Assembly: GCA_003246265.1 (NCBI GenBank)
Contig: QKAU01000017.1
Coordinates: forward strand, 1 to 64,000
Origin: Kiritimatiellales bacterium
GTDB lineage: Bacteria; Verrucomicrobiota; Kiritimatiellia; Kiritimatiellales; Pontiellaceae
Length of the DNA: 64,000 nucleotides
Direction of reading: 5' to 3'
Shown here: in pieces, positions 1-64,000 of the stretch
How the letters are laid out: each line of letters begins with the position of its first letter
Numbering within the stretch: the stretch's first letter is position 1
The notes under the pieces: model-generated
Seen by the model: the letters and a program-made list of their open reading frames with translations, nothing else
Database searches by the model: none
Told to the model about the DNA's origin: nothing
Translations under genes and position numbers: made by a program

Positions 1-3000
1 ACGAAGACCTGGCCAGCGGCAAGGTCGTGCTGGCCGGCATTCCGGATGCGACGGGAACGATCCAGAACCTGGCCATGGTGGATGCCCCGGAGCTTGCGCC
101 GTTCGACGAATCTGTTTCAACCGGGAGCTACCTGGTAGAGGAATTCTGGCCCCGCCGCATCGTCTGGACGGCCACGCTCAAGCCCGAGGCCGATGCCTGG
201 GCCGATCTTTTCCTGGCCGCGCCGGCAGGCAGCCTGCCCCGCAGCGCCGGAGACGATCCTGTCGTCGCCGGCATCGCATGGACCCCGCCCGAAGGATTCA
301 CCGGTGTACCGGAAGATTACATCCTCAGGCTTGGCATGGAAAACAATGAAGGCCAGTTGCAGGTCGGCTGGTACGGCGTGGGCGGGTTTTCGTATCGGCT
401 GCAAGGCAGCCCCGATCTGGTTCATGGCGCGTTCCAGGACATGGGCCTTTCGCATACGGGCGCAAACGCCGGGATCGTTGTGGCCGTGCCCCAAACCAAC
501 TCCTTTTATTTCTTCAAGGTGCTGGCTACCGCCCTTGACGAAGATTCCGATGGGCTTCCCGATTGCTGGGAGCTCCTGCACTTCGGGGACATCGATCTCT
601 ACGGCGTTGCGGACGACCCCGACGGGGATGGACTGGCCAACGCGCAGGAGCTGGAGGAAAGAACCCATCCCGGCAGCATGGACACCGATGGCGACGGCAT
701 GTGGGATAATTTCGAGGTCTACTACAGCTTCGATCCGTTGGATGGGACGACCACCCAGACGGGAAACATCGGGCCGGATGACGATTGGGACAGCGATGGC
801 GTGTCCAACCTCGATGAACACAACCAGGGCACGTTCCCCCACCGCGCGGACTTCGGCCTTTCCGAGACGAATGGCGTCGTCAAGTGGTTCGGCCAGCTTG
901 ACTGGCGCTATCAGTTGCAGGGCAGCACAACGAATCCTGTTACAGACTGGGTTGATCTTGGAGCGTCCCGGCTGGGAGAAAACAAGGAGATCAGTGTAGA
1001 TGTGGGCCAATACGCCCAAACGTACTTCCGGGTCGAGGTCGGCGGGGTTGATCCGGACCGGGATGGATTGATCAATTCGCTGGAGCGGGAACATGGAACC
1101 GATCCCGATAACCCGGACACCGATGGCGATGGTATGTGGGACCACTACGAGGTCTACTACAACCTCGATCCACTCAGCGGAGCGGCGCACGAGACCAACA
1201 GCGCGGGCAAAGGCATCGGGCCGAAGGACGATTTTGATAATGATGGCGTGTCCAATATCAATGAATACAACCAGGGCACCTTTCCTGATCGAGATGATTT
1301 TTCCCTTTCCGAAACGAATAATGCCGTTGAGTGGTTCGGCCAGTTTGGCTGGCACTATCAACTACAGGGCGCCGGCCATACTAATGGTCCCTGGGTTCCT
1401 CTTGGAGATTCCATGGCTGGGGAAAACGATGTCATCAGCGTTAATGTCGGCCAATACACCCAAGCCTGCTTCAGGGTTGAGGTTTCCGGAATTGATCTAA
1501 CCCAAACGGGCATCTACACATCGATTACAGAGGTTAAGTATGGCAAGAGCAGTTACGGAAACATCACAAGTGGCTATGAGGTTAGTCGAACGGTAAATAC
1601 TGCGAGTGCGTTATACGGCGGGCTCCCCAACAGTGCAATTAATGGAATGCTCAGAATTCCCGATGGGGACGGCCCTTTTCCGCTGGCCATTATCGTGCAT
1701 GGTAGAAATACATCGTGTTCTACTTCTGAACTGGGTTACCTCTACCTGTGCAATCAGCTCGCTTCACACGGGATCATTACCGCGACAATTGATGAGAATG
1801 ACTTAAAATTTTTTATTAGCGGCGAAATTGCAGCTCGCGCCCTCATACTCCTCGAGCACATCAAGCAGTTTAAAATCTGGAATGAAACCGACGGACATCC
1901 GTTGGAAAACAGAGTGGATATGGGCAAGATCATGCTGATCGGCCATTCGCGCGGCGGGGAAGCGTTGGAGCATGCGAGCTATTTCAACCGCCTCGGTCCA
2001 ACCGAGGCCGATCCCGCAACAGGGGTGGTTTTTGACGGGACCGCATCCAACTGTTATCTTGGCCCTTACGGCTTCAACCTGAAGGCACTGGTCGCCATTG
2101 CGCCTACTGAAGGACGCTATTACGATCCATCTGATAATAATGTGATCATCCGCCGGTCTGTTAGGGACAATTACTTTATCTTCCACGGATCACAGGATGG
2201 CGATGTCTGGGATTTTAAAGGGTATAAAACCTATGATCGGGCACATCCGGTTGATTTGGAACATCCGCTGGATAATGCCGAGGGGTGTAAGGCCCTCTTG
2301 TGGATTCATGGAGCCAACCATAATCAGTTTAATGAACAGTGGACAGGGCAGGATGGATCGCCAACCATATCTCGGAATCTCCAGGAGAATATTGCCAAGT
2401 ATTATGCGACGGCCATTGCCTATGCGAAACTTTATGGGTGCGATTACGGGCTGTCCGCTTTTCGTGACAATCGGTATGCAACCAACTTTTTCCCGAACAT
2501 CGAACTGGTTACTCAATATCAGGATGCCTCCCGTAGATTGATTAATCATTATGATGATGACGACGATAAGGCTACACTGTCGGATCCCCATGATGGAACC
2601 AATACTTGGTCTTGTAATCTTTCAGAAATAGATTTTTTGCACGATGTCCAAACATTTAACAATGACACTCCTAATACAAATGATGCGGCCTGTATGCAAT
2701 GGGATACCACCGGCAACGTATATACGGTCGACCTTGCTGACCCACTGGATGCAGGCTCCTACAATGTGCTGTCTTGTCGCATCGCCCAATACTTTGTGCA
2801 GGACAATGATATACAAACCAGTATCGAAGTAAGCGATGGCACCACGGCTGAGGAATTCGACCTGTCGGATTATGCCACGGTACGGTATCCTGCTGAGACG
2901 CAATATTATGATAATCTCGGTGACAATAGGCGGGTGGTTTTGCAAACGGTGCGTATTCCATTGGCTGACATTTTGGAGGCAGGCGTTGATATCCACTCAA

Positions 3001-3080
3001 TAATCAGAATTGAACTTAAATTCTCACATCCCAGTCCATACGGGATCGTTTATTTCGATGACCTGCAACTTTCAAAATAA
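1..3080 (+). CDS. Secreted modular alpha/beta hydrolase with duplicated Asp-rich calcium-binding-like modules (5' end cut by window)
   Basis: The reading frame is open to the left edge, so the true start and any signal peptide lie outside; a GTG at 27 is only the first in-frame start codon inside the window. Residue numbers count from that GTG. Residues ~170-490 hold two copies of a ~147-residue module with Asp-rich DxDGDG loops (thrombospondin type 3/dockerin-like, probably Ca2+ binding), each ending in a beta-rich FRVEV segment. Residues ~535-800 form an alpha/beta hydrolase: oxyanion-side VHGR, nucleophile elbow GHSRGG (Ser641), acid loop GSQDGD (Asp724) and HGANHNQ (His765). A beta-sandwich tail (~860-1017) ends in YFDDLQL and may bind carbohydrate. 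The hydrolase resembles dienelactone hydrolase/cutinase-like secreted esterases; the substrate cannot be read from the sequence. The module part is GC-rich and the hydrolase part is clearly more AT-rich, which suggests domain acquisition. Confidence 0.8.
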   Translation, partial: EDLASGKVVLAGIPDATGTIQNLAMVDAPELAPFDESVSTGSYLVEEFWPRRIVWTATLKPEADAWADLFLAAPAGSLPRSAGDDPVVAGIAWTPPEGFTGVPEDYILRLGMENNEGQLQVGWYGVGGFSYRLQGSPDLVHGAFQDMGLSHTGANAGIVVAVPQTNSFYFFKVLATALDEDSDGLPDCWELLHFGDIDLYGVADDPDGDGLANAQELEERTHPGSMDTDGDGMWDNFEVYYSFDPLDGTTTQTGNIGPDDDWDSDGVSNLDEHNQGTFPHRADFGLSETNGVVKWFGQLDWRYQLQGSTTNPVTDWVDLGASRLGENKEISVDVGQYAQTYFRVEVGGVDPDRDGLINSLEREHGTDPDNPDTDGDGMWDHYEVYYNLDPLSGAAHETNSAGKGIGPKDDFDNDGVSNINEYNQGTFPDRDDFSLSETNNAVEWFGQFGWHYQLQGAGHTNGPWVPLGDSMAGENDVISVNVGQYTQACFRVEVSGIDLTQTGIYTSITEVKYGKSSYGNITSGYEVSRTVNTASALYGGLPNSAINGMLRIPDGDGPFPLAIIVHGRNTSCSTSELGYLYLCNQLASHGIITATIDENDLKFFISGEIAARALILLEHIKQFKIWNETDGHPLENRVDMGKIMLIGHSRGGEALEHASYFNRLGPTEADPATGVVFDGTASNCYLGPYGFNLKALVAIAPTEGRYYDPSDNNVIIRRSVRDNYFIFHGSQDGDVWDFKGYKTYDRAHPVDLEHPLDNAEGCKALLWIHGANHNQFNEQWTGQDGSPTISRNLQENIAKYYATAIAYAKLYGCDYGLSAFRDNRYATNFFPNIELVTQYQDASRRLINHYDDDDDKATLSDPHDGTNTWSCNLSEIDFLHDVQTFNNDTPNTNDAACMQWDTTGNVYTVDLADPLDAGSYNVLSCRIAQYFVQDNDIQTSIEVSDGTTAEEFDLSDYATVRYPAETQYYDNLGDNRRVVLQTVRIPLADILEAGVDIHSIIRIELKFSHPSPYGIVYFDDLQLSK
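610..1491 (+). repeat. Tandem duplication of a ~440-nt Asp-rich module
   Basis: Two adjacent copies (about 610-1047 and 1051-1491) encode the same order of motifs: DGDGL, a TDGDGMWD loop, EVYY, LDPL or FDPL, a second D-rich loop with DGVSN, NQGTFP, LSET, W-FGQ, YQLQG and FRVEV. The spacing between equivalent codons is about 439 nt. The similarity is visible at the DNA level, which suggests a fairly recent internal duplication. Confidence 0.8.
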
Positions 3081-3091
3081 GGGTGAACTAA

Positions 3092-3625
3092 ATGAATAAT
3101 AAAGCGATATGTACTGTACTCTTGATCATAATTGGATGCTGTTTGGTTATCCCAGAACATGCGTATTCCGAGCAGGCCTTTCGCACAACAAAGGAATGCC
3201 CCCTTGTTTTTTCTGAATTGGAACCGACCCAATCCGATTTGGCTAGAATAGAGCGTTTGCGGAAGGTGAAGGCAAAGAGTAATAAAGAGGCTTCAGTAAA
3301 CAATCAGCCCATACGAGTTTATGGGGTTAAGCTCTATGTTGAACTACCCTCTGTCTCCGATGGCCCCGTTCTTTATGTCGGCGATATGCGCATCGGAGAA
3401 TACGTTTCTTTTGCGGACGGCATCTACTTTAACATCTATAACGATGAAGACCTTGAACGCTGCTACAATAAACCGATCCGATTTGTTTATAGAGGCACAG
3501 AATATGCGTTGGGCGTTTCGTTCCCCAGCGAAGAAGGGATCCTGCCGTTCAGGCAGGACAGCGGGCAAATGAAGACACTTCCCAATTTAGAAGAATTTCT
3601 CGATGAACAAGTCAAAGGTGAGTGA
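3092..3625 (+). CDS. Small exported protein of unknown function
   Basis: 177 residues. Starts with Met-Asn-Asn-Lys followed by a hydrophobic stretch (TVLLIIIGCCLVI) and AYSEQ, a classical Sec signal peptide with a likely cut after AYS at about residue 26. The mature part has a Lys/Arg-rich helix (~50-68) and then a beta-rich domain with no motif I recognise. It begins 11 nt after the hydrolase stop with the spacer AGGGTGAACTA providing an SD, so it is probably co-transcribed with it. GC content is clearly below the window average, as in the preceding hydrolase domain. No function is assigned. Confidence 0.7.
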   Translation: MNNKAICTVLLIIIGCCLVIPEHAYSEQAFRTTKECPLVFSELEPTQSDLARIERLRKVKAKSNKEASVNNQPIRVYGVKLYVELPSVSDGPVLYVGDMRIGEYVSFADGIYFNIYNDEDLERCYNKPIRFVYRGTEYALGVSFPSEEGILPFRQDSGQMKTLPNLEEFLDEQVKGE

Positions 3626-3655
3626 GTGAAACGGACGTTAGAAAGGGAGGATAAC

Positions 3656-6358
3656 ATGAACATGTTCAAATACATCAGAGCTTCAATGGTGCTCTTGATT
3701 ACGGGACTCTTTATGAATGTTCCCCGCTCCCTCGGCTACACCAATCCGATTGATGGCAACGTGACTGAAACGGTTACCAACACCTGGACCGTACCCGGAG
3801 GGGAGCTCTTTGTCGGTTACACTACGCCAAATAATTCATTGATTATAAAAAATGGTCTAGTCAGAAACACGCATGGTTATATCGGAAGCTATGCAGGCTC
3901 TGACAGCAATTCGGTGCAAGTGCTAGGGGGCACGGTCGATCGAGGCTGGCATAACAGCGCAGCGCTTTATATTGGAGGGCATCGTGAGGGAACGAACTGG
4001 GTGGATGGAGGCATAGGAAACGAGCTCATCATCAGCCCTTTTGAAGGTATGGTCTTAGTCGGAGATGTGAATGTTTCTAACATAAAGAATCCACGCGTGA
4101 CAGACATTGTGATCGGTGATGCCAGCGGGACGCCGGAAATGGTGATCGCCAATGGATCCACGGTGAGGGGTCACTATGATTGTTTTATTGGTTATGGGGC
4201 GAATGAAAGCGGTTCGGTGGAAATCAAGGGAGAGGGATCGGTATGGACTGCGGGTTACAGTGGTGATGATGCCTTTGCCCTATACGTTGGCAGGGACGGC
4301 TCTGGCAACAGACTGACGGTTTCCGATGGCGGGCTGTTGGAGGCGGGTGAAGTGTATATCGGCTATGGGGCCAGCTCTGAAAACAACCTTGTGCGGGTGA
4401 CAGGCGAGGGGTCGCGCTGGGATGGAGCTCCTATATTGGGCCAATTTGGGTCGGGCAATCGGCTGGAGATCGTCGACGGTGGCCTGGTAACTAGCTGGTA
4501 CGGGTTTCTGGGTGTGGAGGCCGGGTCAGACAATAACTCCATACTGGTAGCAGGCACTGGGTCGGCTTGGAAGACGACGGGGATTACATACGTCGGTTTT
4601 CGTGGGAAGGGGAATACGCTGACGGTCAGCGATGGCGGCGAGGTACACAATAGCGGAAATTCGAGTATTGAGAGTTTTGTTGTCGGGTATTATCCGGGGG
4701 CTGACAACAACGCGGTGTTTGTGACGGGAAACGGTTCGGCTTTGAACAACACCGGCGAGTTTTATTTAGGGGGAACCCATTACGTGGCTGGAGGCCGGGG
4801 CAACGCGCTGTATGTGAACGATGGTGGCCTGGTTTCGATAGGCAGAAACATGTTTAGTCTGAACTATTCCACGGTATCGATCGACGATCCGGGCAGCCGG
4901 ATTGAGGTGGGCGGGAACTATTACCAGGATGCAACATCCATCCTGCGCTTCGGCGTCGCAACCGATACGACGGGCACTCCGCTGGATCCCTGGCTGAGCG
5001 TGGGCGGCACGGCGGAGTTTAAGGCGGGCGCGACATTGCAGTATCACAGCAGCGGCGACGTGGGTGCACTGGCGTTTGATCGGTTCTACACCAACCTGAT
5101 TGTCGAGGCGGACCAGCTGATCGTGGCGGGCGTCACCAACGCCCACGACCTCGGCGACCTCGATGTGGTCAACATCGGTAGCACGCTGGTGGACCTGATT
5201 TTATGGGAGCAGAATCAGGATATCTACGGCTTGCTGAGCCGCCGCCACCTGGCGGAGAGCGCCGGGTTTGTTCCCGGCTCGCAGTTGGCCTTGGTGTCGG
5301 GGGAGATCGACGCTCTTTCGGTGCAGGGCAACGCGATGGCCGTCGACCAGATCAATATCCTCGGCCGCATGTCCGGATCGCAGCAGAACGCGCAACTGAC
5401 CCAGCGATATGCGCAGGGGTCGCCCAACTACCAGCACAACCAAACGCTGATCGGAGGGCGGAACCAGGTGCTGTCGCAAAGCCGGCACTTCCAGTCGTCC
5501 GCGCGCTCGGCATCCGAGGCCCCTTCCGGCCCCGCCGGTCCGCACAGGCGGGACCAGGGGCTGCGCGGCTGGATCCGGGGCTATGGCGGCCGGTCGGATT
5601 ATGAAGGGACTTCTTCGTTCAGCGGATATGAACAGAATGTCTACGGCACGATCATCGGTGTCGACAAGGCGTACGGCAACGTGCTGCTGGGTGCGGCGGG
5701 GGGATACGGCCGGTCCGACCTGGCGCAGGACAACCAGGACAGCAGCGATGCGAAAACGGGCTACGGTGTGCTCTATGCTTCCCTGGGCACGGTGGACTGG
5801 TTCGGCGACTTGTCGGTCGGCTATGGGCAAAGCCGCGTTGAAACCCGCTCCGGCACCCTGCTCGGAGGTTCCGGGAGCTTTACCGCCGACAACTTCGCGT
5901 TCTACATGGGCGGCGGCAAGGAGATCCGGTTGCCGGGCAACGGCGGCGCGGCGTTGACTCCCGAGGCGGCGTTGATGGCCGGTTACTATGGACAGCCGGA
6001 ATATGCCGATGGCCTGATGCGGGTGGACGAGTATGACCACTGGAGCTGCCAGTCGAGGATCGGCGCGGCCCTCGCCGTCGAGCGGCGGTGGGGAAACATC
6101 GGGATCAAGCCGGAACTGCGGACCTGTTGGCTGCATGAATTCAACGCCGATCCGGACCGCATCGGGTACACATTGATCGGCGGAACCGGCCGCTACAGCT
6201 TCGGGGTGCAGGCCCCGGTCGAGGACCTCCTCGAGGTTGGTTTGGGACTCGGCATCGCCCTCGGCGACCGCCTGGAGCTGGCGCTCGACGTGGACGCCCA
6301 GTACGGCGACCTGTACACCGCGCTCCAGGCCGGCGGCCGCATCGCGTATGGATTCTGA
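3656..6358 (+). CDS. Autotransporter (type V secretion) with T5SS/PEP-CTERM-type repeats
   Basis: 900 residues from the ATG at 3656, chosen over the in-frame GTG at 3626 because AGGGAGG lies just upstream of it (3644-3650) and a signal peptide follows directly (hydrophobic MVLLITGLFM, cut near LGY). The passenger holds about five imperfect ~60-residue repeats of the form SDGGL..IGYGA..NN.V.V.G.GS.W, the pattern of the TIGR04393 T5SS/PEP-CTERM repeat family, expected to fold as a beta-helix. A Pro/Arg-rich linker (~625-650) leads to a ~260-residue C-terminal autotransporter barrel beginning RGWIRGYGG, with alternating strands and a terminal IAYGF whose last Phe is the usual outer-membrane insertion signal. 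It lies 30 nt after the small exported gene. The first half is AT-richer than the barrel. Ligand and role are unknown; adhesin is the default guess. Confidence 0.88.
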   Translation: MNMFKYIRASMVLLITGLFMNVPRSLGYTNPIDGNVTETVTNTWTVPGGELFVGYTTPNNSLIIKNGLVRNTHGYIGSYAGSDSNSVQVLGGTVDRGWHNSAALYIGGHREGTNWVDGGIGNELIISPFEGMVLVGDVNVSNIKNPRVTDIVIGDASGTPEMVIANGSTVRGHYDCFIGYGANESGSVEIKGEGSVWTAGYSGDDAFALYVGRDGSGNRLTVSDGGLLEAGEVYIGYGASSENNLVRVTGEGSRWDGAPILGQFGSGNRLEIVDGGLVTSWYGFLGVEAGSDNNSILVAGTGSAWKTTGITYVGFRGKGNTLTVSDGGEVHNSGNSSIESFVVGYYPGADNNAVFVTGNGSALNNTGEFYLGGTHYVAGGRGNALYVNDGGLVSIGRNMFSLNYSTVSIDDPGSRIEVGGNYYQDATSILRFGVATDTTGTPLDPWLSVGGTAEFKAGATLQYHSSGDVGALAFDRFYTNLIVEADQLIVAGVTNAHDLGDLDVVNIGSTLVDLILWEQNQDIYGLLSRRHLAESAGFVPGSQLALVSGEIDALSVQGNAMAVDQINILGRMSGSQQNAQLTQRYAQGSPNYQHNQTLIGGRNQVLSQSRHFQSSARSASEAPSGPAGPHRRDQGLRGWIRGYGGRSDYEGTSSFSGYEQNVYGTIIGVDKAYGNVLLGAAGGYGRSDLAQDNQDSSDAKTGYGVLYASLGTVDWFGDLSVGYGQSRVETRSGTLLGGSGSFTADNFAFYMGGGKEIRLPGNGGAALTPEAALMAGYYGQPEYADGLMRVDEYDHWSCQSRIGAALAVERRWGNIGIKPELRTCWLHEFNADPDRIGYTLIGGTGRYSFGVQAPVEDLLEVGLGLGIALGDRLELALDVDAQYGDLYTALQAGGRIAYGF

Positions 6359-6433
6359 TCCGTAGCGGCGCGCCGGTCCCGTCCTTCGCCACCATCGTAA
6401 TGCGGGGAAAATTTGGAATGAACCATAAAGGAA

Positions 6434-6459
6434 AACCCCGCTCCAGCCGGAGCGGGGTT
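6434..6459. terminator. Bidirectional intrinsic terminator between convergent genes
   Basis: Perfect 11-bp stem AACCCCGCTCC / GGAGCGGGGTT with a 4-nt AGCC loop, sitting between the autotransporter stop (6358) and the end of the minus-strand pilin-like gene (6492). On the minus strand it is followed by TTTTCCTTT; on the plus strand the T-run is weak. Confidence 0.8.
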
Positions 6460-6491
6460 CCCCATTTCTTGGGGGATGTTGATGAAGCCGG

Positions 6492-7703
6492 TTACTTCTG
6501 CCAGGCGGAAATCAGGGGAAGCGATTTCGTGGGGCTGACACTGCTTATGCCGGGCGGGGTGGGGATGCTCTGCTGGTAGACGATGATATCGGAAACGCCG
6601 CCCTTCTGAATGGGGCCGCCGACGATCAGCTGGCCGTAGAGTTCTCCGTTGGCCGTCTGCTTGTAGCTGCCGGACTTGGAATAGACGAGGCCGGTAATGC
6701 GACCGCTCGAGGTATTCTCGATATTGCCGGAATCGGTGGCCATGGCGATCGAATCGATGGTCGGCTTGATCTGGGCGGCACCGCTGATCTTGATGCTGCC
6801 GGTCGCGATGATCGAACCGTTGAAGACCGCATGGTCCGAAATCACCACGTCGCCGATCACATAGAGGATGCCGCCGTTGGGCGAATAGGATGTGGTGGTG
6901 GAGAAGCCGTTGTACACCTCGCCATGCTTCTTCGCCCAGTTGAAGTAGGGCGTGAGGTCGATGTCCGGGATCGAGACGGGGGGCACCGAGGCCGTGGCTG
7001 CGCCGTCCGTGATGGTCGCCTTTTTGTGTATATCGAGTTCGGGGGCCGTAACGCTGCCGTTCACGACGGTGTTGCCCACCGAGATCTCCACGCTGGAGGA
7101 CACGTTGACTTCCATCTGGGCCGATCCATTGATTTCGATGGCCGAATTGGAGTGCAGCTTTGCGTCGGGGGAGCCAAGTACCTCGCCGCACCCCTTGAAG
7201 TCGAAGACGCCGCCGGAAAGCACGGCATAGTTGAATCCTTCCATGTCGGCATAGTTCGGGGCCTCGTAGCCGCCGCTGCCGGCATAGATGTCTTCCACGA
7301 GCACTTCGGCCATCGCGGTCTCCTTCCCACACTGGCCGACCGAATTGACCACCACATAGCGGTTGCTGATGGAGGTAAGGGTCAGGTCGAAGGCACCTTC
7401 CCCGTATCCACTTTCGATGGAGGACAATTTGGCGGAGAGGAATCCGGAGCCTTCCGTGCCACCTTCCAGCGAAAAGGCCGATGGGTTGTTGCGCTGCTCG
7501 AAATCGGCCGAAAGGATGGCATAGGCGTAGTCGATTCCTGCCTCGGCGTAGGCCAGGGCCTTGGTCTGGTTGGTGAGGCGGCGCGCATCGAACGAGCGCT
7601 GCTGCCCGATATGCACAAGCATGCCGAGCGACAGTGCGAGTGCCGTCATGATGAACAGGACGGTCAGCAAGGCGTATCCCTGTCTGGTTTCATTGTGTTT
7701 CAT
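6492..7703 (-). CDS. PilX-like minor pilin / exported beta-helical protein
   Basis: 403 residues. The N-terminus QGYALLTVLFIMTALALSL is a type IV pilin-like hydrophobic helix of the PilX type, with a possible prepilin peptidase cut at Gly9. The remainder is rich in short beta strands with repeated Gly and hydrophobic residues (GDVVISDHAVFNGSII..), like the beta-helical domain found in PilX-type and bactofilin-like proteins. It is the last gene of a three-gene operon, 17 nt after the large pseudopilin, with a GGAGAG SD. It probably takes part in a type IV pilus or type II secretion pseudopilus, but the core secretion genes are not in this window. Confidence 0.68.
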   Translation of the reverse strand: MKHNETRQGYALLTVLFIMTALALSLGMLVHIGQQRSFDARRLTNQTKALAYAEAGIDYAYAILSADFEQRNNPSAFSLEGGTEGSGFLSAKLSSIESGYGEGAFDLTLTSISNRYVVVNSVGQCGKETAMAEVLVEDIYAGSGGYEAPNYADMEGFNYAVLSGGVFDFKGCGEVLGSPDAKLHSNSAIEINGSAQMEVNVSSSVEISVGNTVVNGSVTAPELDIHKKATITDGAATASVPPVSIPDIDLTPYFNWAKKHGEVYNGFSTTTSYSPNGGILYVIGDVVISDHAVFNGSIIATGSIKISGAAQIKPTIDSIAMATDSGNIENTSSGRITGLVYSKSGSYKQTANGELYGQLIVGGPIQKGGVSDIIVYQQSIPTPPGISSVSPTKSLPLISAWQK

Positions 7704-7720
7704 GCTTCATCTCTCCTTTC

Positions 7721-9790
7721 CTAGAGCCCGCTGTTGCGCGGGGTCAGCTCCACCTTCAACGACGATGTGATCCTGCGGTTTTCATGGTTCTTGGTAAGCG
7801 TGTCCTTGTAGATTTCCAGATCGACGATCAGCGCCGAGCGGAGCGGCTGTCCGTCGATGCTGATTTCGAAGACGCCGTAGTTCGGCCCCTTGGTGAAGAT
7901 GCCACCCACGTCCACCAGCTGCTTCTGGCCGGCCCAGCCGATCGCGACATCCTTGAGCACGGGGGATTCCAAGCCCTTTTCGTCCGACTCCATCAGGGCC
8001 TGGAACTGGATGTAGCGGTTGTAGGAAGCCGGCACCGTGCGAGGATAGGCGAAGGAGGTCAGCGTCTCGAAACTGTCGGCGTCGGAGAGGTCGGGCGCAT
8101 TGCCGGAACGGACCTTGAAGTTGAGCGCCGTACCGGACGGGACGTTCGCATGCCACGTGATGTCGCCATAGCGCGGCTTGGCGAGGTGGGTGTCGATCAC
8201 CTGGGAGGTGTAGGTGCCGTCCTCCGGATAGCCCACGAAAAGCGATTCCAATCCGAAGATGCGGTTTGTCGGAACAATGACGACCCCCTGGTCCTCCCAA
8301 TCCTTGTCGTTCGCGATCATGCTGCCGGCACCGGGGGCCAGGGTCGTCGCGAACAGGGCCAGGTTGGTCGAGCCGACATTCTGGTCCCGCCACATGCAGG
8401 GTGCGTCGTGGAGCGGATCGTTGGCGATGCTGTAGGCCACCACGTAGCTCTTTTCGCGGTCGATGGGCAGGTCGATCCAATCTGAAGTGGCGGGTCCGGT
8501 GACCAGCGTGGCCGACGCACCGGCAAAGGTGGCCTGTTCGACATCGGATTCGTCGTAGAAGCGGAAATCGACGCTGTTGGTGCTGATGCTTTCGCCAATG
8601 AAGACATTGCCGATGATCAACGAGGTTCCCGGCGCGGAGCGGAACGTCAATTTGCAGCGCCGGCCGTTCATGGAGATCCATCCGCCGGCCTGCTCCATGG
8701 CGGCCCCCTTGATGAGCGTGCGGACCGCGCAGTTCGCCATGGCCCCGTTGGTCACGCTGCCGGGCACGGGTGTGGCGGTCTGGGCGGCCGCCTCCCAGCT
8801 GGTGCCCATGCCGTTGAGACGGACGACATGGTCGCGTGGAACCAGCGTGCTGTCGAACTCGACGCGCGTGTCGTCCGCCTGGTAGCCGATGCCGATGAAG
8901 TTGGTCTCCTCCCACCGGTCGTTGGCCATCGACAGCGTGAAGGTGTGGCCGGGCGCCGAGGCGGGGAAGAGGAGCTGGTGACTTCCTTTCCACGAGCCTA
9001 CCGGCATGTATTGCGCAACGGCGGCCGCCCCGGACTGGCTTTTGGCGGGAAGCTGGGCCTCGCCTTCGCGGGGGCTGGCGGAAGGGGAGACAAAGAGCTG
9101 GTCGACGCCGATGTAGTAGCCGGACGCATCGCTGTTCTTTCCCACTGTCTTGAAGGTCACGTCGTGCATGCCGGGGTCGAGGAGCATGTAGCCGAGGCTG
9201 GCGCGGTCGCGGGTAAGCACCGGGGAATAGGCATCGAAGCGCCCGGCCTTGGGCTCGATCTTCCAATGGAGCAGGTTCTGGAAGATGACGTGGGAGCTGG
9301 CATTCTGCCCGTTGTAGGTGCCTGCGCCCGAACCGGTCTTGACGACCGCCTCGATCTGCGCCTGGCGCTGGGCATCTGACAGCGAGTTGTCGCGCGGCTT
9401 GAAGGTGGTCTTCACCAGCTGGTGCGGCGTGGTGGGGCGGACGTGGTAGACCACGGTTTCGTCCCACAGGATCTTGCCTTCGTCATCCTTTTCGAGGATG
9501 CCGTCGCCGTCGCTGTCGTAGGCTACCGGGAAACTGATCGCCTCGTAGGGGCCGCCTCCGGCCGGGTAGTAGAACATCGTGTCCAGGGAGGAGAGCCGCA
9601 GGTCGCGCTTCAGACGTTCCATCGCCAGTTGGACGTCGATGTCCAGATCGTTCTGGATGTCGGCTTCGTTGATGTTCTTGATCGAGTACATGTAGCCGCC
9701 GAGGGCCAATCCAATCGCGACTACCAGCAGGGCAATGGCAGCACTGACCTCCACCAAGGTGAAACCGCCGGATGTTTGTTGTTGGGTCAT
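7721..9790 (-). CDS. Very large PulJ/PilW-like pseudopilin
   Basis: 689 residues, about three times the size of ordinary minor pseudopilins. Residues 8-30 are a canonical class III signal (SGGFTLVEVSAAIALLV; cut after Gly9, Glu at +5) followed by the pilin helix. The first ~190 residues look like a PulJ/PilW core. The long C-terminal part contains beta-sandwich segments with a motif block around ~550-640 (YTSQVID, F.VRSGNAP, FQALMESD) of the type found in secreted carbohydrate-binding or lectin-like proteins. It lies 15 nt downstream of the smaller pseudopilin and 17 nt upstream of the PilX-like gene. A tip-located minor pseudopilin carrying a binding domain is the simplest reading. Confidence 0.72.
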   Translation of the reverse strand: MTQQQTSGGFTLVEVSAAIALLVVAIGLALGGYMYSIKNINEADIQNDLDIDVQLAMERLKRDLRLSSLDTMFYYPAGGGPYEAISFPVAYDSDGDGILEKDDEGKILWDETVVYHVRPTTPHQLVKTTFKPRDNSLSDAQRQAQIEAVVKTGSGAGTYNGQNASSHVIFQNLLHWKIEPKAGRFDAYSPVLTRDRASLGYMLLDPGMHDVTFKTVGKNSDASGYYIGVDQLFVSPSASPREGEAQLPAKSQSGAAAVAQYMPVGSWKGSHQLLFPASAPGHTFTLSMANDRWEETNFIGIGYQADDTRVEFDSTLVPRDHVVRLNGMGTSWEAAAQTATPVPGSVTNGAMANCAVRTLIKGAAMEQAGGWISMNGRRCKLTFRSAPGTSLIIGNVFIGESISTNSVDFRFYDESDVEQATFAGASATLVTGPATSDWIDLPIDREKSYVVAYSIANDPLHDAPCMWRDQNVGSTNLALFATTLAPGAGSMIANDKDWEDQGVVIVPTNRIFGLESLFVGYPEDGTYTSQVIDTHLAKPRYGDITWHANVPSGTALNFKVRSGNAPDLSDADSFETLTSFAYPRTVPASYNRYIQFQALMESDEKGLESPVLKDVAIGWAGQKQLVDVGGIFTKGPNYGVFEISIDGQPLRSALIVDLEIYKDTLTKNHENRRITSSLKVELTPRNSGL

Positions 9791-9805
9791 GATGTGTGCC
9801 GGTGT

Positions 9806-10297
9806 CTAGATCGAATTCGGGCTTACTCCGCCGCCCACCGACGACTCCTCGGTGAGGTATTCGGCGAAAAAAGTCCGCAACTGCTCCCTCTCGCCGGTGA
9901 AGGCCAGCTTCTTCCGGTTGCGGATTTCCACGGTGACCGCCATTTCGAGCAGGTTGCTGCTCACTTCGCTGACGGTGGTCGTGCGCCGGAAGTTCCCGTT
10001 CACGTCCGGCGCTCCGCTGGCATTGACCAGCACCTTGTCCTCGAGGAAATTATCCACCTGTCCAAATTCGAAGGTGCGGACCAGCTCGATGCGGCTCTTG
10101 GCGATGTTGATGGCCGCGTAGTGCTCGCGCGCCTTGTCGCTGAGCTTCTGGCTGGCGATGATGATTTTCGCCGCGCCGGTCACGAATACGGCGAGGATCG
10201 TAAGCGCAACCACGGTTTCGATCAGCGAAATTCCGGCCCGTTTACTGCTCTTTTCCAATGCTCTATTTGCCTGTGTCGCCAACATGGTTGAATACAT
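9806..10297 (-). CDS. PilV/GspI-like minor pseudopilin
   Basis: 163 residues. A basic leader ending KRAG is followed by ISLIETVVALTILAVFV, a prepilin peptidase site (cut after Gly22, Glu at +5) and pilin helix. The short C-terminal domain is beta-rich. It is the first gene of the minus-strand pilin operon. The start could also be the in-frame ATG at 10285, four codons in; neither has a strong SD, and the upstream promoter candidate leaves only a short leader for 10297. Confidence 0.72.
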   Translation of the reverse strand: MYSTMLATQANRALEKSSKRAGISLIETVVALTILAVFVTGAAKIIIASQKLSDKAREHYAAINIAKSRIELVRTFEFGQVDNFLEDKVLVNASGAPDVNGNFRRTTTVSEVSSNLLEMAVTVEIRNRKKLAFTGEREQLRTFFAEYLTEESSVGGGVSPNSI

Positions 10298-10320
10298 CCA
10301 GAGTAAACCATCTATAAGTT

Positions 10321-10336
10321 AGCATCATGGATGCCA
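10321..10336 (-). promoter_or_regulatory. Candidate sigma-54 (-24/-12) promoter for the pilin operon
   Basis: Reading the minus strand, TGGCATCCATGATGCT matches TGGCAC-N5-TTGCW with GG and GC exactly 10 nt apart. The initiation point would be near 10310, just before the first pilin gene. The same bases form a short palindrome (GCATC-ATG-GATGC), so an operator is an alternative. Confidence 0.35.
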
Positions 10337-10481
10337 TGTTGGGGAAGTCCTCCCGTTTGGCGTAAATGAGGGTGGAAATGCGTGTTTTGCCGCCTTTCTG
10401 ACCTGAAATACGGCGCAATCCCAGCAGTTGATGCTGGATTTTGTATCAAGGATGAGAAGAGTGCGACGCCCCGGCGGCGAA

Positions 10482-10510
10482 AACCGGACCTCGATTAACA
10501 AGGTCCGGTT
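10482..10510 (-). terminator. Intrinsic terminator downstream of the hexaheme cytochrome gene
   Basis: Ten-bp stem AACCGGACCT / AGGTCCGGTT with a 9-nt loop, 13 nt past the cytochrome stop. On the minus strand the stem runs into TTTTCGCC, a short T-run. The 225 bases between the cytochrome and pilin genes otherwise hold a small CCAGCA/TGCTGG hairpin at 10421-10437 and the pilin promoter candidate. Confidence 0.6.
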
Positions 10511-10522
10511 GACCGTGCCGAC

Positions 10523-13177
10523 TCAGCGACGGATGCGATAATACCGGTTTCCGCCGGTGGGCTGGCCTCCCGACGTCGCCTCGGTGAAGTCGTCGGTGAA
10601 GGAGCCGCTGGATCCGAAGGCTTCCAGCATGCCGTTGCCGAGGAACGATTGCCATACGGTATTGGAGCCGAGCTCGTCCGCATATTCGATCCAGTAGGTG
10701 TAGCCCGATACGGCGTTGAAGGCGACTCCCAGCTTTTCATCGACGGTCCATGCAAGGGCTTCGATCGAGAAGTTTTCCGGCCACCAGGCCTCGGTCATGA
10801 GCTCAGGCGGACAGCGATCGTTGGCCACCCAGAGATTGTAGAGGTTGGTCCCCGCGGCCGTGGTGCGGTTTTCGTTGAGAAGGAATTCGACGAATTCCTT
10901 GCTCGTACTTTGGTAGTAGAGGCGGACATGGGCGCTTTCAGCCCCCTCGGGCAGATCGAAAAAGGTTTCGTCCCAATACTGCCCGTCAGCGTAGTGATGG
11001 CCGGCCGGAGCGCCCCCGAACGTCTCGAAAGCTTCGTTGGAGAAACCGCGGGGCGGGATCCGGTTATCCTCGTAGACCTGGTTGTTGAGCACGAAGTGGA
11101 ACGAGGGTCCCGGCTCGATCGCGAGGTTGGTGTTGACGGTGTTGAGCACCGCCGCAAGGTTGGTCCCGATGCCGGGGTGGATCTCGTAGACCGTCGTATT
11201 GTTGGTCAGCAGGCCCGTGGCGCCATCGTAGCCGCCCCGCTCCGCAAGCAGGTTGTCTTCCCCGTCGTAGAAGCGGACGTTGATCCAGATCCGCCGGCCT
11301 TCCGGATAGCCGGTGGGCAGCTTGTGGCCCGTGTCGTTGATAACGAGCACCTTCAACTGTTCGCCCACCTTTTCGGCCTGCATGCGTGCCGCCTTGCGGA
11401 GCATGTATTCGGCACGATGGGTCCCGTTGGAAATCGCCTGGGCTTCCGCCGAGCCGGGGGCATAGGGGAATCCGGGCAGCCCGGGCAGCAGCCTGGGCAA
11501 CCATACGCTGCCGCCGGTCATGTCGTGCAGTGGCAGGTTTGGCCGCAGGGCCACCGAAGGATACTGGTTGGTGTCGGCGCCATGCCCCAGGATGTCCGGC
11601 AGGTGGCAGTCCTGGCAGGTGGCCACCATGCCGCCGTTCTTGTTTCCGGCAAACTGCGGCGCATAGACGCCGTTGGAAGTGTTGTACGCGCTGTGGAACC
11701 ATTCGCTATAGGTACGCTCCACCGGCATGAGGACCTCGGGACTGAAGTTGGTGGCCGGCGCATCGAACGCGTTGGCTACGTATTCGGTGTTGGTGCCGTC
11801 GCGCACGAATACCGGATTGCTGACGTTGTGGCAGGTGCCGCACAGGGCCGCCTCGCGGTGGAAGGGCGAGAAGAGGTCGGAATGGGGGCTTACGGAGTCG
11901 TTGAAGGGGCCGCGCCGGTGCGAGTTGGGATCGAAGACATACATGCCGTTGCCATCGCCCGACTGCGAGGGCACCTGTTCGAGGCTGTTGAGAATCTCCT
12001 GGTCTTCGGCGGGCGAGGTGCCCGGCTTGTAGACCGGGTCGACCAGCCGGTGGCAAAGATCGCAAGAGACGCCGAACATGTCCTGGGCGGTCATCTGGCT
12101 GCCGTCGGTCGGGGTGGAGCGGCCATCGAGCCAACCCCGCGAGTTGTGGCAGCGCAGGCAGAGGTCGCCGGAGTCGGGTGCATCCTGCTGGGCGATGGCC
12201 ATGTTGGCCTTGAAGATCGGGTCGTGGGATGCATGGGCCATCATGCTGCCCAGCCAGTTGCGGTAGGGCTCGTGCGCTTCGTTGTAGTTGCCATGGCAGG
12301 TTCCGCACGATCCCGGGTTCGCCTGCGGCAGCCCGGCATCGACGACCGGTTGCGAGCCAGGCTGGTCGAAATCGCGCAACGTCGTGGGGAAGGCGTTGGT
12401 TGACACAATGTAGAAGACGGCATCGCTCGTATCCGCACCGTCATTGCCCGCGTTGTCGATCGCCTCGACCTTCACCAGCGCGTTGCTGGTCGGGCGGTTG
12501 GAGACCTGCCACACATAGCTTCCGGGGGAGTTCGGGATGTTGATGGCGATAGGGGTGTATGTCGTTCCGTTATCCAGCGAGACCTTGATGGTAATACCCG
12601 CTATGCCGCTGGCGTCCGTCGCGGTCCAGGTGATGGTCAAGGGGGCGTTTCCCGTGGCGGTTTCGCTCCCGTTGGGAGCAAGGACATGCACGGCCGGATC
12701 CGTCGTGTCCTCTCCGCTGGCCGGGGTCAGGTGGGGCGTTAGGTCGCCCTGGCTGACATTGGAGACCTGTGCGACATTCCCCGCCGAAAGCCCAGGAAAG
12801 GTCGGGGCGTTGGCGTAGATGCGATTGGTGACCTCGTAGATGTTGGTGAAACCGTCGCCGTCGGAATCGTAGTTGGCGGCAAGGCGTACCGCCACATCGT
12901 AGTTCTTGTTCTGGCCGGATCCCACGTTGACTTCGACCTGCGCTCCAAAAGGATTTCGTGTTCCACCCCCGTTGAAGTCGTAATGGCAGACCCCGCAATG
13001 GTTGGCATGGCTGGGCACCGTATCGAGGACGGTCCCCGTGGCCGATGGATATTCCGTGAAAAAGGCATCCCGGATACCCGGTTTGGCATCCACGTGTCCA
13101 GTAGTCATCCATAGCATCGCAACAGCGATGACCGAACTGAATCCATGACGAAACAACCAACCGTCCCTTGCTTTCAT
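10523..13177 (-). CDS. Exported hexaheme c-type cytochrome with Ca-binding-like and Ig-like domains
   Basis: 884 residues from the ATG at 13177, which has GGGAGG seven bases upstream and directly precedes a signal peptide (SSVIAVAMLWMTT, cut near VDA). Six CXXCH haem c sites are visible: CGVCH (61-65), then CGTCH, CLRCH, CDLCH, CGTCH and CQDCH between about 290 and 525. Around 90-120 is an Asp-rich DSDGDG loop, and ~150-260 is an Ig/fibronectin-like beta domain (PNGSETATG..TITWTATDASG). The C-terminal ~300 residues lack haem motifs and end in a beta-rich tail with YWIEYADEL and RYYRIRR, a tail type shared with other secreted proteins of such genomes. The middle resembles cytochrome c-554/multihaem oxidoreductase folds. 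Likely a periplasmic or surface electron carrier or oxidoreductase; substrate unknown. Confidence 0.85.
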   Translation of the reverse strand: MKARDGWLFRHGFSSVIAVAMLWMTTGHVDAKPGIRDAFFTEYPSATGTVLDTVPSHANHCGVCHYDFNGGGTRNPFGAQVEVNVGSGQNKNYDVAVRLAANYDSDGDGFTNIYEVTNRIYANAPTFPGLSAGNVAQVSNVSQGDLTPHLTPASGEDTTDPAVHVLAPNGSETATGNAPLTITWTATDASGIAGITIKVSLDNGTTYTPIAINIPNSPGSYVWQVSNRPTSNALVKVEAIDNAGNDGADTSDAVFYIVSTNAFPTTLRDFDQPGSQPVVDAGLPQANPGSCGTCHGNYNEAHEPYRNWLGSMMAHASHDPIFKANMAIAQQDAPDSGDLCLRCHNSRGWLDGRSTPTDGSQMTAQDMFGVSCDLCHRLVDPVYKPGTSPAEDQEILNSLEQVPSQSGDGNGMYVFDPNSHRRGPFNDSVSPHSDLFSPFHREAALCGTCHNVSNPVFVRDGTNTEYVANAFDAPATNFSPEVLMPVERTYSEWFHSAYNTSNGVYAPQFAGNKNGGMVATCQDCHLPDILGHGADTNQYPSVALRPNLPLHDMTGGSVWLPRLLPGLPGFPYAPGSAEAQAISNGTHRAEYMLRKAARMQAEKVGEQLKVLVINDTGHKLPTGYPEGRRIWINVRFYDGEDNLLAERGGYDGATGLLTNNTTVYEIHPGIGTNLAAVLNTVNTNLAIEPGPSFHFVLNNQVYEDNRIPPRGFSNEAFETFGGAPAGHHYADGQYWDETFFDLPEGAESAHVRLYYQSTSKEFVEFLLNENRTTAAGTNLYNLWVANDRCPPELMTEAWWPENFSIEALAWTVDEKLGVAFNAVSGYTYWIEYADELGSNTVWQSFLGNGMLEAFGSSGSFTDDFTEATSGGQPTGGNRYYRIRR

Positions 13178-13328
13178 GGCAACCTCCCGTGCTAGGTACA
13201 ACCTAACGGCGATACAGAGGGCAATCAAGCATGCAAATAGTTTATATCAATGTATATACGTAAACAATGATCAATCTGCGAGTATATCGCGGAAGGCTGG
13301 CTACGTGCCCTGTACCGGACTACCCAGT

Positions 13329-14126
13329 TCAGTCGGCCTCGTGTTTACCACGCGTTGGAAACAACCGGCGGAAGGCAATCAGGCCTCCACCTGCGGCAAT
13401 CATTAGCGTAGCCACGGCCGGTTCCGGGATGTTTTCGGACAGGACGTTGCTGATCTGTTCCGTGAGCGATGCGCCGATGGGCGCATCCTTGGTGATGCTG
13501 CTATGCGAAGTGGAGGTGGAGAGCACGATGCGGATCTGGTTGATCTCGGAAACCCCGGTGGCGGACCTGAACTCGCTCCACGGTATCGCAAGGTCGATGT
13601 GGTAGTCGCCCGTGCCGAAGACCTGCGACCAGCGGGCGTACACGGCGGCGTCGCCTTTCCATGCCGTCGTGTTGCCACCGATATCGACATCCTGCAGCGT
13701 CGCGCCACCGACGCTGGTCTTGACCAGCATGACTCCATAGTCCTCGGGATTGCCCGATTGGACCAATTGGTAGATCCACTCCACGTTGCTCGCGTCGCCA
13801 TCCGTATCGAGATGGGCTTGCCAGACGTAGTTGCCCCCTTCGCCACCCATGCGCAGCCGCAACAGGAAGAGGTCGTCGAGCGTTCCGTTCGCATCGTGGC
13901 CATCCTGCACATGAGCCCAGTATCCCGCCGAATAGATGTTGGTTGTTCCGATGAGATCCACGGAAGCGGGGTTCTGGTCGCCGCGGTCGTCGGAGTAGAA
14001 GCCGGCCCCCTGCATCAGCGGGATCCAATCCCCCTCCTCCGGCCAGTACAAGTCGGCCATGGACGCGGTCGAAAGCAAGGCCAAAGAACAGGCAAGCAGC
14101 AGGTTGCGCCAGGATTTCGTATTCAT
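13329..14126 (-). CDS. PEP-CTERM sorted exported protein
   Basis: 265 residues from the ATG at 14126 (GGGGGTG SD upstream; an upstream in-frame start would put 11 extra residues before the signal peptide). N-terminal signal peptide LLLACSLALLSTASMA. The C-terminus is a textbook PEP-CTERM tripartite signal: IPEPA, a hydrophobic helix (TLMIAAGGG) and a basic RR cluster, which directs processing by an exosortase/archaeosortase-family enzyme not present in this window. The body resembles a beta-sandwich, with YWAHVQDGHDANGT and a W-rich segment; no catalytic motif seen. It lies upstream of the cytochrome gene on the same strand with a 151-nt gap, so it may be separately transcribed. Confidence 0.8.
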   Translation of the reverse strand: MNTKSWRNLLLACSLALLSTASMADLYWPEEGDWIPLMQGAGFYSDDRGDQNPASVDLIGTTNIYSAGYWAHVQDGHDANGTLDDLFLLRLRMGGEGGNYVWQAHLDTDGDASNVEWIYQLVQSGNPEDYGVMLVKTSVGGATLQDVDIGGNTTAWKGDAAVYARWSQVFGTGDYHIDLAIPWSEFRSATGVSEINQIRIVLSTSTSHSSITKDAPIGASLTEQISNVLSENIPEPAVATLMIAAGGGLIAFRRLFPTRGKHEAD

Positions 14127-14227
14127 TTCGACACCCCCTATGAGATCGCTGCTTACCATAAAGCAGGGAAGATGCCAGCCATTTCACCATGCGGCGCGAA
14201 ATCCTCGCCGGCGTTCGGTGTTTTGTC

Positions 14228-14256
14228 TTGAGGAGCGCTGTCGGCCCGCCTATAAA
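14228..14256 (+). promoter_or_regulatory. Sigma-70-like promoter of the etfBA operon
   Basis: -35 TTGAGG (14228-14233), a 17-nt spacer and -10 TATAAA (14251-14256), 35 nt before the etfB start. The 165-nt gap between the divergent PEP-CTERM gene and etfB holds nothing else I can name. Confidence 0.55.
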
Positions 14257-14291
14257 GTCCCCTTTATTTAGCCATCAGGGAAGGGGTGTGG

Positions 14292-15074
14292 ATGAACATC
14301 GTAGTGTGTATCAAGCAGGTGCCCGATTCGGACAAGGTCACGATCGATCGCGAGACCAACCGGCTGAACCGGGCAGGGGTTCCAAGCATTATCAATCCAT
14401 TCGACGAAAACGCCCTGGAAATGGCGCTTCAGCTCAAGGACAAGCACGGCGGCAAGGTGACCGTCGTCTCCATGGGACCGCCGCAGGCCGAAGAGGCGTT
14501 GCGCACGGCGCTGTCGCATGGGGCCGACGAGGCCATCCTCGTGTCCGACCGCAAATTCGGCGGGGCCGACACCTGGGCCACCTCCTACACGCTGAACCTT
14601 GCCATCCGGAAGCTTGGAGAAATCGATCTCGTGCTCTTTGGCAAGCAGGCGATCGACGGCGACACCGCGCAAGTTGGTCCCGGCGTGGCCCACTTCCTCG
14701 ATATCCCGACGCTCACCTACGCCCGGGCCGTCGAAGTCACGGGTGATACGCTCAAGGTGACCAAGGTCACGGAGGACGGCTATGAAGTGTGGGACGTCGA
14801 CAAGCCCTGCGCACTGACGGTGGTCAAGGAGGCCAACCAGCTGCGCATGCCTTCGCTCAAGAAGAAGATGGCCGCCAAGAAGGCCGAGATTCCGGTGTGG
14901 GGCTTCGACGAGCTGCAGCCCGACGAGAACAAGATCGGCCTGGCCGGCTCGCCCACCAAGGTGAACAAGGTCTTCGCCCCGCCGGTGAAGCTGAACAAGG
15001 AGATCCTCTCCGGGGAACCGGCCGACATGGTCGCCGATCTGATCAAGAAGCTGAAGGAGCGCAACGTACTATGA
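14292..15074 (+). CDS. etfB: Electron transfer flavoprotein, beta subunit
   Basis: 260 residues from ATG 14292, preceded by AAGGGG; the GTG two codons upstream is a weaker choice. EtfB binds AMP (or a second FAD in bifurcating forms) and with EtfA passes electrons from acyl-CoA dehydrogenases. Seen: MNIVVCIKQVPDS at the N-terminus, a NPFDENALE segment, VVSMGPPQAEE, and FGKQAIDGDTAQVGP, all standard for the family; length is typical. Its stop overlaps the etfA start (ATGA), indicating translational coupling. Whether this pair is bifurcating cannot be decided by eye. Confidence 0.95.
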   Translation: MNIVVCIKQVPDSDKVTIDRETNRLNRAGVPSIINPFDENALEMALQLKDKHGGKVTVVSMGPPQAEEALRTALSHGADEAILVSDRKFGGADTWATSYTLNLAIRKLGEIDLVLFGKQAIDGDTAQVGPGVAHFLDIPTLTYARAVEVTGDTLKVTKVTEDGYEVWDVDKPCALTVVKEANQLRMPSLKKKMAAKKAEIPVWGFDELQPDENKIGLAGSPTKVNKVFAPPVKLNKEILSGEPADMVADLIKKLKERNVL

Positions 15075-16069
15075 ACACGACGAAGGAACTTTGGGTATTT
15101 GCGGAGCAGCGCGACGGCAAGATTGCCGGCGTGGTGCAGGAACTCCTCAGCGAGGGGCAGATCCTCGCGAAGAAGGCGGGCTATGTCTTGGCGGCGGTCC
15201 TGCCGTCGGACAACGGGGCCTCGCTCTGCCAGGAGCTCTACAACTTCGGTGCGAAGAAGGTCTACACCATCGACGATCCCAAGCTGAAGGACTACCAGAA
15301 CGACTACTATTCGCGCGCGGTGGCCCAGCTGATCAACGAAAAGAAGCCGGAGATCGTGCTCTACGGTGCCACGACCATCGGGCGCAGCCTGGCGCCGACC
15401 GTTGCCGTGATGGTCGACGCCGGCCTGACCGCCGACTGCACGCAGCTGGATTTCGATGTCGAGAACGGCAACCTGCTGCAGACCCGTCCGGCATTCGGCG
15501 GGAACATCATGGCTACCATTATCTGCCCGAACCACCGCCCGCAGATGGCGACGGTGCGCTCCAACGTCTTCAAGAAGACCAAGATTTCCGACACCGAGGC
15601 CGGCGAACAGGTTCCGTATGCAGTCGACCTATCCGGCGTAAGGGAGCGCATGCGGCGTCTGGAGGCCGTCCACGAGGCTGACAATACGATCGACCTCAAC
15701 GCGGCGCAGTTCATCGTCTCTGGCGGCCGCGGGGTGGGGAAGCCCGAGAATTTCAAGATCATCTACGATCTTGCCTCGGAGCTCGGAGCGGCCGTTGGCG
15801 CTTCGCGCGCGACGGTGGACGCGGGGTGGATTTCCCACCACCACCAGGTGGGCCAGACCGGCAAGACCGTCTGCCCCGTCGTCTACATCGCCTGCGGTAT
15901 TTCCGGGGCCATCCAGCATCTGGCCGGCATGCAGAGTTCCGACGTGATCGTGGCGATCAACAAGGATCCCGATGCGCCGATCTTCGATGTGGCGGACTTC
16001 GGTCTCATTGGCGATCTGCACCAGATCGTGCCGGAATTCCAGCGACAAATCGCGGCGGCCAAGGCCTAG
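15071..16069 (+). CDS. etfA: Electron transfer flavoprotein, alpha subunit
   Basis: 332 residues. The start at 15071 overlaps the etfB stop by 4 nt; the frame stays open upstream but that part is antisense-like shadow of etfB. The C-terminal FAD domain carries [51 protein letters not shown] and NKDPDAPIF, the usual FAD-binding set. Forms the heterodimer with EtfB. A putative acceptor or donor, an acyl-CoA dehydrogenase, lies two genes downstream. Confidence 0.95.
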
Positions 16070-16164
16070 CGCCGAGGATGGGCGATTGGAAGGATTGCCG
16101 GTTTGTAGATGGCTGGCAAATCCTGTAATCCTAGCGTCCATTAATTGAAAACAAGGAGTTTGCC

Positions 16165-17088
16165 GTGGAAAAAGTCGTCATTATCGGAGCCGGAGCCGCC
16201 GGTCTGACCGCCGCCATCTACACCGCCCGGGCCAATCTCGCGCCGTTGGTGATCGAAGGCATGCAGCCGGGGGGGCAGTTGACCACCACCAACGACGTGG
16301 AAAACTATCCGGGTTTCCCGGAGGGCATCGATGGACCGACCCTGATGGCCCAGACGCGGGCCCAGGCCGAAAAATTCGGCACCAAGTTCCAATTCGGGGA
16401 AGTGGTAGCCGCCGACTTCTCGCAGCGCCCTTTCAAACTGACCCTGACCGACGACACGATCGTCGAGGCCCTGACGGTCATCATCGCGACGGGCGCCACC
16501 GCCAAGTACCTTGGCCTGGAATCCGAAAAGAAATTCGCCGGCCGCGGGGTTTCCGCCTGCGCCACCTGCGACGGCGCCTTCTACCGCGATGTACCGATCG
16601 TGGTGGTGGGTGGAGGCGATACCGCCTGCGAAGAGGCGATGTTCCTCACGCGCTTCGGTTCAAAGGTGACGCTGGTCCACCGTCGCGACGAACTGCGCGC
16701 CTCGAAGATCATGGCCGAGCGCACCATGAACCACGAGAAGATCGAGATCGTGTGGGACACGGTCGTGGAAGAGGTGCTGGGCAACGACAAGGACGGGGTC
16801 ACCGGGGCCCGGGTCAAGCATGTGAAGAGCGGCGAGATTTCAGAGATTCCCTGCACGGGCTTCTTTTTGGCGATCGGCCACAAACCCAATACCGACGCGT
16901 TTGTCGGCCAGCTGGACATGGATGAAACCGGCTATCTGGTCACCAAAGGGGTGAAGACGAAGATTCCAGGGGTGTTCGCGGCAGGCGATGTGTCCGATTC
17001 GGTCTACCGCCAGGCGGTCACGGCGGCCGGCACGGGGTGTGCCGCGGCGCTGGAGGCCGAACGGTTCCTCGAAGCCGAAGGGGTGTAG
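16165..17088 (+). CDS. trxB: Thioredoxin reductase (NADPH, FAD)
   Basis: 307 residues, GTG start with AAGGAG seven bases upstream. Low-molecular-weight TrxB: FAD site [12 protein letters not shown] near the N-terminus, redox disulfide CATC (Cys132-Cys135) in [14 protein letters not shown] site [13 protein letters not shown], and C-terminal FAD motif [10 protein letters not shown]. Reduces thioredoxin in the cytoplasm. It sits between etfA and the acyl-CoA dehydrogenase, 95 nt after etfA, so operon membership is plausible but not shown. Confidence 0.93.
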
Positions 17089-17190
17089 GGGGAGTATTTT
17101 GGTTTTGGATGGCCGCTTCCCAATGGCTTGGACGCCGGGAAAGGGCGCTCGGAAATCATGATGGGGTGTTAACGAACCAAGGAGAGAGAC

Positions 17191-18357
17191 ATGGCAGCAA
17201 TGATCGACTACGGCATTACCGAAGACCAGATGGAGATCGTCAACCTGATCGACGATTTTGGTCGCGAGCGCATCGTTCCGGTCCGTGCGGAACTGGACGA
17301 AAAGGGGATCTTCCCGGCGGACCTGCTGAAGGAGCTGGCCCAGATGGATCTGATGGGGCTCTACATCCCCGAGGAATACGGCGGCTTTGGCGCGAGCCAG
17401 CTCGGATTCTGCCTGGCGGTCGAAACCATGTCCAAGTACTGCATCGGCGTATCGGTCTCCTATGCCGCCAACGCCTTGGGCGCCGACCCGATTCTGATCG
17501 GCGGTTCCGACGAGCAGAAGGCCAAGTACCTGCCCCCGCTGGCTTCCGGCGAAAAATGGGCCGCCTTCGGCCTGACCGAGCCCAATGCCGGCTCCGATGC
17601 CGGCGGCATCGCCACCACTGCGGTGAAGAAGGGCGACAAGTATGTCCTCAACGGCACCAAGCAGTGGATTACCAACGGCGGCGAGGCCGACATCTATACC
17701 ATCTTCGCCGTCACCAACAAGGCCAAGGGCGCGCGTGGCGTATCCTGCTTCATCGTTGAAAAGGACACGCCCGGATTCAGCTTCGGCAAGAAAGAGGACA
17801 AGCTCGGCATCCGCGCCTCCGCCACCCGCGAACTGATCTTCGAGGATTGCGAAGTACCTGCCGAAAACCTGATCGGTCGCGAAGGCATGGGCTTCCTGCT
17901 CGCCATGAAGACGTTCGACATCTCCCGTCCGGGGATTGCCGCGCAGGGCGTTGGCCTGGCGCAGGGCGCGCTGGACGAGGCGGTCAAGTACGCCAAGGTC
18001 CGCAGGCAGTTCGACAAGCCGATCATCGCCAACCAAGGCCTGCTCTGGATGCTGGCCGAGATGGCCACCAAGGTCGAAACCGCGCGCGCCATCACCTACG
18101 CGGCGTGCCGCACCATCGACGCCGGCGTGAAGGATGTCTCCAAGATCTCCGCCATGTGCAAATACTATGCGGGCGACGTGGCGATGTCGGTCACGACCGA
18201 TGCCGTGCAGGTCTTTGGCGGCTATGGCTTCATGAAGGAGTATCCGGTCGAGAAGATGATGCGCGACGCCAAGATCCTCCAGATCTACGAAGGCACCAAC
18301 CAGATCCAGCGCGACATCGTCGGCACCTCGCTCGTCAAGGAGTACGCCTCCAACTAG
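17191..18357 (+). CDS. Acyl-CoA dehydrogenase (short-chain type)
   Basis: 388 residues; start ATG with GGAGAGAG SD. Standard ACAD architecture: helical N-domain, beta domain with FGLTEPNAGSDAGG (FAD/substrate contact) and WITNGGEADIY, C-terminal helical domain with VFGGYGFMKEYPVE and the catalytic base region LQIYEGTNQIQRDI. The Glu in YEGTNQ is the position of the short/medium-chain catalytic base. FAD-linked oxidation of an acyl-CoA, or reduction of an enoyl-CoA in a fermentative pathway, with EtfAB as partner; the chain length is inferred. Followed by a strong terminator. Confidence 0.92.
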   Translation: MAAMIDYGITEDQMEIVNLIDDFGRERIVPVRAELDEKGIFPADLLKELAQMDLMGLYIPEEYGGFGASQLGFCLAVETMSKYCIGVSVSYAANALGADPILIGGSDEQKAKYLPPLASGEKWAAFGLTEPNAGSDAGGIATTAVKKGDKYVLNGTKQWITNGGEADIYTIFAVTNKAKGARGVSCFIVEKDTPGFSFGKKEDKLGIRASATRELIFEDCEVPAENLIGREGMGFLLAMKTFDISRPGIAAQGVGLAQGALDEAVKYAKVRRQFDKPIIANQGLLWMLAEMATKVETARAITYAACRTIDAGVKDVSKISAMCKYYAGDVAMSVTTDAVQVFGGYGFMKEYPVEKMMRDAKILQIYEGTNQIQRDIVGTSLVKEYASN

Positions 18358-18380
18358 CGATGGATCGCTTCGTTACGGCA

Positions 18381-18406
18381 AACCCCGCCGAAAGGCGGGG
18401 TTTTTT
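18381..18406 (+). terminator. Intrinsic terminator after acyl-CoA dehydrogenase
   Basis: Nine-bp stem AACCCCGCC / GGCGGGGTT, GAAA tetraloop, then six T residues. It ends the etfBA-trxB-acd transcription unit. Confidence 0.9.
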
Positions 18407-18471
18407 CGTGCCCGGAAAGGTTGGCGCAAAATGGTGTTGCGGATGGCCCAGGGGTTTGGAAGCGTGGCGGC

Positions 18472-19077
18472 ATGAAACATTTCCTCTTCGATATTGGCAA
18501 CGTGCTGGTCGATTTCGACACCGACAACCTGCTGCGCGAAATGGCGCAGGCCGGAGGGCGGGAGTCCCATGCCTTGACGGAGAAGGACCTCTCCATGATC
18601 GATGCGGTCGAGAAGGGCTGGCTCACCGACGAGGAGTATGTCGGCTATCTGAACCAGGCGAAAGGGTTGTCGTGGACGGTGGGCGACCTGGTCGCCGTAT
18701 GGTCCCGCATGTTCTCGATCAACGAAACCGGATTCGGCCTGTTCGCGGCCGCCAAGCAGTCGGAAGAAACCCGTGTCCATACCGTCAGCAACATTGCGCG
18801 GCACCACATCGATGCCATCGAAGGCAAGTGGAAGGGATTCTTCGACGGCGTCGACCGGCTGTTCCTCTCCTACCAGATCGGCAGCAGGAAGCCCGATCCG
18901 GCCATCTACCGCCACGTGCTGGATAGCCTGGGCGTGGCAGGAGGGGAGTGCTTCTTCATCGACGACCGGCCCGAGAACATCGAGGCTGCCCGCGACGAGG
19001 GGATCGAGGCGCACATTTTCATTCCCGGGAACCACGCGGTGATCCAGAAAAAGGCGGAGACCTTCTTTGGATGGTAG
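18472..19077 (+). CDS. HAD superfamily phosphatase, YihX-like
   Basis: 201 residues from ATG 18472; upstream in-frame codons belong to the leader. HAD motif I is FDIGNVLVDFD, motif II lies near VSNIARHH, motif III lysine in GSRKPDP and motif IV FFIDDRPENIEAA. The DIGNVLVD form is that of the YihX/alpha-D-glucose-1-phosphatase group rather than the DxDGT form. Cytoplasmic sugar-phosphate phosphatase is the likely activity; the exact substrate is unknown. Stands alone between two terminator-like regions. Confidence 0.8.
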   Translation: MKHFLFDIGNVLVDFDTDNLLREMAQAGGRESHALTEKDLSMIDAVEKGWLTDEEYVGYLNQAKGLSWTVGDLVAVWSRMFSINETGFGLFAAAKQSEETRVHTVSNIARHHIDAIEGKWKGFFDGVDRLFLSYQIGSRKPDPAIYRHVLDSLGVAGGECFFIDDRPENIEAARDEGIEAHIFIPGNHAVIQKKAETFFGW

Positions 19078-19134
19078 AGACGCCCCCGGGAAACCGTCCC
19101 GTCCCACGGGTCCTAGAGCAGGCAACGATGGAAG

Positions 19135-19180
19135 GGCGGTGTGTCCCGCACCGCCGTGGACGGCGGGGGACAGCCGTCCC
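19135..19180. repeat. Compound palindromic element between convergent genes
   Basis: Three interlocking hairpins in 46 bases: GGCGGTG/CACCGCC, CCGCCG-TGGA-CGGCGG and GGGAC-AGCC-GTCCC. It may serve as a terminator for the HAD gene and htpG, but there is no T-run. The dense GC palindrome style is typical of dispersed intergenic repeats. Confidence 0.45.
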
Positions 19181-19221
19181 TACCAGTGGAATCGGCAGCG
19201 GCATCCCATTCGTGAACTGCC

Positions 19222-21081
19222 CTAGCCGGCCAGCACCTCGTTGAGCCGCGCTGCGAAGCCGGCGGGATCCTCCAGCTTTGCCCCGGACGCGATTACCGCC
19301 TGGTCGTGCAGCAGCTTCGCATAGGTCGCGACCTTCGGGTCCTGCTTGTTGGCGGCATAGAGGGCCTGCAGCTTCTGGACAACGGGATGTTCGGGATTGA
19401 GTTCCAGTACCGACTCCCTTTCCGGCACCTCCTGGCCCATGCGGCGCATCATCGCCTCGATGTGCGGGCTCATGGAGTATTCGTCGCCCACGAGCACAGC
19501 GGCGGATTCCTTGAGCCGTCCGGTAAGCTTGACCTCCTTGACGCCCGGAAGCAGCTCCTTGGCATGGCCCAGCAGCTCCGCAAACGCCTTGGTGGATTCC
19601 GCAAGCGCCTCCTGGTCCTCTTCGATGCCGCCCTTGTTGACGGCCTTGAGCTTCTTTCCCTTGTACTCCATCAACTGGGGGATGACGAACTCATCGATGG
19701 GATCGGTCATCAGCAGGACCTCACGGCCATCTGCGGCATAGGCTTCGAGGAAGGGAGAGTGCTCAATGGCTGCACGGCTTTCGCCGGCCAGGTAGAGGAT
19801 CTCCTCGCGGTCGCCCATGTTTTCCACGTAGTCGCCCAGTCCGGTCTTTTCTCCGGCCGGCCTGGCCGTGGTTTCGAAGAGCAGGAGGTCGGCGATCTTC
19901 TCCCGGTTTTCCCAGTCGGACTGCAATCCTTCCTTAAGGATCGAGCCGAACTCGTCGTGGAATTTGGAGAATTTCTTGGAATCCTGCTCCTTCATCTGCG
20001 CGAGGGTCTTCAGGATGCGGCCCACCAGGTTCTTGCGGATCTTGTCGAGCTGGGGGTTCTCCTGGAGGATTTCACGCGATACGTTGAGCGGCAGGTCGGA
20101 CGAGTCGACCACCCCCTTTACGAAGCGGAGATAGCCAGGCAGCAGATTGTCGAAGTCGTTGGAAATGAAAACGCGCTGGACGTAGAGGTTGAGGTGTGCC
20201 TTGGGGTCGTTGTTCCATACCATGTCGAAGGGTTTCGCCGCGGGAAGGAAGAGCAGCGCCTTGAATTCGATGGCGCCTTCGGCGTTGTAGTGGATGGTCT
20301 CCGCCGGATCCTTGAAGTCGTGCGAGATGTGCTTGTAGAATTCCGAATATTCCTCATCGGAAATCTCGCCCTTGGGCCGCAGCCAGATCGCCTTGCGGGT
20401 GTTGAGCTGCTCCTCCTTCGGCACCTCGGTACCCTTTTCTTCATCCTTTTCCGTAGTGAGCAGAATGATGGGATGCTCAACAAAGTCGGAGAACTTCTTC
20501 ACGACGGAACGCAGCTCCCAGGCATCGAGATACTCCGCGGCATCGTCCTTGAGATGCAGAACCACATCGGTGCCGCGCGTCGCGCGGTCGGCATCGGACA
20601 GGGTAAAGCTTCCGGTACCCTTCGATGTCCACTTGACAGCCTCCCCGCCATGGGCCCTGGTGATGACGGTCACTTCATCGGCCACCATGAACGACGCGTA
20701 GAAACCGACGCCGAACTGGCCGATCAGCTCCGGATTGTTCTGCGCACCCATCGCCTTCGCCTTTGCGAGGAACGCCTTGGTGCCGGAGTGGGCGATGGTA
20801 CCGAGGTTTTCGATGACGGCCTCCTGCGACATTCCGATGCCGTTGTCCGAGATGGTCAGTGTCCGGGCCTCCTTATCGGCGTTGATCGTGATCTTCCAGT
20901 CCGACTCCCCGTCCAGCAGTTCCGTGTTGGTCAAACCTTCGAAGCGCACCTTGTCGATGGCGTCGCAGGCATTGGAGATCAGTTCGCGCAGGAAGACTTC
21001 GCGATGCGAATAGAGCGAATGGGTGATGAGGTGCAGCAGCTGGTCGAGTTCGGTTTTGAACTTCATCGTCTTCTGGGCCAT
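19222..21081 (-). CDS. htpG: Hsp90-family chaperone HtpG
   Basis: 619 residues; ATG with AGGAG SD. GHKL ATPase N-domain: ELISNACDAIDK (ATP/Mg Asn), DNGIGM, GQFGVGFYASFMVADEV. Middle domain with VFISNDF and the conserved NVSREILQ. C-terminal dimerisation domain of normal bacterial length, without a eukaryotic MEEVD tail. ATP-driven chaperone for client maturation under stress. Transcribed alone, convergent with the HAD gene and divergent from a beta-propeller gene. Confidence 0.97.
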   Translation of the reverse strand: MAQKTMKFKTELDQLLHLITHSLYSHREVFLRELISNACDAIDKVRFEGLTNTELLDGESDWKITINADKEARTLTISDNGIGMSQEAVIENLGTIAHSGTKAFLAKAKAMGAQNNPELIGQFGVGFYASFMVADEVTVITRAHGGEAVKWTSKGTGSFTLSDADRATRGTDVVLHLKDDAAEYLDAWELRSVVKKFSDFVEHPIILLTTEKDEEKGTEVPKEEQLNTRKAIWLRPKGEISDEEYSEFYKHISHDFKDPAETIHYNAEGAIEFKALLFLPAAKPFDMVWNNDPKAHLNLYVQRVFISNDFDNLLPGYLRFVKGVVDSSDLPLNVSREILQENPQLDKIRKNLVGRILKTLAQMKEQDSKKFSKFHDEFGSILKEGLQSDWENREKIADLLLFETTARPAGEKTGLGDYVENMGDREEILYLAGESRAAIEHSPFLEAYAADGREVLLMTDPIDEFVIPQLMEYKGKKLKAVNKGGIEEDQEALAESTKAFAELLGHAKELLPGVKEVKLTGRLKESAAVLVGDEYSMSPHIEAMMRRMGQEVPERESVLELNPEHPVVQKLQALYAANKQDPKVATYAKLLHDQAVIASGAKLEDPAGFAARLNEVLAG

Positions 21082-21138
21082 GTCGTCATTCTCCTGTATT
21101 TGCCGGAAACCGGGTCGTTGTTCGAAAAACGGTCGTTT

Positions 21139-21167
21139 GTAATAAGTAACCTGCCGGATGGTTTCAA
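21139..21167 (-). promoter_or_regulatory. Candidate sigma-70 promoter of htpG
   Basis: On the minus strand -35 TTGAAA and -10 TATTAC are separated by 17 nt, about 60 nt before the htpG start. No CIRCE (HrcA) element is visible. Confidence 0.45.
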
Positions 21168-21207
21168 GCCTTGGCTTCCGCGTTTTTCAATGGCCGCCCG
21201 GCCCGCC

Positions 21208-21242
21208 TTGACAGCCCGACGCCCATCGATTAATCGTCGGGC
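21208..21242 (+). promoter_or_regulatory. Promoter with overlapping inverted repeat before the beta-propeller gene
   Basis: Perfect -35 TTGACA (21208-21213), 17-nt spacer and a weak -10 TAATCG. The arms GCCCGACG (21214-21221) and CGTCGGGC (21235-21242) flank the spacer, a position suited to an operator; a leader hairpin is the alternative. Confidence 0.4.
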
Positions 21243-21272
21243 AGTTAGATGACCTTGATTGAAGGGAATACC

Positions 21273-22295
21273 ATGAATCATCGCAAACTGTTTCTCCTTC
21301 CTGCGCTTTTCCTGCTCCAGGCGATCCAGCCGTCGCTGGCGACCGGCAAACTGCAGCCGGCCAGACTGTTCGTCACGCTTCCGGACTACTGTCCGACGCC
21401 GGACGCCCTGGCGGTCGCCCCCGACGGGAGCCTTACCTTGTCGTGCCCGAACTATGCCGACAAGGCATGTCCGGGAGTCATCGTATCGATCAGGAACGGT
21501 ACCGTTTCGAAACTGGCGGAGGTTCCCGGAGCCCGCGCGGGCACCCCGGGCCGACCGATGGGCATTGCATACGGACCCGACGGCGCCTTGTATGCCAATG
21601 CCGATGGCCAACTGCTCCGGCTGACGTTCGTGGACGGCAAGCTGGCGAATACCGAGGTCATCGCCTTTGGCATGCAGGGACCGAACGGGCTCCGCTATCA
21701 CGACGGATGCCTCTACGTCACCCTGCCCAGGCTTCCCGGATTCGGCACCGCCATGAACACCGGAGGGGTCTACCGCTTCAGGGAAACCGACCGCAACATC
21801 GCCATCAACAACGATGCCTCCGACACGAACCTCATCTTTTCCATCCAAACGCAGAATCCCGACAAGCAGTTCGGACTGGACGGATTGGATTTCGACAGGG
21901 AGGGCAACCTGCTGGTGGCCGATTTCGGCGATGCCGTCATATACAAGCTCCAGCTGAACTCCGCCGGGCGGGTCGAACACCACGAGGTGTACGCCGATCT
22001 ACAGACAACGGGCATCGACGGCATGGTGTTCGACGGGCAGGGAAACCTCTTCGTGGCCGGGTTTTCGCGAAACCAGATCCTGAAGGTCACCGCGGACAGG
22101 AAGGTCGTGGTCGTCGCCGAATACCCCGACAACGACGGGGCCAACGGCGAACTGGACCAGCCGGTGGACCTGGTCATACACGACGGCAAGCTCGTCGTTT
22201 CCAACTTCGACCTGATGGCCGAGCCCGGCATGGTCAACACGAAGCACAGCAAACCCTACACGCTCTCCTTCATCGAGCTCGCCGATATCCAATAG
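21273..22295 (+). CDS. Exported SMP-30/NHL-like beta-propeller protein
   Basis: 340 residues from ATG 21273 (GAAGGGA SD); the upstream in-frame ATG would place eight residues before the signal peptide. Signal peptide KLFLLPALFLLQAIQPSLA. The body repeats blade-like motifs (APDGSL, GPDGALYAN, FDREGNLLVADFG, FDGQGNLFVAGF), typical of six-bladed SMP-30/gluconolactonase or NHL folds. Some members are lactonases or bind divalent metal; no clear metal-ligand set is evident. Periplasmic sugar lactonase or a binding protein; not resolvable. It ends 4 nt before the end of the convergent queA gene. Confidence 0.72.
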   Translation: MNHRKLFLLPALFLLQAIQPSLATGKLQPARLFVTLPDYCPTPDALAVAPDGSLTLSCPNYADKACPGVIVSIRNGTVSKLAEVPGARAGTPGRPMGIAYGPDGALYANADGQLLRLTFVDGKLANTEVIAFGMQGPNGLRYHDGCLYVTLPRLPGFGTAMNTGGVYRFRETDRNIAINNDASDTNLIFSIQTQNPDKQFGLDGLDFDREGNLLVADFGDAVIYKLQLNSAGRVEHHEVYADLQTTGIDGMVFDGQGNLFVAGFSRNQILKVTADRKVVVVAEYPDNDGANGELDQPVDLVIHDGKLVVSNFDLMAEPGMVNTKHSKPYTLSFIELADIQ

Positions 22296-22299
22296 GCCT

Positions 22300-23334
22300 T
22301 CAGAGGATCAGCATGCAGTCGCCATAGCTGAAGAAACGATATCTTTCCTCCACGGCAACGCGGTAGGCTTTGAGCATGGCTTCCCGTCCGGCAAAGGCCG
22401 ACATCATCATCAGGAGCGTCGACTTGGGCAGGTGGAAGTTGGTGAGGATGGCGTCGACATTCCGGAAGGCGTAGGGCGGGTGGATGAAGATGTTGGTCGA
22501 GCCCTCGGCCGCGCGCAGCGGCACCACGGATTCAAGGGAGCGGACCGAGGTCGAGCCTACGGCAACCACGCGGCCTCCGGCCTCCTTTGCGGCGGCGATG
22601 GTCCGGGCAGCCCGGTCGGGGATCGAATAGCGTTCGTGGTGCATTTCGTGGTCGGCGATGAACTCGGCCGAAACAGGCCGGAACGTGCCCAGTCCGACGT
22701 GCAGCGTCAGTTCGGCGCATGCAACACCCTGTCCTTCGAGTTTTCGCAGCAGTTCGGGCGTGAAGTGGAGTCCTGCGGTGGGTGCGGCGGCGGCGCCCGG
22801 TGCGGATGCGTAGACTGTCTGGTAGCGCTGCCGGTCGATGGTGACCTGCTCCTGCGTCTGGTGCTTGCGGTCGATGTACGGGGGCAGGGGAGGGAGGCCC
22901 TCCTCGTCGAGAACCTCCATCAGCGGACAGTTGGATTCGATCCGCAGGACCGCTTCACCCTGTTCCCCATCGTAGAGCACGGTGGCGGCAGCCTTGCCGG
23001 AACAGAGCCGGATGCCCTCGCCGACCTTCGGGCGGCGCGAGGCCTTCATCAGCACCTTCCACTCGCCGGGCGCGGACTCCTCGAGCAGCAGCAACTCCAC
23101 CTTGCCGCCGGATATCGCCTTGTGGCCGAAGACGCGGGCGGGGATCACCTTGGTGTTGTTGAGCACCAGAACGTCGGGCGCGCGAAGATAGCCGGTCATG
23201 TCGGCAATGCGGCAGTGTTCGATCGTACCCGAGCCCCGGTGGAGGACCATCATGCGCGCCTGGTCGCGCCGCTCGGCCGGATGCTGGGCAATCAGCTCCG
23301 GCGGCAGATCATAGTTGAACAGTTCCGTTTTCAT
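22300..23334 (-). CDS. queA: S-adenosylmethionine:tRNA ribosyltransferase-isomerase
   Basis: 344 residues, normal length. N-terminal FNYDLPPELIAQHP, then RDQARMMVLHR, the APTAGLHFTPELL segment, ELTLHVGLGTFRPV and LESVV in the order expected for QueA. Transfers the ribosyl part of SAM to preQ1 in the wobble position of tRNA to make epoxyqueuosine. No other queuosine gene is in the window. Confidence 0.95.
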   Translation of the reverse strand: MKTELFNYDLPPELIAQHPAERRDQARMMVLHRGSGTIEHCRIADMTGYLRAPDVLVLNNTKVIPARVFGHKAISGGKVELLLLEESAPGEWKVLMKASRRPKVGEGIRLCSGKAAATVLYDGEQGEAVLRIESNCPLMEVLDEEGLPPLPPYIDRKHQTQEQVTIDRQRYQTVYASAPGAAAAPTAGLHFTPELLRKLEGQGVACAELTLHVGLGTFRPVSAEFIADHEMHHERYSIPDRAARTIAAAKEAGGRVVAVGSTSVRSLESVVPLRAAEGSTNIFIHPPYAFRNVDAILTNFHLPKSTLLMMMSAFAGREAMLKAYRVAVEERYRFFSYGDCMLIL

Positions 23335-23385
23335 CTGCTAGTTTCCAAATCCGCCGAAGGGCAGGCAAAGCGAAGGAATTGAACG

Positions 23386-23985
23386 ATGAAACGCACCCCG
23401 ATGACAACCCGCAAAAACGCCTTTACGCTCATCGAGCTGCTGGCCGTGATCGCGGTGATCGGCATTCTCATCACGCTGATCTCCCCGGTGATCGGCAAGG
23501 CGCAGTTCCAGGCGAAGCTGACCAGGGAGGCGACCAAGGCCCGGGGGATCGTGGAGGCCATCACGGCCAAGGAGGCCGCCAGCCGCTTTGGCAGGGGCTG
23601 GCCCAAGAGCGGGGAGTACAACTCCTCGACCGCCTTCCTGAAGGAGTTGGTGGAGCAGGGGTTTCTCGATGTCGACTTCGCCTACTTCGCCGGCCCGGGC
23701 ATGCGGCCCGCCATGGGGGCTTCCGACTTTTCCGCCGAAAACAACATCTGGTGCATCGTCCTCGACCTGGACGATACGTCGCCGGGCAACATGCCGGCGG
23801 TCTATACCCGCAACCTCGACATCGGTTCGCTCCAGTTCAGCGACTCCGAACCACTGGGGCGCAAGGGTTTCGCCTTCGCAACCAAGAATGGGGAGGCAAG
23901 TGCCGTCCTCCAGGCCGAGATGAACGACGCCGAGGTCTTCGCGGCCATATTCAGGACCAACGGCGTGGCCGTGCTGCTGCCGTGA
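23386..23985 (+). CDS. Orphan type II/IV pseudopilin-like protein
   Basis: 199 residues; ATG with AAGGA 8 nt upstream. Class III signal NAFTLIELLAVIAVIGIL, with Ala in place of the usual Gly at -1 (tolerated by prepilin peptidases) and Glu at +5. The C-terminal domain (~60-199) is unlike the major pseudopilin GspG; it has a W-P-K-S-G segment and YFAGPGMRPAM. Many such one-off pilin-like proteins occur in PVC bacteria. Not in an obvious operon with its neighbours queA and hemW. Confidence 0.7.
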   Translation: MKRTPMTTRKNAFTLIELLAVIAVIGILITLISPVIGKAQFQAKLTREATKARGIVEAITAKEAASRFGRGWPKSGEYNSSTAFLKELVEQGFLDVDFAYFAGPGMRPAMGASDFSAENNIWCIVLDLDDTSPGNMPAVYTRNLDIGSLQFSDSEPLGRKGFAFATKNGEASAVLQAEMNDAEVFAAIFRTNGVAVLLP

Positions 23986-24050
23986 GGTACCTCGGTCGAT
24001 CCGTCCCGTGCGGGTCCCGTGGGCAACGATCCATATAGTCGGAATCCAGC

Positions 24051-25199
24051 ATGACCGGCCTGTACATCCATGTCCCGCTCTGCATATCGCGCTGCCGATA
24101 CTGCGACTTCTACAAGCTGACTCCCAAGGAATGGGACAACGTCGCGGCCTATCTGCTGGCGCTCGAAACCGAACTGTCCCGCCTGCCGGAGGATTTCGTT
24201 CCGGAGACCGTATTCATCGGCGGCGGTACGCCGACGGCCCTGTCGCCGCCGGAGCTCCATCGGCTGCTGGGAGCGGTTGCCCGGCGGTTCGACGTGGCGT
24301 CCGTCGAGGAATACTCCTGCGAAGCCAATCCGGGAACGCTGACGACAGAGAAGCTTTCGATCCTCCGGGAGGGGGGAGTCAACCGCATCTCCATCGGCGT
24401 CCAATCCTTCAACCCCCGGGCGTTGCGGCTGCTGGGCCGCATCCATACGCCCGGGCAGGCCGTGGAAGGCGTCCGGATGGCTCGGGCGGCCGGGTTCGAC
24501 AACCTCAACATCGACCTCATCCAAAGCATACCGGGAATGGCACCGGCCGATGTGATCGACGACGCTCTGCGGGCTGCCGAACTCGCTCCCGAGCATATTG
24601 CATACTACAACCTCATCTATGAACCCGGTACGCCCCTGACGCGCGACCGGGATGAGGGCCGCGTCGTACCACCCGGCGACGACGAAGAAGCGGACAACTA
24701 CTACGCCGTCAAGGATGCCCTGGCCGCAGCGGGATACGCGCACTACGAAATCTCCAACTTCACCCGTGCCGGCAGGGAGTGCCTTCACAACGTGCTCTAC
24801 TGGCAGGGGGGCGAATACCTGGGTTGCGGTCCTTCCGCCCATTCCCACTGGAAGGGGAGGCGGTTCGGCAACGTGCCCGACGTCCATGCCTACTGCCAGC
24901 GCATGGGGCGCGGGGAGAAGCCGTTCGACGAGACCGAGTCGCTGCCGCCGCGCCGGAAGGCGCGGGAAACCCTGGTAATGTGGCTCCGCATGCTGGAGGG
25001 AGTAAATGCCGCGCATTTCGAGAAAGTGGCCGGGATCACCCTGGAAATGCTGTGCGGAGCGGAGATTGCGGCCTTGGTGGAGGAGGGGTTGTTGGGATGG
25101 AATGGCGGGCAGCTGGCGCTGACGCGCGAAGCCCTGTTCATCTGCAACAGCGTATTCTCCGAACTGGTCCATGAGGAGGATGCCGGAGACGGGCGATAA
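24051..25199 (+). CDS. hemW: Radical SAM protein, HemW-like (haem chaperone / HemN-related)
   Basis: 382 residues. N-terminal radical SAM motif C11-x3-C15-x2-C18 in PLCISRCRYCDFYK, GGGTPTAL, FEANP-equivalent CEANPGT and SIGVQSF. The C-terminal HemN-like domain has YEISNF, LGCGPSAHSHW. Length and the absence of the N-terminal extension fit HemW (haem insertion chaperone) rather than HemN coproporphyrinogen oxidase; older annotation calls it oxygen-independent coproporphyrinogen III oxidase. Binds a 4Fe-4S cluster and SAM in the cytoplasm. Confidence 0.85.
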   Translation: MTGLYIHVPLCISRCRYCDFYKLTPKEWDNVAAYLLALETELSRLPEDFVPETVFIGGGTPTALSPPELHRLLGAVARRFDVASVEEYSCEANPGTLTTEKLSILREGGVNRISIGVQSFNPRALRLLGRIHTPGQAVEGVRMARAAGFDNLNIDLIQSIPGMAPADVIDDALRAAELAPEHIAYYNLIYEPGTPLTRDRDEGRVVPPGDDEEADNYYAVKDALAAAGYAHYEISNFTRAGRECLHNVLYWQGGEYLGCGPSAHSHWKGRRFGNVPDVHAYCQRMGRGEKPFDETESLPPRRKARETLVMWLRMLEGVNAAHFEKVAGITLEMLCGAEIAALVEEGLLGWNGGQLALTREALFICNSVFSELVHEEDAGDGR

Positions 25200-25301
25200 A
25201 AATGCGCCTTTGTTCTTGCAAAGCGGCCGGGAATCCATAGATTCCCAAGCTCTTGTTCAACATGAACGGATTTGAAACCAATCATTGCCGAGGTATTTGC
25301 C

Positions 25302-25532
25302 ATGGGAAGAGAATGTGCTGTAACGGGTAAGAAGACCATCGTGGGCCGCCGTATCGTCCGCAAGGGTCTGTCCAAGAAAAAGGGCGGGATCGGCCTTCAC
25401 GTCACCAGCGCGACAAAGCGCACCTTCAAGCCGAACCTGCAGCGCGTCCGCGTCAAGGATGAAAACGGCACGGTCCGCCGCGTATGGGTCTCCACCAAGG
25501 CGATCCGCTCCGGCGCAGTCAACAAGGCCTAG
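25302..25532 (+). CDS. rpmB: 50S ribosomal protein L28
   Basis: 76 residues from ATG 25302 (GAGG upstream), the start that gives MGRECAVTGKK, the standard L28 N-terminus. FKPNLQRVRV and the VSTKAIRSG end agree with the family. Only one N-terminal Cys is present, so it lacks the four-Cys zinc ribbon. A weak promoter (TTGCAA, 16 nt, TAGATT) may lie at 25216-25243. Followed by a strong terminator; rpmG is not adjacent. Confidence 0.95.
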   Translation: MGRECAVTGKKTIVGRRIVRKGLSKKKGGIGLHVTSATKRTFKPNLQRVRVKDENGTVRRVWVSTKAIRSGAVNKA

Positions 25533-25556
25533 CAGGCCTCACTGGACACGATGCAT

Positions 25557-25585
25557 AACCGTCCCGCCCCGGGACGGTTTTTTTT
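25557..25585 (+). terminator. Intrinsic terminator of rpmB
   Basis: Nine-bp stem AACCGTCCC / GGGACGGTT with a 5-nt loop and eight T residues. Confidence 0.95.
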
Positions 25586-25620
25586 GGTCCAACGGGACGA
25601 TGCCAACCGGGGAAACAAAA

Positions 25621-25642
25621 AAGCACCCCGGTTGGGGTGCTT
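25621..25642 (-). terminator. Intrinsic terminator of rpsN
   Basis: Nine-bp stem AAGCACCCC / GGGGTGCTT with a 4-nt loop; on the minus strand it runs into TTTTTTGTTT. It is a separate element from the rpmB terminator 36 bases away. Confidence 0.92.
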
Positions 25643-25668
25643 GTCTTCCAACGAAATGGATGGGTGGT

Positions 25669-25974
25669 TTACCAGCTCGCCTTGGTCATCCCTGGAATCT
25701 GGCCCTTGGAGGCCATTTCGCGCAGGGTGATGCGGGAAAGGCCGAACTTGCGGTAGACGGCCTTCGGGCGCCCGGTAACGGAGCAACGGTTCATGATGCG
25801 GTTGGGATTGGCGTCGAGCGGCAGCGAACGGAGCTTGCGGACGGCAACCATGCGTTCTTCCGGAGCGGTTTCCGGGTTGCGGATGATCTTCTTGAGCTCG
25901 ATGCGCCGCTCGTAGTATTTCGCCGCGCAGTCGATGCGCTTCTGGTTCTTGGCAATTTTGCTCTTCTTGGCCAT
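25669..25974 (-). CDS. rpsN: 30S ribosomal protein S14, zinc-independent form
   Basis: 101 residues from ATG 25974 (AAAGGA upstream). [13 protein letters not shown] start, [21 protein letters not shown]-type motif (here [10 protein letters not shown]) and GMTKASW end are diagnostic. Length and the lack of a CxxC pair mark the long zinc-independent form. It stands alone, away from the ribosomal spc operon, convergent with rpmB. Confidence 0.95.
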
Positions 25975-26184
25975 ATGCTGTTGGTTCCTTTTGTTGAAAG
26001 ACCGGTGGATAAAACATAAACCGCCTACGCCGTGCAACCCTTAAATGGGGAAAAATCGCCGTATATTCGCCAGGCGGAACCGGAGAAAGGCGCACGAACG
26101 GCCCTTTTATCTTGAAAGGTGAGCGCGGAACCGTAATTTACACGCCAGTTGGTGCGGCGAATCCAAGCATGCAAGGAGTTTCAT

Positions 26185-27483
26185 ATGGGCAGTTTCGCGA
26201 ATACGAAGGATCTGGGCAGTGCGCAGTTAACCATCCAGGGAACGACGATCGATCTGCCCCTGTTCGAAGGTTCTGAAAACGAAAAGGCGATCGATATCCG
26301 GGCGTTGCGCAAGGAGACCGGTGCAATCACCTACGATCCCGGCTTCGTCAACACCGGCTGTTGCCTGAGCGACATCACCTATATCGACGGCGAGAAGGGG
26401 ATCCTGCGCTACCGTGGATACGACATCAACGAGCTCGCCGAGCATTGCGAATTCATCGATGTCGCCTACCTGCTCATTCACGGGAAGCTGCCCGACGACG
26501 AGCAGCACAACCAGTTCTCCCGTCATCTCAACAGCCACTCCCTGCTGCACGAGGACATGCGACATTTCTTCGATGCCTATCCGGACCATGCCCACCCGAT
26601 GGCGACCCTTTCTGCCATGGCGGTGTCGCTCTCCACCTTCTACCCGGAATTGGAGGATGTCAGCATCCAGGAGAACATCGACTACAAGGTGACCCGCCTG
26701 CTCTCCAAGCTGCGAACCGCAGCCGCGTTCTCCTACAAGAAGTCCATCGGACACCCGATCGTCTATCCCAAGCGCTCGCTCAAGTACTGCGAGAATTTCC
26801 TCAACATGATGTTCTGGACGCCCGTCAACGACTACGACGTCGATCCGGTACTGGCCAAGGCGCTCAACAAGCTGCTGATCCTCCATGCCGACCACGAGCA
26901 GAACTGCTCGGCCTCCGTCGTCAAGATGGTGGGCAGTGCAGGGGCGAACCTCTACGCCTCCATCGCCGCCGGCATCTGCGCGCTCTGGGGACCGCTGCAC
27001 GGGGGAGCCAACCAGCACGTGATCGAGATGCTCCAGCGCATCCTCTCCGACGACGGCGGCGACGTGAAGCGCGTCATCGAACGGTCCAAGGACAAGAACG
27101 ATCCCTTCCGTCTCATGGGTGTCGGACACCGCGTCTACAAATCGTACGACCCCCGGGCAAAGGTGGCCAAGCAGATGTGCAAGGATGTGCTTGCCCGCAC
27201 GGGCACCACCGATCCGCTGCTCGACCTTGCCCTGCAACTCGAGGAGGCCGTACTGGCCGACGACTACTTCGTCAGTCGCGGACTCTACCCGAACATCGAC
27301 TTCTATACCGGGCTGACCTACCGCGCCATGGGCATACCGACCAACATGTTCACCGTCATGTTCGCCATTGGCCGCATGCCGGGCTGGATCGCCCAGTGGC
27401 TCGAGATGCGCGAGGATCCGGACGGGCGCATCGGCCGCCCCCGGCAGATCTACACCGGGCCGGTACAGCGTTCGGTAAAATAG
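26185..27483 (+). CDS. gltA: Citrate synthase
   Basis: 432 residues from ATG 26185 with AAGGAG SD; the frame is open 12 codons upstream but has no SD there. Type II hexameric length. Catalytic residues are in place: His in GGANQH, His in GVGHRVYKSYDPR, Asp in NIDFYTG. GYDINELAE and RYRGYD are also conserved. Condenses acetyl-CoA with oxaloacetate. A weak promoter (TTGAAA 26112-26117, TAATTT 26134-26139) precedes it. A small TPR gene follows 11 nt later. Confidence 0.95.
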   Translation: MGSFANTKDLGSAQLTIQGTTIDLPLFEGSENEKAIDIRALRKETGAITYDPGFVNTGCCLSDITYIDGEKGILRYRGYDINELAEHCEFIDVAYLLIHGKLPDDEQHNQFSRHLNSHSLLHEDMRHFFDAYPDHAHPMATLSAMAVSLSTFYPELEDVSIQENIDYKVTRLLSKLRTAAAFSYKKSIGHPIVYPKRSLKYCENFLNMMFWTPVNDYDVDPVLAKALNKLLILHADHEQNCSASVVKMVGSAGANLYASIAAGICALWGPLHGGANQHVIEMLQRILSDDGGDVKRVIERSKDKNDPFRLMGVGHRVYKSYDPRAKVAKQMCKDVLARTGTTDPLLDLALQLEEAVLADDYFVSRGLYPNIDFYTGLTYRAMGIPTNMFTVMFAIGRMPGWIAQWLEMREDPDGRIGRPRQIYTGPVQRSVK

Positions 27484-27494
27484 CGGGCCGACCC

Positions 27495-27902
27495 ATGAGC
27501 ATGAACCGATCCGATGGGCGCGCCCGCAGCGACGCCGTAGAACTCGCCTTCCTGGAAAAAGTGGCCGGTAGGCTTCCCGAGGACCTGGAGATCCTTCAGG
27601 CCCTTGCTGATCTGTATACGCGGACCGGCAAACACGATGCGGGCCTGGCCATCGACAAGCGCCTCAGCCAAGAGCGGCCGAACGATGAAACCGTATGGTA
27701 CAATCTCGGGTGTTCCTATGCGCTGGTCGGCCGGGTGGACGACGCCTTTGAGGCCTTGGCCCGTGCCATCGAGCTGGGCTATGGCGACTACGACTGGATG
27801 AAGACCGATCCCGACCTCAACGGCCTGCATGCCGATCCGCGCTTCGAATCGCTACTGAGCTGGCTCTACACCACCTGCTGCAACGAGGACGAGGGGCAGT
27901 AG
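27495..27902 (+). CDS. Small TPR-repeat protein
   Basis: 135 residues. Two to three tetratricopeptide helices: AFLEKVAGRLPEDLEILQAL, YTRTGKHDAGLAID and NDETVWYNLGCSYALVGRVDDAFEAL with the canonical W-LG-Y-A-F-A pattern. C-terminal DYDWMKTDPDLNGLHADPRF is the block often found at the end of TPR proteins. Protein-protein scaffold of unknown partner. Start ATG 27495 is 11 nt after gltA, probably co-transcribed. Its last 37 nt overlap the convergent GNAT gene. Confidence 0.75.
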   Translation: MSMNRSDGRARSDAVELAFLEKVAGRLPEDLEILQALADLYTRTGKHDAGLAIDKRLSQERPNDETVWYNLGCSYALVGRVDDAFEALARAIELGYGDYDWMKTDPDLNGLHADPRFESLLSWLYTTCCNEDEGQ

Positions 27903-28351
27903 ACTGTGGGAGGCAGCTGCTTGATCCATCCTTGCAGGTTGGTCGGTGCCCATCCTTGGCGCCGGTAGAAGCCTAGGGCCGAATGGTTGTCCGTGTCCGC
28001 CTGCAGCTGAAGCCGGGCCAGACCCTGTTCCGTGGCCCACTGCTCCAGGGCCTTCAGCAAGGCGGATCCGATCCCCTGGCCGCGGTGGTCGAGTCCCACG
28101 ACCACATCCTCGACTTTGCCGATCCGACAGCCGGCGGCTGTGGATACTGCGACCTGCACGGTGCACATGCCGACCACTTCGCGCTGCAGCTCGGCCACGA
28201 ACACCCTGGCGCTCCCCTCCTTGAGCAGGAGCGCAAGCCCCTTGGTTTGGGCCGCGTAGTTCGGCACGAAGTCCTTCTCGATAGAAAAGAGCTCGTGCAG
28301 CAGTTCGGCCATGGCGGGGATGTCGTCTTCGGAGGCGGTGCGGATGCGCAT
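27866..28351 (-). CDS. GNAT-family N-acetyltransferase
   Basis: 161 residues; ATG with AAAGGAG SD. N-terminal IRTASEDDIPAMAELL, acetyl-CoA loop VVGLDHRGQGIGSALL and the C-terminal NHSALGFYRRQGW are standard GNAT motifs. Substrate unknown. Overlaps the TPR gene tail-to-tail by 37 nt. Confidence 0.88.
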   Translation of the reverse strand: MRIRTASEDDIPAMAELLHELFSIEKDFVPNYAAQTKGLALLLKEGSARVFVAELQREVVGMCTVQVAVSTAAGCRIGKVEDVVVGLDHRGQGIGSALLKALEQWATEQGLARLQLQADTDNHSALGFYRRQGWAPTNLQGWIKQLPPTVYCPSSSLQQVV

Positions 28352-28664
28352 GGATTCAACTCCTTTGCTGCTGCCCGGTGATGGCTGCTTGGGATGTGGC
28401 TGGAAGCGTATCGATGCAGCATCGCCATGGTAGATCCAGGATTACAGTCGAGCGAACGGTCGACACCTTGGCGGGGGTGTCAACGACCGCGTTTGCGGCT
28501 AGCCTACAATTTGGCATTCAATACCGCCCGCTCGAAAGCAATTCCAACAATAATGTCCATGATTTGGCTGATAATGCATTCTTGCGCAGTTGAACGCATG
28601 ATCCGTACCATGCGCATTGCTCACCGATCGGCAGGTGCTAAGCGGGCAGGACGGAGGGCGTGGT
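28352..28664. other. Gene-poor gap of 313 bases
   Basis: Contains the upstream region of the GNAT gene. On the minus strand a 37-codon frame (about 28617 to 28507, starting MRMVRIMRSTAQ) is open but has no visible SD and no family resemblance; I do not call it a gene. No RNA gene, repeat or clear terminator is visible. Confidence 0.5.
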
Positions 28665-29747
28665 TCACCGCATGCGGTGGATCATGACGGCACCGATGCC
28701 GGTGAAGACGATGATGGCGCTCCACGCTCCGACCCCTGGCGCGAGGATCATCTGCTTGGCAAGGTATTCCATGGTGAACTGGAGGGCGTAGAACCCGAAG
28801 AACATGCCGATGGCGAGCATGACGCCGGCCAAGGCGCCCTTGCGGCCCGTGTGCGCACCGACGGGGATGCCGATGATGGTGGCGATCATGCAGATGAACG
28901 GCATGGTCAGCTTGTGGTGGAAATCGACCTCGTACTTGTTGAGGGTCTCGGGGGAGAGGAAGGAGTGCGTGCGGATGTAGTTCCGAAGCTCGGTCGACGA
29001 CTGGAAGGCGGTATCCTTCGCCTCGCCAAGGAAGTCCTCGGGCACCTCTGGAAGATTCCTCATCTCCAGACTCTGGAAGTTTTCCGGCGGCCCGGCGAGG
29101 TTGTTCTGCGAGTCAAAGTGTTGGACGGTCGCCTCTTCGAACCACCATCGCCGGTCGAGCCAATAGCCCTTCCTCGCCGATATCCTGGTCATGTCGGAGC
29201 CGTCGGGGCGCTGCTGGCGCAACTCGATCCCCTCCATGGTAAACGTGCGGGTGTCGAAGCGTTCGATGAACCACGTGTGGCCCGAAGCCGGGTTGCGGAA
29301 GGGAATCTGCTCGAAGTAGACGTCGTCGGAGGCGTCCTTGCGGCTTTCCAGCAGCTGGTGGGCGCGGTAGGCGAAGCGCGGCCCCGTGTATTCGTTTACC
29401 GCGGCGGTGAAGATCGAGCAGAGAAGTCCCATGAAGAGGTAGGGACGCACGATGCGGTAGATGCTCACTCCGCTCGCGCGCATGGCGACAATTTCGCTGT
29501 GCCGCGTGAGCATCGAGAGGCTGTACAGGGTGGCCAGCAACAGGCAGATGGGCACGATGAAGATAACGAGCGAGGGCAGCTGGAGGCTGTAGTAGTGGAA
29601 CATCAGCAAAGGCGCAGCCCCGGCCTGCAGGAATTCCTCGGCGTGGTCCGTCAGGTCCGCGATGACAAACAGCAGCGTGAAGGCCAGCAGCAGGTAGAGC
29701 ATCGGCTTGAGCAGGTTCACGAAGAGATGGCGCACGAGGATTTTCAT
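28665..29747 (-). CDS. LPS export permease of the LptF/LptG (YjgP/YjgQ) family
   Basis: 360 residues from ATG 29747; the frame stays open far upstream only as antisense of zwf. Six membrane segments: one near residues 15-30, two around 45-100, and three at the C-terminus (ending in GVGAWSAIIVFTGIGAVMI), flanking a ~190-residue periplasmic beta-jellyroll. Motif EIVAMRASGVSIYRIVRPYL in the cytoplasmic loop is characteristic. With LptB it extracts lipopolysaccharide from the inner membrane. Only one of the usual F/G pair is here. This supports a Gram-negative envelope. Confidence 0.88.
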   Translation of the reverse strand: MKILVRHLFVNLLKPMLYLLLAFTLLFVIADLTDHAEEFLQAGAAPLLMFHYYSLQLPSLVIFIVPICLLLATLYSLSMLTRHSEIVAMRASGVSIYRIVRPYLFMGLLCSIFTAAVNEYTGPRFAYRAHQLLESRKDASDDVYFEQIPFRNPASGHTWFIERFDTRTFTMEGIELRQQRPDGSDMTRISARKGYWLDRRWWFEEATVQHFDSQNNLAGPPENFQSLEMRNLPEVPEDFLGEAKDTAFQSSTELRNYIRTHSFLSPETLNKYEVDFHHKLTMPFICMIATIIGIPVGAHTGRKGALAGVMLAIGMFFGFYALQFTMEYLAKQMILAPGVGAWSAIIVFTGIGAVMIHRMR

Positions 29748-29852
29748 GGACGGTATGCAGCGCACGGTAGCGGCAAATCGGGGGGGCGGCAAGCGTTGAA
29801 AACCGGGACCCGCCCGTGTACGCTTCCGGGCAACAACTGGAGATCCTCCCGC

Positions 29853-31382
29853 ATGCCTGTTCTTGGAACCCTGGGCGAAAGCCGCGCATCCGAACCCGTC
29901 ACCATTGTGATCCTGGGCGCATCCGGCGACCTGACGCACCGCAAGCTGATTCCCGCGCTTTTCGCATCCTTCGTGCAGGGCCTCCTGCCTGAACCGTTCG
30001 CCATCGTGGGGTTTGCGCGGCGGGACTACGACGACGCATCGTTCCGGGTGCTGCTGGCCGAATCCATCAGGCAGTTCTCCCGGCTTCCGGCGAGCGACGA
30101 CAGCGTGGTACGTTTCGTGGAAACGATCCACTACCACAAGGGGGACGTTTCCGATCCCGCCGCCTACGACCGGTTGAAGGAGGCGCTCTCCGACCCCTCG
30201 CTGTTTCCGCCAAACCGCCTTTTCTACCTTTCCATCATGCCCTCGCTTTTCGAAGGTGCGGTACGCCTGCTTCGGGAAGCGGGGCTGGTCGCCGCCCCCG
30301 GTGGGCGGCAGTGGACGCGCGTAGTCATCGAGAAGCCGTTCGGCCGCGACCTGGAAAGCGCCCGCCGGCTGAATGCCGATCTGTTGCGGCATCTGGACGA
30401 ATCGCAGATCTTCCGGATCGACCACTACCTCGGCAAGGAGACGGTGCAGAACATCCTCTCCTTCCGCTTCGCCAACGCCATTTTCGAACCGGTCTTCAAC
30501 CGCACCTACGTAGACCACATCCAGATCACCGCCGCGGAAACCGTCGGGATGGAAATGGGGCGGGGCGGATACTACGATGAATACGGCGCCATTCGCGACA
30601 TGGTCACCAACCACCTGCTGCAGCTGCTCTGCCTCGTAACCATGGAGCCGCCCGGAGATCTTTCGGCAGAGTCGATCCGCAATGAAAAGGTGAAAATCCT
30701 CAACGCCGCCAGGCTCGATATCCGGGCCGAGATCGCCGATGCGGTGGTCCGCGGCCAATACGCTTCCGGCAGCGGCGGGGATGGGCGGCGCATCAAGGGT
30801 TATCTGGAGGAGGAGCGGATCGACCCCCGGTCCACGACGGAAACCTTTGCCGCCCTGCGGCTGAGGATCGAAAACTGGCGATGGGCGGGCGTACCCATCC
30901 TGCTGCGGACAGGGAAGCGGATGGCGAAGAAGACGACCGAAATCGCCGTCCAGTTCAAGGTGCCGCCCCTGCAACTGTTCCAGCAGGTGGAGTGCGAAGA
31001 CGATGTGTGCGACATCACCCGCATCAAGCCCAATACGCTTATCTTCCAGATCCAACCCAACGAGGGCATCTTCCTGCGCCTAGGCACGAAGCGTCCCGGC
31101 ATGCGTTTCGTGGTCGAGGACGTGAAGATGGATTTTTCCTATTCGGGAACCTGGAGCAAATCGCTGCCCGAAGCCTATGAACGGCTCCTGCTCGACACCC
31201 TGCGCGGCGATTCAACCCTCTTTACCCGCTCCGACGAAGTCGAGGCGGAGTGGCGGGTCGTGCAACCAATCCTCGACCACCAGAAGGAGATCGGGCCCGG
31301 CACCTATCCACCCGGCTCATGGGGTGTCCAGGAGGCCGACTGGCTTTTCCACGGGTTGGAAGGACGATGGATCAACAAGTAG
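29853..31382 (+). CDS. zwf: Glucose-6-phosphate 1-dehydrogenase
   Basis: 509 residues from ATG 29853 (GGAG SD in the leader); the frame is open upstream as antisense of the Lpt permease. NADP+ site ILGASGDLTHRKLIP, catalytic/substrate motif RIDHYLGKE, and EKPFGRDLESA. Entry to the oxidative pentose phosphate pathway, giving NADPH. Promoter lies within the short gap with the divergent permease. cutA follows 12 nt downstream. Confidence 0.96.
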   Translation: MPVLGTLGESRASEPVTIVILGASGDLTHRKLIPALFASFVQGLLPEPFAIVGFARRDYDDASFRVLLAESIRQFSRLPASDDSVVRFVETIHYHKGDVSDPAAYDRLKEALSDPSLFPPNRLFYLSIMPSLFEGAVRLLREAGLVAAPGGRQWTRVVIEKPFGRDLESARRLNADLLRHLDESQIFRIDHYLGKETVQNILSFRFANAIFEPVFNRTYVDHIQITAAETVGMEMGRGGYYDEYGAIRDMVTNHLLQLLCLVTMEPPGDLSAESIRNEKVKILNAARLDIRAEIADAVVRGQYASGSGGDGRRIKGYLEEERIDPRSTTETFAALRLRIENWRWAGVPILLRTGKRMAKKTTEIAVQFKVPPLQLFQQVECEDDVCDITRIKPNTLIFQIQPNEGIFLRLGTKRPGMRFVVEDVKMDFSYSGTWSKSLPEAYERLLLDTLRGDSTLFTRSDEVEAEWRVVQPILDHQKEIGPGTYPPGSWGVQEADWLFHGLEGRWINK

Positions 31383-31394
31383 CGGGAGATCGTC

Positions 31395-31724
31395 ATGGAA
31401 TGCTTCTGGATCTACGTGACTGCCGCCGACGGGGAAGAGGCTGGGCGCCTGGCCCGGCAGATCGTCGGAGAGCGCCTGGCCGCCTGCGCCAATGTGCTGG
31501 GCGCCATCCGTTCGGTCTACTGGTGGGAGGGCAGGCTCTGCGACGGCGAGGAGGTTGCCCTAGTCTTCAAGACAACCAGCGACCGCCGGGATCCCCTGGT
31601 CGAGCGCCTGGGCCAGTTGCACTCCTACGAATGCCCCTGCATCGTCTGCCTGCCCGTTGCTGGCGGCAGCCAGGACTTCCTGGATTGGATCGAAGGGGAA
31701 ACAAGGGGGTATCGCCGGCCCTGA
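31395..31724 (+). CDS. cutA: CutA divalent-cation tolerance protein
   Basis: 109 residues; ATG with GGGAGAT SD. Ferredoxin-like trimeric CutA: IYVTAADGEEA, LAACANVLG, SVYWWEG, EVALVFKTT, and HSYECPCI are conserved. Role in metal tolerance or signalling is poorly defined. Co-transcribed with zwf judging by the 12-nt gap. Confidence 0.93.
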   Translation: MECFWIYVTAADGEEAGRLARQIVGERLAACANVLGAIRSVYWWEGRLCDGEEVALVFKTTSDRRDPLVERLGQLHSYECPCIVCLPVAGGSQDFLDWIEGETRGYRRP

Positions 31725-31730
31725 ACAGAA

Positions 31731-31752
31731 AAGCCCGGCGCTGGCCGGGCTT
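31731..31752. terminator. Bidirectional terminator between cutA and nqrF
   Basis: Nine-bp stem AAGCCCGGC / GCCGGGCTT with a 4-nt loop; on the minus strand it is followed by TTTTCTGTT. It ends the nqr operon and the zwf-cutA unit. Confidence 0.78.
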
Positions 31753-31773
31753 CCTGCGCGATCTCGTGCTTGG

Positions 31774-33006
31774 CTAGATGCCGAAGTCGTCGGCCATGAC
31801 CATGTCGGGCTCCACGCCGAGTTCATGGACCATGTCCTTGACGCACTTGAGCATGATCGGCGGTCCGCAGAGGTAGTATTCGATTTCCGTCGGGTCGGGA
31901 TGCTTGTCGAGGTATTCGTCGAGCACCACCTTGTGGATGAACCCGGTAGAGCCGGTCCAGCTGTCCTCGGGCAGCGGATCGCTGAGGGCGACATGCAGAG
32001 TGAAGTTGGGGAATTCCCTAGCCAGCGCCTCGAATTCGTCCATGTAGAATAGTTCGCGCTTGGACCGGCCGCCATACCAGAAGGTAATCTTGCGGTCGGA
32101 TCCGATGCGCTTGAGCTGGTCGTAGATGTGGGAACGCATCGGGGCCATGCCGGCGCCCCCTCCGATGAAGCACATCTCCCGGGCGGTCTTCTTCGCAAAA
32201 AACTCGCCGTAGGGTCCGGAGATCGTGATCTTGTCGCCCGGCTTGAGGTTGAAGACATAGCTCGAGCAGACCCCCGGCGGATAGCTGGTGCCGGGCGGCG
32301 GCGAGGCAATGCGGATGTTGAGCATGATGATATCGTCCTCGAGCGGGAAGTTGGCCATCGAATAGGCGCGGAAACAGGGCTCCTCGTTGTTCGCCACCAA
32401 GTCCCACATCTTGAACTTGTCCCAGTCGCCGCGGTATTCCTGGGCCACATCGAACGAGGAGTACTTCAGCCCGTCGTAGGCCGGAACGTCGATCTGGATG
32501 TAGCCGCCGGCGCGGAAGTCGAGTTTCTCGCCCTTCGGCAGTTCCACGACCAGCTCCTTGATGAAGGTGGCGACGTTGTCGTTCGAGCGCACGGTACACT
32601 CGTACTTCTTGATGTCGAGGATGGACGGTTCGATGTCGAGCTTGAGATCGTTCTTCACCTTCAGCTGGCACGCGAGGCGGACGCCTTCCTTGGCTTCGGC
32701 CTTGGTGACCTGTCCGGCTTCCGTGGGCAGCAGGTCGCCCCCGCCCTCCAGCACCTTGCACTTGCACATGGCGCAGGTGCCGCCGCCGCCGCAAGCGGAC
32801 GGCAGGAAGATCTTCTGGGAGGCCAGCGAGGAAAGCAGCGAGCTTCCGGGCTTCACTTCGACTTCCCGGTTGCCCTCGTTGATGTCCAGCTTCACGAGCC
32901 CCTGGGGAACCAGCTTCTTGGCCGCGACCATGAGCATGACCACCAGCAGCATGATCACCAGGGTGAAGACCGTCACGCTCGTTACGATATAGGTTACGTT
33001 TTCCAT
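31774..33006 (-). CDS. nqrF: Na+-translocating NADH:quinone reductase subunit F
   Basis: 410 residues. One N-terminal membrane helix (~5-28), a 2Fe-2S ferredoxin domain with Cys72-x5-Cys78-x2-Cys81 and Cys113, then an FAD/NADH reductase domain (RAYSMAN for FAD; GGGAGMAPMRSH for nucleotide; YYLCGPPIM near the end). NADH entry point of the complex. Last gene of the nqrABCDEF operon. Confidence 0.97.
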   Translation of the reverse strand: MENVTYIVTSVTVFTLVIMLLVVMLMVAAKKLVPQGLVKLDINEGNREVEVKPGSSLLSSLASQKIFLPSACGGGGTCAMCKCKVLEGGGDLLPTEAGQVTKAEAKEGVRLACQLKVKNDLKLDIEPSILDIKKYECTVRSNDNVATFIKELVVELPKGEKLDFRAGGYIQIDVPAYDGLKYSSFDVAQEYRGDWDKFKMWDLVANNEEPCFRAYSMANFPLEDDIIMLNIRIASPPPGTSYPPGVCSSYVFNLKPGDKITISGPYGEFFAKKTAREMCFIGGGAGMAPMRSHIYDQLKRIGSDRKITFWYGGRSKRELFYMDEFEALAREFPNFTLHVALSDPLPEDSWTGSTGFIHKVVLDEYLDKHPDPTEIEYYLCGPPIMLKCVKDMVHELGVEPDMVMADDFGI

Positions 33007-33027
33007 AGGATGCCGATCGGGTTCTGT

Positions 33028-33642
33028 TTAGAGGTTGATGCCGGAGAAGCACATGAAGGCCATGGCCATGAGACCGGTCATGATCATGGTGATGCCGAGG
33101 CCCTTGAGTCCGGAAGGCAGGTGAGAATAGCGGAGCTTCTTGCGGATGGCGGCCATCGAGCAGATGGCCAGCGCCCAGCCTGCACCGGAGCCGAAGCCGA
33201 ATACCGTGGCGGAAGCGAGGCTGTAGTCGCGTTCAACCATGAAGAGAGAACCGCCAAGGATGGCGCAGTTGACGGTGATCAGCGGCAGGAAGATCCCGAG
33301 CGCGTGGTAGAGCGCGGGGAAGAACTTGTCGAGGATCATTTCAACGAGCTGCACCATCGAAGCGATCGTCGCGATGAAGCAGATGAAGGTGAGGAAGCTC
33401 AGATCCAGCCCGCCCAGGTCCACGCCGGGCACCCATGAGAGGGCGCCGGGCCGCAGCAGGAAGTGGCGGATGGCCCAGTTTGCGGGAACCGTGATGGTCT
33501 GGACGAAGATGACCGCAAAGCCGAGTCCGAACGCGGTATCCACCTTCTTGGAACAGGCCAGGAAGGAGCACATGCCCAGGAAGTAGGCAAGCAGGATGTT
33601 CTCAATGAAGATCGATTTGATGGCTAGGCTTACATATTCCAT
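33028..33642 (-). CDS. nqrE: Na+-NQR subunit E
   Basis: 204 residues, six membrane helices. N-terminal [23 protein letters not shown] contains one of the two Cys that coordinate an iron centre with Nqr[16 protein letters not shown] is typical of NqrE. Membrane-embedded half of the NqrDE pair. Confidence 0.97.
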
Positions 33643-33648
33643 GACCGG

Positions 33649-34251
33649 CTACTCCTCGACGAATTTAGTGATGGTGCGCTGCAGCCAGATCAACAGGCCC
33701 AGGATGATGAAGGCGCCCGGGGCCAGCAGGGCCAGGCCGTTGCCCATGTAGTTTTCCGGCAGCAGCCTGAAGCCCAGCCAGGAGCCGAAGCCGAGGATCT
33801 CGCGGATCGAGGCCACGGCAATCAGGATGATGCCGTAGCCGATGCCGTTGCCCAGGCCGTCTAGGAGCGACTCCTTCGGCGGATTCTGGAGGGCGAAGGC
33901 TTCCGCGCGGCCCATCACGATGCAGTTCGTGATGATCAGGCCGACGAAGACGCTCAACTGCTTGCTGATGTCGAAGAGGTAGGCGCGCAGCAGCTGGTCG
34001 GCGACGATCACCAGCGAGGCGATGACCGCCATTTCGACGATCATGCGGATGCCGCTGGGAATCACGTTGCGCAGCAGCGAGATCACCACGTTCGAAAGCG
34101 AAACCACCGAAGTCAGCGCCAGCGCCATGACGATCGCGGTGTCGACCTTGACGGTAACTGCCAGCGCCGAGCAGATGCCCAGCACCTGCACCGTGATTGG
34201 ATTGTTGTCCGAGAACGGATCCATCAAAAGTTTTTTGGAAGCGGAAGCCAT
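33649..34251 (-). CDS. nqrD: Na+-NQR subunit D
   Basis: 200 residues, six membrane helices. [19 protein letters not shown] (iron-coordinating Cys region) and [13 protein letters not shown] are the family signatures. Homologous to RnfE, which occurs at the right edge of this window. Three-nt gap to nqrC and 6 nt to nqrE, so one operon. Confidence 0.97.
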
Positions 34252-34254
34252 ATG

Positions 34255-34893
34255 CTAGTTCCCCTTGATGTTGTTGAAGTAGTCGGCATAGAGGGCGGCA
34301 TCCCTGCGAAGCAGCTGCTGGACGCCCTTGCCGGTCAGCGTCGCACCCGAAATCCCGTCCACCGCGCTGTCGCCGGAGGCGGTGCCGGGCTTGGCCACCG
34401 CGAATTCGGCGGGCTTGCCGGAATGGTAGAGCTTCTTGCCGGTGAACTGCTTCTGGAACCACGCCTTTTCGATCTCGGCGCCAAGGCCGGGCGTTTCACC
34501 GTGCTTGTAGAAGCTGATGCCGGCGATGGTTTCGAGGTCGGACTCGAGCGACAAATAACCGTACAGCATGCTCCACAGCCCCTTGCCGGAAATGGGGAAG
34601 GCGTACTTGCTGGGCGCCTCCGCGCCGTCTTCCGTCCAGGTATAGATCGGCTGTTCCCCTTCGGGGGTGGAAGCCGTGGCTTGCTTCACGTGGGTCTCGA
34701 AGGTGGCTTCGATTGCCGGGCGCTCCATGGCGGAGGTGTCGATGCCGAAGGCCTTGACAATGTTCCGCTTGATGTCGAACTCCTCGTTCGACTTCTGCAT
34801 GGGTTCGAGGGTTTTGGCGGCACCGGAGAGCAGCAGGCTGCACGCCAGGCAGACCCCGGTGGCGAAAAGCAGGGTTTTGGATTCTTCACGCAT
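34255..34893 (-). CDS. nqrC: Na+-NQR subunit C (covalent FMN)
   Basis: 212 residues, a little shorter than the usual ~250. One N-terminal helix (LLFATGVCLACSLLLSGA), then a periplasmic domain. The flavin attachment motif is DGISGATLTGKGV, where the Thr of SGAT carries FMN added by ApbE; apbE is not in this window. Overlaps nqrB by 8 nt. Confidence 0.95.
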   Translation of the reverse strand: MREESKTLLFATGVCLACSLLLSGAAKTLEPMQKSNEEFDIKRNIVKAFGIDTSAMERPAIEATFETHVKQATASTPEGEQPIYTWTEDGAEAPSKYAFPISGKGLWSMLYGYLSLESDLETIAGISFYKHGETPGLGAEIEKAWFQKQFTGKKLYHSGKPAEFAVAKPGTASGDSAVDGISGATLTGKGVQQLLRRDAALYADYFNNIKGN

Positions 34894-36115
34894 TGTTCAA
34901 GGCCCTCGCGTAGGCGGTTCTCTTCTTGATGTGCGATTGGACAACGAAGTGGTCGACCAGCGGCGCCATCACGTTCATGAACAGGATGGCCAGCATGGCG
35001 CCTTCGGGATAGGCCGGGTTCGCCACGCGGATCAGGACGGTCAGTACCCCGATCATGAAGCCGTAGATCCATTTTCCGGCGTTGGTCGCCGCGCAGGAGA
35101 CGGGATCCGTGGCCATGAAGACGATGCCGAACAGGAAGCCGCCCATCGCCAGGTGGTAGTAGGAGGGGAGGGCGGCAAAGGCGTTGTCGGTGGGCAGGGC
35201 ATTGAAGAGCGCTCCCATGGCCAGGCAGCCAAGGATCCCGCTGACCATCACGCGCCAGGAGGCGATGCCGGTCAGGATCAGGAAGCCCATCCCGAGGAGG
35301 ATGGCGATGACCGAACTCGACCCGATGCAGTCGGGCACATTGCCGACCGTCATGTTCATGAGCGTGTAGCCCTGGTGGCTGAGCGCGGCGACGGCATCGC
35401 CTCCATGCTCTGTCGCGGCCGCCACGGCCAACGGAGTGGCGCGCGAGACCACGTCGGTGTATTCGCCGGCCATGCCGAGGATGTGGTTGACGATCGGCGA
35501 GTCCTTCAGCGAACCCACCCAAACCTGGTCGCCGGAAATCTGCGCCGGATAGGCGAAGAAGAGAAAGGCGCGCGCGGTGAGCGCTGGGTTGAGGATGTTG
35601 TACCCGACGCCTCCGAAGATCTCCTTGCCGATCACTATGCCGAACGAGATGCCGACCGCCACCTGCCACAACGGAAGGGTGGGCGGGAGCACCAGCGGAA
35701 ACAGCATTCCGGTTACGAGGAAGCCTTCGTTGATCTCGTGGCGCCGCACGATCGCGAAGAGCACTTCCCAAATGCCGCCCACCAGATAGGAGACGATGAC
35801 GATGGGTAGCACCATTGCCGAGCCGCGCAGCAGGTCGGCTGTCAGGGTCGGCTCGATGCCGTTGGCCAGGTTGAACTGGTTTCCGGCGTTCCAGATTCCG
35901 AATAGCAGACAGGGCAGCAAGGCATAGATGACGAAGACCATCAGCCGCTTCTGGTCGATCGAGTCGCGCACGTGCGGCGCGCCGGACGTCACTTCGGCAG
36001 GCGTTCGGGCAAAGGTGTCGCCCGCCTCGAAGAGCGGGTAGAGCCGCTCCAGTTTGCCGCCCTTTTCAAACAGGGGGGCGACATGCTTATCCATCAGGTC
36101 GAATAGAAATTTCAT
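34886..36115 (-). CDS. nqrB: Na+-NQR subunit B (membrane core, covalent FMN)
   Basis: 409 residues with about ten membrane helices. N-terminal DKHVAPLFEKGGKLERLYPL and later GREWTDG-equivalent region. VVSRATPLA has the S-x-A-T pattern expected for the FMN-carrying Thr. Start shares one base with the nqrA stop (TGATG); SD is GGAGGAAGGA. Part of the Na+ pathway. Confidence 0.96.
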   Translation of the reverse strand: MKFLFDLMDKHVAPLFEKGGKLERLYPLFEAGDTFARTPAEVTSGAPHVRDSIDQKRLMVFVIYALLPCLLFGIWNAGNQFNLANGIEPTLTADLLRGSAMVLPIVIVSYLVGGIWEVLFAIVRRHEINEGFLVTGMLFPLVLPPTLPLWQVAVGISFGIVIGKEIFGGVGYNILNPALTARAFLFFAYPAQISGDQVWVGSLKDSPIVNHILGMAGEYTDVVSRATPLAVAAATEHGGDAVAALSHQGYTLMNMTVGNVPDCIGSSSVIAILLGMGFLILTGIASWRVMVSGILGCLAMGALFNALPTDNAFAALPSYYHLAMGGFLFGIVFMATDPVSCAATNAGKWIYGFMIGVLTVLIRVANPAYPEGAMLAILFMNVMAPLVDHFVVQSHIKKRTAYARALNNA

Positions 36116-37473
36116 CAGATTCCTTCCTCCGCAATCTCGTCCAGACCGCGCTTGATGATTCTGCAGACGTCCGTCTTGTGCGGATCGACGAACGCGGCCA
36201 GCGCAAAGTCCTCCGGATCGGTTTCAAGGATGCCAAGCTGGATCGCCTCCTCGGAATCATGGGCGAGCACGGCCCGGATGAGGTAGTCGGTCAGGATGTT
36301 GAGCGGCTGGTAGCGGTCCATCCATCCGGTCACCACCATGGCGCGATGGCTGCCATGCAGGTTGGTCCCCAGCTTCCACTCGTGCGTCAGCCCGAGCGCC
36401 GAGGAGAGGTTCACGCGATGGGCGCTGTATTGGAAGAGCCCCGGCGTGGTCCATCCCAGCAGGTGGCGCGAGCGGTCCTCCTCGAGGATGAAGTATTCCG
36501 ATCCATAATAGCGCACGTGGGAGTCGGCTTTTACGGCTTCGCCAGAGAGCACGTTTCCGGCCACGATGCGCACTTCGCCTTCCTCGATGACCTTTTTGAA
36601 CAGCGCACCGAGGCTTGCACCGAGCTGCACCTTGTAGTGCTGCCGGAACGCCTCCTTGACGGCCGGTCCGCCTAGGGCGATGACCTTGGTGCGCGGCAGT
36701 TCGCCGGTCAGCAGGAGCTTGCCGATCAACACGACGTCCTGGGCCGCGACCGTGTAGACTGTGTCGTGCGGACGAATGGGGCTGATGCGGTTGATATGTA
36801 CGCTGGTGTTGCCCGACGGATGGGGGCCGCCAAAGGTGTGGCTTTCCGCATGGGGGAAATCGGGAATGCTGGATCCGGCCTGCTTGCAGAGATGCACCTT
36901 GCCGTCGGTAAGGCGCGAGAGGGCATTGATCCCGGCCTGGAAAGCGCTTTCATCGCCCTTCAATATCGCAGAGAAATCGGCCTGGAACGGTGCGGAGCCC
37001 GCGGCATTGATGAAGACGGCCTTGGGGGCGAGGTCGGGGTTGGCGATCCGGGAGAACGGCCGCTGCCTGATCCATGGCCAAACGCCCGCGTCGAGCAGGT
37101 AGGCCACCACCTTTTCCCGGGGCAACGACGCGATCGCATCCTTGGAAAAGGCCTCGAAGGCAACGCTTTCGTTGCGGAGAGGGTCGCGTTCGATCACGAT
37201 TTCCAAAGGGAAGCGGCGGGCACCGAGGTTGATCGCCTTGACGGTTCCGCAACACGGCGAGCGGAACAGCATGCGCTCGTCCTTCTTGTTTTCAAACAGC
37301 ACATCGCCGAACTTCACGGCGTCGCCTGCCTGTACCCTCAGACGGGGCTTGACCCCCTCGAATTCGGCCGGGTAGACCGCGAATTCCTGCTGGGGGGCGT
37401 ACTCTTCGACTTCCGGGCGCGGCTTGCCTATCACCTTGATGTCGAAGCCTTTTTTGATTTTGAACTGGGCCAA
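36115..37473 (-). CDS. nqrA: Na+-NQR subunit A
   Basis: 452 residues. TTG start with GAGGA upstream, giving MAQFKIKKGFDIKVIGKP. PAEFEGVKPRLRVQAGDAVKFGDVLF is a barrel-sandwich-like part; RPFSRIA and GKLLLTGELPRTKVIALGG are conserved. Cytoplasmic peripheral subunit next to the quinone site. First gene of the operon; the 127-nt gap upstream should hold the promoter, but no strong sigma-70 match stands out. Confidence 0.96.
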   Translation of the reverse strand: MAQFKIKKGFDIKVIGKPRPEVEEYAPQQEFAVYPAEFEGVKPRLRVQAGDAVKFGDVLFENKKDERMLFRSPCCGTVKAINLGARRFPLEIVIERDPLRNESVAFEAFSKDAIASLPREKVVAYLLDAGVWPWIRQRPFSRIANPDLAPKAVFINAAGSAPFQADFSAILKGDESAFQAGINALSRLTDGKVHLCKQAGSSIPDFPHAESHTFGGPHPSGNTSVHINRISPIRPHDTVYTVAAQDVVLIGKLLLTGELPRTKVIALGGPAVKEAFRQHYKVQLGASLGALFKKVIEEGEVRIVAGNVLSGEAVKADSHVRYYGSEYFILEEDRSRHLLGWTTPGLFQYSAHRVNLSSALGLTHEWKLGTNLHGSHRAMVVTGWMDRYQPLNILTDYLIRAVLAHDSEEAIQLGILETDPEDFALAAFVDPHKTDVCRIIKRGLDEIAEEGI

Positions 37474-37600
37474 GGCTGGATCCTCGCTTTGGGTTGGTTG
37501 AAATTAATGGGTATTCCTATACCGATTCATTTCGATCGTTAAAAGCACAATTCGTTACATTTTCACTCACCTATGCCGCCTATACCGAAACGTGCTCTAG

Positions 37601-38473
37601 CTACGCATTTTTCGCATCCAGATGTTTACTAAGCACGGGCTTCATTGTCACGTTTAAAAAGCCCTCCCAGGCCTCGCACAGCTCGGGCCACGGAGCCAGC
37701 TGGGCCGTCGAGCGGTCGAGCAGGGCGTAGACGTATTGTGCGGGATCTTCTGGGGCGTTCCGCGTGGCGGTGATCGCGGTGGTCTTTCCGCGCTTGTGGT
37801 CGGTACCGAGGGTTTTGCCTGACAGCTCCTCGTTGCCGGACACGTCCAGGATATCGTCCGCAAGCTGGTAGGCTGTACCGAGAATGAACCCGGCCTCCCG
37901 CAAGGCATCCGACTGTTCGGCGGGATTCCATGCACCGGCCACCGCAGCGAAGGCGAAGAGGGAGCCGGTCTTGAAGCGCGCCACCTGTTCGCATTCGGCC
38001 CAGGTTCCCGGGGTTCCGCGGAGCAGCAGTTCCTGCTCGACTTCCGAGTTGCAGACCATGGTGGACATGTCGATCATCTCTTCGAGCAGGTCGGTGCGGC
38101 CGGTTTCCATCAGTAGTTGCAGCCCTTTGAAGACCAGCAGGTCGCCGAGCAGGATGGCGCCGTTGGCTCCGTACTTCTTCCAGAAAGTCGGTGCGCCCCG
38201 TCGCAGGATGCCCCCGTCGATCACATCATCGTGGAGCAGGCTGGCCCCGTGGATGATCTCTACGGCGGCGGCGGAATGGACCACCGTCCGTTCGTCGATT
38301 CCGCTGTTTTCGCAGAGAGCGAGCACGAGCCGCGCACGCAACATTTTTCCGCTGCCCATGATGTTGTTCTTGGCAGGGATGACCCGGGAAAGGTTGGTCT
38401 GGCGCACACAGGCCACCATGACTTCACGCACTTTGGCCAGTTGCACGTCAATTTGTTTTTTTTCGGCAGGCAT
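37601..38473 (-). CDS. Polyprenyl diphosphate synthase (trans type)
   Basis: 290 residues. Both Asp-rich motifs are present: first HDDVID in SLLHDDVIDGG, second ADDILD in YQLADDILDVSG. KMLRARL aligns with the usual GKRLRP substrate-binding segment. Small residues before the first motif suggest a long product (C35-C45, for a quinone side chain or undecaprenyl precursor); chain length is inferred. Located directly upstream of nqr on the same strand, consistent with quinone biosynthesis. Confidence 0.88.
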   Translation of the reverse strand: MPAEKKQIDVQLAKVREVMVACVRQTNLSRVIPAKNNIMGSGKMLRARLVLALCENSGIDERTVVHSAAAVEIIHGASLLHDDVIDGGILRRGAPTFWKKYGANGAILLGDLLVFKGLQLLMETGRTDLLEEMIDMSTMVCNSEVEQELLLRGTPGTWAECEQVARFKTGSLFAFAAVAGAWNPAEQSDALREAGFILGTAYQLADDILDVSGNEELSGKTLGTDHKRGKTTAITATRNAPEDPAQYVYALLDRSTAQLAPWPELCEAWEGFLNVTMKPVLSKHLDAKNA

Positions 38474-38478
38474 CCGCG

Positions 38479-38484
38479 TATAAT
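38479..38484 (+). promoter_or_regulatory. Candidate -10 box for the aminomutase gene
   Basis: A perfect TATAAT 84 nt before the start of the aminomutase gene, between the divergent genes. The matching -35 region is only T-rich (TTGTTT at 20 nt or TTTTTT at 17 nt), so the assignment is tentative. Confidence 0.35.
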
Positions 38485-38567
38485 GCCGAGCTATTTACTC
38501 ATGTCAACCGCGTGCATCGGTCGACTTTATCGTATTGGGAAAACCCGGAAGATCAGGACATCGGCCC

Positions 38568-39638
38568 ATGGCTAGCGAAGCATCCGACCTCGATTGGAAA
38601 TGGCAGATTGCGAACCGCATCACGACTCGCCACCAGCTGGAGGAACACATCCGTCTGGAGGAGGAGGAACGCGCGGCGTTCGATGCCGGCATCCCGTTCT
38701 CTTTTGCGATCACGCCCTATTACGCCGCCCGGTTGGTCCACCCGGCCCTTCGCCGCACAGTCGTGCCGACCATCCGCGAGGGCAAGGCCATGACGGGGGA
38801 GCTGGCCGATCCCCTGGGCGAAGAGAACCACAGGGTGACGCCCGAACTGATCCATACCTACCCAGACAAGGTTTTGTTCCTGGCCACGACCTTCTGTTCC
38901 ACATATTGCCGCTACTGCACCCGATCGCGCATGGTCGGAAAGCCGACCGCCGCCGCGCGCGGCCCCTACGAGGACACCTTCCGCTACATCGAGGAGCACG
39001 AGAGCATCCGCGACGTTCTGGTGTCGGGCGGCGATCCGCTGGTGATGACCGATGCGGTGATCGATGGGTTGCTCGGGCGGTTGCGCAGCATACCGCATGT
39101 GCGGACCATCCGCATCGGATCCAAGGTGCCCGCCGTGCTGCCTATGCGGATCACGGAAGAACTATGCGCCATCCTGCGGCGACACCAGGCATGGCTCAGC
39201 CTGCATTTCATCCATCCTGCCGAGTTGGCGCCGGAGACGCGGGATGCCTGCCGCAGACTTTCCGACCACGGTATCGGCATGGTCAGCCAGACGGTGTTGC
39301 TCAAGGGGGTCAACGACGATGTGGAAACCCTGACCGACCTGTTCTACGGATTGCTGGAAATCAACGTGAAGCCCTATTATCTGTTGCAGTGCGACCCCGT
39401 GAAGGGGTCGGCCCACTTCCGCACGGCAGTGGGGAAGGGGATCGAGCTGATCCGCGCCCTGCACGGCCGCATCTCGGGCCTCGCCATTCCGCAATATGTC
39501 ATCGATGCCCCGGGAGGCGGCGGCAAGGTGCCGCTGCTGGGCAACGAGCAGATCCGCCGCGACGGTGAGGAGATCGTGATCATCAACCACGAGGGGAAGG
39601 AGTTCCGCTATCCCGACCCGACCGGCAGCGGCGCCTAG
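38568..39638 (+). CDS. Lysine/glutamate 2,3-aminomutase family radical SAM enzyme
   Basis: 356 residues from ATG 38568 (a TTG 11 codons upstream is the other choice; neither SD is strong). Cys110-x3-Cys114-x2-Cys117 in CSTYCRYCTR is the 4Fe-4S/SAM site; VLVSGGDPL, the SLHFIHPAEL segment, QTVLLKGVND and APGGGGKVPLL with the PLP lysine (Lys320) are all KamA-type. Shorter than clostridial KamA (~416). Candidates are lysine 2,3-aminomutase (beta-lysine osmolyte), glutamate 2,3-aminomutase or EpmB. No ablB-like acetyltransferase or efp is adjacent. Overlaps the convergent CBS-protein gene by 4 nt. Confidence 0.85.
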   Translation: MASEASDLDWKWQIANRITTRHQLEEHIRLEEEERAAFDAGIPFSFAITPYYAARLVHPALRRTVVPTIREGKAMTGELADPLGEENHRVTPELIHTYPDKVLFLATTFCSTYCRYCTRSRMVGKPTAAARGPYEDTFRYIEEHESIRDVLVSGGDPLVMTDAVIDGLLGRLRSIPHVRTIRIGSKVPAVLPMRITEELCAILRRHQAWLSLHFIHPAELAPETRDACRRLSDHGIGMVSQTVLLKGVNDDVETLTDLFYGLLEINVKPYYLLQCDPVKGSAHFRTAVGKGIELIRALHGRISGLAIPQYVIDAPGGGGKVPLLGNEQIRRDGEEIVIINHEGKEFRYPDPTGSGA

Positions 39639-40897
39639 GTGCCAGGCCGGGGCACCATGAGCACCACAAGGATCTGGCGGTTGGTGGCGGCATGGATCCG
39701 CAGGGTATATCCCGGCACCTCGACCGTCTCGCCCGGCCTGGGAATGCGGCCCAGCTCCGCGAAGATGTAGCCCCCGAGGGAGTCGTATTCATCGCTCTCG
39801 GGCAGCTGGGCGCCTAGCTCTTCGTTGATTTCAAAAATCGGCATGCGCGCCTGGACCATGATCGAACCGTCGGCGCGGCGATGGAGATCGCGCTGCTTCA
39901 GGTCGTATTCGTCCTCGATTTCCCCAACGAGCTCCTCGATGACATCCTCCATTGTGACCAGGCCTTCCGTGCCTCCATATTCGTCGACCACGAGCACCAT
40001 CTGCGCATGGGAGCGCTTCATCAGTTTAAGCAGATCGTTCAGGGGCATGGTCTCCGGAACGTATTCGATCTTCTTCGCCAATTGGCCGATCAGGGTTTCA
40101 CCCTTTCCATCGGCCGCCTGCCGCAGCAATTCCTTGACGTGGACGAGCCCAACCACGTCGTCGATATTCTCGTGGTATACCGGAAATCGCGAGTGCCTCG
40201 ACTCCTTGACCTGCCGGATGCATTCGTCGACCGTCAACGTGTCCTTCAGGCCGCCGATGTCTATGCGGGGCGTCATGATCTCCCGGGCTACCGTGTCGCC
40301 GAACTCGAACACGCTCCGGATGATCTCGCGTTCCTCCTCCTCGAGTTCCTCCTCGTCCGAATCGTTGATCAGGCTCTTGATCTCATCCTCGGTCGATGGG
40401 CGGTCCTCGTCGTCGGAAGCGGACAGCGCATGGTGGAGCAACCGGTCTTCCAGCGCCTGGAGGGGCCATACGAAGGGATAGAGGATGATGGTGATGGCTC
40501 CTACGATCGGCAGGGCGCCCAGGGATATGCGGTCGGCATAGCTTTCCGAAAGGACGTGGGGAATGATCCGCGCCACCAGCATGTAGACGAGCGAAAGGAA
40601 GAACAGACCGGCCAGGCTGGCAAGCTGACCTCCTTCACGAACCACGAGGAACGAGAGGATGAACGTGGCGATGGTGGCCAGTGTAAGGAGGAGTCGAGTG
40701 GACTTGCAGAGCAGCTTCCACCGGTGCTGCCAGAATCGTAGGAGGCGCCTGCTACGATCCGAGCGTTCAATCAAGCGCGGCAGGCCGGCTTCACCCGTAA
40801 AGCGCAGCGATGTGAAAACGGTAGCCAGCAGGCTGGTCAGCGCGAGCGAAGAGAGAGCGTAGGCAAGATGGGCGGTGTGCTGCATGGTGGCGATCAT
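39635..40897 (-). CDS. CorC/HlyC (CNNM-like) membrane protein with CBS pair
   Basis: 420 residues. N-terminal ~190 residues have three to four hydrophobic segments (DUF21-type). A paired CBS domain follows (EIMTPRIDIGGL, HSRFPVYHENIDDVVGLVHVK-type; MVLVVDEYGGTEGLVTMEDV), then a CorC_HlyC C-terminal domain (RMPIFEINEELG). Similar proteins act in Mg2+/Co2+ efflux or in resistance to metal stress. Alternative start ATG 40885. Confidence 0.85.
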   Translation of the reverse strand: MIATMQHTAHLAYALSSLALTSLLATVFTSLRFTGEAGLPRLIERSDRSRRLLRFWQHRWKLLCKSTRLLLTLATIATFILSFLVVREGGQLASLAGLFFLSLVYMLVARIIPHVLSESYADRISLGALPIVGAITIILYPFVWPLQALEDRLLHHALSASDDEDRPSTEDEIKSLINDSDEEELEEEEREIIRSVFEFGDTVAREIMTPRIDIGGLKDTLTVDECIRQVKESRHSRFPVYHENIDDVVGLVHVKELLRQAADGKGETLIGQLAKKIEYVPETMPLNDLLKLMKRSHAQMVLVVDEYGGTEGLVTMEDVIEELVGEIEDEYDLKQRDLHRRADGSIMVQARMPIFEINEELGAQLPESDEYDSLGGYIFAELGRIPRPGETVEVPGYTLRIHAATNRQILVVLMVPRPGT

Positions 40898-41561
40898 CAG
40901 TGTAGGCTAAAGAGTGACCATCCTTTCGTTCATGGAATAAAACCGGATGACACACCTGATTGCCAGAAAAACGAAGTTCAATTCAGAACAAGGGCGACCG
41001 CGATGAGCTCCAACTATCTGTAGACGCAAACCGGACCTTGGCAAAATCGATGATGGTTAGAAATCATGGAGCCGACCATCTTCATATCGTAGTGGCTGCG
41101 AGCAGCTTCGATAGAGCATTTCATCCATATCTAGCGGTGCGCCATTCATACATATAGACATAAGATATATTATGCGACGTATAAGTTGTTGATGAAGCTG
41201 TGCATAACTGTGGAAAAACGGCCGGATTCACGAACGTACACACATGGACATGCAATTTGAAGGATCCGAACTGCGCACCACGGTATTGCCCCATCAGGGA
41301 ATAATTCGCAAAGGATTCCTAATCCCGAGATCCTTCCTCCGGCAATTGGGGTTCAAATGAAACCATTCTCGGGAAACGTTGCGCGGATTGGGATGTCAAT
41401 TCGGTGACCGGGAAAACAGGGCGTGTTCCGCGATCCCACCACACCACCACGTCATGGATCGCGGCAAGACGGTATTAGCTACCGCGATGGAAGCCCTTTG
41501 CTCCTTGTGAGGGCTCGGCCCGGCATCGAGCCCTGCCTTCTCCCGGAAACTTTTCTAGATT
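40898..41561. other. Gene-free region of 664 bases with structured and AT-rich parts
   Basis: No credible CDS. 41100-41190 is AT-rich; two DnaA-box-like nonamers follow at 41199-41217. Further right are three alternating palindromic arms CCGCGATCC (41428-41436), GGATCGCGG (41456-41464) and CCGCGATGG (41482-41490), and a hairpin AGGGCTCG / CGAGCCCT (41510-41534) just past the argS stop, which may help end argS transcription but lacks a T-run. Confidence 0.6.
41199..41217 (-). promoter_or_regulatory. Two tandem DnaA-box-like nonamers
   Basis: On the minus strand TTTTCCACA (41209-41217) and TTATGCACA (41199-41207), 10 nt apart; both fit TTWTNCACA and the second fits TTATNCACA exactly. An AT-rich stretch (41130-41190) lies beside them. 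Only two boxes are seen, fewer than a typical oriC. Confidence 0.4.
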
Positions 41562-43289
41562 CTAGATCCGCTCGCGGGTTTCGATGCCCAGCAACTCAAG
41601 GCCTTGCCTGAGTCGTGCCGCTGTCGCACGACATAGCCGTATGCGGCTTTCGCGCACGCCCTCCTCTGCCTTGAGGAAGGGCACGTTCTGATAGAAGCTG
41701 CTGTAGATCTGGGCAAGGTCGTAGAGATAGTCTGCCAAGATGTTCGGACGGTAGTTCTCGGCGGCGGCATGCACCGCCGAGGGAAAGCGTGAAAGCTTGA
41801 TGGCGAGGCGGCGCTCAATGTCTTGTTCAATCCTAAGTGAACATTCGGCAAGGTCCGTCCCTGGAAACTGCGCATGGAACTTGTCGTACACCGAGGAGAT
41901 CCGTGCGTATGCATATTGAAGGTAAGGCGCTGAATTGCCTTCCATGTTCAAGGCCTTTTCCCATGTGAACGTGACAAGGCTTTGCGGGTTCTGGCTCAGG
42001 TCGGTGTATTTGATGGCGCCGATCCCGATCGCCCTGGCCAAGTCCTTCTGCTGCGCCTCGGGCATGCCGGGGCTTCCGGACTTGACCAACTCCAGCGCGC
42101 GGGCTTCGGCCTCGTCCAGCAACGCGGCCAGCTTGATGACATTCCCTTCCCGGGTCGAGAAGGTCGCCTCCGGCAGTCGCATCAGACCGAACCACACATG
42201 CACCAGGTTGGCCTCGAGGCCGAGCTTGCCGGAGATGGCGAAGAATTGTCGAAAATGGAGCTGCTGGCGCTCATCCGTGACGTAGATGATGCGATCGGGC
42301 GAGTATTCTTCGATCCGCGACGCCACCGTGGCAAGGTCGGTCGTGGCATAGTTGTATCCCCCGTCGCTCTTCCGGACGATGCATATCGGCATGCCTTCGT
42401 CCTCCAGCTCGACGATCAATGCGCCGTCGCTCTCCTTGGAGAGCCCCTTCTCTTCCAGCGCCGCAATGATTCCGGGCAGGCGGTCATTGTAGAAACTTTC
42501 GCCCCGGTAAAGGTCGAAATGGACCCCCAGCCGGTCATAGATCGTATTGAACTCCCTGATGGAAAGCTCGATGAAGCGTTCCCATAGGGCGCGGTTCTCC
42601 GGATCACCCCGCTGCAGCTTGACCAGTTCGGCCTTCGCCTGCTCGCGCCAGGTCGGATCCTCCTTCGACCTGTTGTAGCTGGCCACGTAGATGCGCTCCA
42701 ATTCCTCGACGGGCGCCACAGCCAGCGCCTGCTCGTCGACGAAATTCCGGTATCCGACGATCATGAGGCCAAACTGGGTGCCCCAGTCTCCCAGATGGTT
42801 GTCGGCCACCACACGGTATCCAAGGAAGCGGTAGATACGATCGATCGCATTGCCAATGACCGTGGAGCGGATATGCCCGATGTGCATGGGCTTGGCGACG
42901 TTCGGGCTGGAGTAGTCGATCACGACCGTCTTCCCCTGCCCCACCGCCTCCGCGCCAAGAAGGGGATCCTTCTCCAGCGCATCGAGGTAGTCCGCCAGCG
43001 CCGGATTGGCGATGAAGAAATTGATGAAGCCGGGGCCCGCGATTTCGATTCGTTCCACGAAATCGGGAAGTTCAGCGGCATCCACGAATTCCTGGGCGAT
43101 CTGCCGGGGTGCCTTCTTCAGCGTCCGGGCCAGCTCCATCGCGGCGTTGCACTGGTAATCGCCGAACTTCTCGTTGTTGGTAGGTGTGACGCCTAGGGCC
43201 ACATCCGACCCCTCCAGGCCGAAAACCGACTCCATGGCCTGCGCGGTCCAATCCGACAGGCGCTCCTCAAACGTGGCAAAATCGCGCAT
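41562..43289 (-). CDS. argS: Arginyl-tRNA synthetase
   Basis: 575 residues. N-terminal Add1 domain, HIGH motif in PMHIGHIRSTVIGNA, class I Rossmann fold, FSTREGNVIKL in the place of KMSK (normal for ArgRS), and a C-terminal anticodon-binding DALR domain (AIKLSRFPSAVHAAAENYRP, LYDLAQIYSSFYQN). Attaches arginine to tRNA. SD GGGGAA upstream. 95 nt downstream of clpC, same strand. Confidence 0.96.
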   Translation of the reverse strand: MRDFATFEERLSDWTAQAMESVFGLEGSDVALGVTPTNNEKFGDYQCNAAMELARTLKKAPRQIAQEFVDAAELPDFVERIEIAGPGFINFFIANPALADYLDALEKDPLLGAEAVGQGKTVVIDYSSPNVAKPMHIGHIRSTVIGNAIDRIYRFLGYRVVADNHLGDWGTQFGLMIVGYRNFVDEQALAVAPVEELERIYVASYNRSKEDPTWREQAKAELVKLQRGDPENRALWERFIELSIREFNTIYDRLGVHFDLYRGESFYNDRLPGIIAALEEKGLSKESDGALIVELEDEGMPICIVRKSDGGYNYATTDLATVASRIEEYSPDRIIYVTDERQQLHFRQFFAISGKLGLEANLVHVWFGLMRLPEATFSTREGNVIKLAALLDEAEARALELVKSGSPGMPEAQQKDLARAIGIGAIKYTDLSQNPQSLVTFTWEKALNMEGNSAPYLQYAYARISSVYDKFHAQFPGTDLAECSLRIEQDIERRLAIKLSRFPSAVHAAAENYRPNILADYLYDLAQIYSSFYQNVPFLKAEEGVRESRIRLCRATAARLRQGLELLGIETRERI

Positions 43290-43384
43290 GGATATTTTCC
43301 CCGGAAAAAAGACGGAGGTTATTTCCCATATGAAAGGAAATCAATCGTGAAACACCGGGGACAGGGTGCGGCCCGTCTACCGTT

Positions 43385-45907
43385 TCATGCGCGTTCTTCT
43401 TCCGCATCCGGAGTGGACGGGGCCGCAGGCGTACTGGAGAAGGACAGCTTTTCCCCTGCCCCGTCCGCCTCCACGCGCACCAGCGAATTGTTCGCCACCT
43501 TCCCGCGGAGGATCTCCTCCGCCAGCGGGTCTTCGAGGAAGCGTTCGACCGTCCGGCGCAACTGCCGGGCACCGTAGGCCTTGTCGTAGCCCTTCTCCAA
43601 CAGGAAATCCCGTGCGGACGACTCGATCTTCAACTCGATGTTGCGCCCGAGCACGCGGTTCTGGATCTGGGCCAGTTCCAGCTCGATGATCGTATCGAGA
43701 TCGTTGCGTCCCAGTTCGCGGAATACGATCATGTCGTCGAGGCGGTTGAGCAGCTCGGGCTTGAAGTTCTTCTTGGCCAGCTGGACCATGGTCTCCTTCA
43801 GCTTCTTGTAGTCGACCTCCTCGTTCGAGGGCGAGAAGCCCAGCGCCCCCGCCTTCTTCACCTCCTGCGCGCCGAGGTTCGAGGTCATGATGACCACGGT
43901 GTTGCGGAAATCGACGCTGCGGCCCAGGCTGTCGGTCAGGCGGCCTTCCTCAAGGATCTGCAGCAGCATGTGCATGACGTCGGGGTGCGCCTTCTCCACT
44001 TCGTCGAACAGCACCACGGAATAGGGGCGGCGGCGAACCCGCTCCGTCAATTGGCCGCCCTCTTCATGGCCAACATAGCCGGGCGGGGAGCCGATCAGCC
44101 GCGATGCGTTGAACTTCTCCATGTACTCCGACATGTCGATCTGGATGAACGACTCCGGGTCATCGAACATGAATTCGGCCAAGGTCTTGGCCAGCAGCGT
44201 CTTGCCGACGCCCGTGGGCCCCAGGAAAATAAAGGAGCCGATGGGCCGCTTCGGATCCTTCAGGTCGGCCCGCGAACGCCGCAGGGCCCGGGCAATCGCG
44301 GAAACGGCCTCCTGCTGCCCGATCACACGCTGACCGACGACCTCCTCGATGCGCAGTAGCCGCTCCATCTCCTTCTCGCCCATCTTCATGACGGGAATGC
44401 CGGTCCACTTGGACACCACCACCATGATGTCCTCGTCGGTTACCACGCTGCGGTTTTCATCGCGCTGCTGGCGCCACTCGTCCAGGAGCTTGTCCAGACG
44501 TTCCTTGGTCGTACGCTCCTGGTCGCGGAAATTGGCGGCGTCCTCGAACTTCTGGGCATGGATGGCGTCGTTCTTCTTCTTCTCGAACTCGTGGATCTCC
44601 TCCTCGAGCCGCTTGAGTTCGGGCGGACGGCTCATGCTGCCTATGCGCGCCCGGGCGCCGGCCTCGTCCAGCAGGTCGATCGCCTTGTCTGGCAGGAAGC
44701 GGTCGGGAAGGTAGCGGGCGGAGCATTCAACCGAGGCCTTGAGCGCGGCATCGGTGAACTGCGCGTGGTGATGCTCCTCGTACTTCGACCGCAAGCCCTT
44801 CATGATCTCGATCGCATCCTCGATGGAGGGCTCCTTGACGGTCACGGTCTGGAAGCGGCGTTCGAGGGCGGCGTCCTTTTCGATGTACTTGCGGTACTCC
44901 TTGAGCGTCGTGGCCCCGATGCACTGCAGTTCGCCGCGCGAAAGCGCGGGTTTGATGATGTTGGCCGCGTCCATCGTCCCCTCGGCGGAACCGGCCCCGA
45001 CGATGGTATGCAGCTCGTCCAGGAAGAGGATGATGTTCTTCTCCTTGCGGATTTCGTCCATCACCGCCTTGATGCGCTCCTCGAACTGGCCGCGGTATTT
45101 CGTACCTGCCACCATCAGTGCCAGGTCCAGCGTGATCACCTTCTTGTCCACCAGCAGATCCGGCACATTGCCGTCGTTGATCGCCTGGGCCAGCCCTTCG
45201 GCGATGGCGGTCTTGCCGACGCCGGCTTCGCCGAGCAGCACGGGATTGTTCTTCGTGCGGCGGCAGAGGATCTGGATGACTCGCTCGATCTCGTCCTTAC
45301 GGCCGATCACCGGGTCGAGTTCGCCCGCCTTCGCGAGCTTCGTCAGGTCGCGCCCGAAGGTATTGAGGGCGGGCGTTTTGGCCTTCCCCTTGGAGCGCGC
45401 CTGCGGGCCGGAGATCGGCGGGGGCTCGCGGTCATCCTCTTCGGCAAATTCGCCCTCCGCGGCCGGATCGTAGTCCGGGTCGAGGGTCTTCATGATCTCG
45501 TAGCGGGTTTCGTCGAGGTCCACGCCCAGGTTCTCCAGTACGCGGGCAGCGATCCCTTCCCCTTCGCGCAGGAGGCCAAGCAGGATGTGTTCGGTACCGA
45601 CATAGCTGTGTCCAAGGCCGCGCGCCTCGCTTGCGGCAAGGGCAAGCACCTTCTTCGCGCGCGGGGTGAACGGGATGTTCCCTATGGTTTTCGTCTCCGG
45701 TCCGGTGCCGACCGCCTTTTCAACCTCCATCCGCACGCTCGCCAAGTCGATGCCCAACGCCTGCAGGGCGTTGACCGCCACGCCGTGCCCGAGTGCGATC
45801 AAGCCGAGAAGGATATGTTCCGTGCCGACATATCCGTGGTTGAAGCGGTCGGCCTCCTTGCGTGCCAGCTGGAGGACCTGTTGTGCCCGTGGGGTAAAGT
45901 TGTCCAT
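43385..45907 (-). CDS. clpC: ClpC AAA+ unfoldase of the Clp protease
   Basis: 840 residues; ATG with AAGGGA SD. N-domain of two Clp repeats (~1-145), AAA1 with Walker [11 protein letters not shown] (~224-232), UVR/M-domain segment (~420-475), AAA2 with [10 protein letters not shown] (~562-570) and the LG-F loop region for ClpP docking. Delivers substrates, including arginine-phosphorylated proteins, to ClpP. 16 nt after mcsB, so the order mcsA-mcsB-clpC matches the Firmicutes operon but without ctsR. Confidence 0.96.
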
Positions 45908-45923
45908 GCCGTTCCCTTTTTAG

Positions 45924-46982
45924 CTATGCGTTGTTGTCCGTAGCATTTTCCATGAATTTGCGCAACATATCGGCGCGCACCACATCGCGCTCGTCGGGTT
46001 CAAGATGCTTGTGCTCCAGCTTCTGGAGATGCGCGGGCTGGGTGGCGATGAACATGGTGTCGAGCTCTCGGCACGAGAAATTCTTCACCATGCCGAGATC
46101 CATCCCCAGCCGGATCGTCGAAAGCAGGTTGAGTGCCTCGCCGCTGGTCATCATCCGCGCATTGCCGAGGATGCCCATGGCGCGCGCCACATGGTCCTCT
46201 ACGACGATGGGCTTGTCCTGCATCAGGCGGCGCCGGGCGTTGGTTTCGTGCTCCACGAGTTCGAGGACAATCTGTTCCAGGTGGGCGATGATCTGGTCCT
46301 CGCGCCGGCCCAGCGTGATCTGGTTCGACACCTGGAACATGTTTCCGGCAGCTTCGGTGCCCTCGCCCCACATGCCGCGCACCGCCAGGCCGATCTTGGC
46401 GATGCCGTTGATGACCGGCTCCATCTCCTCCATGAGCACCAGACCCGGGAGATGCAGCATGACGGAGGCGCGCATGCCTGTGCCGACATTGGAGGGACAG
46501 GCGGTGAGGTAGCCCAGCTTGGGCGAGAAGGCGTAGGAGAGGCGGGCTTCGAGCAGGTCGTCCACCTCGTCGGCGGCTTCCCAGGCCGACTGCAGGCTAA
46601 GGCCGGGCTGGAGCGACTGGATGCGGATATGGTCCTCTTCGTTCACCATGATCGAGAGGCATTCGTCCGGACTGACGAAGACGCCGCAGCTGTCCTCCTC
46701 CCGCGCCATCTCCTGGCTGATGAGGTGGCGTTCGAAGAGGATCTGCCGGTCGATCTTGGCCGTATCGGCCATGTTCCAGCCCATGAACGGCCGTTCCATC
46801 TCGGAAAAGATGGCCAGGGTCTGTTCCCAGACGGCGTGGTTCTCCTCCTCGCTGGCCCAGCCCGGAAAGGAGTAGTCCTCCAGGTTGCGCGCGAGCCGGA
46901 TGCGGCTGCTCACCACCGGCCCTTCGGCAATGCCGGCCTCCAGCCAGCTGCCGTGCCGGTTTACCAGATCGTCAATCGTCAT
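45924..46982 (-). CDS. mcsB: Protein-arginine kinase McsB-like
   Basis: 352 residues from ATG 46982. ATP:guanido phosphotransferase fold: VVSSRIRLARNLEDYSFPG, CPSNVGTGMRASVMLHLP (catalytic Cys region), FQVSNQITLGRRED and IRLGMDLG. Family members phosphorylate free arginine/creatine or, for McsB, protein arginine. The operon with McsA and ClpC and the bacterial length favour McsB. Overlaps mcsA by 11 nt. Confidence 0.92.
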   Translation of the reverse strand: MTIDDLVNRHGSWLEAGIAEGPVVSSRIRLARNLEDYSFPGWASEEENHAVWEQTLAIFSEMERPFMGWNMADTAKIDRQILFERHLISQEMAREEDSCGVFVSPDECLSIMVNEEDHIRIQSLQPGLSLQSAWEAADEVDDLLEARLSYAFSPKLGYLTACPSNVGTGMRASVMLHLPGLVLMEEMEPVINGIAKIGLAVRGMWGEGTEAAGNMFQVSNQITLGRREDQIIAHLEQIVLELVEHETNARRRLMQDKPIVVEDHVARAMGILGNARMMTSGEALNLLSTIRLGMDLGMVKNFSCRELDTMFIATQPAHLQKLEHKHLEPDERDVVRADMLRKFMENATDNNA

Positions 46983-47499
46983 GGGATTCCCCGTTCTCGG
47001 CCGTTTGCACGCTTTCACGCAATGCCCGTATCTTGTCGCGCAGCTTCGCGGCCTTCTCGTACTCCTCCTTGCCGATGGCGCTTTCGATCTCCTTCTGGAG
47101 GGCGGCGATCTGCGCGGTGATGCGCGCCTCGTTCCCCTGCCGCGCGGGAATCTTCCCGACATGCTGCCGACTGTGGTGCATGGCCTGGGTGATGGCGTTC
47201 AGTTCGCCCATGAAGGCGTTGTAGCACTCCGGGCAACCCAGACGGGCCCGCTTCTTGAATTCCGCCCGGGTCATCTGGCACCGCGTGCAGCAGAGGTCGA
47301 ATTCCGAAGCGGCGGCAGGCGGTCCCGCATGCTGGGCCCCGAGCCCCAGCAGCACGTCGGTGATGGAGATCGGCGAATTGAGGTCGATGCCGTTGGCCTT
47401 GGCGCAATCCTGGCAAAGGTTGAGCTTCTTGACGTCGCCGTCGATCACCTGCGTCAAGTGGATCGTGGCCTCGGCCTTATGACAGCATTCGCATTTCAT
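46972..47499 (-). CDS. mcsA: McsA-like zinc protein, activator of McsB
   Basis: 175 residues from ATG 47499. Four CxxC pairs (CECC at 3-6, CQDC, CTRC, CPEC) forming treble-clef zinc sites, then a C-terminal UVR helix (ALQKEIESAIGKEEYEKAA). McsA stimulates McsB kinase activity and helps recruit it to ClpC. The upstream 118 nt should hold the operon promoter; no CtsR operator is visible. Confidence 0.9.
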   Translation of the reverse strand: MKCECCHKAEATIHLTQVIDGDVKKLNLCQDCAKANGIDLNSPISITDVLLGLGAQHAGPPAAASEFDLCCTRCQMTRAEFKKRARLGCPECYNAFMGELNAITQAMHHSRQHVGKIPARQGNEARITAQIAALQKEIESAIGKEEYEKAAKLRDKIRALRESVQTAENGESHDD

Positions 47500-47617
47500 G
47501 GAACCATCCCGTTTTCCCTTCAGACAATGCCAAGGGTAATCCGTTGGACGGTCCGGAAGCAACCCTTTTGCCCGGACCACGCCCCGCTCCGACCGTTCGG
47601 GCCGGGAAAGGAATATC

Positions 47618-48487
47618 CTATTTGATCGGGGTGCCTTCGGAACGGGCGCATTCGGCGTACAGGGCCGCCAACTGGGCGGTGATCTTTCCGGGCCGGCCGT
47701 CGCCGATGGGCCGCTTGTCGATGTCGACCACGGAGATGATCTCTGCGGCGGTACCGGTGAGGAACACCTCGTCGGCCACATAGAGGTCATAGCGGGCCAT
47801 GGGCACCTCGCGCACCTGGAAGCCCGCCGCGCGGGCGATCTGCATCACCTTGTTGCGGGTCAGCCCTTCCAGGGCACCGCACGAACTCGGCGGCGTGGCG
47901 ATGATGCCGTTGCGGATGGAAAACACGTTGTCGCCCGAGGCCTCGGCCACCTCCCCCTTGTGGTTGAGCATCAGGCACTCCATGCATCCGGCATTGATCG
48001 CCTCGATCTTGGCCAGCACGTTGTTGAGGTAGTTCAGGCTCTTGATGCGGGGATTGATCGCCTCCGGATGGTTCCGGATGGTACCCACCGTCACGATCTT
48101 CAGGCCGTTGTCGTAAAGCTCCTGCGGATAGAGCTGGATCTTGGCGGCAATGATGATGACTTCGGCCTTTTCGCAGAGGTATGGATTCAATCCCAGCGTC
48201 CCCTTGCCGCGCGTCACCACGAGCCGGATGTACCCGTCGACAATGTTGTTGGCCTTGCAGGTGTCGACCACCGCCTGGGCCATGGCCTTTTTCGACATGG
48301 GGATGTGGAGGGCGATGGCGCGTGCGGAGTCGTACAGGCGGTCGATATGCTCGTCGAGCAGGAAGACCCGGCTGTTGTAGGCCCGGATGCCCTCGAACAC
48401 GCCGTCGCCATAGAGCAGGCCGTGGTCGAAGACCGATACCACGGCATCCTTTTCATCCACCAACTTGCCGCCGATAAACACTTTCAT
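47618..48487 (-). CDS. ilvE: Branched-chain amino acid aminotransferase (class IV PLP)
   Basis: 289 residues from ATG 48487 with AAAGGA SD. YGDGVFEGIRAY, RLYDSARAI, RLVVTRGKG, the PLP lysine in PRIKSLNYLNN, EASGDNVF and LTGTAAEI are the fold type IV pattern. BCAT is most likely; D-amino acid aminotransferase is the main alternative. Lies 14 nt after the LolD-like gene in the same direction. Confidence 0.9.
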   Translation of the reverse strand: MKVFIGGKLVDEKDAVVSVFDHGLLYGDGVFEGIRAYNSRVFLLDEHIDRLYDSARAIALHIPMSKKAMAQAVVDTCKANNIVDGYIRLVVTRGKGTLGLNPYLCEKAEVIIIAAKIQLYPQELYDNGLKIVTVGTIRNHPEAINPRIKSLNYLNNVLAKIEAINAGCMECLMLNHKGEVAEASGDNVFSIRNGIIATPPSSCGALEGLTRNKVMQIARAAGFQVREVPMARYDLYVADEVFLTGTAAEIISVVDIDKRPIGDGRPGKITAQLAALYAECARSEGTPIK

Positions 48488-48501
48488 TCCGAAATCCTTT
48501 G

Positions 48502-49170
48502 CTAGACCAGTACCCCATCCTTCAGGTGCAGCCCGCGCGAACACCGCGCGGCGACCTCCCGGCTATGGGTAACGAGCACGAGACTATGCCTTCTCGATTC
48601 GACCAGTTGAAACAAATAATGCAGTACTTTTTCGCCGGTTTTGGAGTCCAGGTTGCCGGTCGGTTCGTCGGCGAAAAGGAGGTCCGGATCGTTCATCAAG
48701 GCCCGGGCGATCGCCACCCGCTGCTGCTCGCCGCCGGACAGCTCCTGCGGCCGGTGCCCGATCCGTTCGCCCAGCCCCACTTCGGCCAGAAGCTCCTTCG
48801 CGCGGGCGACGGCCTCGCGCCCGCCGCGCAGCGCCATGGCCGGCAGCGCCACGTTTTCGACGATGTCGAGCTCCGGCAGCAGGTGGAAGGCCTGAAATAC
48901 GAAGCCGACCTTTTCCGCCCGGAAGCGGGCCCGGCGCGGGGAGGACATCCCGTAGATGCTACGGCCCCGGAAGGCGACGGTGCCCGTCTTGGGCTGGTCC
49001 AGTCCGCCCAGCACATGGAGGAGCGTGCTTTTGCCCGATCCACTTTCCCCCATGATGGAGAGGGTTTCGCCTTCGCCCACCTCCAGCGACACGCCCTTCA
49101 GCACATCGAGCACGGTCTTGCCGATGGCGTAGGAGCGCCGCAGGTTTTCCGCCTGGAGGATCGTTTCCAT
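48502..49170 (-). CDS. lolD: ABC transporter ATPase, LolD/MacB type
   Basis: 222 residues from ATG 49170; upstream frame is glmM antisense. Walker [11 protein letters not shown]-loop [16 protein letters not shown], signature [15 protein letters not shown], Walker [14 protein letters not shown]-loop VTHSREV. The pattern is that of LolD (lipoprotein release) and related MacB ATPases. No LolC/E permease is adjacent, so the partner is elsewhere. One nt separates it from the glmM stop. Confidence 0.87.
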
Positions 49171-49171
49171 G

Positions 49172-50533
49172 CTAGCCGATGCTCTCCTTGACCACCCCGG
49201 CCAGCCGCTCGGCGATGGCCCTCGTCTGCGCCTCGGTCGGACCTTCGACCATGACACGGCACATCGGCTGGGTGCCCGAATAGCGAACCAGCACGCGTCC
49301 CTGCTCGGCCAGCTCCTTTTCCGCTGCGGCGATGGCCGCCTGGAGCGGCTTCACTTCGGCCAGGGGCGGCTTCTCCCTGACGTCGATGTTGATCAGCACC
49401 TGCGGGAACACCTGCATCACCGAGGCCAACTCGGACAATTTGCTTCCGCTCCGGCACATGATGGAAAGCAGCTGGAGCGCCGAAACGATCCCGTCGCCGG
49501 TGGTATGGAAATTGTGGAAGATGACGTGGCCGGAATCCTCGCCACCGAGAACGGCGCCCCGCTTGCGCATCATCTCGAGCACGTAGCGGTCCCCGACATC
49601 GGACACGCCGGTTTCGATCCCGAGTCCACGCATGGCGACGTGGAATCCGATGTTGCTCATGACCGTTCCGATCACGAGGTTGTTTTCCAGCAGTCCGGCC
49701 TCCTGGTAGTGCTTCGCGCAGATGGCGATGATCTGGTCGCCGGTCAATTCCCGCCCGGCCTCGTCGACCGCGATCAGCCGGTCTCCGTCGCCATCGAACG
49801 CCAGCCCGACGTCGGCGCGCAGGCCCTTGACCTTGGTGCGGAGGTCCCTGGTGTGCTGGGAACCGCACGCCTCGTTGATGTTCGTCCCGTTCGGGGCGGC
49901 ATGGATGGTCGAAACCTCCGCCCCCAGCTCCGAGAAGATCAGCGGCGCGCATTTGTAGGTGGCGCCGTTCGAGCAATCCAGCACCACTTTCATGCCATCG
50001 AGCGACATCCCTTCCGGAAAGGTATGCTTGCAGAACTCGATGTAGCGCCCCATGGCGTCGTCGATGCGCCTCGCCTTGCCGATCTCCTGCGCCACCGGGC
50101 GGATATTGTTGATGCGGCCGCTCAGGACCAGCCCCTCGATCTCCGCCTCCATCTCGTCGGGCAGCTTGTAGCCGGTCCGCGAAAATATCTTGATGCCGTT
50201 GTCGAAATACGGGTTGTGCGAGGCGGAAATCACGATCCCTGCATCCGCACGCATGCTCTGGGCGATGAACGCCACGGCCGGCGTAGGGATCGGCCCAAGC
50301 AGCAGCACGTCCACGCCCATCGAGGTGATGCCGGCGGTCAGCGCGTTTTCAAGCATGTATCCGCTGAGGCGCGTGTCCTTGCCGATCACGATGCGCGGGC
50401 GGGTCCCCTGTTCCTTGTGGTACTCCTTGCAGGTGTACGCCGTCGCCCGGCCGATCTGCAGGACCATTTCCGCCGTCATGTTTCCCTCGTTCGCCATGCC
50501 GCGAACGCCGTCGGTTCCAAACAGTTTTCCCAT
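49172..50533 (-). CDS. glmM: Phosphoglucosamine mutase
   Basis: 453 residues. GTDGVRGMAN start, active phosphoserine loop VISASHNPYFDNGIKIF, Mg site DGDGDRLI, GGEDSGHVIF sugar loop, and RYSGTQPMCRVMVEG phosphate-binding end. Converts glucosamine-6-P to glucosamine-1-P for UDP-GlcNAc. Start directly abuts the stop of the beta-helix gene. Confidence 0.96.
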   Translation of the reverse strand: MGKLFGTDGVRGMANEGNMTAEMVLQIGRATAYTCKEYHKEQGTRPRIVIGKDTRLSGYMLENALTAGITSMGVDVLLLGPIPTPAVAFIAQSMRADAGIVISASHNPYFDNGIKIFSRTGYKLPDEMEAEIEGLVLSGRINNIRPVAQEIGKARRIDDAMGRYIEFCKHTFPEGMSLDGMKVVLDCSNGATYKCAPLIFSELGAEVSTIHAAPNGTNINEACGSQHTRDLRTKVKGLRADVGLAFDGDGDRLIAVDEAGRELTGDQIIAICAKHYQEAGLLENNLVIGTVMSNIGFHVAMRGLGIETGVSDVGDRYVLEMMRKRGAVLGGEDSGHVIFHNFHTTGDGIVSALQLLSIMCRSGSKLSELASVMQVFPQVLINIDVREKPPLAEVKPLQAAIAAAEKELAEQGRVLVRYSGTQPMCRVMVEGPTEAQTRAIAERLAGVVKESIG

Positions 50534-51700
50534 CTAATCGCTCCAAAGGTTTCCGGCTCCGTCGACCATCGACTGCAGCCACGCGCGACCTGTTTCCCTC
50601 GCCGCGGCATCGAGGGTGCGCACAGCCTGCACATGCGTCAATCCCGTGGCCGCGGCGTTCATGGATTCGATGAATGCCACCGGGGGCCGGCCGGCCGTCC
50701 CCTGCAGACGGCTTTCGATCTCCGGCCAAGCGGCCGCAAAACGCTTCTGCGCCTCGATTTCGGTCCTTGTCCCGCCCTTTTCTTCCAGCCATTGGACGGA
50801 GAAGTCCATCTTGCCGGCCAGATCTTCCAACCGCCTGGTGCGTTCGTTCAGCACCAGGTCGAGGTTCTTTATCCCGCCGTCCAGCACAGCCTGGTCGTAT
50901 GCGTCGCGCACGGAGAGACTGCGCACCGTCCGGTACCATTCGCGCAGGGCGATGATATTCCCGATGTAGAGCAGGTTGTTATGGACGATGCGGCCTATGT
51001 TGCGGTAGACGCCGGACTGGTAGGGCCTCGTCGTGGCCGTCGGAGCGTCCGCGACGTGCAGCTGGCCGGGTTCGAGGATGTCCTGCCGACAAATCCCGCC
51101 CGCGGCGACGACGGTGCCGTAAGCGATGCGGGCGGGCCCGACCAGCCCTCCCTGTCCGCCGAGGAAGATCGGTTCCTGGTCGAGGAAAACGCCGTTGGCC
51201 ACGTCGCCCACCAGCGAGGCGGTCGCCTTGTCCTGGTGGGGCGTGAAGTTGAAATGGATGTAGGAGGAACCCACCTCGGAATGGTTCTTGCGGCTGGTGC
51301 CCCCCGCCATCAGGATGTCGCAGAAATTGATGAGGCTGCCGAGTGTGGTGAAGGAGAGCAGGATGGTCTGCTTCAGGCCGACCCCATGGGCCCCGTTCGC
51401 CTCCTCCTCGAGGATGCACCCGGGACGGAGATGCGCCCCGCTGCCCATGTTGGCCCCATCGAGGAAAACCGAGCCGGAAAAATAGCCGCCCTTGAGCTCC
51501 ACGTTCCGGCCGAGCTGGCAATTTTCGACCACGGTGGGCGCCTCGGCCCCCAGCACGCATCCCGGTCCAATGGAGGTTGCGCTCCCCCGGATGTGGGTTC
51601 CGGGATGGAGCACGGCGCCGGCCGCGATGCATGCGGGATCGACCTCCTCGCCGATCCATACGCCCAGCGCTCCCCATGTTTCGCGTGTAAGTTGTTCCAT
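50534..51700 (-). CDS. Left-handed beta-helix protein (GlmU C-domain-like), role uncertain
   Basis: 388 residues from ATG 51700 (GGGAG upstream). Residues ~30-240 carry hexapeptide repeats ([LIV]-G-x4 pattern: GAVLHPGTHIRG, SIGPGCVLGAEAPTVVENCQLGRNV-type), the parallel beta-helix of sugar nucleotidyl/acyltransferases. There is no N-terminal pyrophosphorylase domain. The C-terminal ~140 residues are helical (REWYRTVRSLSVRDAYDQA). Operon position next to glmM suggests UDP-GlcNAc metabolism, such as an acetyltransferase or regulatory paralogue. I cannot assign it further. Confidence 0.65.
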   Translation of the reverse strand: MEQLTRETWGALGVWIGEEVDPACIAAGAVLHPGTHIRGSATSIGPGCVLGAEAPTVVENCQLGRNVELKGGYFSGSVFLDGANMGSGAHLRPGCILEEEANGAHGVGLKQTILLSFTTLGSLINFCDILMAGGTSRKNHSEVGSSYIHFNFTPHQDKATASLVGDVANGVFLDQEPIFLGGQGGLVGPARIAYGTVVAAGGICRQDILEPGQLHVADAPTATTRPYQSGVYRNIGRIVHNNLLYIGNIIALREWYRTVRSLSVRDAYDQAVLDGGIKNLDLVLNERTRRLEDLAGKMDFSVQWLEEKGGTRTEIEAQKRFAAAWPEIESRLQGTAGRPPVAFIESMNAAATGLTHVQAVRTLDAAARETGRAWLQSMVDGAGNLWSD

Positions 51701-51835
51701 CGTGGCTCCCACGGCTTCCGGCAATCGATATCGGGGCGGGAATCTAGCAGAAGCGGCCGGACTTCCGCACGTCTTTTCCAACACCTATGGCGGATACACG
51801 GCCGCCGGGATCCGTCCTTGGGCGTTTGAAGGCAT

Positions 51836-53569
51836 TCAGGCCTGAAGCCAGACGGTCTGGTAGGGATCCATGGCGACGACCTTCCCCTGCCCCATGTAGC
51901 GGTTTCCGGCGAGGAGATCGGAGCACGATTCGTTACGCGACAGTCCAGGGAGTCGCTCATCGATGGTCAGTTCGACATAGCGGTCCGTGACGTTGCTGAT
52001 GCAGAAGACCTGCCCGTTCCCGCCACCCCGCTCCACCACGAAGAGGCCTGGCCCAAGGTCGTGGACCGCCTGTGCGGAGGAGGGATGGAAGGCGGCGTGC
52101 TGCGCGCGAACCTGCAGGCGCTGCAGCAGGGCCTTCATTACGCGAGACGGCACCGATTCCGGATCCTCCAGCAGGCGGTTGAGTTCCTGCTCGTCCCATT
52201 TTCTCCGGTTGATCGTGCGGGCGCGTCCCGTCTCCTCGACGCCGGCCTGATGGTTCCGGGTTGCCACGAGGCTGTGGAAATAGAGCGCTGGCACGCCGCA
52301 CAGCTCCATGGCGATCGTCTGCGAGCAGAGGAAGCGGGCAACGTGCAGGTCGGTCACTTCCGCGGGATCGTCGCCCAAGGCATCGAAATAGGTGATGTTG
52401 AGTTCGTAGGGGCTCTCCGAACCGTCGGCATTCGCCCGGGTCGAAACCCGGCCGCCGAGTGCCTTGATGCGGTCGGCCAGGTGCGCGATCTCCTTGTCGG
52501 GCAGGATGCCCTGCAACGGTCGCACCCCTATGCCGTCATGCGAAGCGGTGAAGTTGAGGTAGGTGCAGCCCTTGGGAGGTTCGCCGAGTGTCGACGCCCA
52601 TTGCGTGAGATGGCTGGAATCGCCATTGCGCAAGGCGTGGAGCAGGAGCGGAGGGAGGCTGAACTGGTAGACCATGTGCGCTTCGTCGCCCGTCCCGAAG
52701 TACGAGATGTTCTCCTCGTGGGGCACATTGGTTTCGGTGAGCAGCACCACGTCAGGCGCGACCATGCCGAGCAGCTCGCGCATGATCTTGACCACCTCGT
52801 GCGTCTGCTCAAGATGGATGCAGCTGGTCCCGATGGTCTTCCACAGGTAGGCGATGGCATCCAGGCGGATGATCGATGCGCCGTTGGCGATGTAGAAGAG
52901 GAGGATGTCGAGGAAGTCGAAGAGGACGTCGGGGTTGGAGAAGTCGAGATCGATCTGGTCGGCGCTGAAGGTGGTCCAGAGATGGGCGTCGCCGTCCTGC
53001 GTGTGGACGGTGCTCAGCAGCGGCAGGGCGCGCGGGCGGACCACGGCGGAGAGATCTGTTTCGGGATCCACTTCGATGAAGTAGTCACGGTACGGTGCTA
53101 CGCCCGACGTGAAGGCCGTGAACCAGCGGCTGCGGCGCGATACATGGTTCAGGACCAGGTCGAACATCAACCGGAAACCTCGCCCGATCTCCTGCACGTC
53201 GCTCCAGTGGCCAAGGGCCGGGTCGACGGCCCGGTAGTCGATCACCGAGAACCCGTCGTCGGAAGAATAGGGAAAAAACGGCAGGATGTGGATCGTGTCG
53301 ATGGCGCCGCCCAAATGGAGGTCGGCAAAACGCTTGAGTACGCGCAGGGGCCGTTCGTCGCCATTTTGCACCATGTCGCCGTAGGTGATGAGTACGGCGG
53401 TCGATTCAGTCCACGGCGGCTCGGTGGAGAAGCCTTCAAGGCCGACGCCGTAGCGCCCGATCAGGCAGACCATGCGTTCCAGCAGATGGTCGACCTCGCC
53501 CGGGCCGTAAAGCCGGTTGAAGCGGGAACGCATCCGTTCCAGGGCATGGATATCGATGTTCTTGATCAT
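51836..53569 (-). CDS. GH13 subfamily 18 sugar phosphorylase, probable glucosylglycerate phosphorylase
   Basis: 577 residues. (beta/alpha)8 fold with IDTIHILPFFPYSSDDGFSV at the N-terminal side, nucleophile Asp237 in IIRLDAIAYLWK, acid/base Glu279 in LLTETNVPHEENISYFG and stabiliser Asp345 in ASHDGIGVRP. This set places it with sucrose phosphorylase-type GH13_18 enzymes. The GIGVRP form after the third Asp and the neighbourhood of a GpgS-like synthase favour glucosylglycerate phosphorylase, which cleaves the osmolyte with phosphate to glucose-1-P and glycerate; sucrose or sucrose-6'-phosphate phosphorylase are alternatives. Overlaps the GT4 gene start by 4 nt. Probably cytoplasmic; no signal peptide. 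Confidence 0.82.
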   Translation of the reverse strand: MIKNIDIHALERMRSRFNRLYGPGEVDHLLERMVCLIGRYGVGLEGFSTEPPWTESTAVLITYGDMVQNGDERPLRVLKRFADLHLGGAIDTIHILPFFPYSSDDGFSVIDYRAVDPALGHWSDVQEIGRGFRLMFDLVLNHVSRRSRWFTAFTSGVAPYRDYFIEVDPETDLSAVVRPRALPLLSTVHTQDGDAHLWTTFSADQIDLDFSNPDVLFDFLDILLFYIANGASIIRLDAIAYLWKTIGTSCIHLEQTHEVVKIMRELLGMVAPDVVLLTETNVPHEENISYFGTGDEAHMVYQFSLPPLLLHALRNGDSSHLTQWASTLGEPPKGCTYLNFTASHDGIGVRPLQGILPDKEIAHLADRIKALGGRVSTRANADGSESPYELNITYFDALGDDPAEVTDLHVARFLCSQTIAMELCGVPALYFHSLVATRNHQAGVEETGRARTINRRKWDEQELNRLLEDPESVPSRVMKALLQRLQVRAQHAAFHPSSAQAVHDLGPGLFVVERGGGNGQVFCISNVTDRYVELTIDERLPGLSRNESCSDLLAGNRYMGQGKVVAMDPYQTVWLQA

Positions 53570-54828
53570 GGTTCCAACCCCCGGATGTTGGTAACGAGCG
53601 TCCGCAGGCTGCGCCGGAGGACCGCGTAACTGTAGAACCGGGTGGCCACCGCGTAGTTGTGCTCCACGGTGGCCTTCCGGTAGCCTTCGTCCTGCAGCAG
53701 GCGGCGCACGTCCTCGATCACCTGCCTGGTGAGGTAGCCGTCCATCAGCGGAACGCGGAACCCCTTGGGCTCGATGTCGCGCGCGAAAATCGAGTAGCGG
53801 TTGATCAGGATCGGCAGCTTGAAGTAGACCGCCTCAAGGAAGGCGTTGCCGAAGCCCTCGTAGAGGCTCGGATAGGTGACGAAATCGACGAAGGGATAGA
53901 GGTCCCACAGGGTATACATCTTCTGCCCGGCGGAGTTCTTCTGGCGGATCTCCCCGATCCGGTCGTCGATCAGCCGCAGGTCGACGCCGGAGTCGGCGGC
54001 AAGCTCCTGCAACATGTACTGGTATTCGTAGCCTTCGTCGCCCGCCGCGTGCGAGATCACAAGCTTGACGCGGGGATCGGCGAGCGATTCGACCAGCTTG
54101 ATCGAGTGCTCGATCCCCTTGCGGGGCACGATGCGGGTCGGCTGCAGGATCAGGATGTCGTCCTCGGCGAAACCCAGGTCGGCGCGCAGGTTCCGGGTAT
54201 AGTCGTCCGGCGCGGGCGGCGGCGTCTCGAAGTCGAATACGTTGGGGATCATTTCGGACGAGAGCCCCTTGCGCCACGAGAGCTCCTCCCGCGCGGCCTG
54301 GTTGATGACCACATGCTGGAGCTGGTCGTCGCGAGGGGGAAAGGCGAAGTCGAGGTAATCGGGTACGGCGTTGACCGAGAAACGGATGCGCTCCCAGTAG
54401 AAGTCGTGGTGGTGCGCGATCGATGGGATGCGCGTTTCGGCCAGGAATTCGGTGATGGCGACGCCGAGGGGGACGTGCATCGGGATCGTCAGCGCGTTCT
54501 GGAAGACGAGGATGCGCAGGTCGAAGCGGCTGGTGAATTCATAGAGCGTGGTCTTGAGGTATTCGGCGACATCGCGGATGCGGCGGCTCACGATCGGATC
54601 GCGCCGCGATCGTCCCCATATGCGCGCATTGAGCCAGTTGTTTTCCGGATGCTCGAAATGCGCTTCGGGCACGCAGTAGCTCGCCTCGGGAGCGCGGTCG
54701 AGCCGCCCGGCATACCAGAAGCTGCGGTGCTCGAAATCCCACAGGACCCTGGCCCACTTTGCGCTCTCCAGCGAAACGCCGTCGGTCCCGGCAAACCGCG
54801 TTGAAACAAATCCGATGTTCTCGCTCAT
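53566..54828 (-). CDS. GT4 glycosyltransferase, possible mannosylglucosylglycerate synthase
   Basis: 420 residues. GT-B fold: N-terminal IGFVSTRFAGTDGVSLESAK (donor/acceptor loop), HHHDFYWER acceptor site, PTRIVPRKGIEHSI and EGFGNAFLEA (the GT4 EX7E region). The N-terminal GTDGVSLE pattern recalls GT4 enzymes that add mannose to glucosylglycerate in Petrotoga-type pathways, from memory. Context with GH13_18 phosphorylase and GpgS fits an enzyme acting on glucosylglycerate, but the donor sugar is not proven. Overlaps the phosphorylase gene by 4 nt. Confidence 0.7.
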   Translation of the reverse strand: MSENIGFVSTRFAGTDGVSLESAKWARVLWDFEHRSFWYAGRLDRAPEASYCVPEAHFEHPENNWLNARIWGRSRRDPIVSRRIRDVAEYLKTTLYEFTSRFDLRILVFQNALTIPMHVPLGVAITEFLAETRIPSIAHHHDFYWERIRFSVNAVPDYLDFAFPPRDDQLQHVVINQAAREELSWRKGLSSEMIPNVFDFETPPPAPDDYTRNLRADLGFAEDDILILQPTRIVPRKGIEHSIKLVESLADPRVKLVISHAAGDEGYEYQYMLQELAADSGVDLRLIDDRIGEIRQKNSAGQKMYTLWDLYPFVDFVTYPSLYEGFGNAFLEAVYFKLPILINRYSIFARDIEPKGFRVPLMDGYLTRQVIEDVRRLLQDEGYRKATVEHNYAVATRFYSYAVLRRSLRTLVTNIRGLEP

Positions 54829-54925
54829 GGATCTCTCCGGTCGTTGATCCTAAAATAGCGGTACCCGGTGGCATGGGAAGGATATTTTCCCCTCAATAGA
54901 AGTGGCAATTGCGGGGACTCGCGGT

Positions 54926-54953
54926 TTGCCATCCCTCCCGGCTTTGATAGACT
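54926..54953 (+). promoter_or_regulatory. Candidate promoter of the M20-like/gpgS operon
   Basis: -35 TTGCCA (54926-54931), 16-nt spacer, -10 TAGACT (54948-54953), 28 nt before the start at 54982, in the 153-nt divergent gap with the GT4 gene. Confidence 0.42.
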
Positions 54954-54981
54954 TGCGCCGCAATCGAACACAAGGCACATC

Positions 54982-56163
54982 ATGCAGACCACGTTCACAT
55001 CGCTCGACGGCATCCTGGCCCTGCTGCCCTCGCTTCCCGGCCGCCTTGCACCGATCCAGGAGACGCTGATCACCAACCTTATCATGCTGGGCGAGATCCC
55101 CTCGCCCACCTTCGAGGAGGAGGCGCGGATCAAGCTCTTTCTCCAGCGGCTGGTCGAATGCGGCCTGCCGGACGTCTCCGGCGACGAGGCAGGCAACGGT
55201 GTCGGCATCATCCCGGGAAGGAATCCCGACCGCAACATCCTGCTTGTGGCGCACGCGGACTCGGTCTACACAGACAAGACCGACCATTCGCTCTCGGTGC
55301 TTTCCGACGAGATCATCGGCCCCGGCGTGGCCGACAACGCCCTCGGGCTGGCCGTACTGGCAACCCTGCCCAGCCTGTTCGAAATGCTCGGCCTGCAGCT
55401 GGACGCCAACCTCGTCCTGCTCAGCAGTTCCAAGGGCCTTGGGCGCGGCAACCTCGACGGCCTGCGGTTCTTCATGGAAAACAACATCCTGCCGATGGAA
55501 GCCGGCATCTGCGTCGAGGGCGCCCAGCTGGGACGCCTGAGCTATTCCGCCGAGGGCATGTTCCGCGGCTACATCAACTGCCGCATCCCGGAGGACCTTG
55601 GCTGGCAGCGGGCCGGGCAGAACAGCGCCATCATCGCCCTCAACGACGTCATCAACCGGATCCTCGAGATTCCGATCCCCCGGCGGCCGCGCACCTCCAT
55701 CGTGCTCGGCGCCATACGCGGCGGCAAGAGCTACAACATCATGGCCACCCAATCGAGCCTCCGCTTCGAGGTCCGCAGCGAAAGCGCCGGACAGGTCCAG
55801 GCCATCCGGGAGCGCGTGGAGGATATCGTCGCCCATGCCACCTCCACCCACAATGCGCAGTTCGAATTCAGCGTGGTCTCCTCCCGCGACCCCGGCGGCA
55901 TCGATGTCGGGCACCCGCTGGTAAAGAGCTGCCGGAGGATCATGGAGTGCCTGGAGCTCGAAACCGAAATCCGGCCCAGCATGTCGGAGGTCTCCGAGCT
56001 GATCGCGCGCGGCCTCCCCGCCGTCACGCTGGGGATCACCGAGGCCAGCAACCTGCATGATCTGGATGAAACCATCCGCATCAAGCCCATCTATACGGGA
56101 CTGGCGCAGCTGCTTGCCGTGCTTTTCGCCATCGATGGAGGACTTTGCAATGAACCTGAATGA
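54982..56163 (+). CDS. M20 peptidase-like protein lacking the catalytic Glu pair
   Basis: 393 residues from ATG 54982. The M20/M28 fold is clear: AHADS (His91, Asp93), GVADNALGLAVL (Asp118), a GRLSYSAEG dimerisation-domain boundary, and SNLHD (His359). However, the expected GEEGLG block reads SSKGLGRG (Ser150-Lys151), so the catalytic base and one bridging metal ligand are missing, and the usual STDAN site is SMSEVS. A carboxypeptidase/deacetylase activity is therefore doubtful; it may bind a ligand instead. Its 3' end overlaps gpgS by 14 nt, with the gpgS SD (GGAGG) inside it, so the two are translationally coupled. No signal peptide. Confidence 0.75.
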   Translation: MQTTFTSLDGILALLPSLPGRLAPIQETLITNLIMLGEIPSPTFEEEARIKLFLQRLVECGLPDVSGDEAGNGVGIIPGRNPDRNILLVAHADSVYTDKTDHSLSVLSDEIIGPGVADNALGLAVLATLPSLFEMLGLQLDANLVLLSSSKGLGRGNLDGLRFFMENNILPMEAGICVEGAQLGRLSYSAEGMFRGYINCRIPEDLGWQRAGQNSAIIALNDVINRILEIPIPRRPRTSIVLGAIRGGKSYNIMATQSSLRFEVRSESAGQVQAIRERVEDIVAHATSTHNAQFEFSVVSSRDPGGIDVGHPLVKSCRRIMECLELETEIRPSMSEVSELIARGLPAVTLGITEASNLHDLDETIRIKPIYTGLAQLLAVLFAIDGGLCNEPE

Positions 56164-57127
56164 GTGGATCCACAGCAACACCATCCATCACTCCCAGTTC
56201 TGGGACCTGAAGAAACTCGTGGAGGAGAAGCAGCGGCAGGGCCTGAAGATCTCCCTTTGCCTGCCGACGCTCAACGAGGAGAAGACGATCGGCAAGGAGA
56301 TTGTCATGTTCAAGTCGGAGCTGGTCGATCGCTACCCGCTGCTCGACGAGATCGCCGTGATCGACTCCGGCTCCACCGATCGGACGCGCGACATCGCCGC
56401 CACCTTCGGCGCGGACGTCTACCTTTCGGCCGACATCCTGCCGCAGTACGGCGAGAAGAAGGGCAAAGGAGAGAACCTCTGGAAGGCGGTCTACCAGTTG
56501 ACCGGCGACATCATCGTCTATGTGGACGCGGACATTAAGAACATCCATCCGCGCTTCGCCTATGGACTGGTCGCCCCGCTCATCTACCGGCCGGAGGTGC
56601 ACTACGTGAAGGCATTCTATGACCGGCCCCTCGCCTTTTCGCAAGGGGTGCGCCCGTCCGGCGGCGGACGCGTGACGGAAATCCTGGTCCGTCCGCTCTT
56701 CTCGCTTTTCTTCCCCGACCTCACCGGGCTGGTGCAGCCGCTTTCCGGCGAATACGCCGTCCGACGCGAAGTGCTCGACAAGATCCCATTCCCCATAGGC
56801 TACGGCGTCGAGACCTCGCACCTCATCGATGTCTACGAGAAATGGGGCATGGAGGCCATCGCGCAGGTCGACCTCGACCAGCGCGTCCACCGCAACCAGG
56901 AGACCCGCGCCCTTGGCAAGATGGCCTTCGGCATCCTACGCGCCTTCCTGGTCCGGGCCGAGGCGCTGGGCGTCATCGGCAAGCTGCCCGAGCTGAGCAC
57001 CTTCCTCCGCCAGTTCCAGGTCAGCAACGCCAACTTCGAGCAGATCGCCTACGAGATCGTCGAGGAGGAGCGGCCGCCCATGATCGAACTGCCCGAATAC
57101 CGCGAAAAGTTCGGCGTCGCACTATGA
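56150..57127 (+). CDS. gpgS: Glucosyl-3-phosphoglycerate synthase-like glycosyltransferase (GT81)
   Basis: 325 residues from ATG 56150; GGAGG at 56137-56141. GT-A fold: CLPTLNEEKTIGKEI, VIDSGSTDRTRDIA, metal site DAD (Asp126-Asp128) in VYVDADIKNI, GKGENLW, and a loop with RPSGGGRVTEI. These match glucosyl-3-phosphoglycerate synthases, which transfer glucose from NDP-glucose to 3-phosphoglycerate, the first step to glucosylglycerate. The mature osmolyte requires a phosphatase; a HAD gene at 60243-60908 is a candidate. Coupled to the next GT by an ATGA overlap. Confidence 0.85.
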   Translation: MNLNEWIHSNTIHHSQFWDLKKLVEEKQRQGLKISLCLPTLNEEKTIGKEIVMFKSELVDRYPLLDEIAVIDSGSTDRTRDIAATFGADVYLSADILPQYGEKKGKGENLWKAVYQLTGDIIVYVDADIKNIHPRFAYGLVAPLIYRPEVHYVKAFYDRPLAFSQGVRPSGGGRVTEILVRPLFSLFFPDLTGLVQPLSGEYAVRREVLDKIPFPIGYGVETSHLIDVYEKWGMEAIAQVDLDQRVHRNQETRALGKMAFGILRAFLVRAEALGVIGKLPELSTFLRQFQVSNANFEQIAYEIVEEERPPMIELPEYREKFGVAL

Positions 57128-58560
57128 GCGAAAGGATCGCAGTCGCCGTCGTCCACTACCACCTCCGCCCCGGCGGGGTCACGCGGGTGATCGAACGCGC
57201 CATCGCGGCGATGTGCGGCCGGGCCGACTGCCTGGTCTTCTCCGGCGAAGCCCCCGGCGCCGGAAGCCCGCTAGTGGCGCTTAGCGAGCCGTTCCATGCG
57301 CTGGCTTATGGGCAAAACCCCGCGGCCCCGGAAGCCGAACGCCTCGCGAAGGACTTGCGGTTTACCGCCCGGGCGCTCTTCGGACGCGATCCCGACCTCT
57401 GGCACATCCACAACCATGCCTTGGGCAAGAATGCTTTCCTTCCCCGCTTCGTCCACCATCTGGCCACCGCCGGCTGCCGGATCCTGCTTCAGCCCCACGA
57501 CTTCGCGGAAGACGGGCGGCCGGAAAACTACCGCCTCCTCAAGGAACATCTGGGCGGCGCCCTGGAGGGAACGCTTTACCCTGCGGCACGGCATGTATGG
57601 TATGCGCCGATCAACCACAGGGATCGCTCCCTGCTACAGGAGATCGGCCTCCGGCAGATCCACGTGCTGCCCAATGCGGTTACGCCTCATCCGCCCGCTG
57701 CCGGGCACGGCCCCGACCGGAAACCTTCCCCCCGCACAGTGGTCTATCCCGCCCGCGCCATCCGGCGGAAGAACATCGGCGAGTTCCTGCTTTGGAGCCT
57801 TCTCGCCCCCGGTGGCTATCTGTTCCAGAGCACCCTCGCCCCGCAGAATCCGCAGTGGCAGGGCATCTATCGCGAATGGGTCGACTTTGCCGATGAGCTG
57901 GGCTTGCCGGTCGAATTCGATGCGGGCCGCCGACACGACTTTGCCGTACTCGTCCGGGATGCGGAGGTGCTGATCACCACCAGCATCGCCGAAGGCTTCG
58001 GCCTCGCCTTCCTGGAGCCGTGGATCGAAGGCAAACGGCTGGTAGGCCGCAAGCTTCCGGAGATCACCAGCGACTTTGAACGCGATGGGCTCGACCTTTC
58101 CGGGCTCTATGAACGTCTGCCGGTTCCTCTGGAGTGGATCGGGGAGGAGGATTTCCTTGCGGCCTTGGAAGCGGCGATGAGGAAATCGTACGCCGCATAC
58201 GCCATGGAGTGGACGCCGGAGCTTCTCCATGCGGCGTGCAGGGCGCTCGTCGTTGACGGCACGGTCGACTTCGGCATCCTCGACGAATCCCTCCAGCGCC
58301 GGGTCATCCGCCATATCGCGGAGCATCCCATGGACCGCGACCGCTTTCCCCCGTTCGATCCGTCGCCTGAATCCGGGGGCATCGACCACAACCGGAAAAT
58401 CGCGGGCGCGACCTACAGCCCGGAGGCCTATGGGAACCGCCTGCTGGGGATCTATCGAACCCTCGCCGCCATCGAACCGGGTCCGGTCTCCCACGCTTCC
58501 GCCGGCAAGCTGCTCCGCCTGTTCCTCCGGCCGGAACGGTTCAACCTGCTGAGCACCTAA
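57124..58560 (+). CDS. GT-B glycosyltransferase-like protein coupled to gpgS
   Basis: 478 residues; ATG overlaps the gpgS stop by 4 nt. N-terminal VAVVHYHLRPGGVTRVIERA and HIHNHALGKNAFLP (acceptor-domain), ILLQPHDFAEDGRP, PARAIRRKNI and TSIAEGFGLAFLEPW (GT4 EX7E-like). A C-terminal extension (~350-478), including DRDRFPPFDPSPESGG and a helical end, is not part of the standard GT4 core. May glycosylate the same osmolyte or export-linked glycan. Specificity unknown. Confidence 0.68.
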   Translation: MSERIAVAVVHYHLRPGGVTRVIERAIAAMCGRADCLVFSGEAPGAGSPLVALSEPFHALAYGQNPAAPEAERLAKDLRFTARALFGRDPDLWHIHNHALGKNAFLPRFVHHLATAGCRILLQPHDFAEDGRPENYRLLKEHLGGALEGTLYPAARHVWYAPINHRDRSLLQEIGLRQIHVLPNAVTPHPPAAGHGPDRKPSPRTVVYPARAIRRKNIGEFLLWSLLAPGGYLFQSTLAPQNPQWQGIYREWVDFADELGLPVEFDAGRRHDFAVLVRDAEVLITTSIAEGFGLAFLEPWIEGKRLVGRKLPEITSDFERDGLDLSGLYERLPVPLEWIGEEDFLAALEAAMRKSYAAYAMEWTPELLHAACRALVVDGTVDFGILDESLQRRVIRHIAEHPMDRDRFPPFDPSPESGGIDHNRKIAGATYSPEAYGNRLLGIYRTLAAIEPGPVSHASAGKLLRLFLRPERFNLLST

Positions 58561-58580
58561 GCCTCCGGAACGTTGCGTCC

Positions 58581-59273
58581 CTACCCCTCCCCTACCGGCT
58601 CGTCGTCCAGCAGCAAGTTTCGGGCACTGATGCAGGGTCCGGGGAACATCTCGACAAACTCTTCGGGGCTTTCGTCGAACAGGGCGCACATCGAGTCATA
58701 GGCGGCGCGGCCGTAGCGCAGGATGCTGCCCAGCGACTGTGTCTCCACCTCCTGCATGACGAAGCAGAGCTCCTCCGGGGTCGAATCCTGCACATCGAGC
58801 AGGAGCCGGTAGTCGCGGGGGTTCACCTTTTCCATGTTGCGGGTGTAGATGCTGTACTTGACGTACTCCACCACCCGCTGGTTCAGGCCGGCTTCCAGCA
58901 TGAAGACCAGTTCCACCAGCTCTACCCGCGTAAGCACCAGCCGCACCACCGGCGTATCGACATCCGGCGGCAGGAGACCGCTGATCTCGTCGATCGAACG
59001 GTCGAAGTCCTCGAGAATCGCCTCGCGGGTAAGCTCTCCGGAAACCGGCACCCAATGGATAATGATGTTGTGCGCCGGGTCGTTGTAGAGCAGTGGAAGA
59101 TCGATGCGGAATTCGGCGTGGCAGTCGGCGCATTCCACGCGATTGAGCCGGTTGTGCAGCAGCGCGTCCTTGAGCTGCGGGTCGGTGGCGGCGTTGATCG
59201 CTTCGTACAGTTCGACCTCCTGGGCGAAGCCGCATGAGGGACAGGTGATGTTGAAACGCTTGCTACGGCTCAT
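58581..59273 (-). CDS. CpXC-domain protein
   Basis: 230 residues from ATG 59273. N-terminal FNITCPSCGFAQEVELYEAIN and CADCHAEFRIDLPLLYND give two CxxC pairs (about residues 11-14 and 48-51) of the CpXC zinc-ribbon family; the rest is helical and acidic. The domain occurs in many bacteria with no known biochemical role. The start overlaps the end of the kinase gene by 11 nt, so it is the last gene of an overlapping set. Acidic C-terminus. Confidence 0.75.
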   Translation of the reverse strand: MSRSKRFNITCPSCGFAQEVELYEAINAATDPQLKDALLHNRLNRVECADCHAEFRIDLPLLYNDPAHNIIIHWVPVSGELTREAILEDFDRSIDEISGLLPPDVDTPVVRLVLTRVELVELVFMLEAGLNQRVVEYVKYSIYTRNMEKVNPRDYRLLLDVQDSTPEELCFVMQEVETQSLGSILRYGRAAYDSMCALFDESPEEFVEMFPGPCISARNLLLDDEPVGEG

Positions 59274-60246
59274 GGTGGACGTTCCCTGCTTGCTGGATGG
59301 TGTTGAATTGCCGTTCGAGGTCGCCGATTTCGCGCTGCCAGAAAAGCTCGCCGCCCCAGTCGGGAAAATGGGTGCGGAAGCGGAAGTCGTCGATCTGGGT
59401 GCTGCACCACGCGAGGAAATAGATGATCCGCATGGCGCGGAGGATCTCGACCAGCCGCAACTGGCGGTCATCGAACTCCATGAAGTGCTCGTAGCCTTCC
59501 AGGATGAGGCCGATCTCGCGGCGGACATCATGCGCGTGCCCCGGTAGCAGCAGCCAGATGTCCTGGACCGCGGGCCCCATGGCCATGTCGTCGAAATCGA
59601 TCACCATAAGCCCTTCGCCGGGCCTTTCGAGGATGTTGCCGCGGTGGCAATCGCCATGGATCCGCTGCAGGTCGATGCCCTCGAACGCATTGCGGGCCAC
59701 GTCGGCGATGCGCATCGCCACGTCGCGGAAGCGGTTCGCCTGATGGCGCTGCATGAACCCGCCGCCGACCAGCAGTTCCACCTCCGGCATCGTGGTCGAA
59801 TCCGGATGGAGGCGCAACCGGTTCGAGGCCGCGCGCCGCGCCCCGGCCGCATGGATGCGGCCTACCAGGCGGCCGAGTCGCCGCCATCCCTCGTCGTCGT
59901 GGAGAGCCATTTCGCGTCCGGAACGCTTGGGGAAAAGCGCGAAGAAAATGCCGTCGTCCTCCGCGATCGTTGCGCCATCCGCCATCGCCAGCGGGGTCAC
60001 CACGGGGATTTCGTCCGCGGTACAGTCGAGCACGAACCGGTGCTCGTCCTCCAGGGCCTCCCGGCTCCAGCGGCCCGGCCGGTAGAACTTGGCGATCAGC
60101 CGTTCCCCCGACATGGTCTGTAGCTCGTAGACCCGGTTGATGTAGCTCGGCAGCGGCGCGGTAAGGCCCGTCATGCCGCGGCCCAGCACCCCTTCCACGG
60201 CGGAAAGGATGCGGTCCGGCGTAAGCTGGTCGAACGCGCCGCTCAT
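59263..60246 (-). CDS. SrkA/YihE-like APH-family kinase
   Basis: 327 residues. Protein-kinase-like/APH fold: YINRVYELQTMSGERLIAKFYRPGRW (ATP lysine region), catalytic loop RIHGDCHRGNIL, and VIDFDDMAMGPAVQDIW (metal Asp). The FYRPGRW and HRGNIL forms match SrkA stress-response kinases (Thr/Ser kinase acting in cell-envelope and oxidative stress). Its place between a HAD phosphatase (4-nt overlap) and a CpXC protein suggests a joint function. A sugar or small-molecule kinase is an alternative. Confidence 0.82.
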   Translation of the reverse strand: MSGAFDQLTPDRILSAVEGVLGRGMTGLTAPLPSYINRVYELQTMSGERLIAKFYRPGRWSREALEDEHRFVLDCTADEIPVVTPLAMADGATIAEDDGIFFALFPKRSGREMALHDDEGWRRLGRLVGRIHAAGARRAASNRLRLHPDSTTMPEVELLVGGGFMQRHQANRFRDVAMRIADVARNAFEGIDLQRIHGDCHRGNILERPGEGLMVIDFDDMAMGPAVQDIWLLLPGHAHDVRREIGLILEGYEHFMEFDDRQLRLVEILRAMRIIYFLAWCSTQIDDFRFRTHFPDWGGELFWQREIGDLERQFNTIQQAGNVHHEP

Positions 60247-60908
60247 ACGTCCAGTGCCCGGAAAAGATGTTCGGCATCTTCGAAGGAATCGACCACGATA
60301 TCCGCCCCCTCGGCCTCCAGCGCAGGGCGGTCGAACTGCCCATTGCAGACGGCGACCGAAACCATGCCGTTGGCCCGGGCGGCCGCGACGTCGGAGGGGG
60401 TGTCGCCCAGCAGGTAGGCCAGCTCCGGGTGCCCCGCCCGCGCCAGCGCGATCGCCGCCATGCGGGCGCGGTCGCCATCGTCGTCGCCATACCCCCCGAC
60501 GCCGTCGAAGAAGCGGTCAAGCCCCGCGTGGCGCAGCTTGACGAAGGCGCATGCGCGGATGTTGCCGGTTACGAGCCCCAGCCGCCAATGGAGGGAGACC
60601 CTTTCCAGGAACTTCGCCACGCCCGGGAAGACGGTCGGCGGTGCCTTGGCGATGTTGGCATCGAGCAGGGGCGGAAGCCGCTCGAAAAACCGCTGCGTGC
60701 GGGCGGGATCGGCCGCGAGGCCGTTTTCCCGAAGGAGCTGCTCCACCACGCGGATATCGGTCGCCCCTGAAAAGTTGATATGCGACATGTCGACCCGCAC
60801 GCCGTAGGCATGGAGGAAGGCTTCGGCGAAGGCGCTCCGCCCCGAGCCCTTCGCATAGAGCAGCGTACCGTCGATGTCGCAGAAGATGTAGCGGCCCGGC
60901 GCAGCCAT
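60243..60908 (-). CDS. HAD phosphatase, phosphoglycolate-phosphatase-like; candidate GpgP
   Basis: 221 residues. Motif I CDIDGTLL (Asp11, Asp13), motif II LVTGN, motif III around DDGDRARM and motif IV LLGDTPSDVAAA. A C1-type cap lies between motifs I and II. Gph-like HADs are broad; its position in the osmolyte locus makes glucosyl-3-phosphoglycerate phosphatase an attractive guess. Overlaps the kinase gene by 4 nt. Confidence 0.8.
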   Translation of the reverse strand: MAAPGRYIFCDIDGTLLYAKGSGRSAFAEAFLHAYGVRVDMSHINFSGATDIRVVEQLLRENGLAADPARTQRFFERLPPLLDANIAKAPPTVFPGVAKFLERVSLHWRLGLVTGNIRACAFVKLRHAGLDRFFDGVGGYGDDDGDRARMAAIALARAGHPELAYLLGDTPSDVAAARANGMVSVAVCNGQFDRPALEAEGADIVVDSFEDAEHLFRALDV

Positions 60909-60916
60909 GGCGCACC

Positions 60917-61504
60917 CTAGTCGACCAGGTCGATCAGTTCGTTGATCGCGTCGGCATCGGACATTTCCCGTTCGGGGCGCTCCCTTCCCCCCTCATCGTC
61001 GTTGCGGGGAGGCTTCTGCTGCTGTTGCTGCTGCTGGCGCCGGCGGGGCGGGCGGTTGCCGCGGCCTTGCCCGCCGCCGCGCTCATCGCCCTCGCCGTCG
61101 GGGCCGACGTCGAAGGCCTTGCGGAAGGTGGCCGTGCGCAACTTGCGGGTGGAGCCTGGAACCATCTTTTCGACCGCCGCGCTACCGGTTACCAGTACTG
61201 CGCCGGAACCTTGGGAAGAAACGGTCCTGGCCAGGAACTTGGCATGGTCTTCCGGGGACTTGCTGTAGACGACCGTGACATGGTCCTCGAACTTCTTGCC
61301 GTGGGGCGCCTTGTTGAGCTCCTCGCCGCAGAGGACCGCCACGATGGGGGTCTTTTCACGCTCCGCAAAGCGTGAGAGGCGGCGGAGCAGCTGGAGCTGG
61401 TTGCGGGGCGCCACGTTCCCCTTCATGCCCAGCGATTCGTTCAGGGATACGGTATCGACTACCAGCACCGTGCGGGCCGGCTTGAACAGGTTGAATAAAC
61501 CCAT
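60917..61504 (-). CDS. Protein with N-terminal Rossmann/PIN-like domain and basic Gln-rich tail
   Basis: 195 residues; AAAGGAAAG SD. Residues 1-125: VLVVDTVSLNES, QLLRRLSRFAEREKTPIVAVLCGE and SQGSGAVLVTGSAAVEK alternate strand/helix like PIN/NYN nucleases, but a full acidic triad is not obvious. Residues ~140-175 are a low-complexity Arg/Gln/Pro/Gly tract with seven Gln in a row, likely disordered and nucleic-acid-binding. Ends in an acidic helix (DADAINELIDLVD). 8 nt upstream of the HAD gene, so first in the overlapping set. Function unknown. Confidence 0.6.
   Translation of the reverse strand: MGLFNLFKPARTVLVVDTVSLNESLGMKGNVAPRNQLQLLRRLSRFAEREKTPIVAVLCGEELNKAPHGKKFEDHVTVVYSKSPEDHAKFLARTVSSQGSGAVLVTGSAAVEKMVPGSTRKLRTATFRKAFDVGPDGEGDERGGGQGRGNRPPRRRQQQQQQQKPPRNDDEGGRERPEREMSDADAINELIDLVD
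61016..61036. repeat. CTG/CAG trinucleotide run coding for polyglutamine
   Basis: Six CTG plus one TTG triplets on the plus strand, encoding seven Gln on the minus strand. Prone to slippage, so tract length could vary between strains. Confidence 0.75.
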
Positions 61505-61669
61505 TGTGCTTTCCTTTGTGTTGTCGGTTCATTGTTCCATGCACATGACACCGTCGTATCCGACCGCCCTCAATCGGTATGGTTCGAGGCGGCTGGCGGT
61601 GTGTAGCCGTGCAGTTAAGGGGCGTGAAGGTACTTTATCGACTTCGTGGGCGCAAGCCCGTATTTGGCG

Positions 61670-62686
61670 CTATGCGGGCGACGCTGCGCCGAACGGATCG
61701 GCCACCCGAAGTCCAGCAAAGGCCGCGCGCAGCGCGGGTTCGTCGGAGGAGCGGAAGAGCAGTTTGGGGTTCGGTCCGGCGTCGATGGTGAGGTAGACCG
61801 CGAGTCCATCGGCCCGGAGGCGCTGGATCCGGTGGATGGCCTCGACCGTTCCAGGCTGGAAATAGAGTAGCGGTGGCCAGGCGGCGAGCATGGTGGCGTG
61901 CATGGCCAGGGCGTTGCGCTCGGCCGTCCTTCCCAATGTTGCAAAGTCCCGCTCCGCGATGGCGTTGCGCAAGAGATCCAGATCGGCGGCGGCCTGGGCC
62001 GGCCAGGAAGCGTAGAGGGCGGAAGTCGCCGCCGTCCGGTTCATGCCATCGCGGGACCCCACGGGCTTCTCTTCGACGCACAGCTCCACGATGCCGATCC
62101 GCAGTTCCGGCCATTCCGAATCGATGCGCTCGGCAAAGGAATCCCCCCCGGCCGGGTCATGCCCGGCATGCCACTGCACAAAACCGTCATAGACCGAGCG
62201 CGCCGCGCTACCACTGCCCAGGCGGGCCAGCATGGACAGGGACCTGCGATCCATCCCCCACCCTCCCAGTCGGTCGAGCGCCAGAACCAGCGCGGCGAAG
62301 CCCGATGCGGAGGAAGCGAGGCCGGCGGCGGTCGGGATGGTGTTCCGGGTATCCACCTCCAGCGCTCCGGCTCCTAGCCAGGGCCGGAGCAGATCGAGGA
62401 ATCCCGAGAGGCGCCGTGCAAAGGGGAGCTCTGCCGGCACCTCCAGCCCATTGAGATGGACCGCGTCTGCCGGGGCATCGATCCGCCGCACGTCGGTCCG
62501 TGTACCCAGCGAACCCAGGGAGATCGAGAGGCTGGAGTTGACGGGCAGGTTGAGGATGGCATCGCGCTTGCCCCAGTATTTGCACAGTGCAATGTTCGAG
62601 GGCGCGAACGCCGTGCTGCAGGCCTGCGGATCCGATGCGGCGTCTTTCATCAACCGCTCCACGAAACGTGCCTGCATCTCCTCCAT
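61670..62686 (-). CDS. mvaD: Diphosphomevalonate decarboxylase
   Basis: 338 residues from ATG 62686 (GGAGGG upstream). GHMP fold: IALCKYWGKRD, NLPVNSSLSISL, ATP loop AGLASSASGFAAL, GSGSAARSVYDGF and catalytic Asp in LTIDAGPNPKLL. All key residues of the ATP-dependent decarboxylase that makes isopentenyl diphosphate are present. It stands alone here; mevalonate kinase and related genes are not in the window. Phosphomevalonate decarboxylase is an alternative. Confidence 0.9.
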   Translation of the reverse strand: MEEMQARFVERLMKDAASDPQACSTAFAPSNIALCKYWGKRDAILNLPVNSSLSISLGSLGTRTDVRRIDAPADAVHLNGLEVPAELPFARRLSGFLDLLRPWLGAGALEVDTRNTIPTAAGLASSASGFAALVLALDRLGGWGMDRRSLSMLARLGSGSAARSVYDGFVQWHAGHDPAGGDSFAERIDSEWPELRIGIVELCVEEKPVGSRDGMNRTAATSALYASWPAQAAADLDLLRNAIAERDFATLGRTAERNALAMHATMLAAWPPLLYFQPGTVEAIHRIQRLRADGLAVYLTIDAGPNPKLLFRSSDEPALRAAFAGLRVADPFGAASPA

Positions 62687-62718
62687 TCCGCCGACCCTCC
62701 TTCCTCTCCGTCCGTCTC

Positions 62719-63210
62719 CTACTGTACCCCATCGCGTTCCACCGCCGGCTGGTAGAGCAGGAACAGGTGGACGGGGCCCGTGCCCTGCACCGCGCGCAGC
62801 TCCACGCGGGCACCCTGCCGCTCGGCCACGAGGCGGAACGAATGGCCGCCCACCTCCATCTGGAGCGGGGTCCACCCATGTTGGGCCAGGCAGTCCGAAT
62901 AGCGGCTCCTGACCCCCTGGAGGCTTTGCTTCGTTTTCATCCCGGCCCCCACCAGCTCCGTTTCGGGAATCCGTCCGTGCGCCTCCAGCTGGACCCCTTC
63001 CATCAGCAGGTAGTCCGGGAAGAAAAGTTCCTCCGGCTTCAATCCGGGTTCAAGCACGGACATCATGGCGCTGGAATCGACCACCGGTTCACCCGTGGGG
63101 GCTTTGGTGGCGCAGCCGGAAATACCCGCGGCGATGCAGCCGAATGCCAGCATCGGCATGATCGCATGGCCCTTGCGGCGGGACCGGTCCTGGGTTGAGG
63201 AATCAAGCAT
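62719..63210 (-). CDS. Putative lipoprotein
   Basis: 163 residues from ATG 63210, chosen because it puts a basic RSRRKG stretch and a hydrophobic helix directly before the lipobox ISGC (MLAFGCIAAGISGCATK). The mature protein is mixed alpha/beta with MEGVQLEAHG and ends in a short basic-acidic tail. No known domain. Located between rnfE and mvaD on the same strand; co-transcription with the rnf operon is possible. Confidence 0.62.
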   Translation of the reverse strand: MLDSSTQDRSRRKGHAIMPMLAFGCIAAGISGCATKAPTGEPVVDSSAMMSVLEPGLKPEELFFPDYLLMEGVQLEAHGRIPETELVGAGMKTKQSLQGVRSRYSDCLAQHGWTPLQMEVGGHSFRLVAERQGARVELRAVQGTGPVHLFLLYQPAVERDGVQ

Positions 63211-63312
63211 CACGGCACGCACATTCCGGAATAAACCGTGCGTGAAGGTAGAGGATCCCGGCCCATGAAACAAGGCCGGGACAGACGAATCGAACATCCC
63301 GAAGCGTCCGAC

Positions 63313-63984
63313 CTACTCGCCGCCCAGGTCGCAGATGTTGCACTGGCGGCAGTCGAGGCCCGGCGGCGTGTAGGTTTTGCCCTCGCGCTTCGCCTTGCGG
63401 ATGTTGAGCTGGTTCATCCCGGCCAGGAAGAGCCCAAGGATGATGAAGGCGCCGGGGGCGGAGGTCATCAGCATGAAGTCCGTGGTCCAGCCCGGCACCA
63501 TCTTGACCTGGAAGAGCGATCCGCCGGCCAGGAATTCGCGGGTGCCGCCCAGGACCACGAGCGAAAGCGTGAAACCCAGCCCCATGCCAAGCCCGTCGAG
63601 GACCGACTTGCCGATGCCGTTCTTCGAGGCGAAGGCTTCGGCCCGTCCAAGGACGATGCAGTTGACCACGATGAGCGGGATGAAAATGCCCAGCGCCTCG
63701 TAGAGCGCCGTCGGCGCGTAGGCCTGCATCACGAAGTCCACGATCGTCACGAAGGTGGCGATCACGACGATGTAGACCGGAATGCGGATCTTCTTGGGCA
63801 CGATCCCCCGGATCGCCGAGATGACCGCGTTGCTGCACATCAGCACGCAGAGCGTCGCGACCCCCATCCCGAGGCCGTTGGTCGCGCTGGAGGTGACGGC
63901 CAGCGTCGGGCACATGCCGAGCATGAGCACCAGCACCGGATTCTCCTTCCACAGTCCCTTGCTGAATTCCTTCATCGCGCTCAT
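63313..63984 (-). CDS. rnfE: Electron transport complex subunit RnfE
   Basis: 223 residues; ATG with GGGAGG SD. Six membrane helices, with NPVLVLMLGMCPTLAVTSSA (iron-coordinating Cys region), NCIVLGRAEAFASKN and LGGTREFL, the RnfE/NqrD signatures. Part of the Rnf complex coupling ferredoxin:NAD+ electron transfer to ion pumping. An unusual soluble C-terminal tail LDCRQCNICDLGGE carries a CxxCxxC cluster. The rest of the operon lies to the right of the window. Confidence 0.93.
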   Translation of the reverse strand: MSAMKEFSKGLWKENPVLVLMLGMCPTLAVTSSATNGLGMGVATLCVLMCSNAVISAIRGIVPKKIRIPVYIVVIATFVTIVDFVMQAYAPTALYEALGIFIPLIVVNCIVLGRAEAFASKNGIGKSVLDGLGMGLGFTLSLVVLGGTREFLAGGSLFQVKMVPGWTTDFMLMTSAPGAFIILGLFLAGMNQLNIRKAKREGKTYTPPGLDCRQCNICDLGGE

Positions 63985-64000
63985 TGGCCGCCTCCCTGGG
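63981..64000 (-). CDS. Possible 3' end of rnfG (partial)
   Basis: Minus-strand codons read ..Gln-Gly-Gly-Gly-Gln-stop, with the TGA overlapping the rnfE ATG (ATGA). This is where rnfG or rnfD would end in the usual operon order. Only five codons are visible, so identity is inferred from context. Confidence 0.35.

Follow-up and report, generated by a model that had tools for sequence, protein, structure and literature searches.

An apparently exported hexahaem cytochrome of a Kiritimatiellales bacterium joins a predicted c552-type pentahaem core to an N-terminal haem module, an Ig-like domain and a C-terminal tail

The window analysed here, a stretch of 64,000 nucleotides from a Kiritimatiellales bacterium, carries on its minus strand a gene for a multihaem cytochrome whose features are collected in Table 1. 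The reading frame is free of internal stop codons, and the 884-residue product is, judging by its N terminus, apparently exported. As the initial annotation had claimed, the chain contains six CXXCH motifs, and exactly six; 12 of its 13 cysteines sit within them, and a check of the whole chain found no CXXCK motif. The hairpin directly downstream of the stop codon has a folding energy of -30.9 kcal/mol over a 56-nt stretch (z -4.43, with 1 of 200 shuffles equally good); it is missing from the output of a consensus terminator scan, whose four finds were at chance level. A promoter scan found none.

Table 1. Coordinates of the cytochrome gene, its flanking signals and the parts of its product within the window
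Feature	Position	Strand	Basis
Hexahaem cytochrome gene, 884 aa, apparently exported	10523..13177	minus	ORF; same parts within one ORF in relatives
Shine-Dalgarno-like GGGAGG, 5 nt ahead of ATG	13183..13188	minus	sequence
Signal-peptide-like N terminus, residues 1-31, last residues VDA, without lipobox Cys	13085..13177	minus	by eye
N-terminal haem site CGVCH, residues 61-65	12983..12997	minus	49/70 rows
DSDGDG calcium-binding-like loop, residues 104-109	12851..12868	minus	D106, D108 in 35/35
Ig/FnIII-like domain, residues 156-259	12401..12712	minus	Pfam Big_7, structure matches
Pentahaem c552/ExtKL-type core, residues 262-800	10778..12394	minus	model and structure matches
Core haem site 1, CGTCH, residues 291-295	12293..12307	minus	70/70 rows
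Core haem site 2, CLRCH, residues 340-344	12146..12160	minus	70/70 rows
Core haem site 3, CDLCH, residues 372-376	12050..12064	minus	70/70 rows
Core haem site 4, CGTCH, residues 446-450	11828..11842	minus	70/70 rows
Core haem site 5, CQDCH, residues 521-525	11603..11617	minus	70/70 rows
Signature loop GHKLPTGYPEGRR, residues 617-629 (GHKLPTGY(624)PEGRR)	11291..11329	minus	conservation, profile alignment
C-terminal tail domain, residues 801-884	10526..10777	minus	common to 9 Kiritimatiellota/Verrucomicrobiota relatives (alignment A6)
12-bp hairpin directly 3' of stop, stem then only UU; weakly terminator-like	10482..10510	minus	folding energy

Relatives were taken as the best 80 of 352 matching stretches. 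Three loci (L071, L081 and L097) gave no ORF with the simple gene finder used and were excluded; a complete core was present in 69 of the remaining 77, which together with the window protein gave 70 aligned rows. These rows, drawn from the best 80 stretches, span nine named phyla, and the core sequences mostly track organism phylogeny. Core relatives occur in Planctomycetota, Verrucomicrobiota, Kiritimatiellota, Eisenbacteria, Zixibacteria and Bacteroidota, cultured carriers including Mangrovibacterium marinum and, from the Flavobacteriaceae, Aestuariivivens sediminicola. All five core haem sites are present in every row and the N-terminal site in 49 (the window protein included), and this conservation rules out a chance origin of the CXXCH motifs. 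Because those 49 rows unite the N-terminal haem and the core in a single ORF, we also reject a mis-joined gene, and the architecture, with N-terminal haem, Ig-like domain, core and tail in one chain, is secure. The combination of N-terminal haem, Ig-like domain and core turns up again in numerous lineages of uncultured bacteria and is real and widespread, yet unnamed.

The N-terminal module was followed in alignment A3, which consists of the window protein, 34 of the 48 six-haem relatives and 6 five-haem relatives. Its haem site and the preceding H60 are found in all 35 six-haem rows. The Asp-rich loop that had been proposed was recovered as a DxDxDG motif kept in these rows bar two substitutions, D104 being present in 34 and once replaced by Glu, and residue 109 being Ser in one. 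The proposal of an Ig-like domain also held: the segment matches solved Ig/FnIII-like domains with Z-scores of 12.5 and 12.2, and Pfam Big_7 scores 19.1 bits on it, under the Pfam cut-off of 24.1, and is matched at E 0.01 or better by 33 of the 41 chosen members. The N-terminal module resembles two further families, NCBIfam NF041762 (GEGP dihaem protein) and Pfam Temptin_C, weakly matched by 33 and 8 of the 41 chosen members, respectively. However, the window protein is far under both cut-offs, with 18.4 of 300 bits for NF041762 and 16.3 of 27 bits for Temptin_C, and in contrast to the dihaem protein it has a single N-terminal haem.

Foldseek with the full-length model returned mainly Ig-like and other small beta domains, and the core alone was used instead. 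The core-only model was predicted with a pTM of 0.91; its only strong match was the pentahaem cytochrome c552 (5ze8), with a Foldseek E of 6.2e-16 and Z 22.9 over 333 aligned residues at 3.0 A and 23% identity, the second-best fold reaching Z 9.1. The full-length model also matched 5ze8 (Z 21.9), the alignment covering residues 281-800. AvECN, OmcS and MccSep are not among the structure matches listed, which has no bearing on kinship. With five core CXXCH sites and a C-terminal beta domain in a c552 fold, the protein is predicted to fall within the c552/ExtKL pentahaem superfamily; on the evidence of the model, the core is a pentahaem module of the c552 fold and the beta domain is part of that fold. 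The long haem-free C-terminal part pointed out in the initial annotation exists as a CXXCH-free stretch, but most of it is the beta domain that completes this pentahaem fold, and the description of the protein as an unusual design was half right, since the core is of a known type and its combination with the N-terminal haem and Ig-like domain recurs in 49 of the 70 rows. Five histidines outside the CXXCH motifs are conserved in the core: H432, H551 and H618 in all 70 rows, and H440 and H694 in 67 each (H440 is lost in L092, L094 and L098, H694 in L092, L094 and L109).

The signature loop lies in the most conserved part of the core. Eleven of the 18 positions at residues 614-631 are invariant, the top count of any 18-residue stretch, as compared with 62 of 539 for the core overall, and Y624 is invariant in all rows. 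In a weak profile alignment (E 1) this tyrosine falls opposite the selenocysteine U325 of the solved selenoprotein MccSep, for which the structure of a U325A mutant has also been deposited. The c552 loop PHAMPTGAP aligns with GHKLPTGYP (E 1.9), and c552 has Ala at the Tyr position. From the sequence, the loop could be either a reaction site or a segment that merely packs against a haem.

The tails vary by lineage. Those of Planctomycetota are dockerin-like and most of those from the other distant phyla are of T9SS/FlgD-like type; the window protein ends in a separate domain. Dockerin_1 was matched by 12 of 26 planctomycete tails scanned, and T9SS-type and FlgD-type models were each matched by 16 of 24 tails from other distant phyla; these scans left aside the short tails of L056, L076, L095, L099 and L100, those of L057 and L115, which are cut by contig ends, and those of L064, L065 and L110. 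A strict binding of tail to phylum does not quite hold, as 2 of the 24 non-planctomycete tails match Dockerin_1 and L110, a Verrucomicrobiota row, carries a tail of another kind, 244 residues long. The tail of the window protein matches nothing in Pfam or NCBIfam. It has only one copy in the genome, which does not support a sorting tag used across this organism's proteins. In the related genomes G031, G052 and G057, one ORF each matches residues 815-884 wholly or in part, which by sequence indicates that the tail is not wholly private to this cytochrome family.

In the window, the cytochrome gene is flanked by pseudopilin-like genes, a 276-aa gene without a family match and etfBA, and no second CXXCH gene adjoins it. 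Across the 77 loci, as scanned with the simple ORF finder, there is no recurrent same-strand partner; the only recurring neighbours are a dihaem gene resembling MauG/peroxidase (by eye), adjacent at 4 loci, and response regulators at 11. Response regulators are a very common family. The three pseudopilin-like genes (6492-10297) follow the cytochrome in six of the seven genomes that have it (G000, G003, G005, G007, G013 and G018), and the contig of G023, the remaining genome, stops short of their position. An operon in which the trio and the cytochrome share a task was considered and rejected: a hairpin follows the cytochrome stop codon, G005 has an opposite-strand ORF between the cytochrome and the trio, and among the 239 ORFs up to two places away at the 77 loci a single one, at the Pontiella locus L047, fits a simple prepilin pattern. 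We therefore treat the arrangement as stable synteny within the genus that is no proof of a common task.

Of the NQR and Rnf systems that had been placed in the same region, nqrA-F are indeed in the window, about 18.6 kb from the cytochrome with other genes intervening, but no Rnf above cut-off was found in the 29 ORFs scanned. Some NQR subunits also match Rnf models under cut-off, which may be the source of the Rnf call. The genome encodes a cytochrome c assembly protein. On another contig, C10, lies a 12-haem ORF in which a lipobox-like Cys was noted by eye, adjoined by a 456-aa ORF. The same contig encodes a 9-haem TSP3 protein, a 6-haem protein of NapC/NirT-like type and a pair of multihaem ORFs that match cytochrome b561, one over and one under the Pfam cut-off.

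The reading we prefer, to which we assign a probability of about 0.5, is that this exported multihaem cytochrome works at the outer membrane or beyond it, as an electron relay or a terminal reductase of the cell surface. The chain would be exported by Sec and receive its haems in the periplasm, and electrons would run along the packed cluster of five core haems. Placing that cluster at the surface of the cell or within the matrix would be the task of the N-terminal haem domain and its calcium-type loop, of the Ig-like spacer and of the tail. The sixth haem is a putative entry or exit point, with the multihaem proteins on the other contig as candidate electron source and an extracellular acceptor as the presumed sink. 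The initial annotation had suggested a surface redox enzyme or a link to extracellular electron transfer; the fold, the lineage-specific tails of the relatives and the multihaem cluster elsewhere in the genome lend support to an exported redox protein, probably at the surface, and to a possible link to extracellular electron transfer. Cultured Pontiella is described as reducing ferric citrate, with periplasmic or extracellular c-type cytochromes predicted by the authors, and the same source describes metal reduction by Kiritimatiella glycovorans without c-type cytochrome genes (PMC7356697). Because K. glycovorans manages without such genes, the metal-reduction phenotype is not a pointer to the window cytochrome. 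Counting against the preferred reading are the solitary gene, the tail without a family match, the periplasmic label of ExtKL and the core relatives in Flavobacteriaceae such as Aestuariivivens, which are not known to us as metal respirers. ExtKL is called periplasmic in PMC6148476 and is reported in outer and cytoplasmic membranes in PMC5877670.

That periplasmic description, together with the lack of a lipobox (by eye) and of a recognised sorting tail in the window protein, would fit a periplasmic electron-storage or shuttle cytochrome like ExtKL, with additional domains for binding polysaccharide or peptidoglycan. We consider this unlikely, as many relatives bear T9SS- or dockerin-type tails, features of secreted or cell-surface proteins. 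It is very unlikely that the subunits stack into an extracellular wire in the manner of archaeal extracellular cytochrome nanowires: the small pentahaem ExtKL relatives are described as sharing an AvECN-like haem arrangement (PMC11976967) and the fold here is of the same c552 type, but the large N- and C-terminal domains could obstruct head-to-tail stacking, and the conserved histidines suggest one in-chain His per core haem, so that a ligand donated by a neighbour would not be needed.

It is somewhat unlikely that the protein is a reductase acting on a small soluble substrate, either a peroxide or an oxyanion (selenite, for instance). Here the Y624 loop would be the reaction site by one haem and the remaining haems would feed it, by analogy with how the selenocysteine loop may act in ExtKL/MccSep. 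The exceptional invariance of the loop argues for such a site, as does the alignment of Y624 with the MccSep residue whose Ala mutant structure was deposited, but that alignment is weak alone and c552 has Ala at this position. ExtKL was tied to selenite reduction by its authors (PMC5877670), and the four loci with an adjacent MauG/peroxidase-like gene point the same way, although two of them are sisters (L057 and L065). The conserved histidines, five in number, are enough to cap every core haem and could leave none open; the absence of H440 or H694 in a few members suggests, however, that six-coordination of every haem is not needed in all. A broader and speculative proposal, which we regard as improbable, is that these are solitary surface-displayed pentahaem enzymes of nine or more phyla in which the invariant Tyr replaces the selenocysteine of ExtKL/MccSep in reducing or oxidising, at the haem cluster, a substrate outside the cell. 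The same engine would then be fixed to diverse cell surfaces by the N-terminal haem, by the calcium-type and Ig-like parts and by the exchangeable lineage-specific tails.

Pentahaem c552/ExtKL-type proteins had already been described in Geobacter, in cable bacteria and in a purple bacterium. What our results add is a large branch, undescribed in the literature searched, across the six phyla listed above and often on surface-type modules, in which one defined loop position offers a natural Sec-Tyr-Ala comparison. If the preferred surface placement is true, the protein would be a marker of extracellular redox chemistry, cultured strains included, in lineages for which, to our knowledge, such chemistry is little described.

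Comparison with known systems removes the families named in the initial annotation, none of which fits by haem count and motifs. The nitrite reductase NrfA has a CXXCK active-site haem and is ruled out by the absence of this motif, and hydroxylamine oxidoreductase, with eight haems including a Tyr-crosslinked P460, by the presence of only six CXXCH. The same count speaks against octahaem tetrathionate reductase (TIGR04315; eight haems, 375-bit cut-off), which is not among the matches of the window protein and is weakly matched by 2 of the 41 chosen members. MtrC and OmcA are outer-membrane cytochromes with about ten haems, a lipoprotein anchor and beta domains; the window protein is likewise multihaem with a beta domain and scores 27.9 bits of 30 for PF22113, but it has six haems, no lipobox (by eye) and c552 as its best structural match, and is not assigned to that family. 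No characterised homologue of the whole architecture was found in the literature searched, only of the core. The Thermochromatium tepidum c552 (5ze8) shares the five-haem core and the C-terminal beta domain, but its 385-residue library chain has no counterpart of the N-terminal haem, the Ig-like part or the tail, and its loop has Ala in place of Tyr. ExtKL is likewise pentahaem (PMC5877670, PMC6148476), and all 41 chosen members weakly match its NCBIfam model NF040886, with E values of at most 0.01 and as low as 1.9e-10. On the window protein, where residues 513-645 align with model positions 239-336, it scores 20.9 bits, far short of the curated cut-off of 250. The GHxxPxGxP loop is common to ExtKL/MccSep (9wt8) and the window protein, but Tyr (70/70) stands here for selenocysteine, in a register taken from a weak alignment, and the protein is not ExtKL proper; it also has an extra N-terminal haem module and a tail, and no porin was recognised beside the cytochrome. 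In PMC11976967, ExtKL, Gsu2801 and the cable-bacteria pentahaem cytochromes with an Ig-like domain are treated as one family, whose small pentahaem forms are described as structurally like c552 and the archaeal nanowire AvECN; the latter, a four-haem nanowire, is reported there as a distant structural relative of the pentahaem family to which the core described here is assigned.

The architecture, predicted fold, conservation and distribution of P0001, the 884-residue six-haem cytochrome, were established by computation. Its sequence carries six CXXCH sites, which hold 12 of its 13 cysteines, and no CXXCK was found anywhere in the chain. By eye, the N terminus resembles a signal peptide ending in VDA without a lipobox, and P0001 is probably exported. 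Directly 3′ of its stop codon is a 12-bp hairpin (-30.9 kcal/mol, z -4.43, 1 of 200 shuffles equally good) whose stem is followed by only UU. The full-length model (mean pLDDT 82.3, pTM 0.77) matched pentahaem cytochrome c552 (5ze8) with Z 21.9 over 332 residues spanning 281-800. When only residues 262-800, the core, were modelled (70 sequences; mean pLDDT 89.5, pTM 0.91), the same structure was matched with Z 22.9 (333 aligned, 3.0 A, 23% identity), the next row having Z 9.1, and in Foldseek this match had E 6.2e-16 and the next one 8.2e-3. The initial annotation had proposed a hexahaem chain with a long haem-free C-terminal part; the six CXXCH sites stand, but since the 5ze8 match spans the C-terminal region, the apparently haem-free part is mostly the beta domain of the c552 fold.

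Judged by sequence, P0001 is kin of ExtKL and not a member. The NCBIfam ExtKL model was matched by all 41 chosen members with E-values of at most 0.01 (lowest 1.9e-10); P0001 itself scored 20.9 bits, the cut-off being 250, and its locus ranks fourth among five weak matches to this model in the whole of its genome, G000, a 2.997-Mb draft of 81 contigs. ExtKL is described as part of one of the Geobacter clusters linked to metal reduction (PMC6148476), and selenite reduction has been proposed for it (PMC5877670). A pentahaem family with Ig-like domains and a likeness to archaeal nanowires has been described from cable bacteria (PMC11976967). We found no paper on the P0001 branch in the open-access library searched, which is not proof of absence.

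The relatives are the best 80 of 352 matching stretches from a scan of a species-genome collection. An ORF was found in 77 of these (six CXXCH in 54, five in 20, four in 3), some being clipped by contig ends and one, L095, being split over two frames. The core alignment combines the 69 relatives that have a complete core with P0001, and all five core haem sites are present in each of its 70 rows. The N-terminal haem is found in 49 rows and the Ig-like region in 57. At least three architectures therefore occur: the core with a tail, the same preceded by an Ig part, and the full set in which an N-terminal haem comes before the Ig part. The 12 rows missing both (L108, L112-L115, L117, L118, L120-L122, L124 and L125) are exactly one supported clade (100/99) from Zixibacteria, Bacteroidota, a Latescibacterota bin and one bin without group; among the other nine rows that lack the N-terminal haem are some at contig edges or split over frames. 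By phylum, the tree rows are Planctomycetota 33, Verrucomicrobiota 8, Zixibacteria 7, Eisenbacteria 5, Bacteroidota 3, Kiritimatiellota 2 besides P0001, Krumholzibacteriota 2, Latescibacterota 1, Myxococcota 1 and without group 7. P0001 groups with two Pontiella rows (100/100), and Pontiellaceae (Kiritimatiellota) is the most likely origin of the window. Together the phylum labels require nine changes on the core tree against a possible minimum of eight, which indicates that the core mostly tracked its hosts, although Planctomycetota and Zixibacteria require three changes each. The sole Myxococcota row forms a close pair with a planctomycete bin and may reflect either transfer or a binning error.

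Outside the CXXCH sites, five core histidines recur in 40 or more of the 70 rows: H432, H551 and H618 in all 70, and H440 and H694 in 67, with both of the latter missing from L092 and L094. These candidate ligands would suffice to cap five haems. Immediately ahead of the N-terminal haem motif, H60 is present in all 35 six-haem rows of a separate alignment. In the same rows, D106 and D108 of the DSDGDG motif (104-109) are invariant, D104 is once E and G109 once S. The N-terminal module has weak matches to the GEGP dihaem family in 33 of the 41 chosen members and to the Temptin C-terminal domain (Pfam PF24784) in 8; temptin is an animal pheromone protein. Residues 156-259, the Ig-like domain, match Ig/FnIII-like modules of known structure with Z 12.5 (9kvu) and 12.2 (3pdd).

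Beyond residue 800 the protein ends vary by lineage. Of 33 planctomycete rows, 26 tails were scanned and 12 matched Dockerin_1 at E 0.001, their consensus being a doubled calcium-loop pattern. In the other distant group (Eisenbacteria, Krumholzibacteriota, Zixibacteria, Latescibacterota, Bacteroidota and bins without group; 24 of 26 rows scanned), Por_Secre_tail was matched by 16 of 24 tails, FlgD_ig by 16 and Dockerin_1 by 2. This pattern suggests secretion or surface display for many of the relatives, and by analogy P0001 itself may have a surface place. Its own tail (801-884), common to nine Kiritimatiellota/Verrucomicrobiota relatives, has no match in Pfam or NCBIfam and no second copy in G000; one ORF in each of the related genomes G031, G052 and G057 matches it in part.

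Coordinates of the cytochrome gene and of features discussed with it
Feature	Position	Strand	Remark
P0001 gene, 884 residues	13177-10523	minus	ATG 5 nt past GGGAGG
N-terminal haem module	12851-13000		resembles temptin C-terminal domain; GGGxRNPFG and DSDGDG motifs with haem site
PEP-CTERM-like gene, upstream of P0001	13329-14159		by eye
Three pseudopilin-like genes, downstream of P0001	6492-10297		weak matches
Complete nqrA-F set	31774-37473	minus	
Multihaem cluster, G000 contig C10 (locus L128)	800-14400		
Five-haem paralogue, locus L028	10604-13078		

The PEP-CTERM-like gene matched no model. Also upstream, and divergent, are genes which we take from sequence and recall to be etfB, etfA, thioredoxin reductase and acyl-CoA dehydrogenase. 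The pseudopilin trio is PilV/ComGE-like, 689-aa prepilin-like (by a weak NCBIfam match alone) and GspK-like. It follows the cytochrome in 6 of the 7 genomes having the cytochrome, and the contig of the seventh stops before that point. The etf genes lie on the opposite side in G000, G005 and G023; upstream of the cytochrome in G018 and G013 are genes that, by eye, look like regulators and like pilus or secretion assembly genes. No recurrent partner gene was seen at the loci examined in other phyla. A MauG/cytochrome c peroxidase-like dihaem gene (named by eye) adjoins the cytochrome in L057, L060, L065 and L079, and in L096, an Eisenbacteria bin, the relative is preceded, at a distance of 236 bases, by a same-strand ORF of 426 aa with eight CXXCH. 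A five-haem paralogue with the same core and neither N-terminal haem nor Ig part (32-34% identity, 8 aligned) occurs at L028, L026, L031-L033, L035-L037 and L044. It adjoins etfB in four of these nine loci (L028, L031, L035, L037), and in G005 both it and the cytochrome sit between pseudopilins and etf genes; G000 has no second match at E 0.01.

P0001 probably takes part in electron transfer. NQR and Rnf had both been placed in the region; the NQR genes are there, but no Rnf gene scored above cut-off among the 29 ORFs scanned in the window. The C10 cluster comprises a 12-haem ORF with c7/MtrC-like matches, a 456-aa ORF without family matches, a 9-haem protein with TSP3 repeats, a 4-haem ORF, a NapC/NirT-like 6-haem protein, and ORFs of 19 and 11 CXXCH that match cytochrome b561, the former below the Pfam cut-off. 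This cluster could be a conduit from quinone that feeds electrons to the outside.

Residues 614-631, which contain GHKLPTGYPEGRR, are the 18-residue core stretch richest in invariant positions (11 of 18, against 62 of 539 overall in the 70 rows). Y624 is Tyr in every row and in the 8 aligned five-haem paralogues from related genomes; the corresponding loop reads GHKFPTGYP, AHNVPTGF and GHAVPTGF in three remoter five-haem proteins. We infer a function for this loop. A beta-domain profile pairs it weakly with PHAMPTGAP of c552 (E 1.9) and with GHSIPDG-U325-PTPNR of MccSep (E 1), where position 325 is printed as X in the record and is A in the U325A mutant. The exact register, the match of residues 513-645 to the ExtKL model and the fold shared with c552 suggest that Y624 is equivalent to U325, so that, on this weak profile alignment, P0001 would have a tyrosine where MccSep, a solved multihaem selenoprotein, has selenocysteine U325 in its loop.
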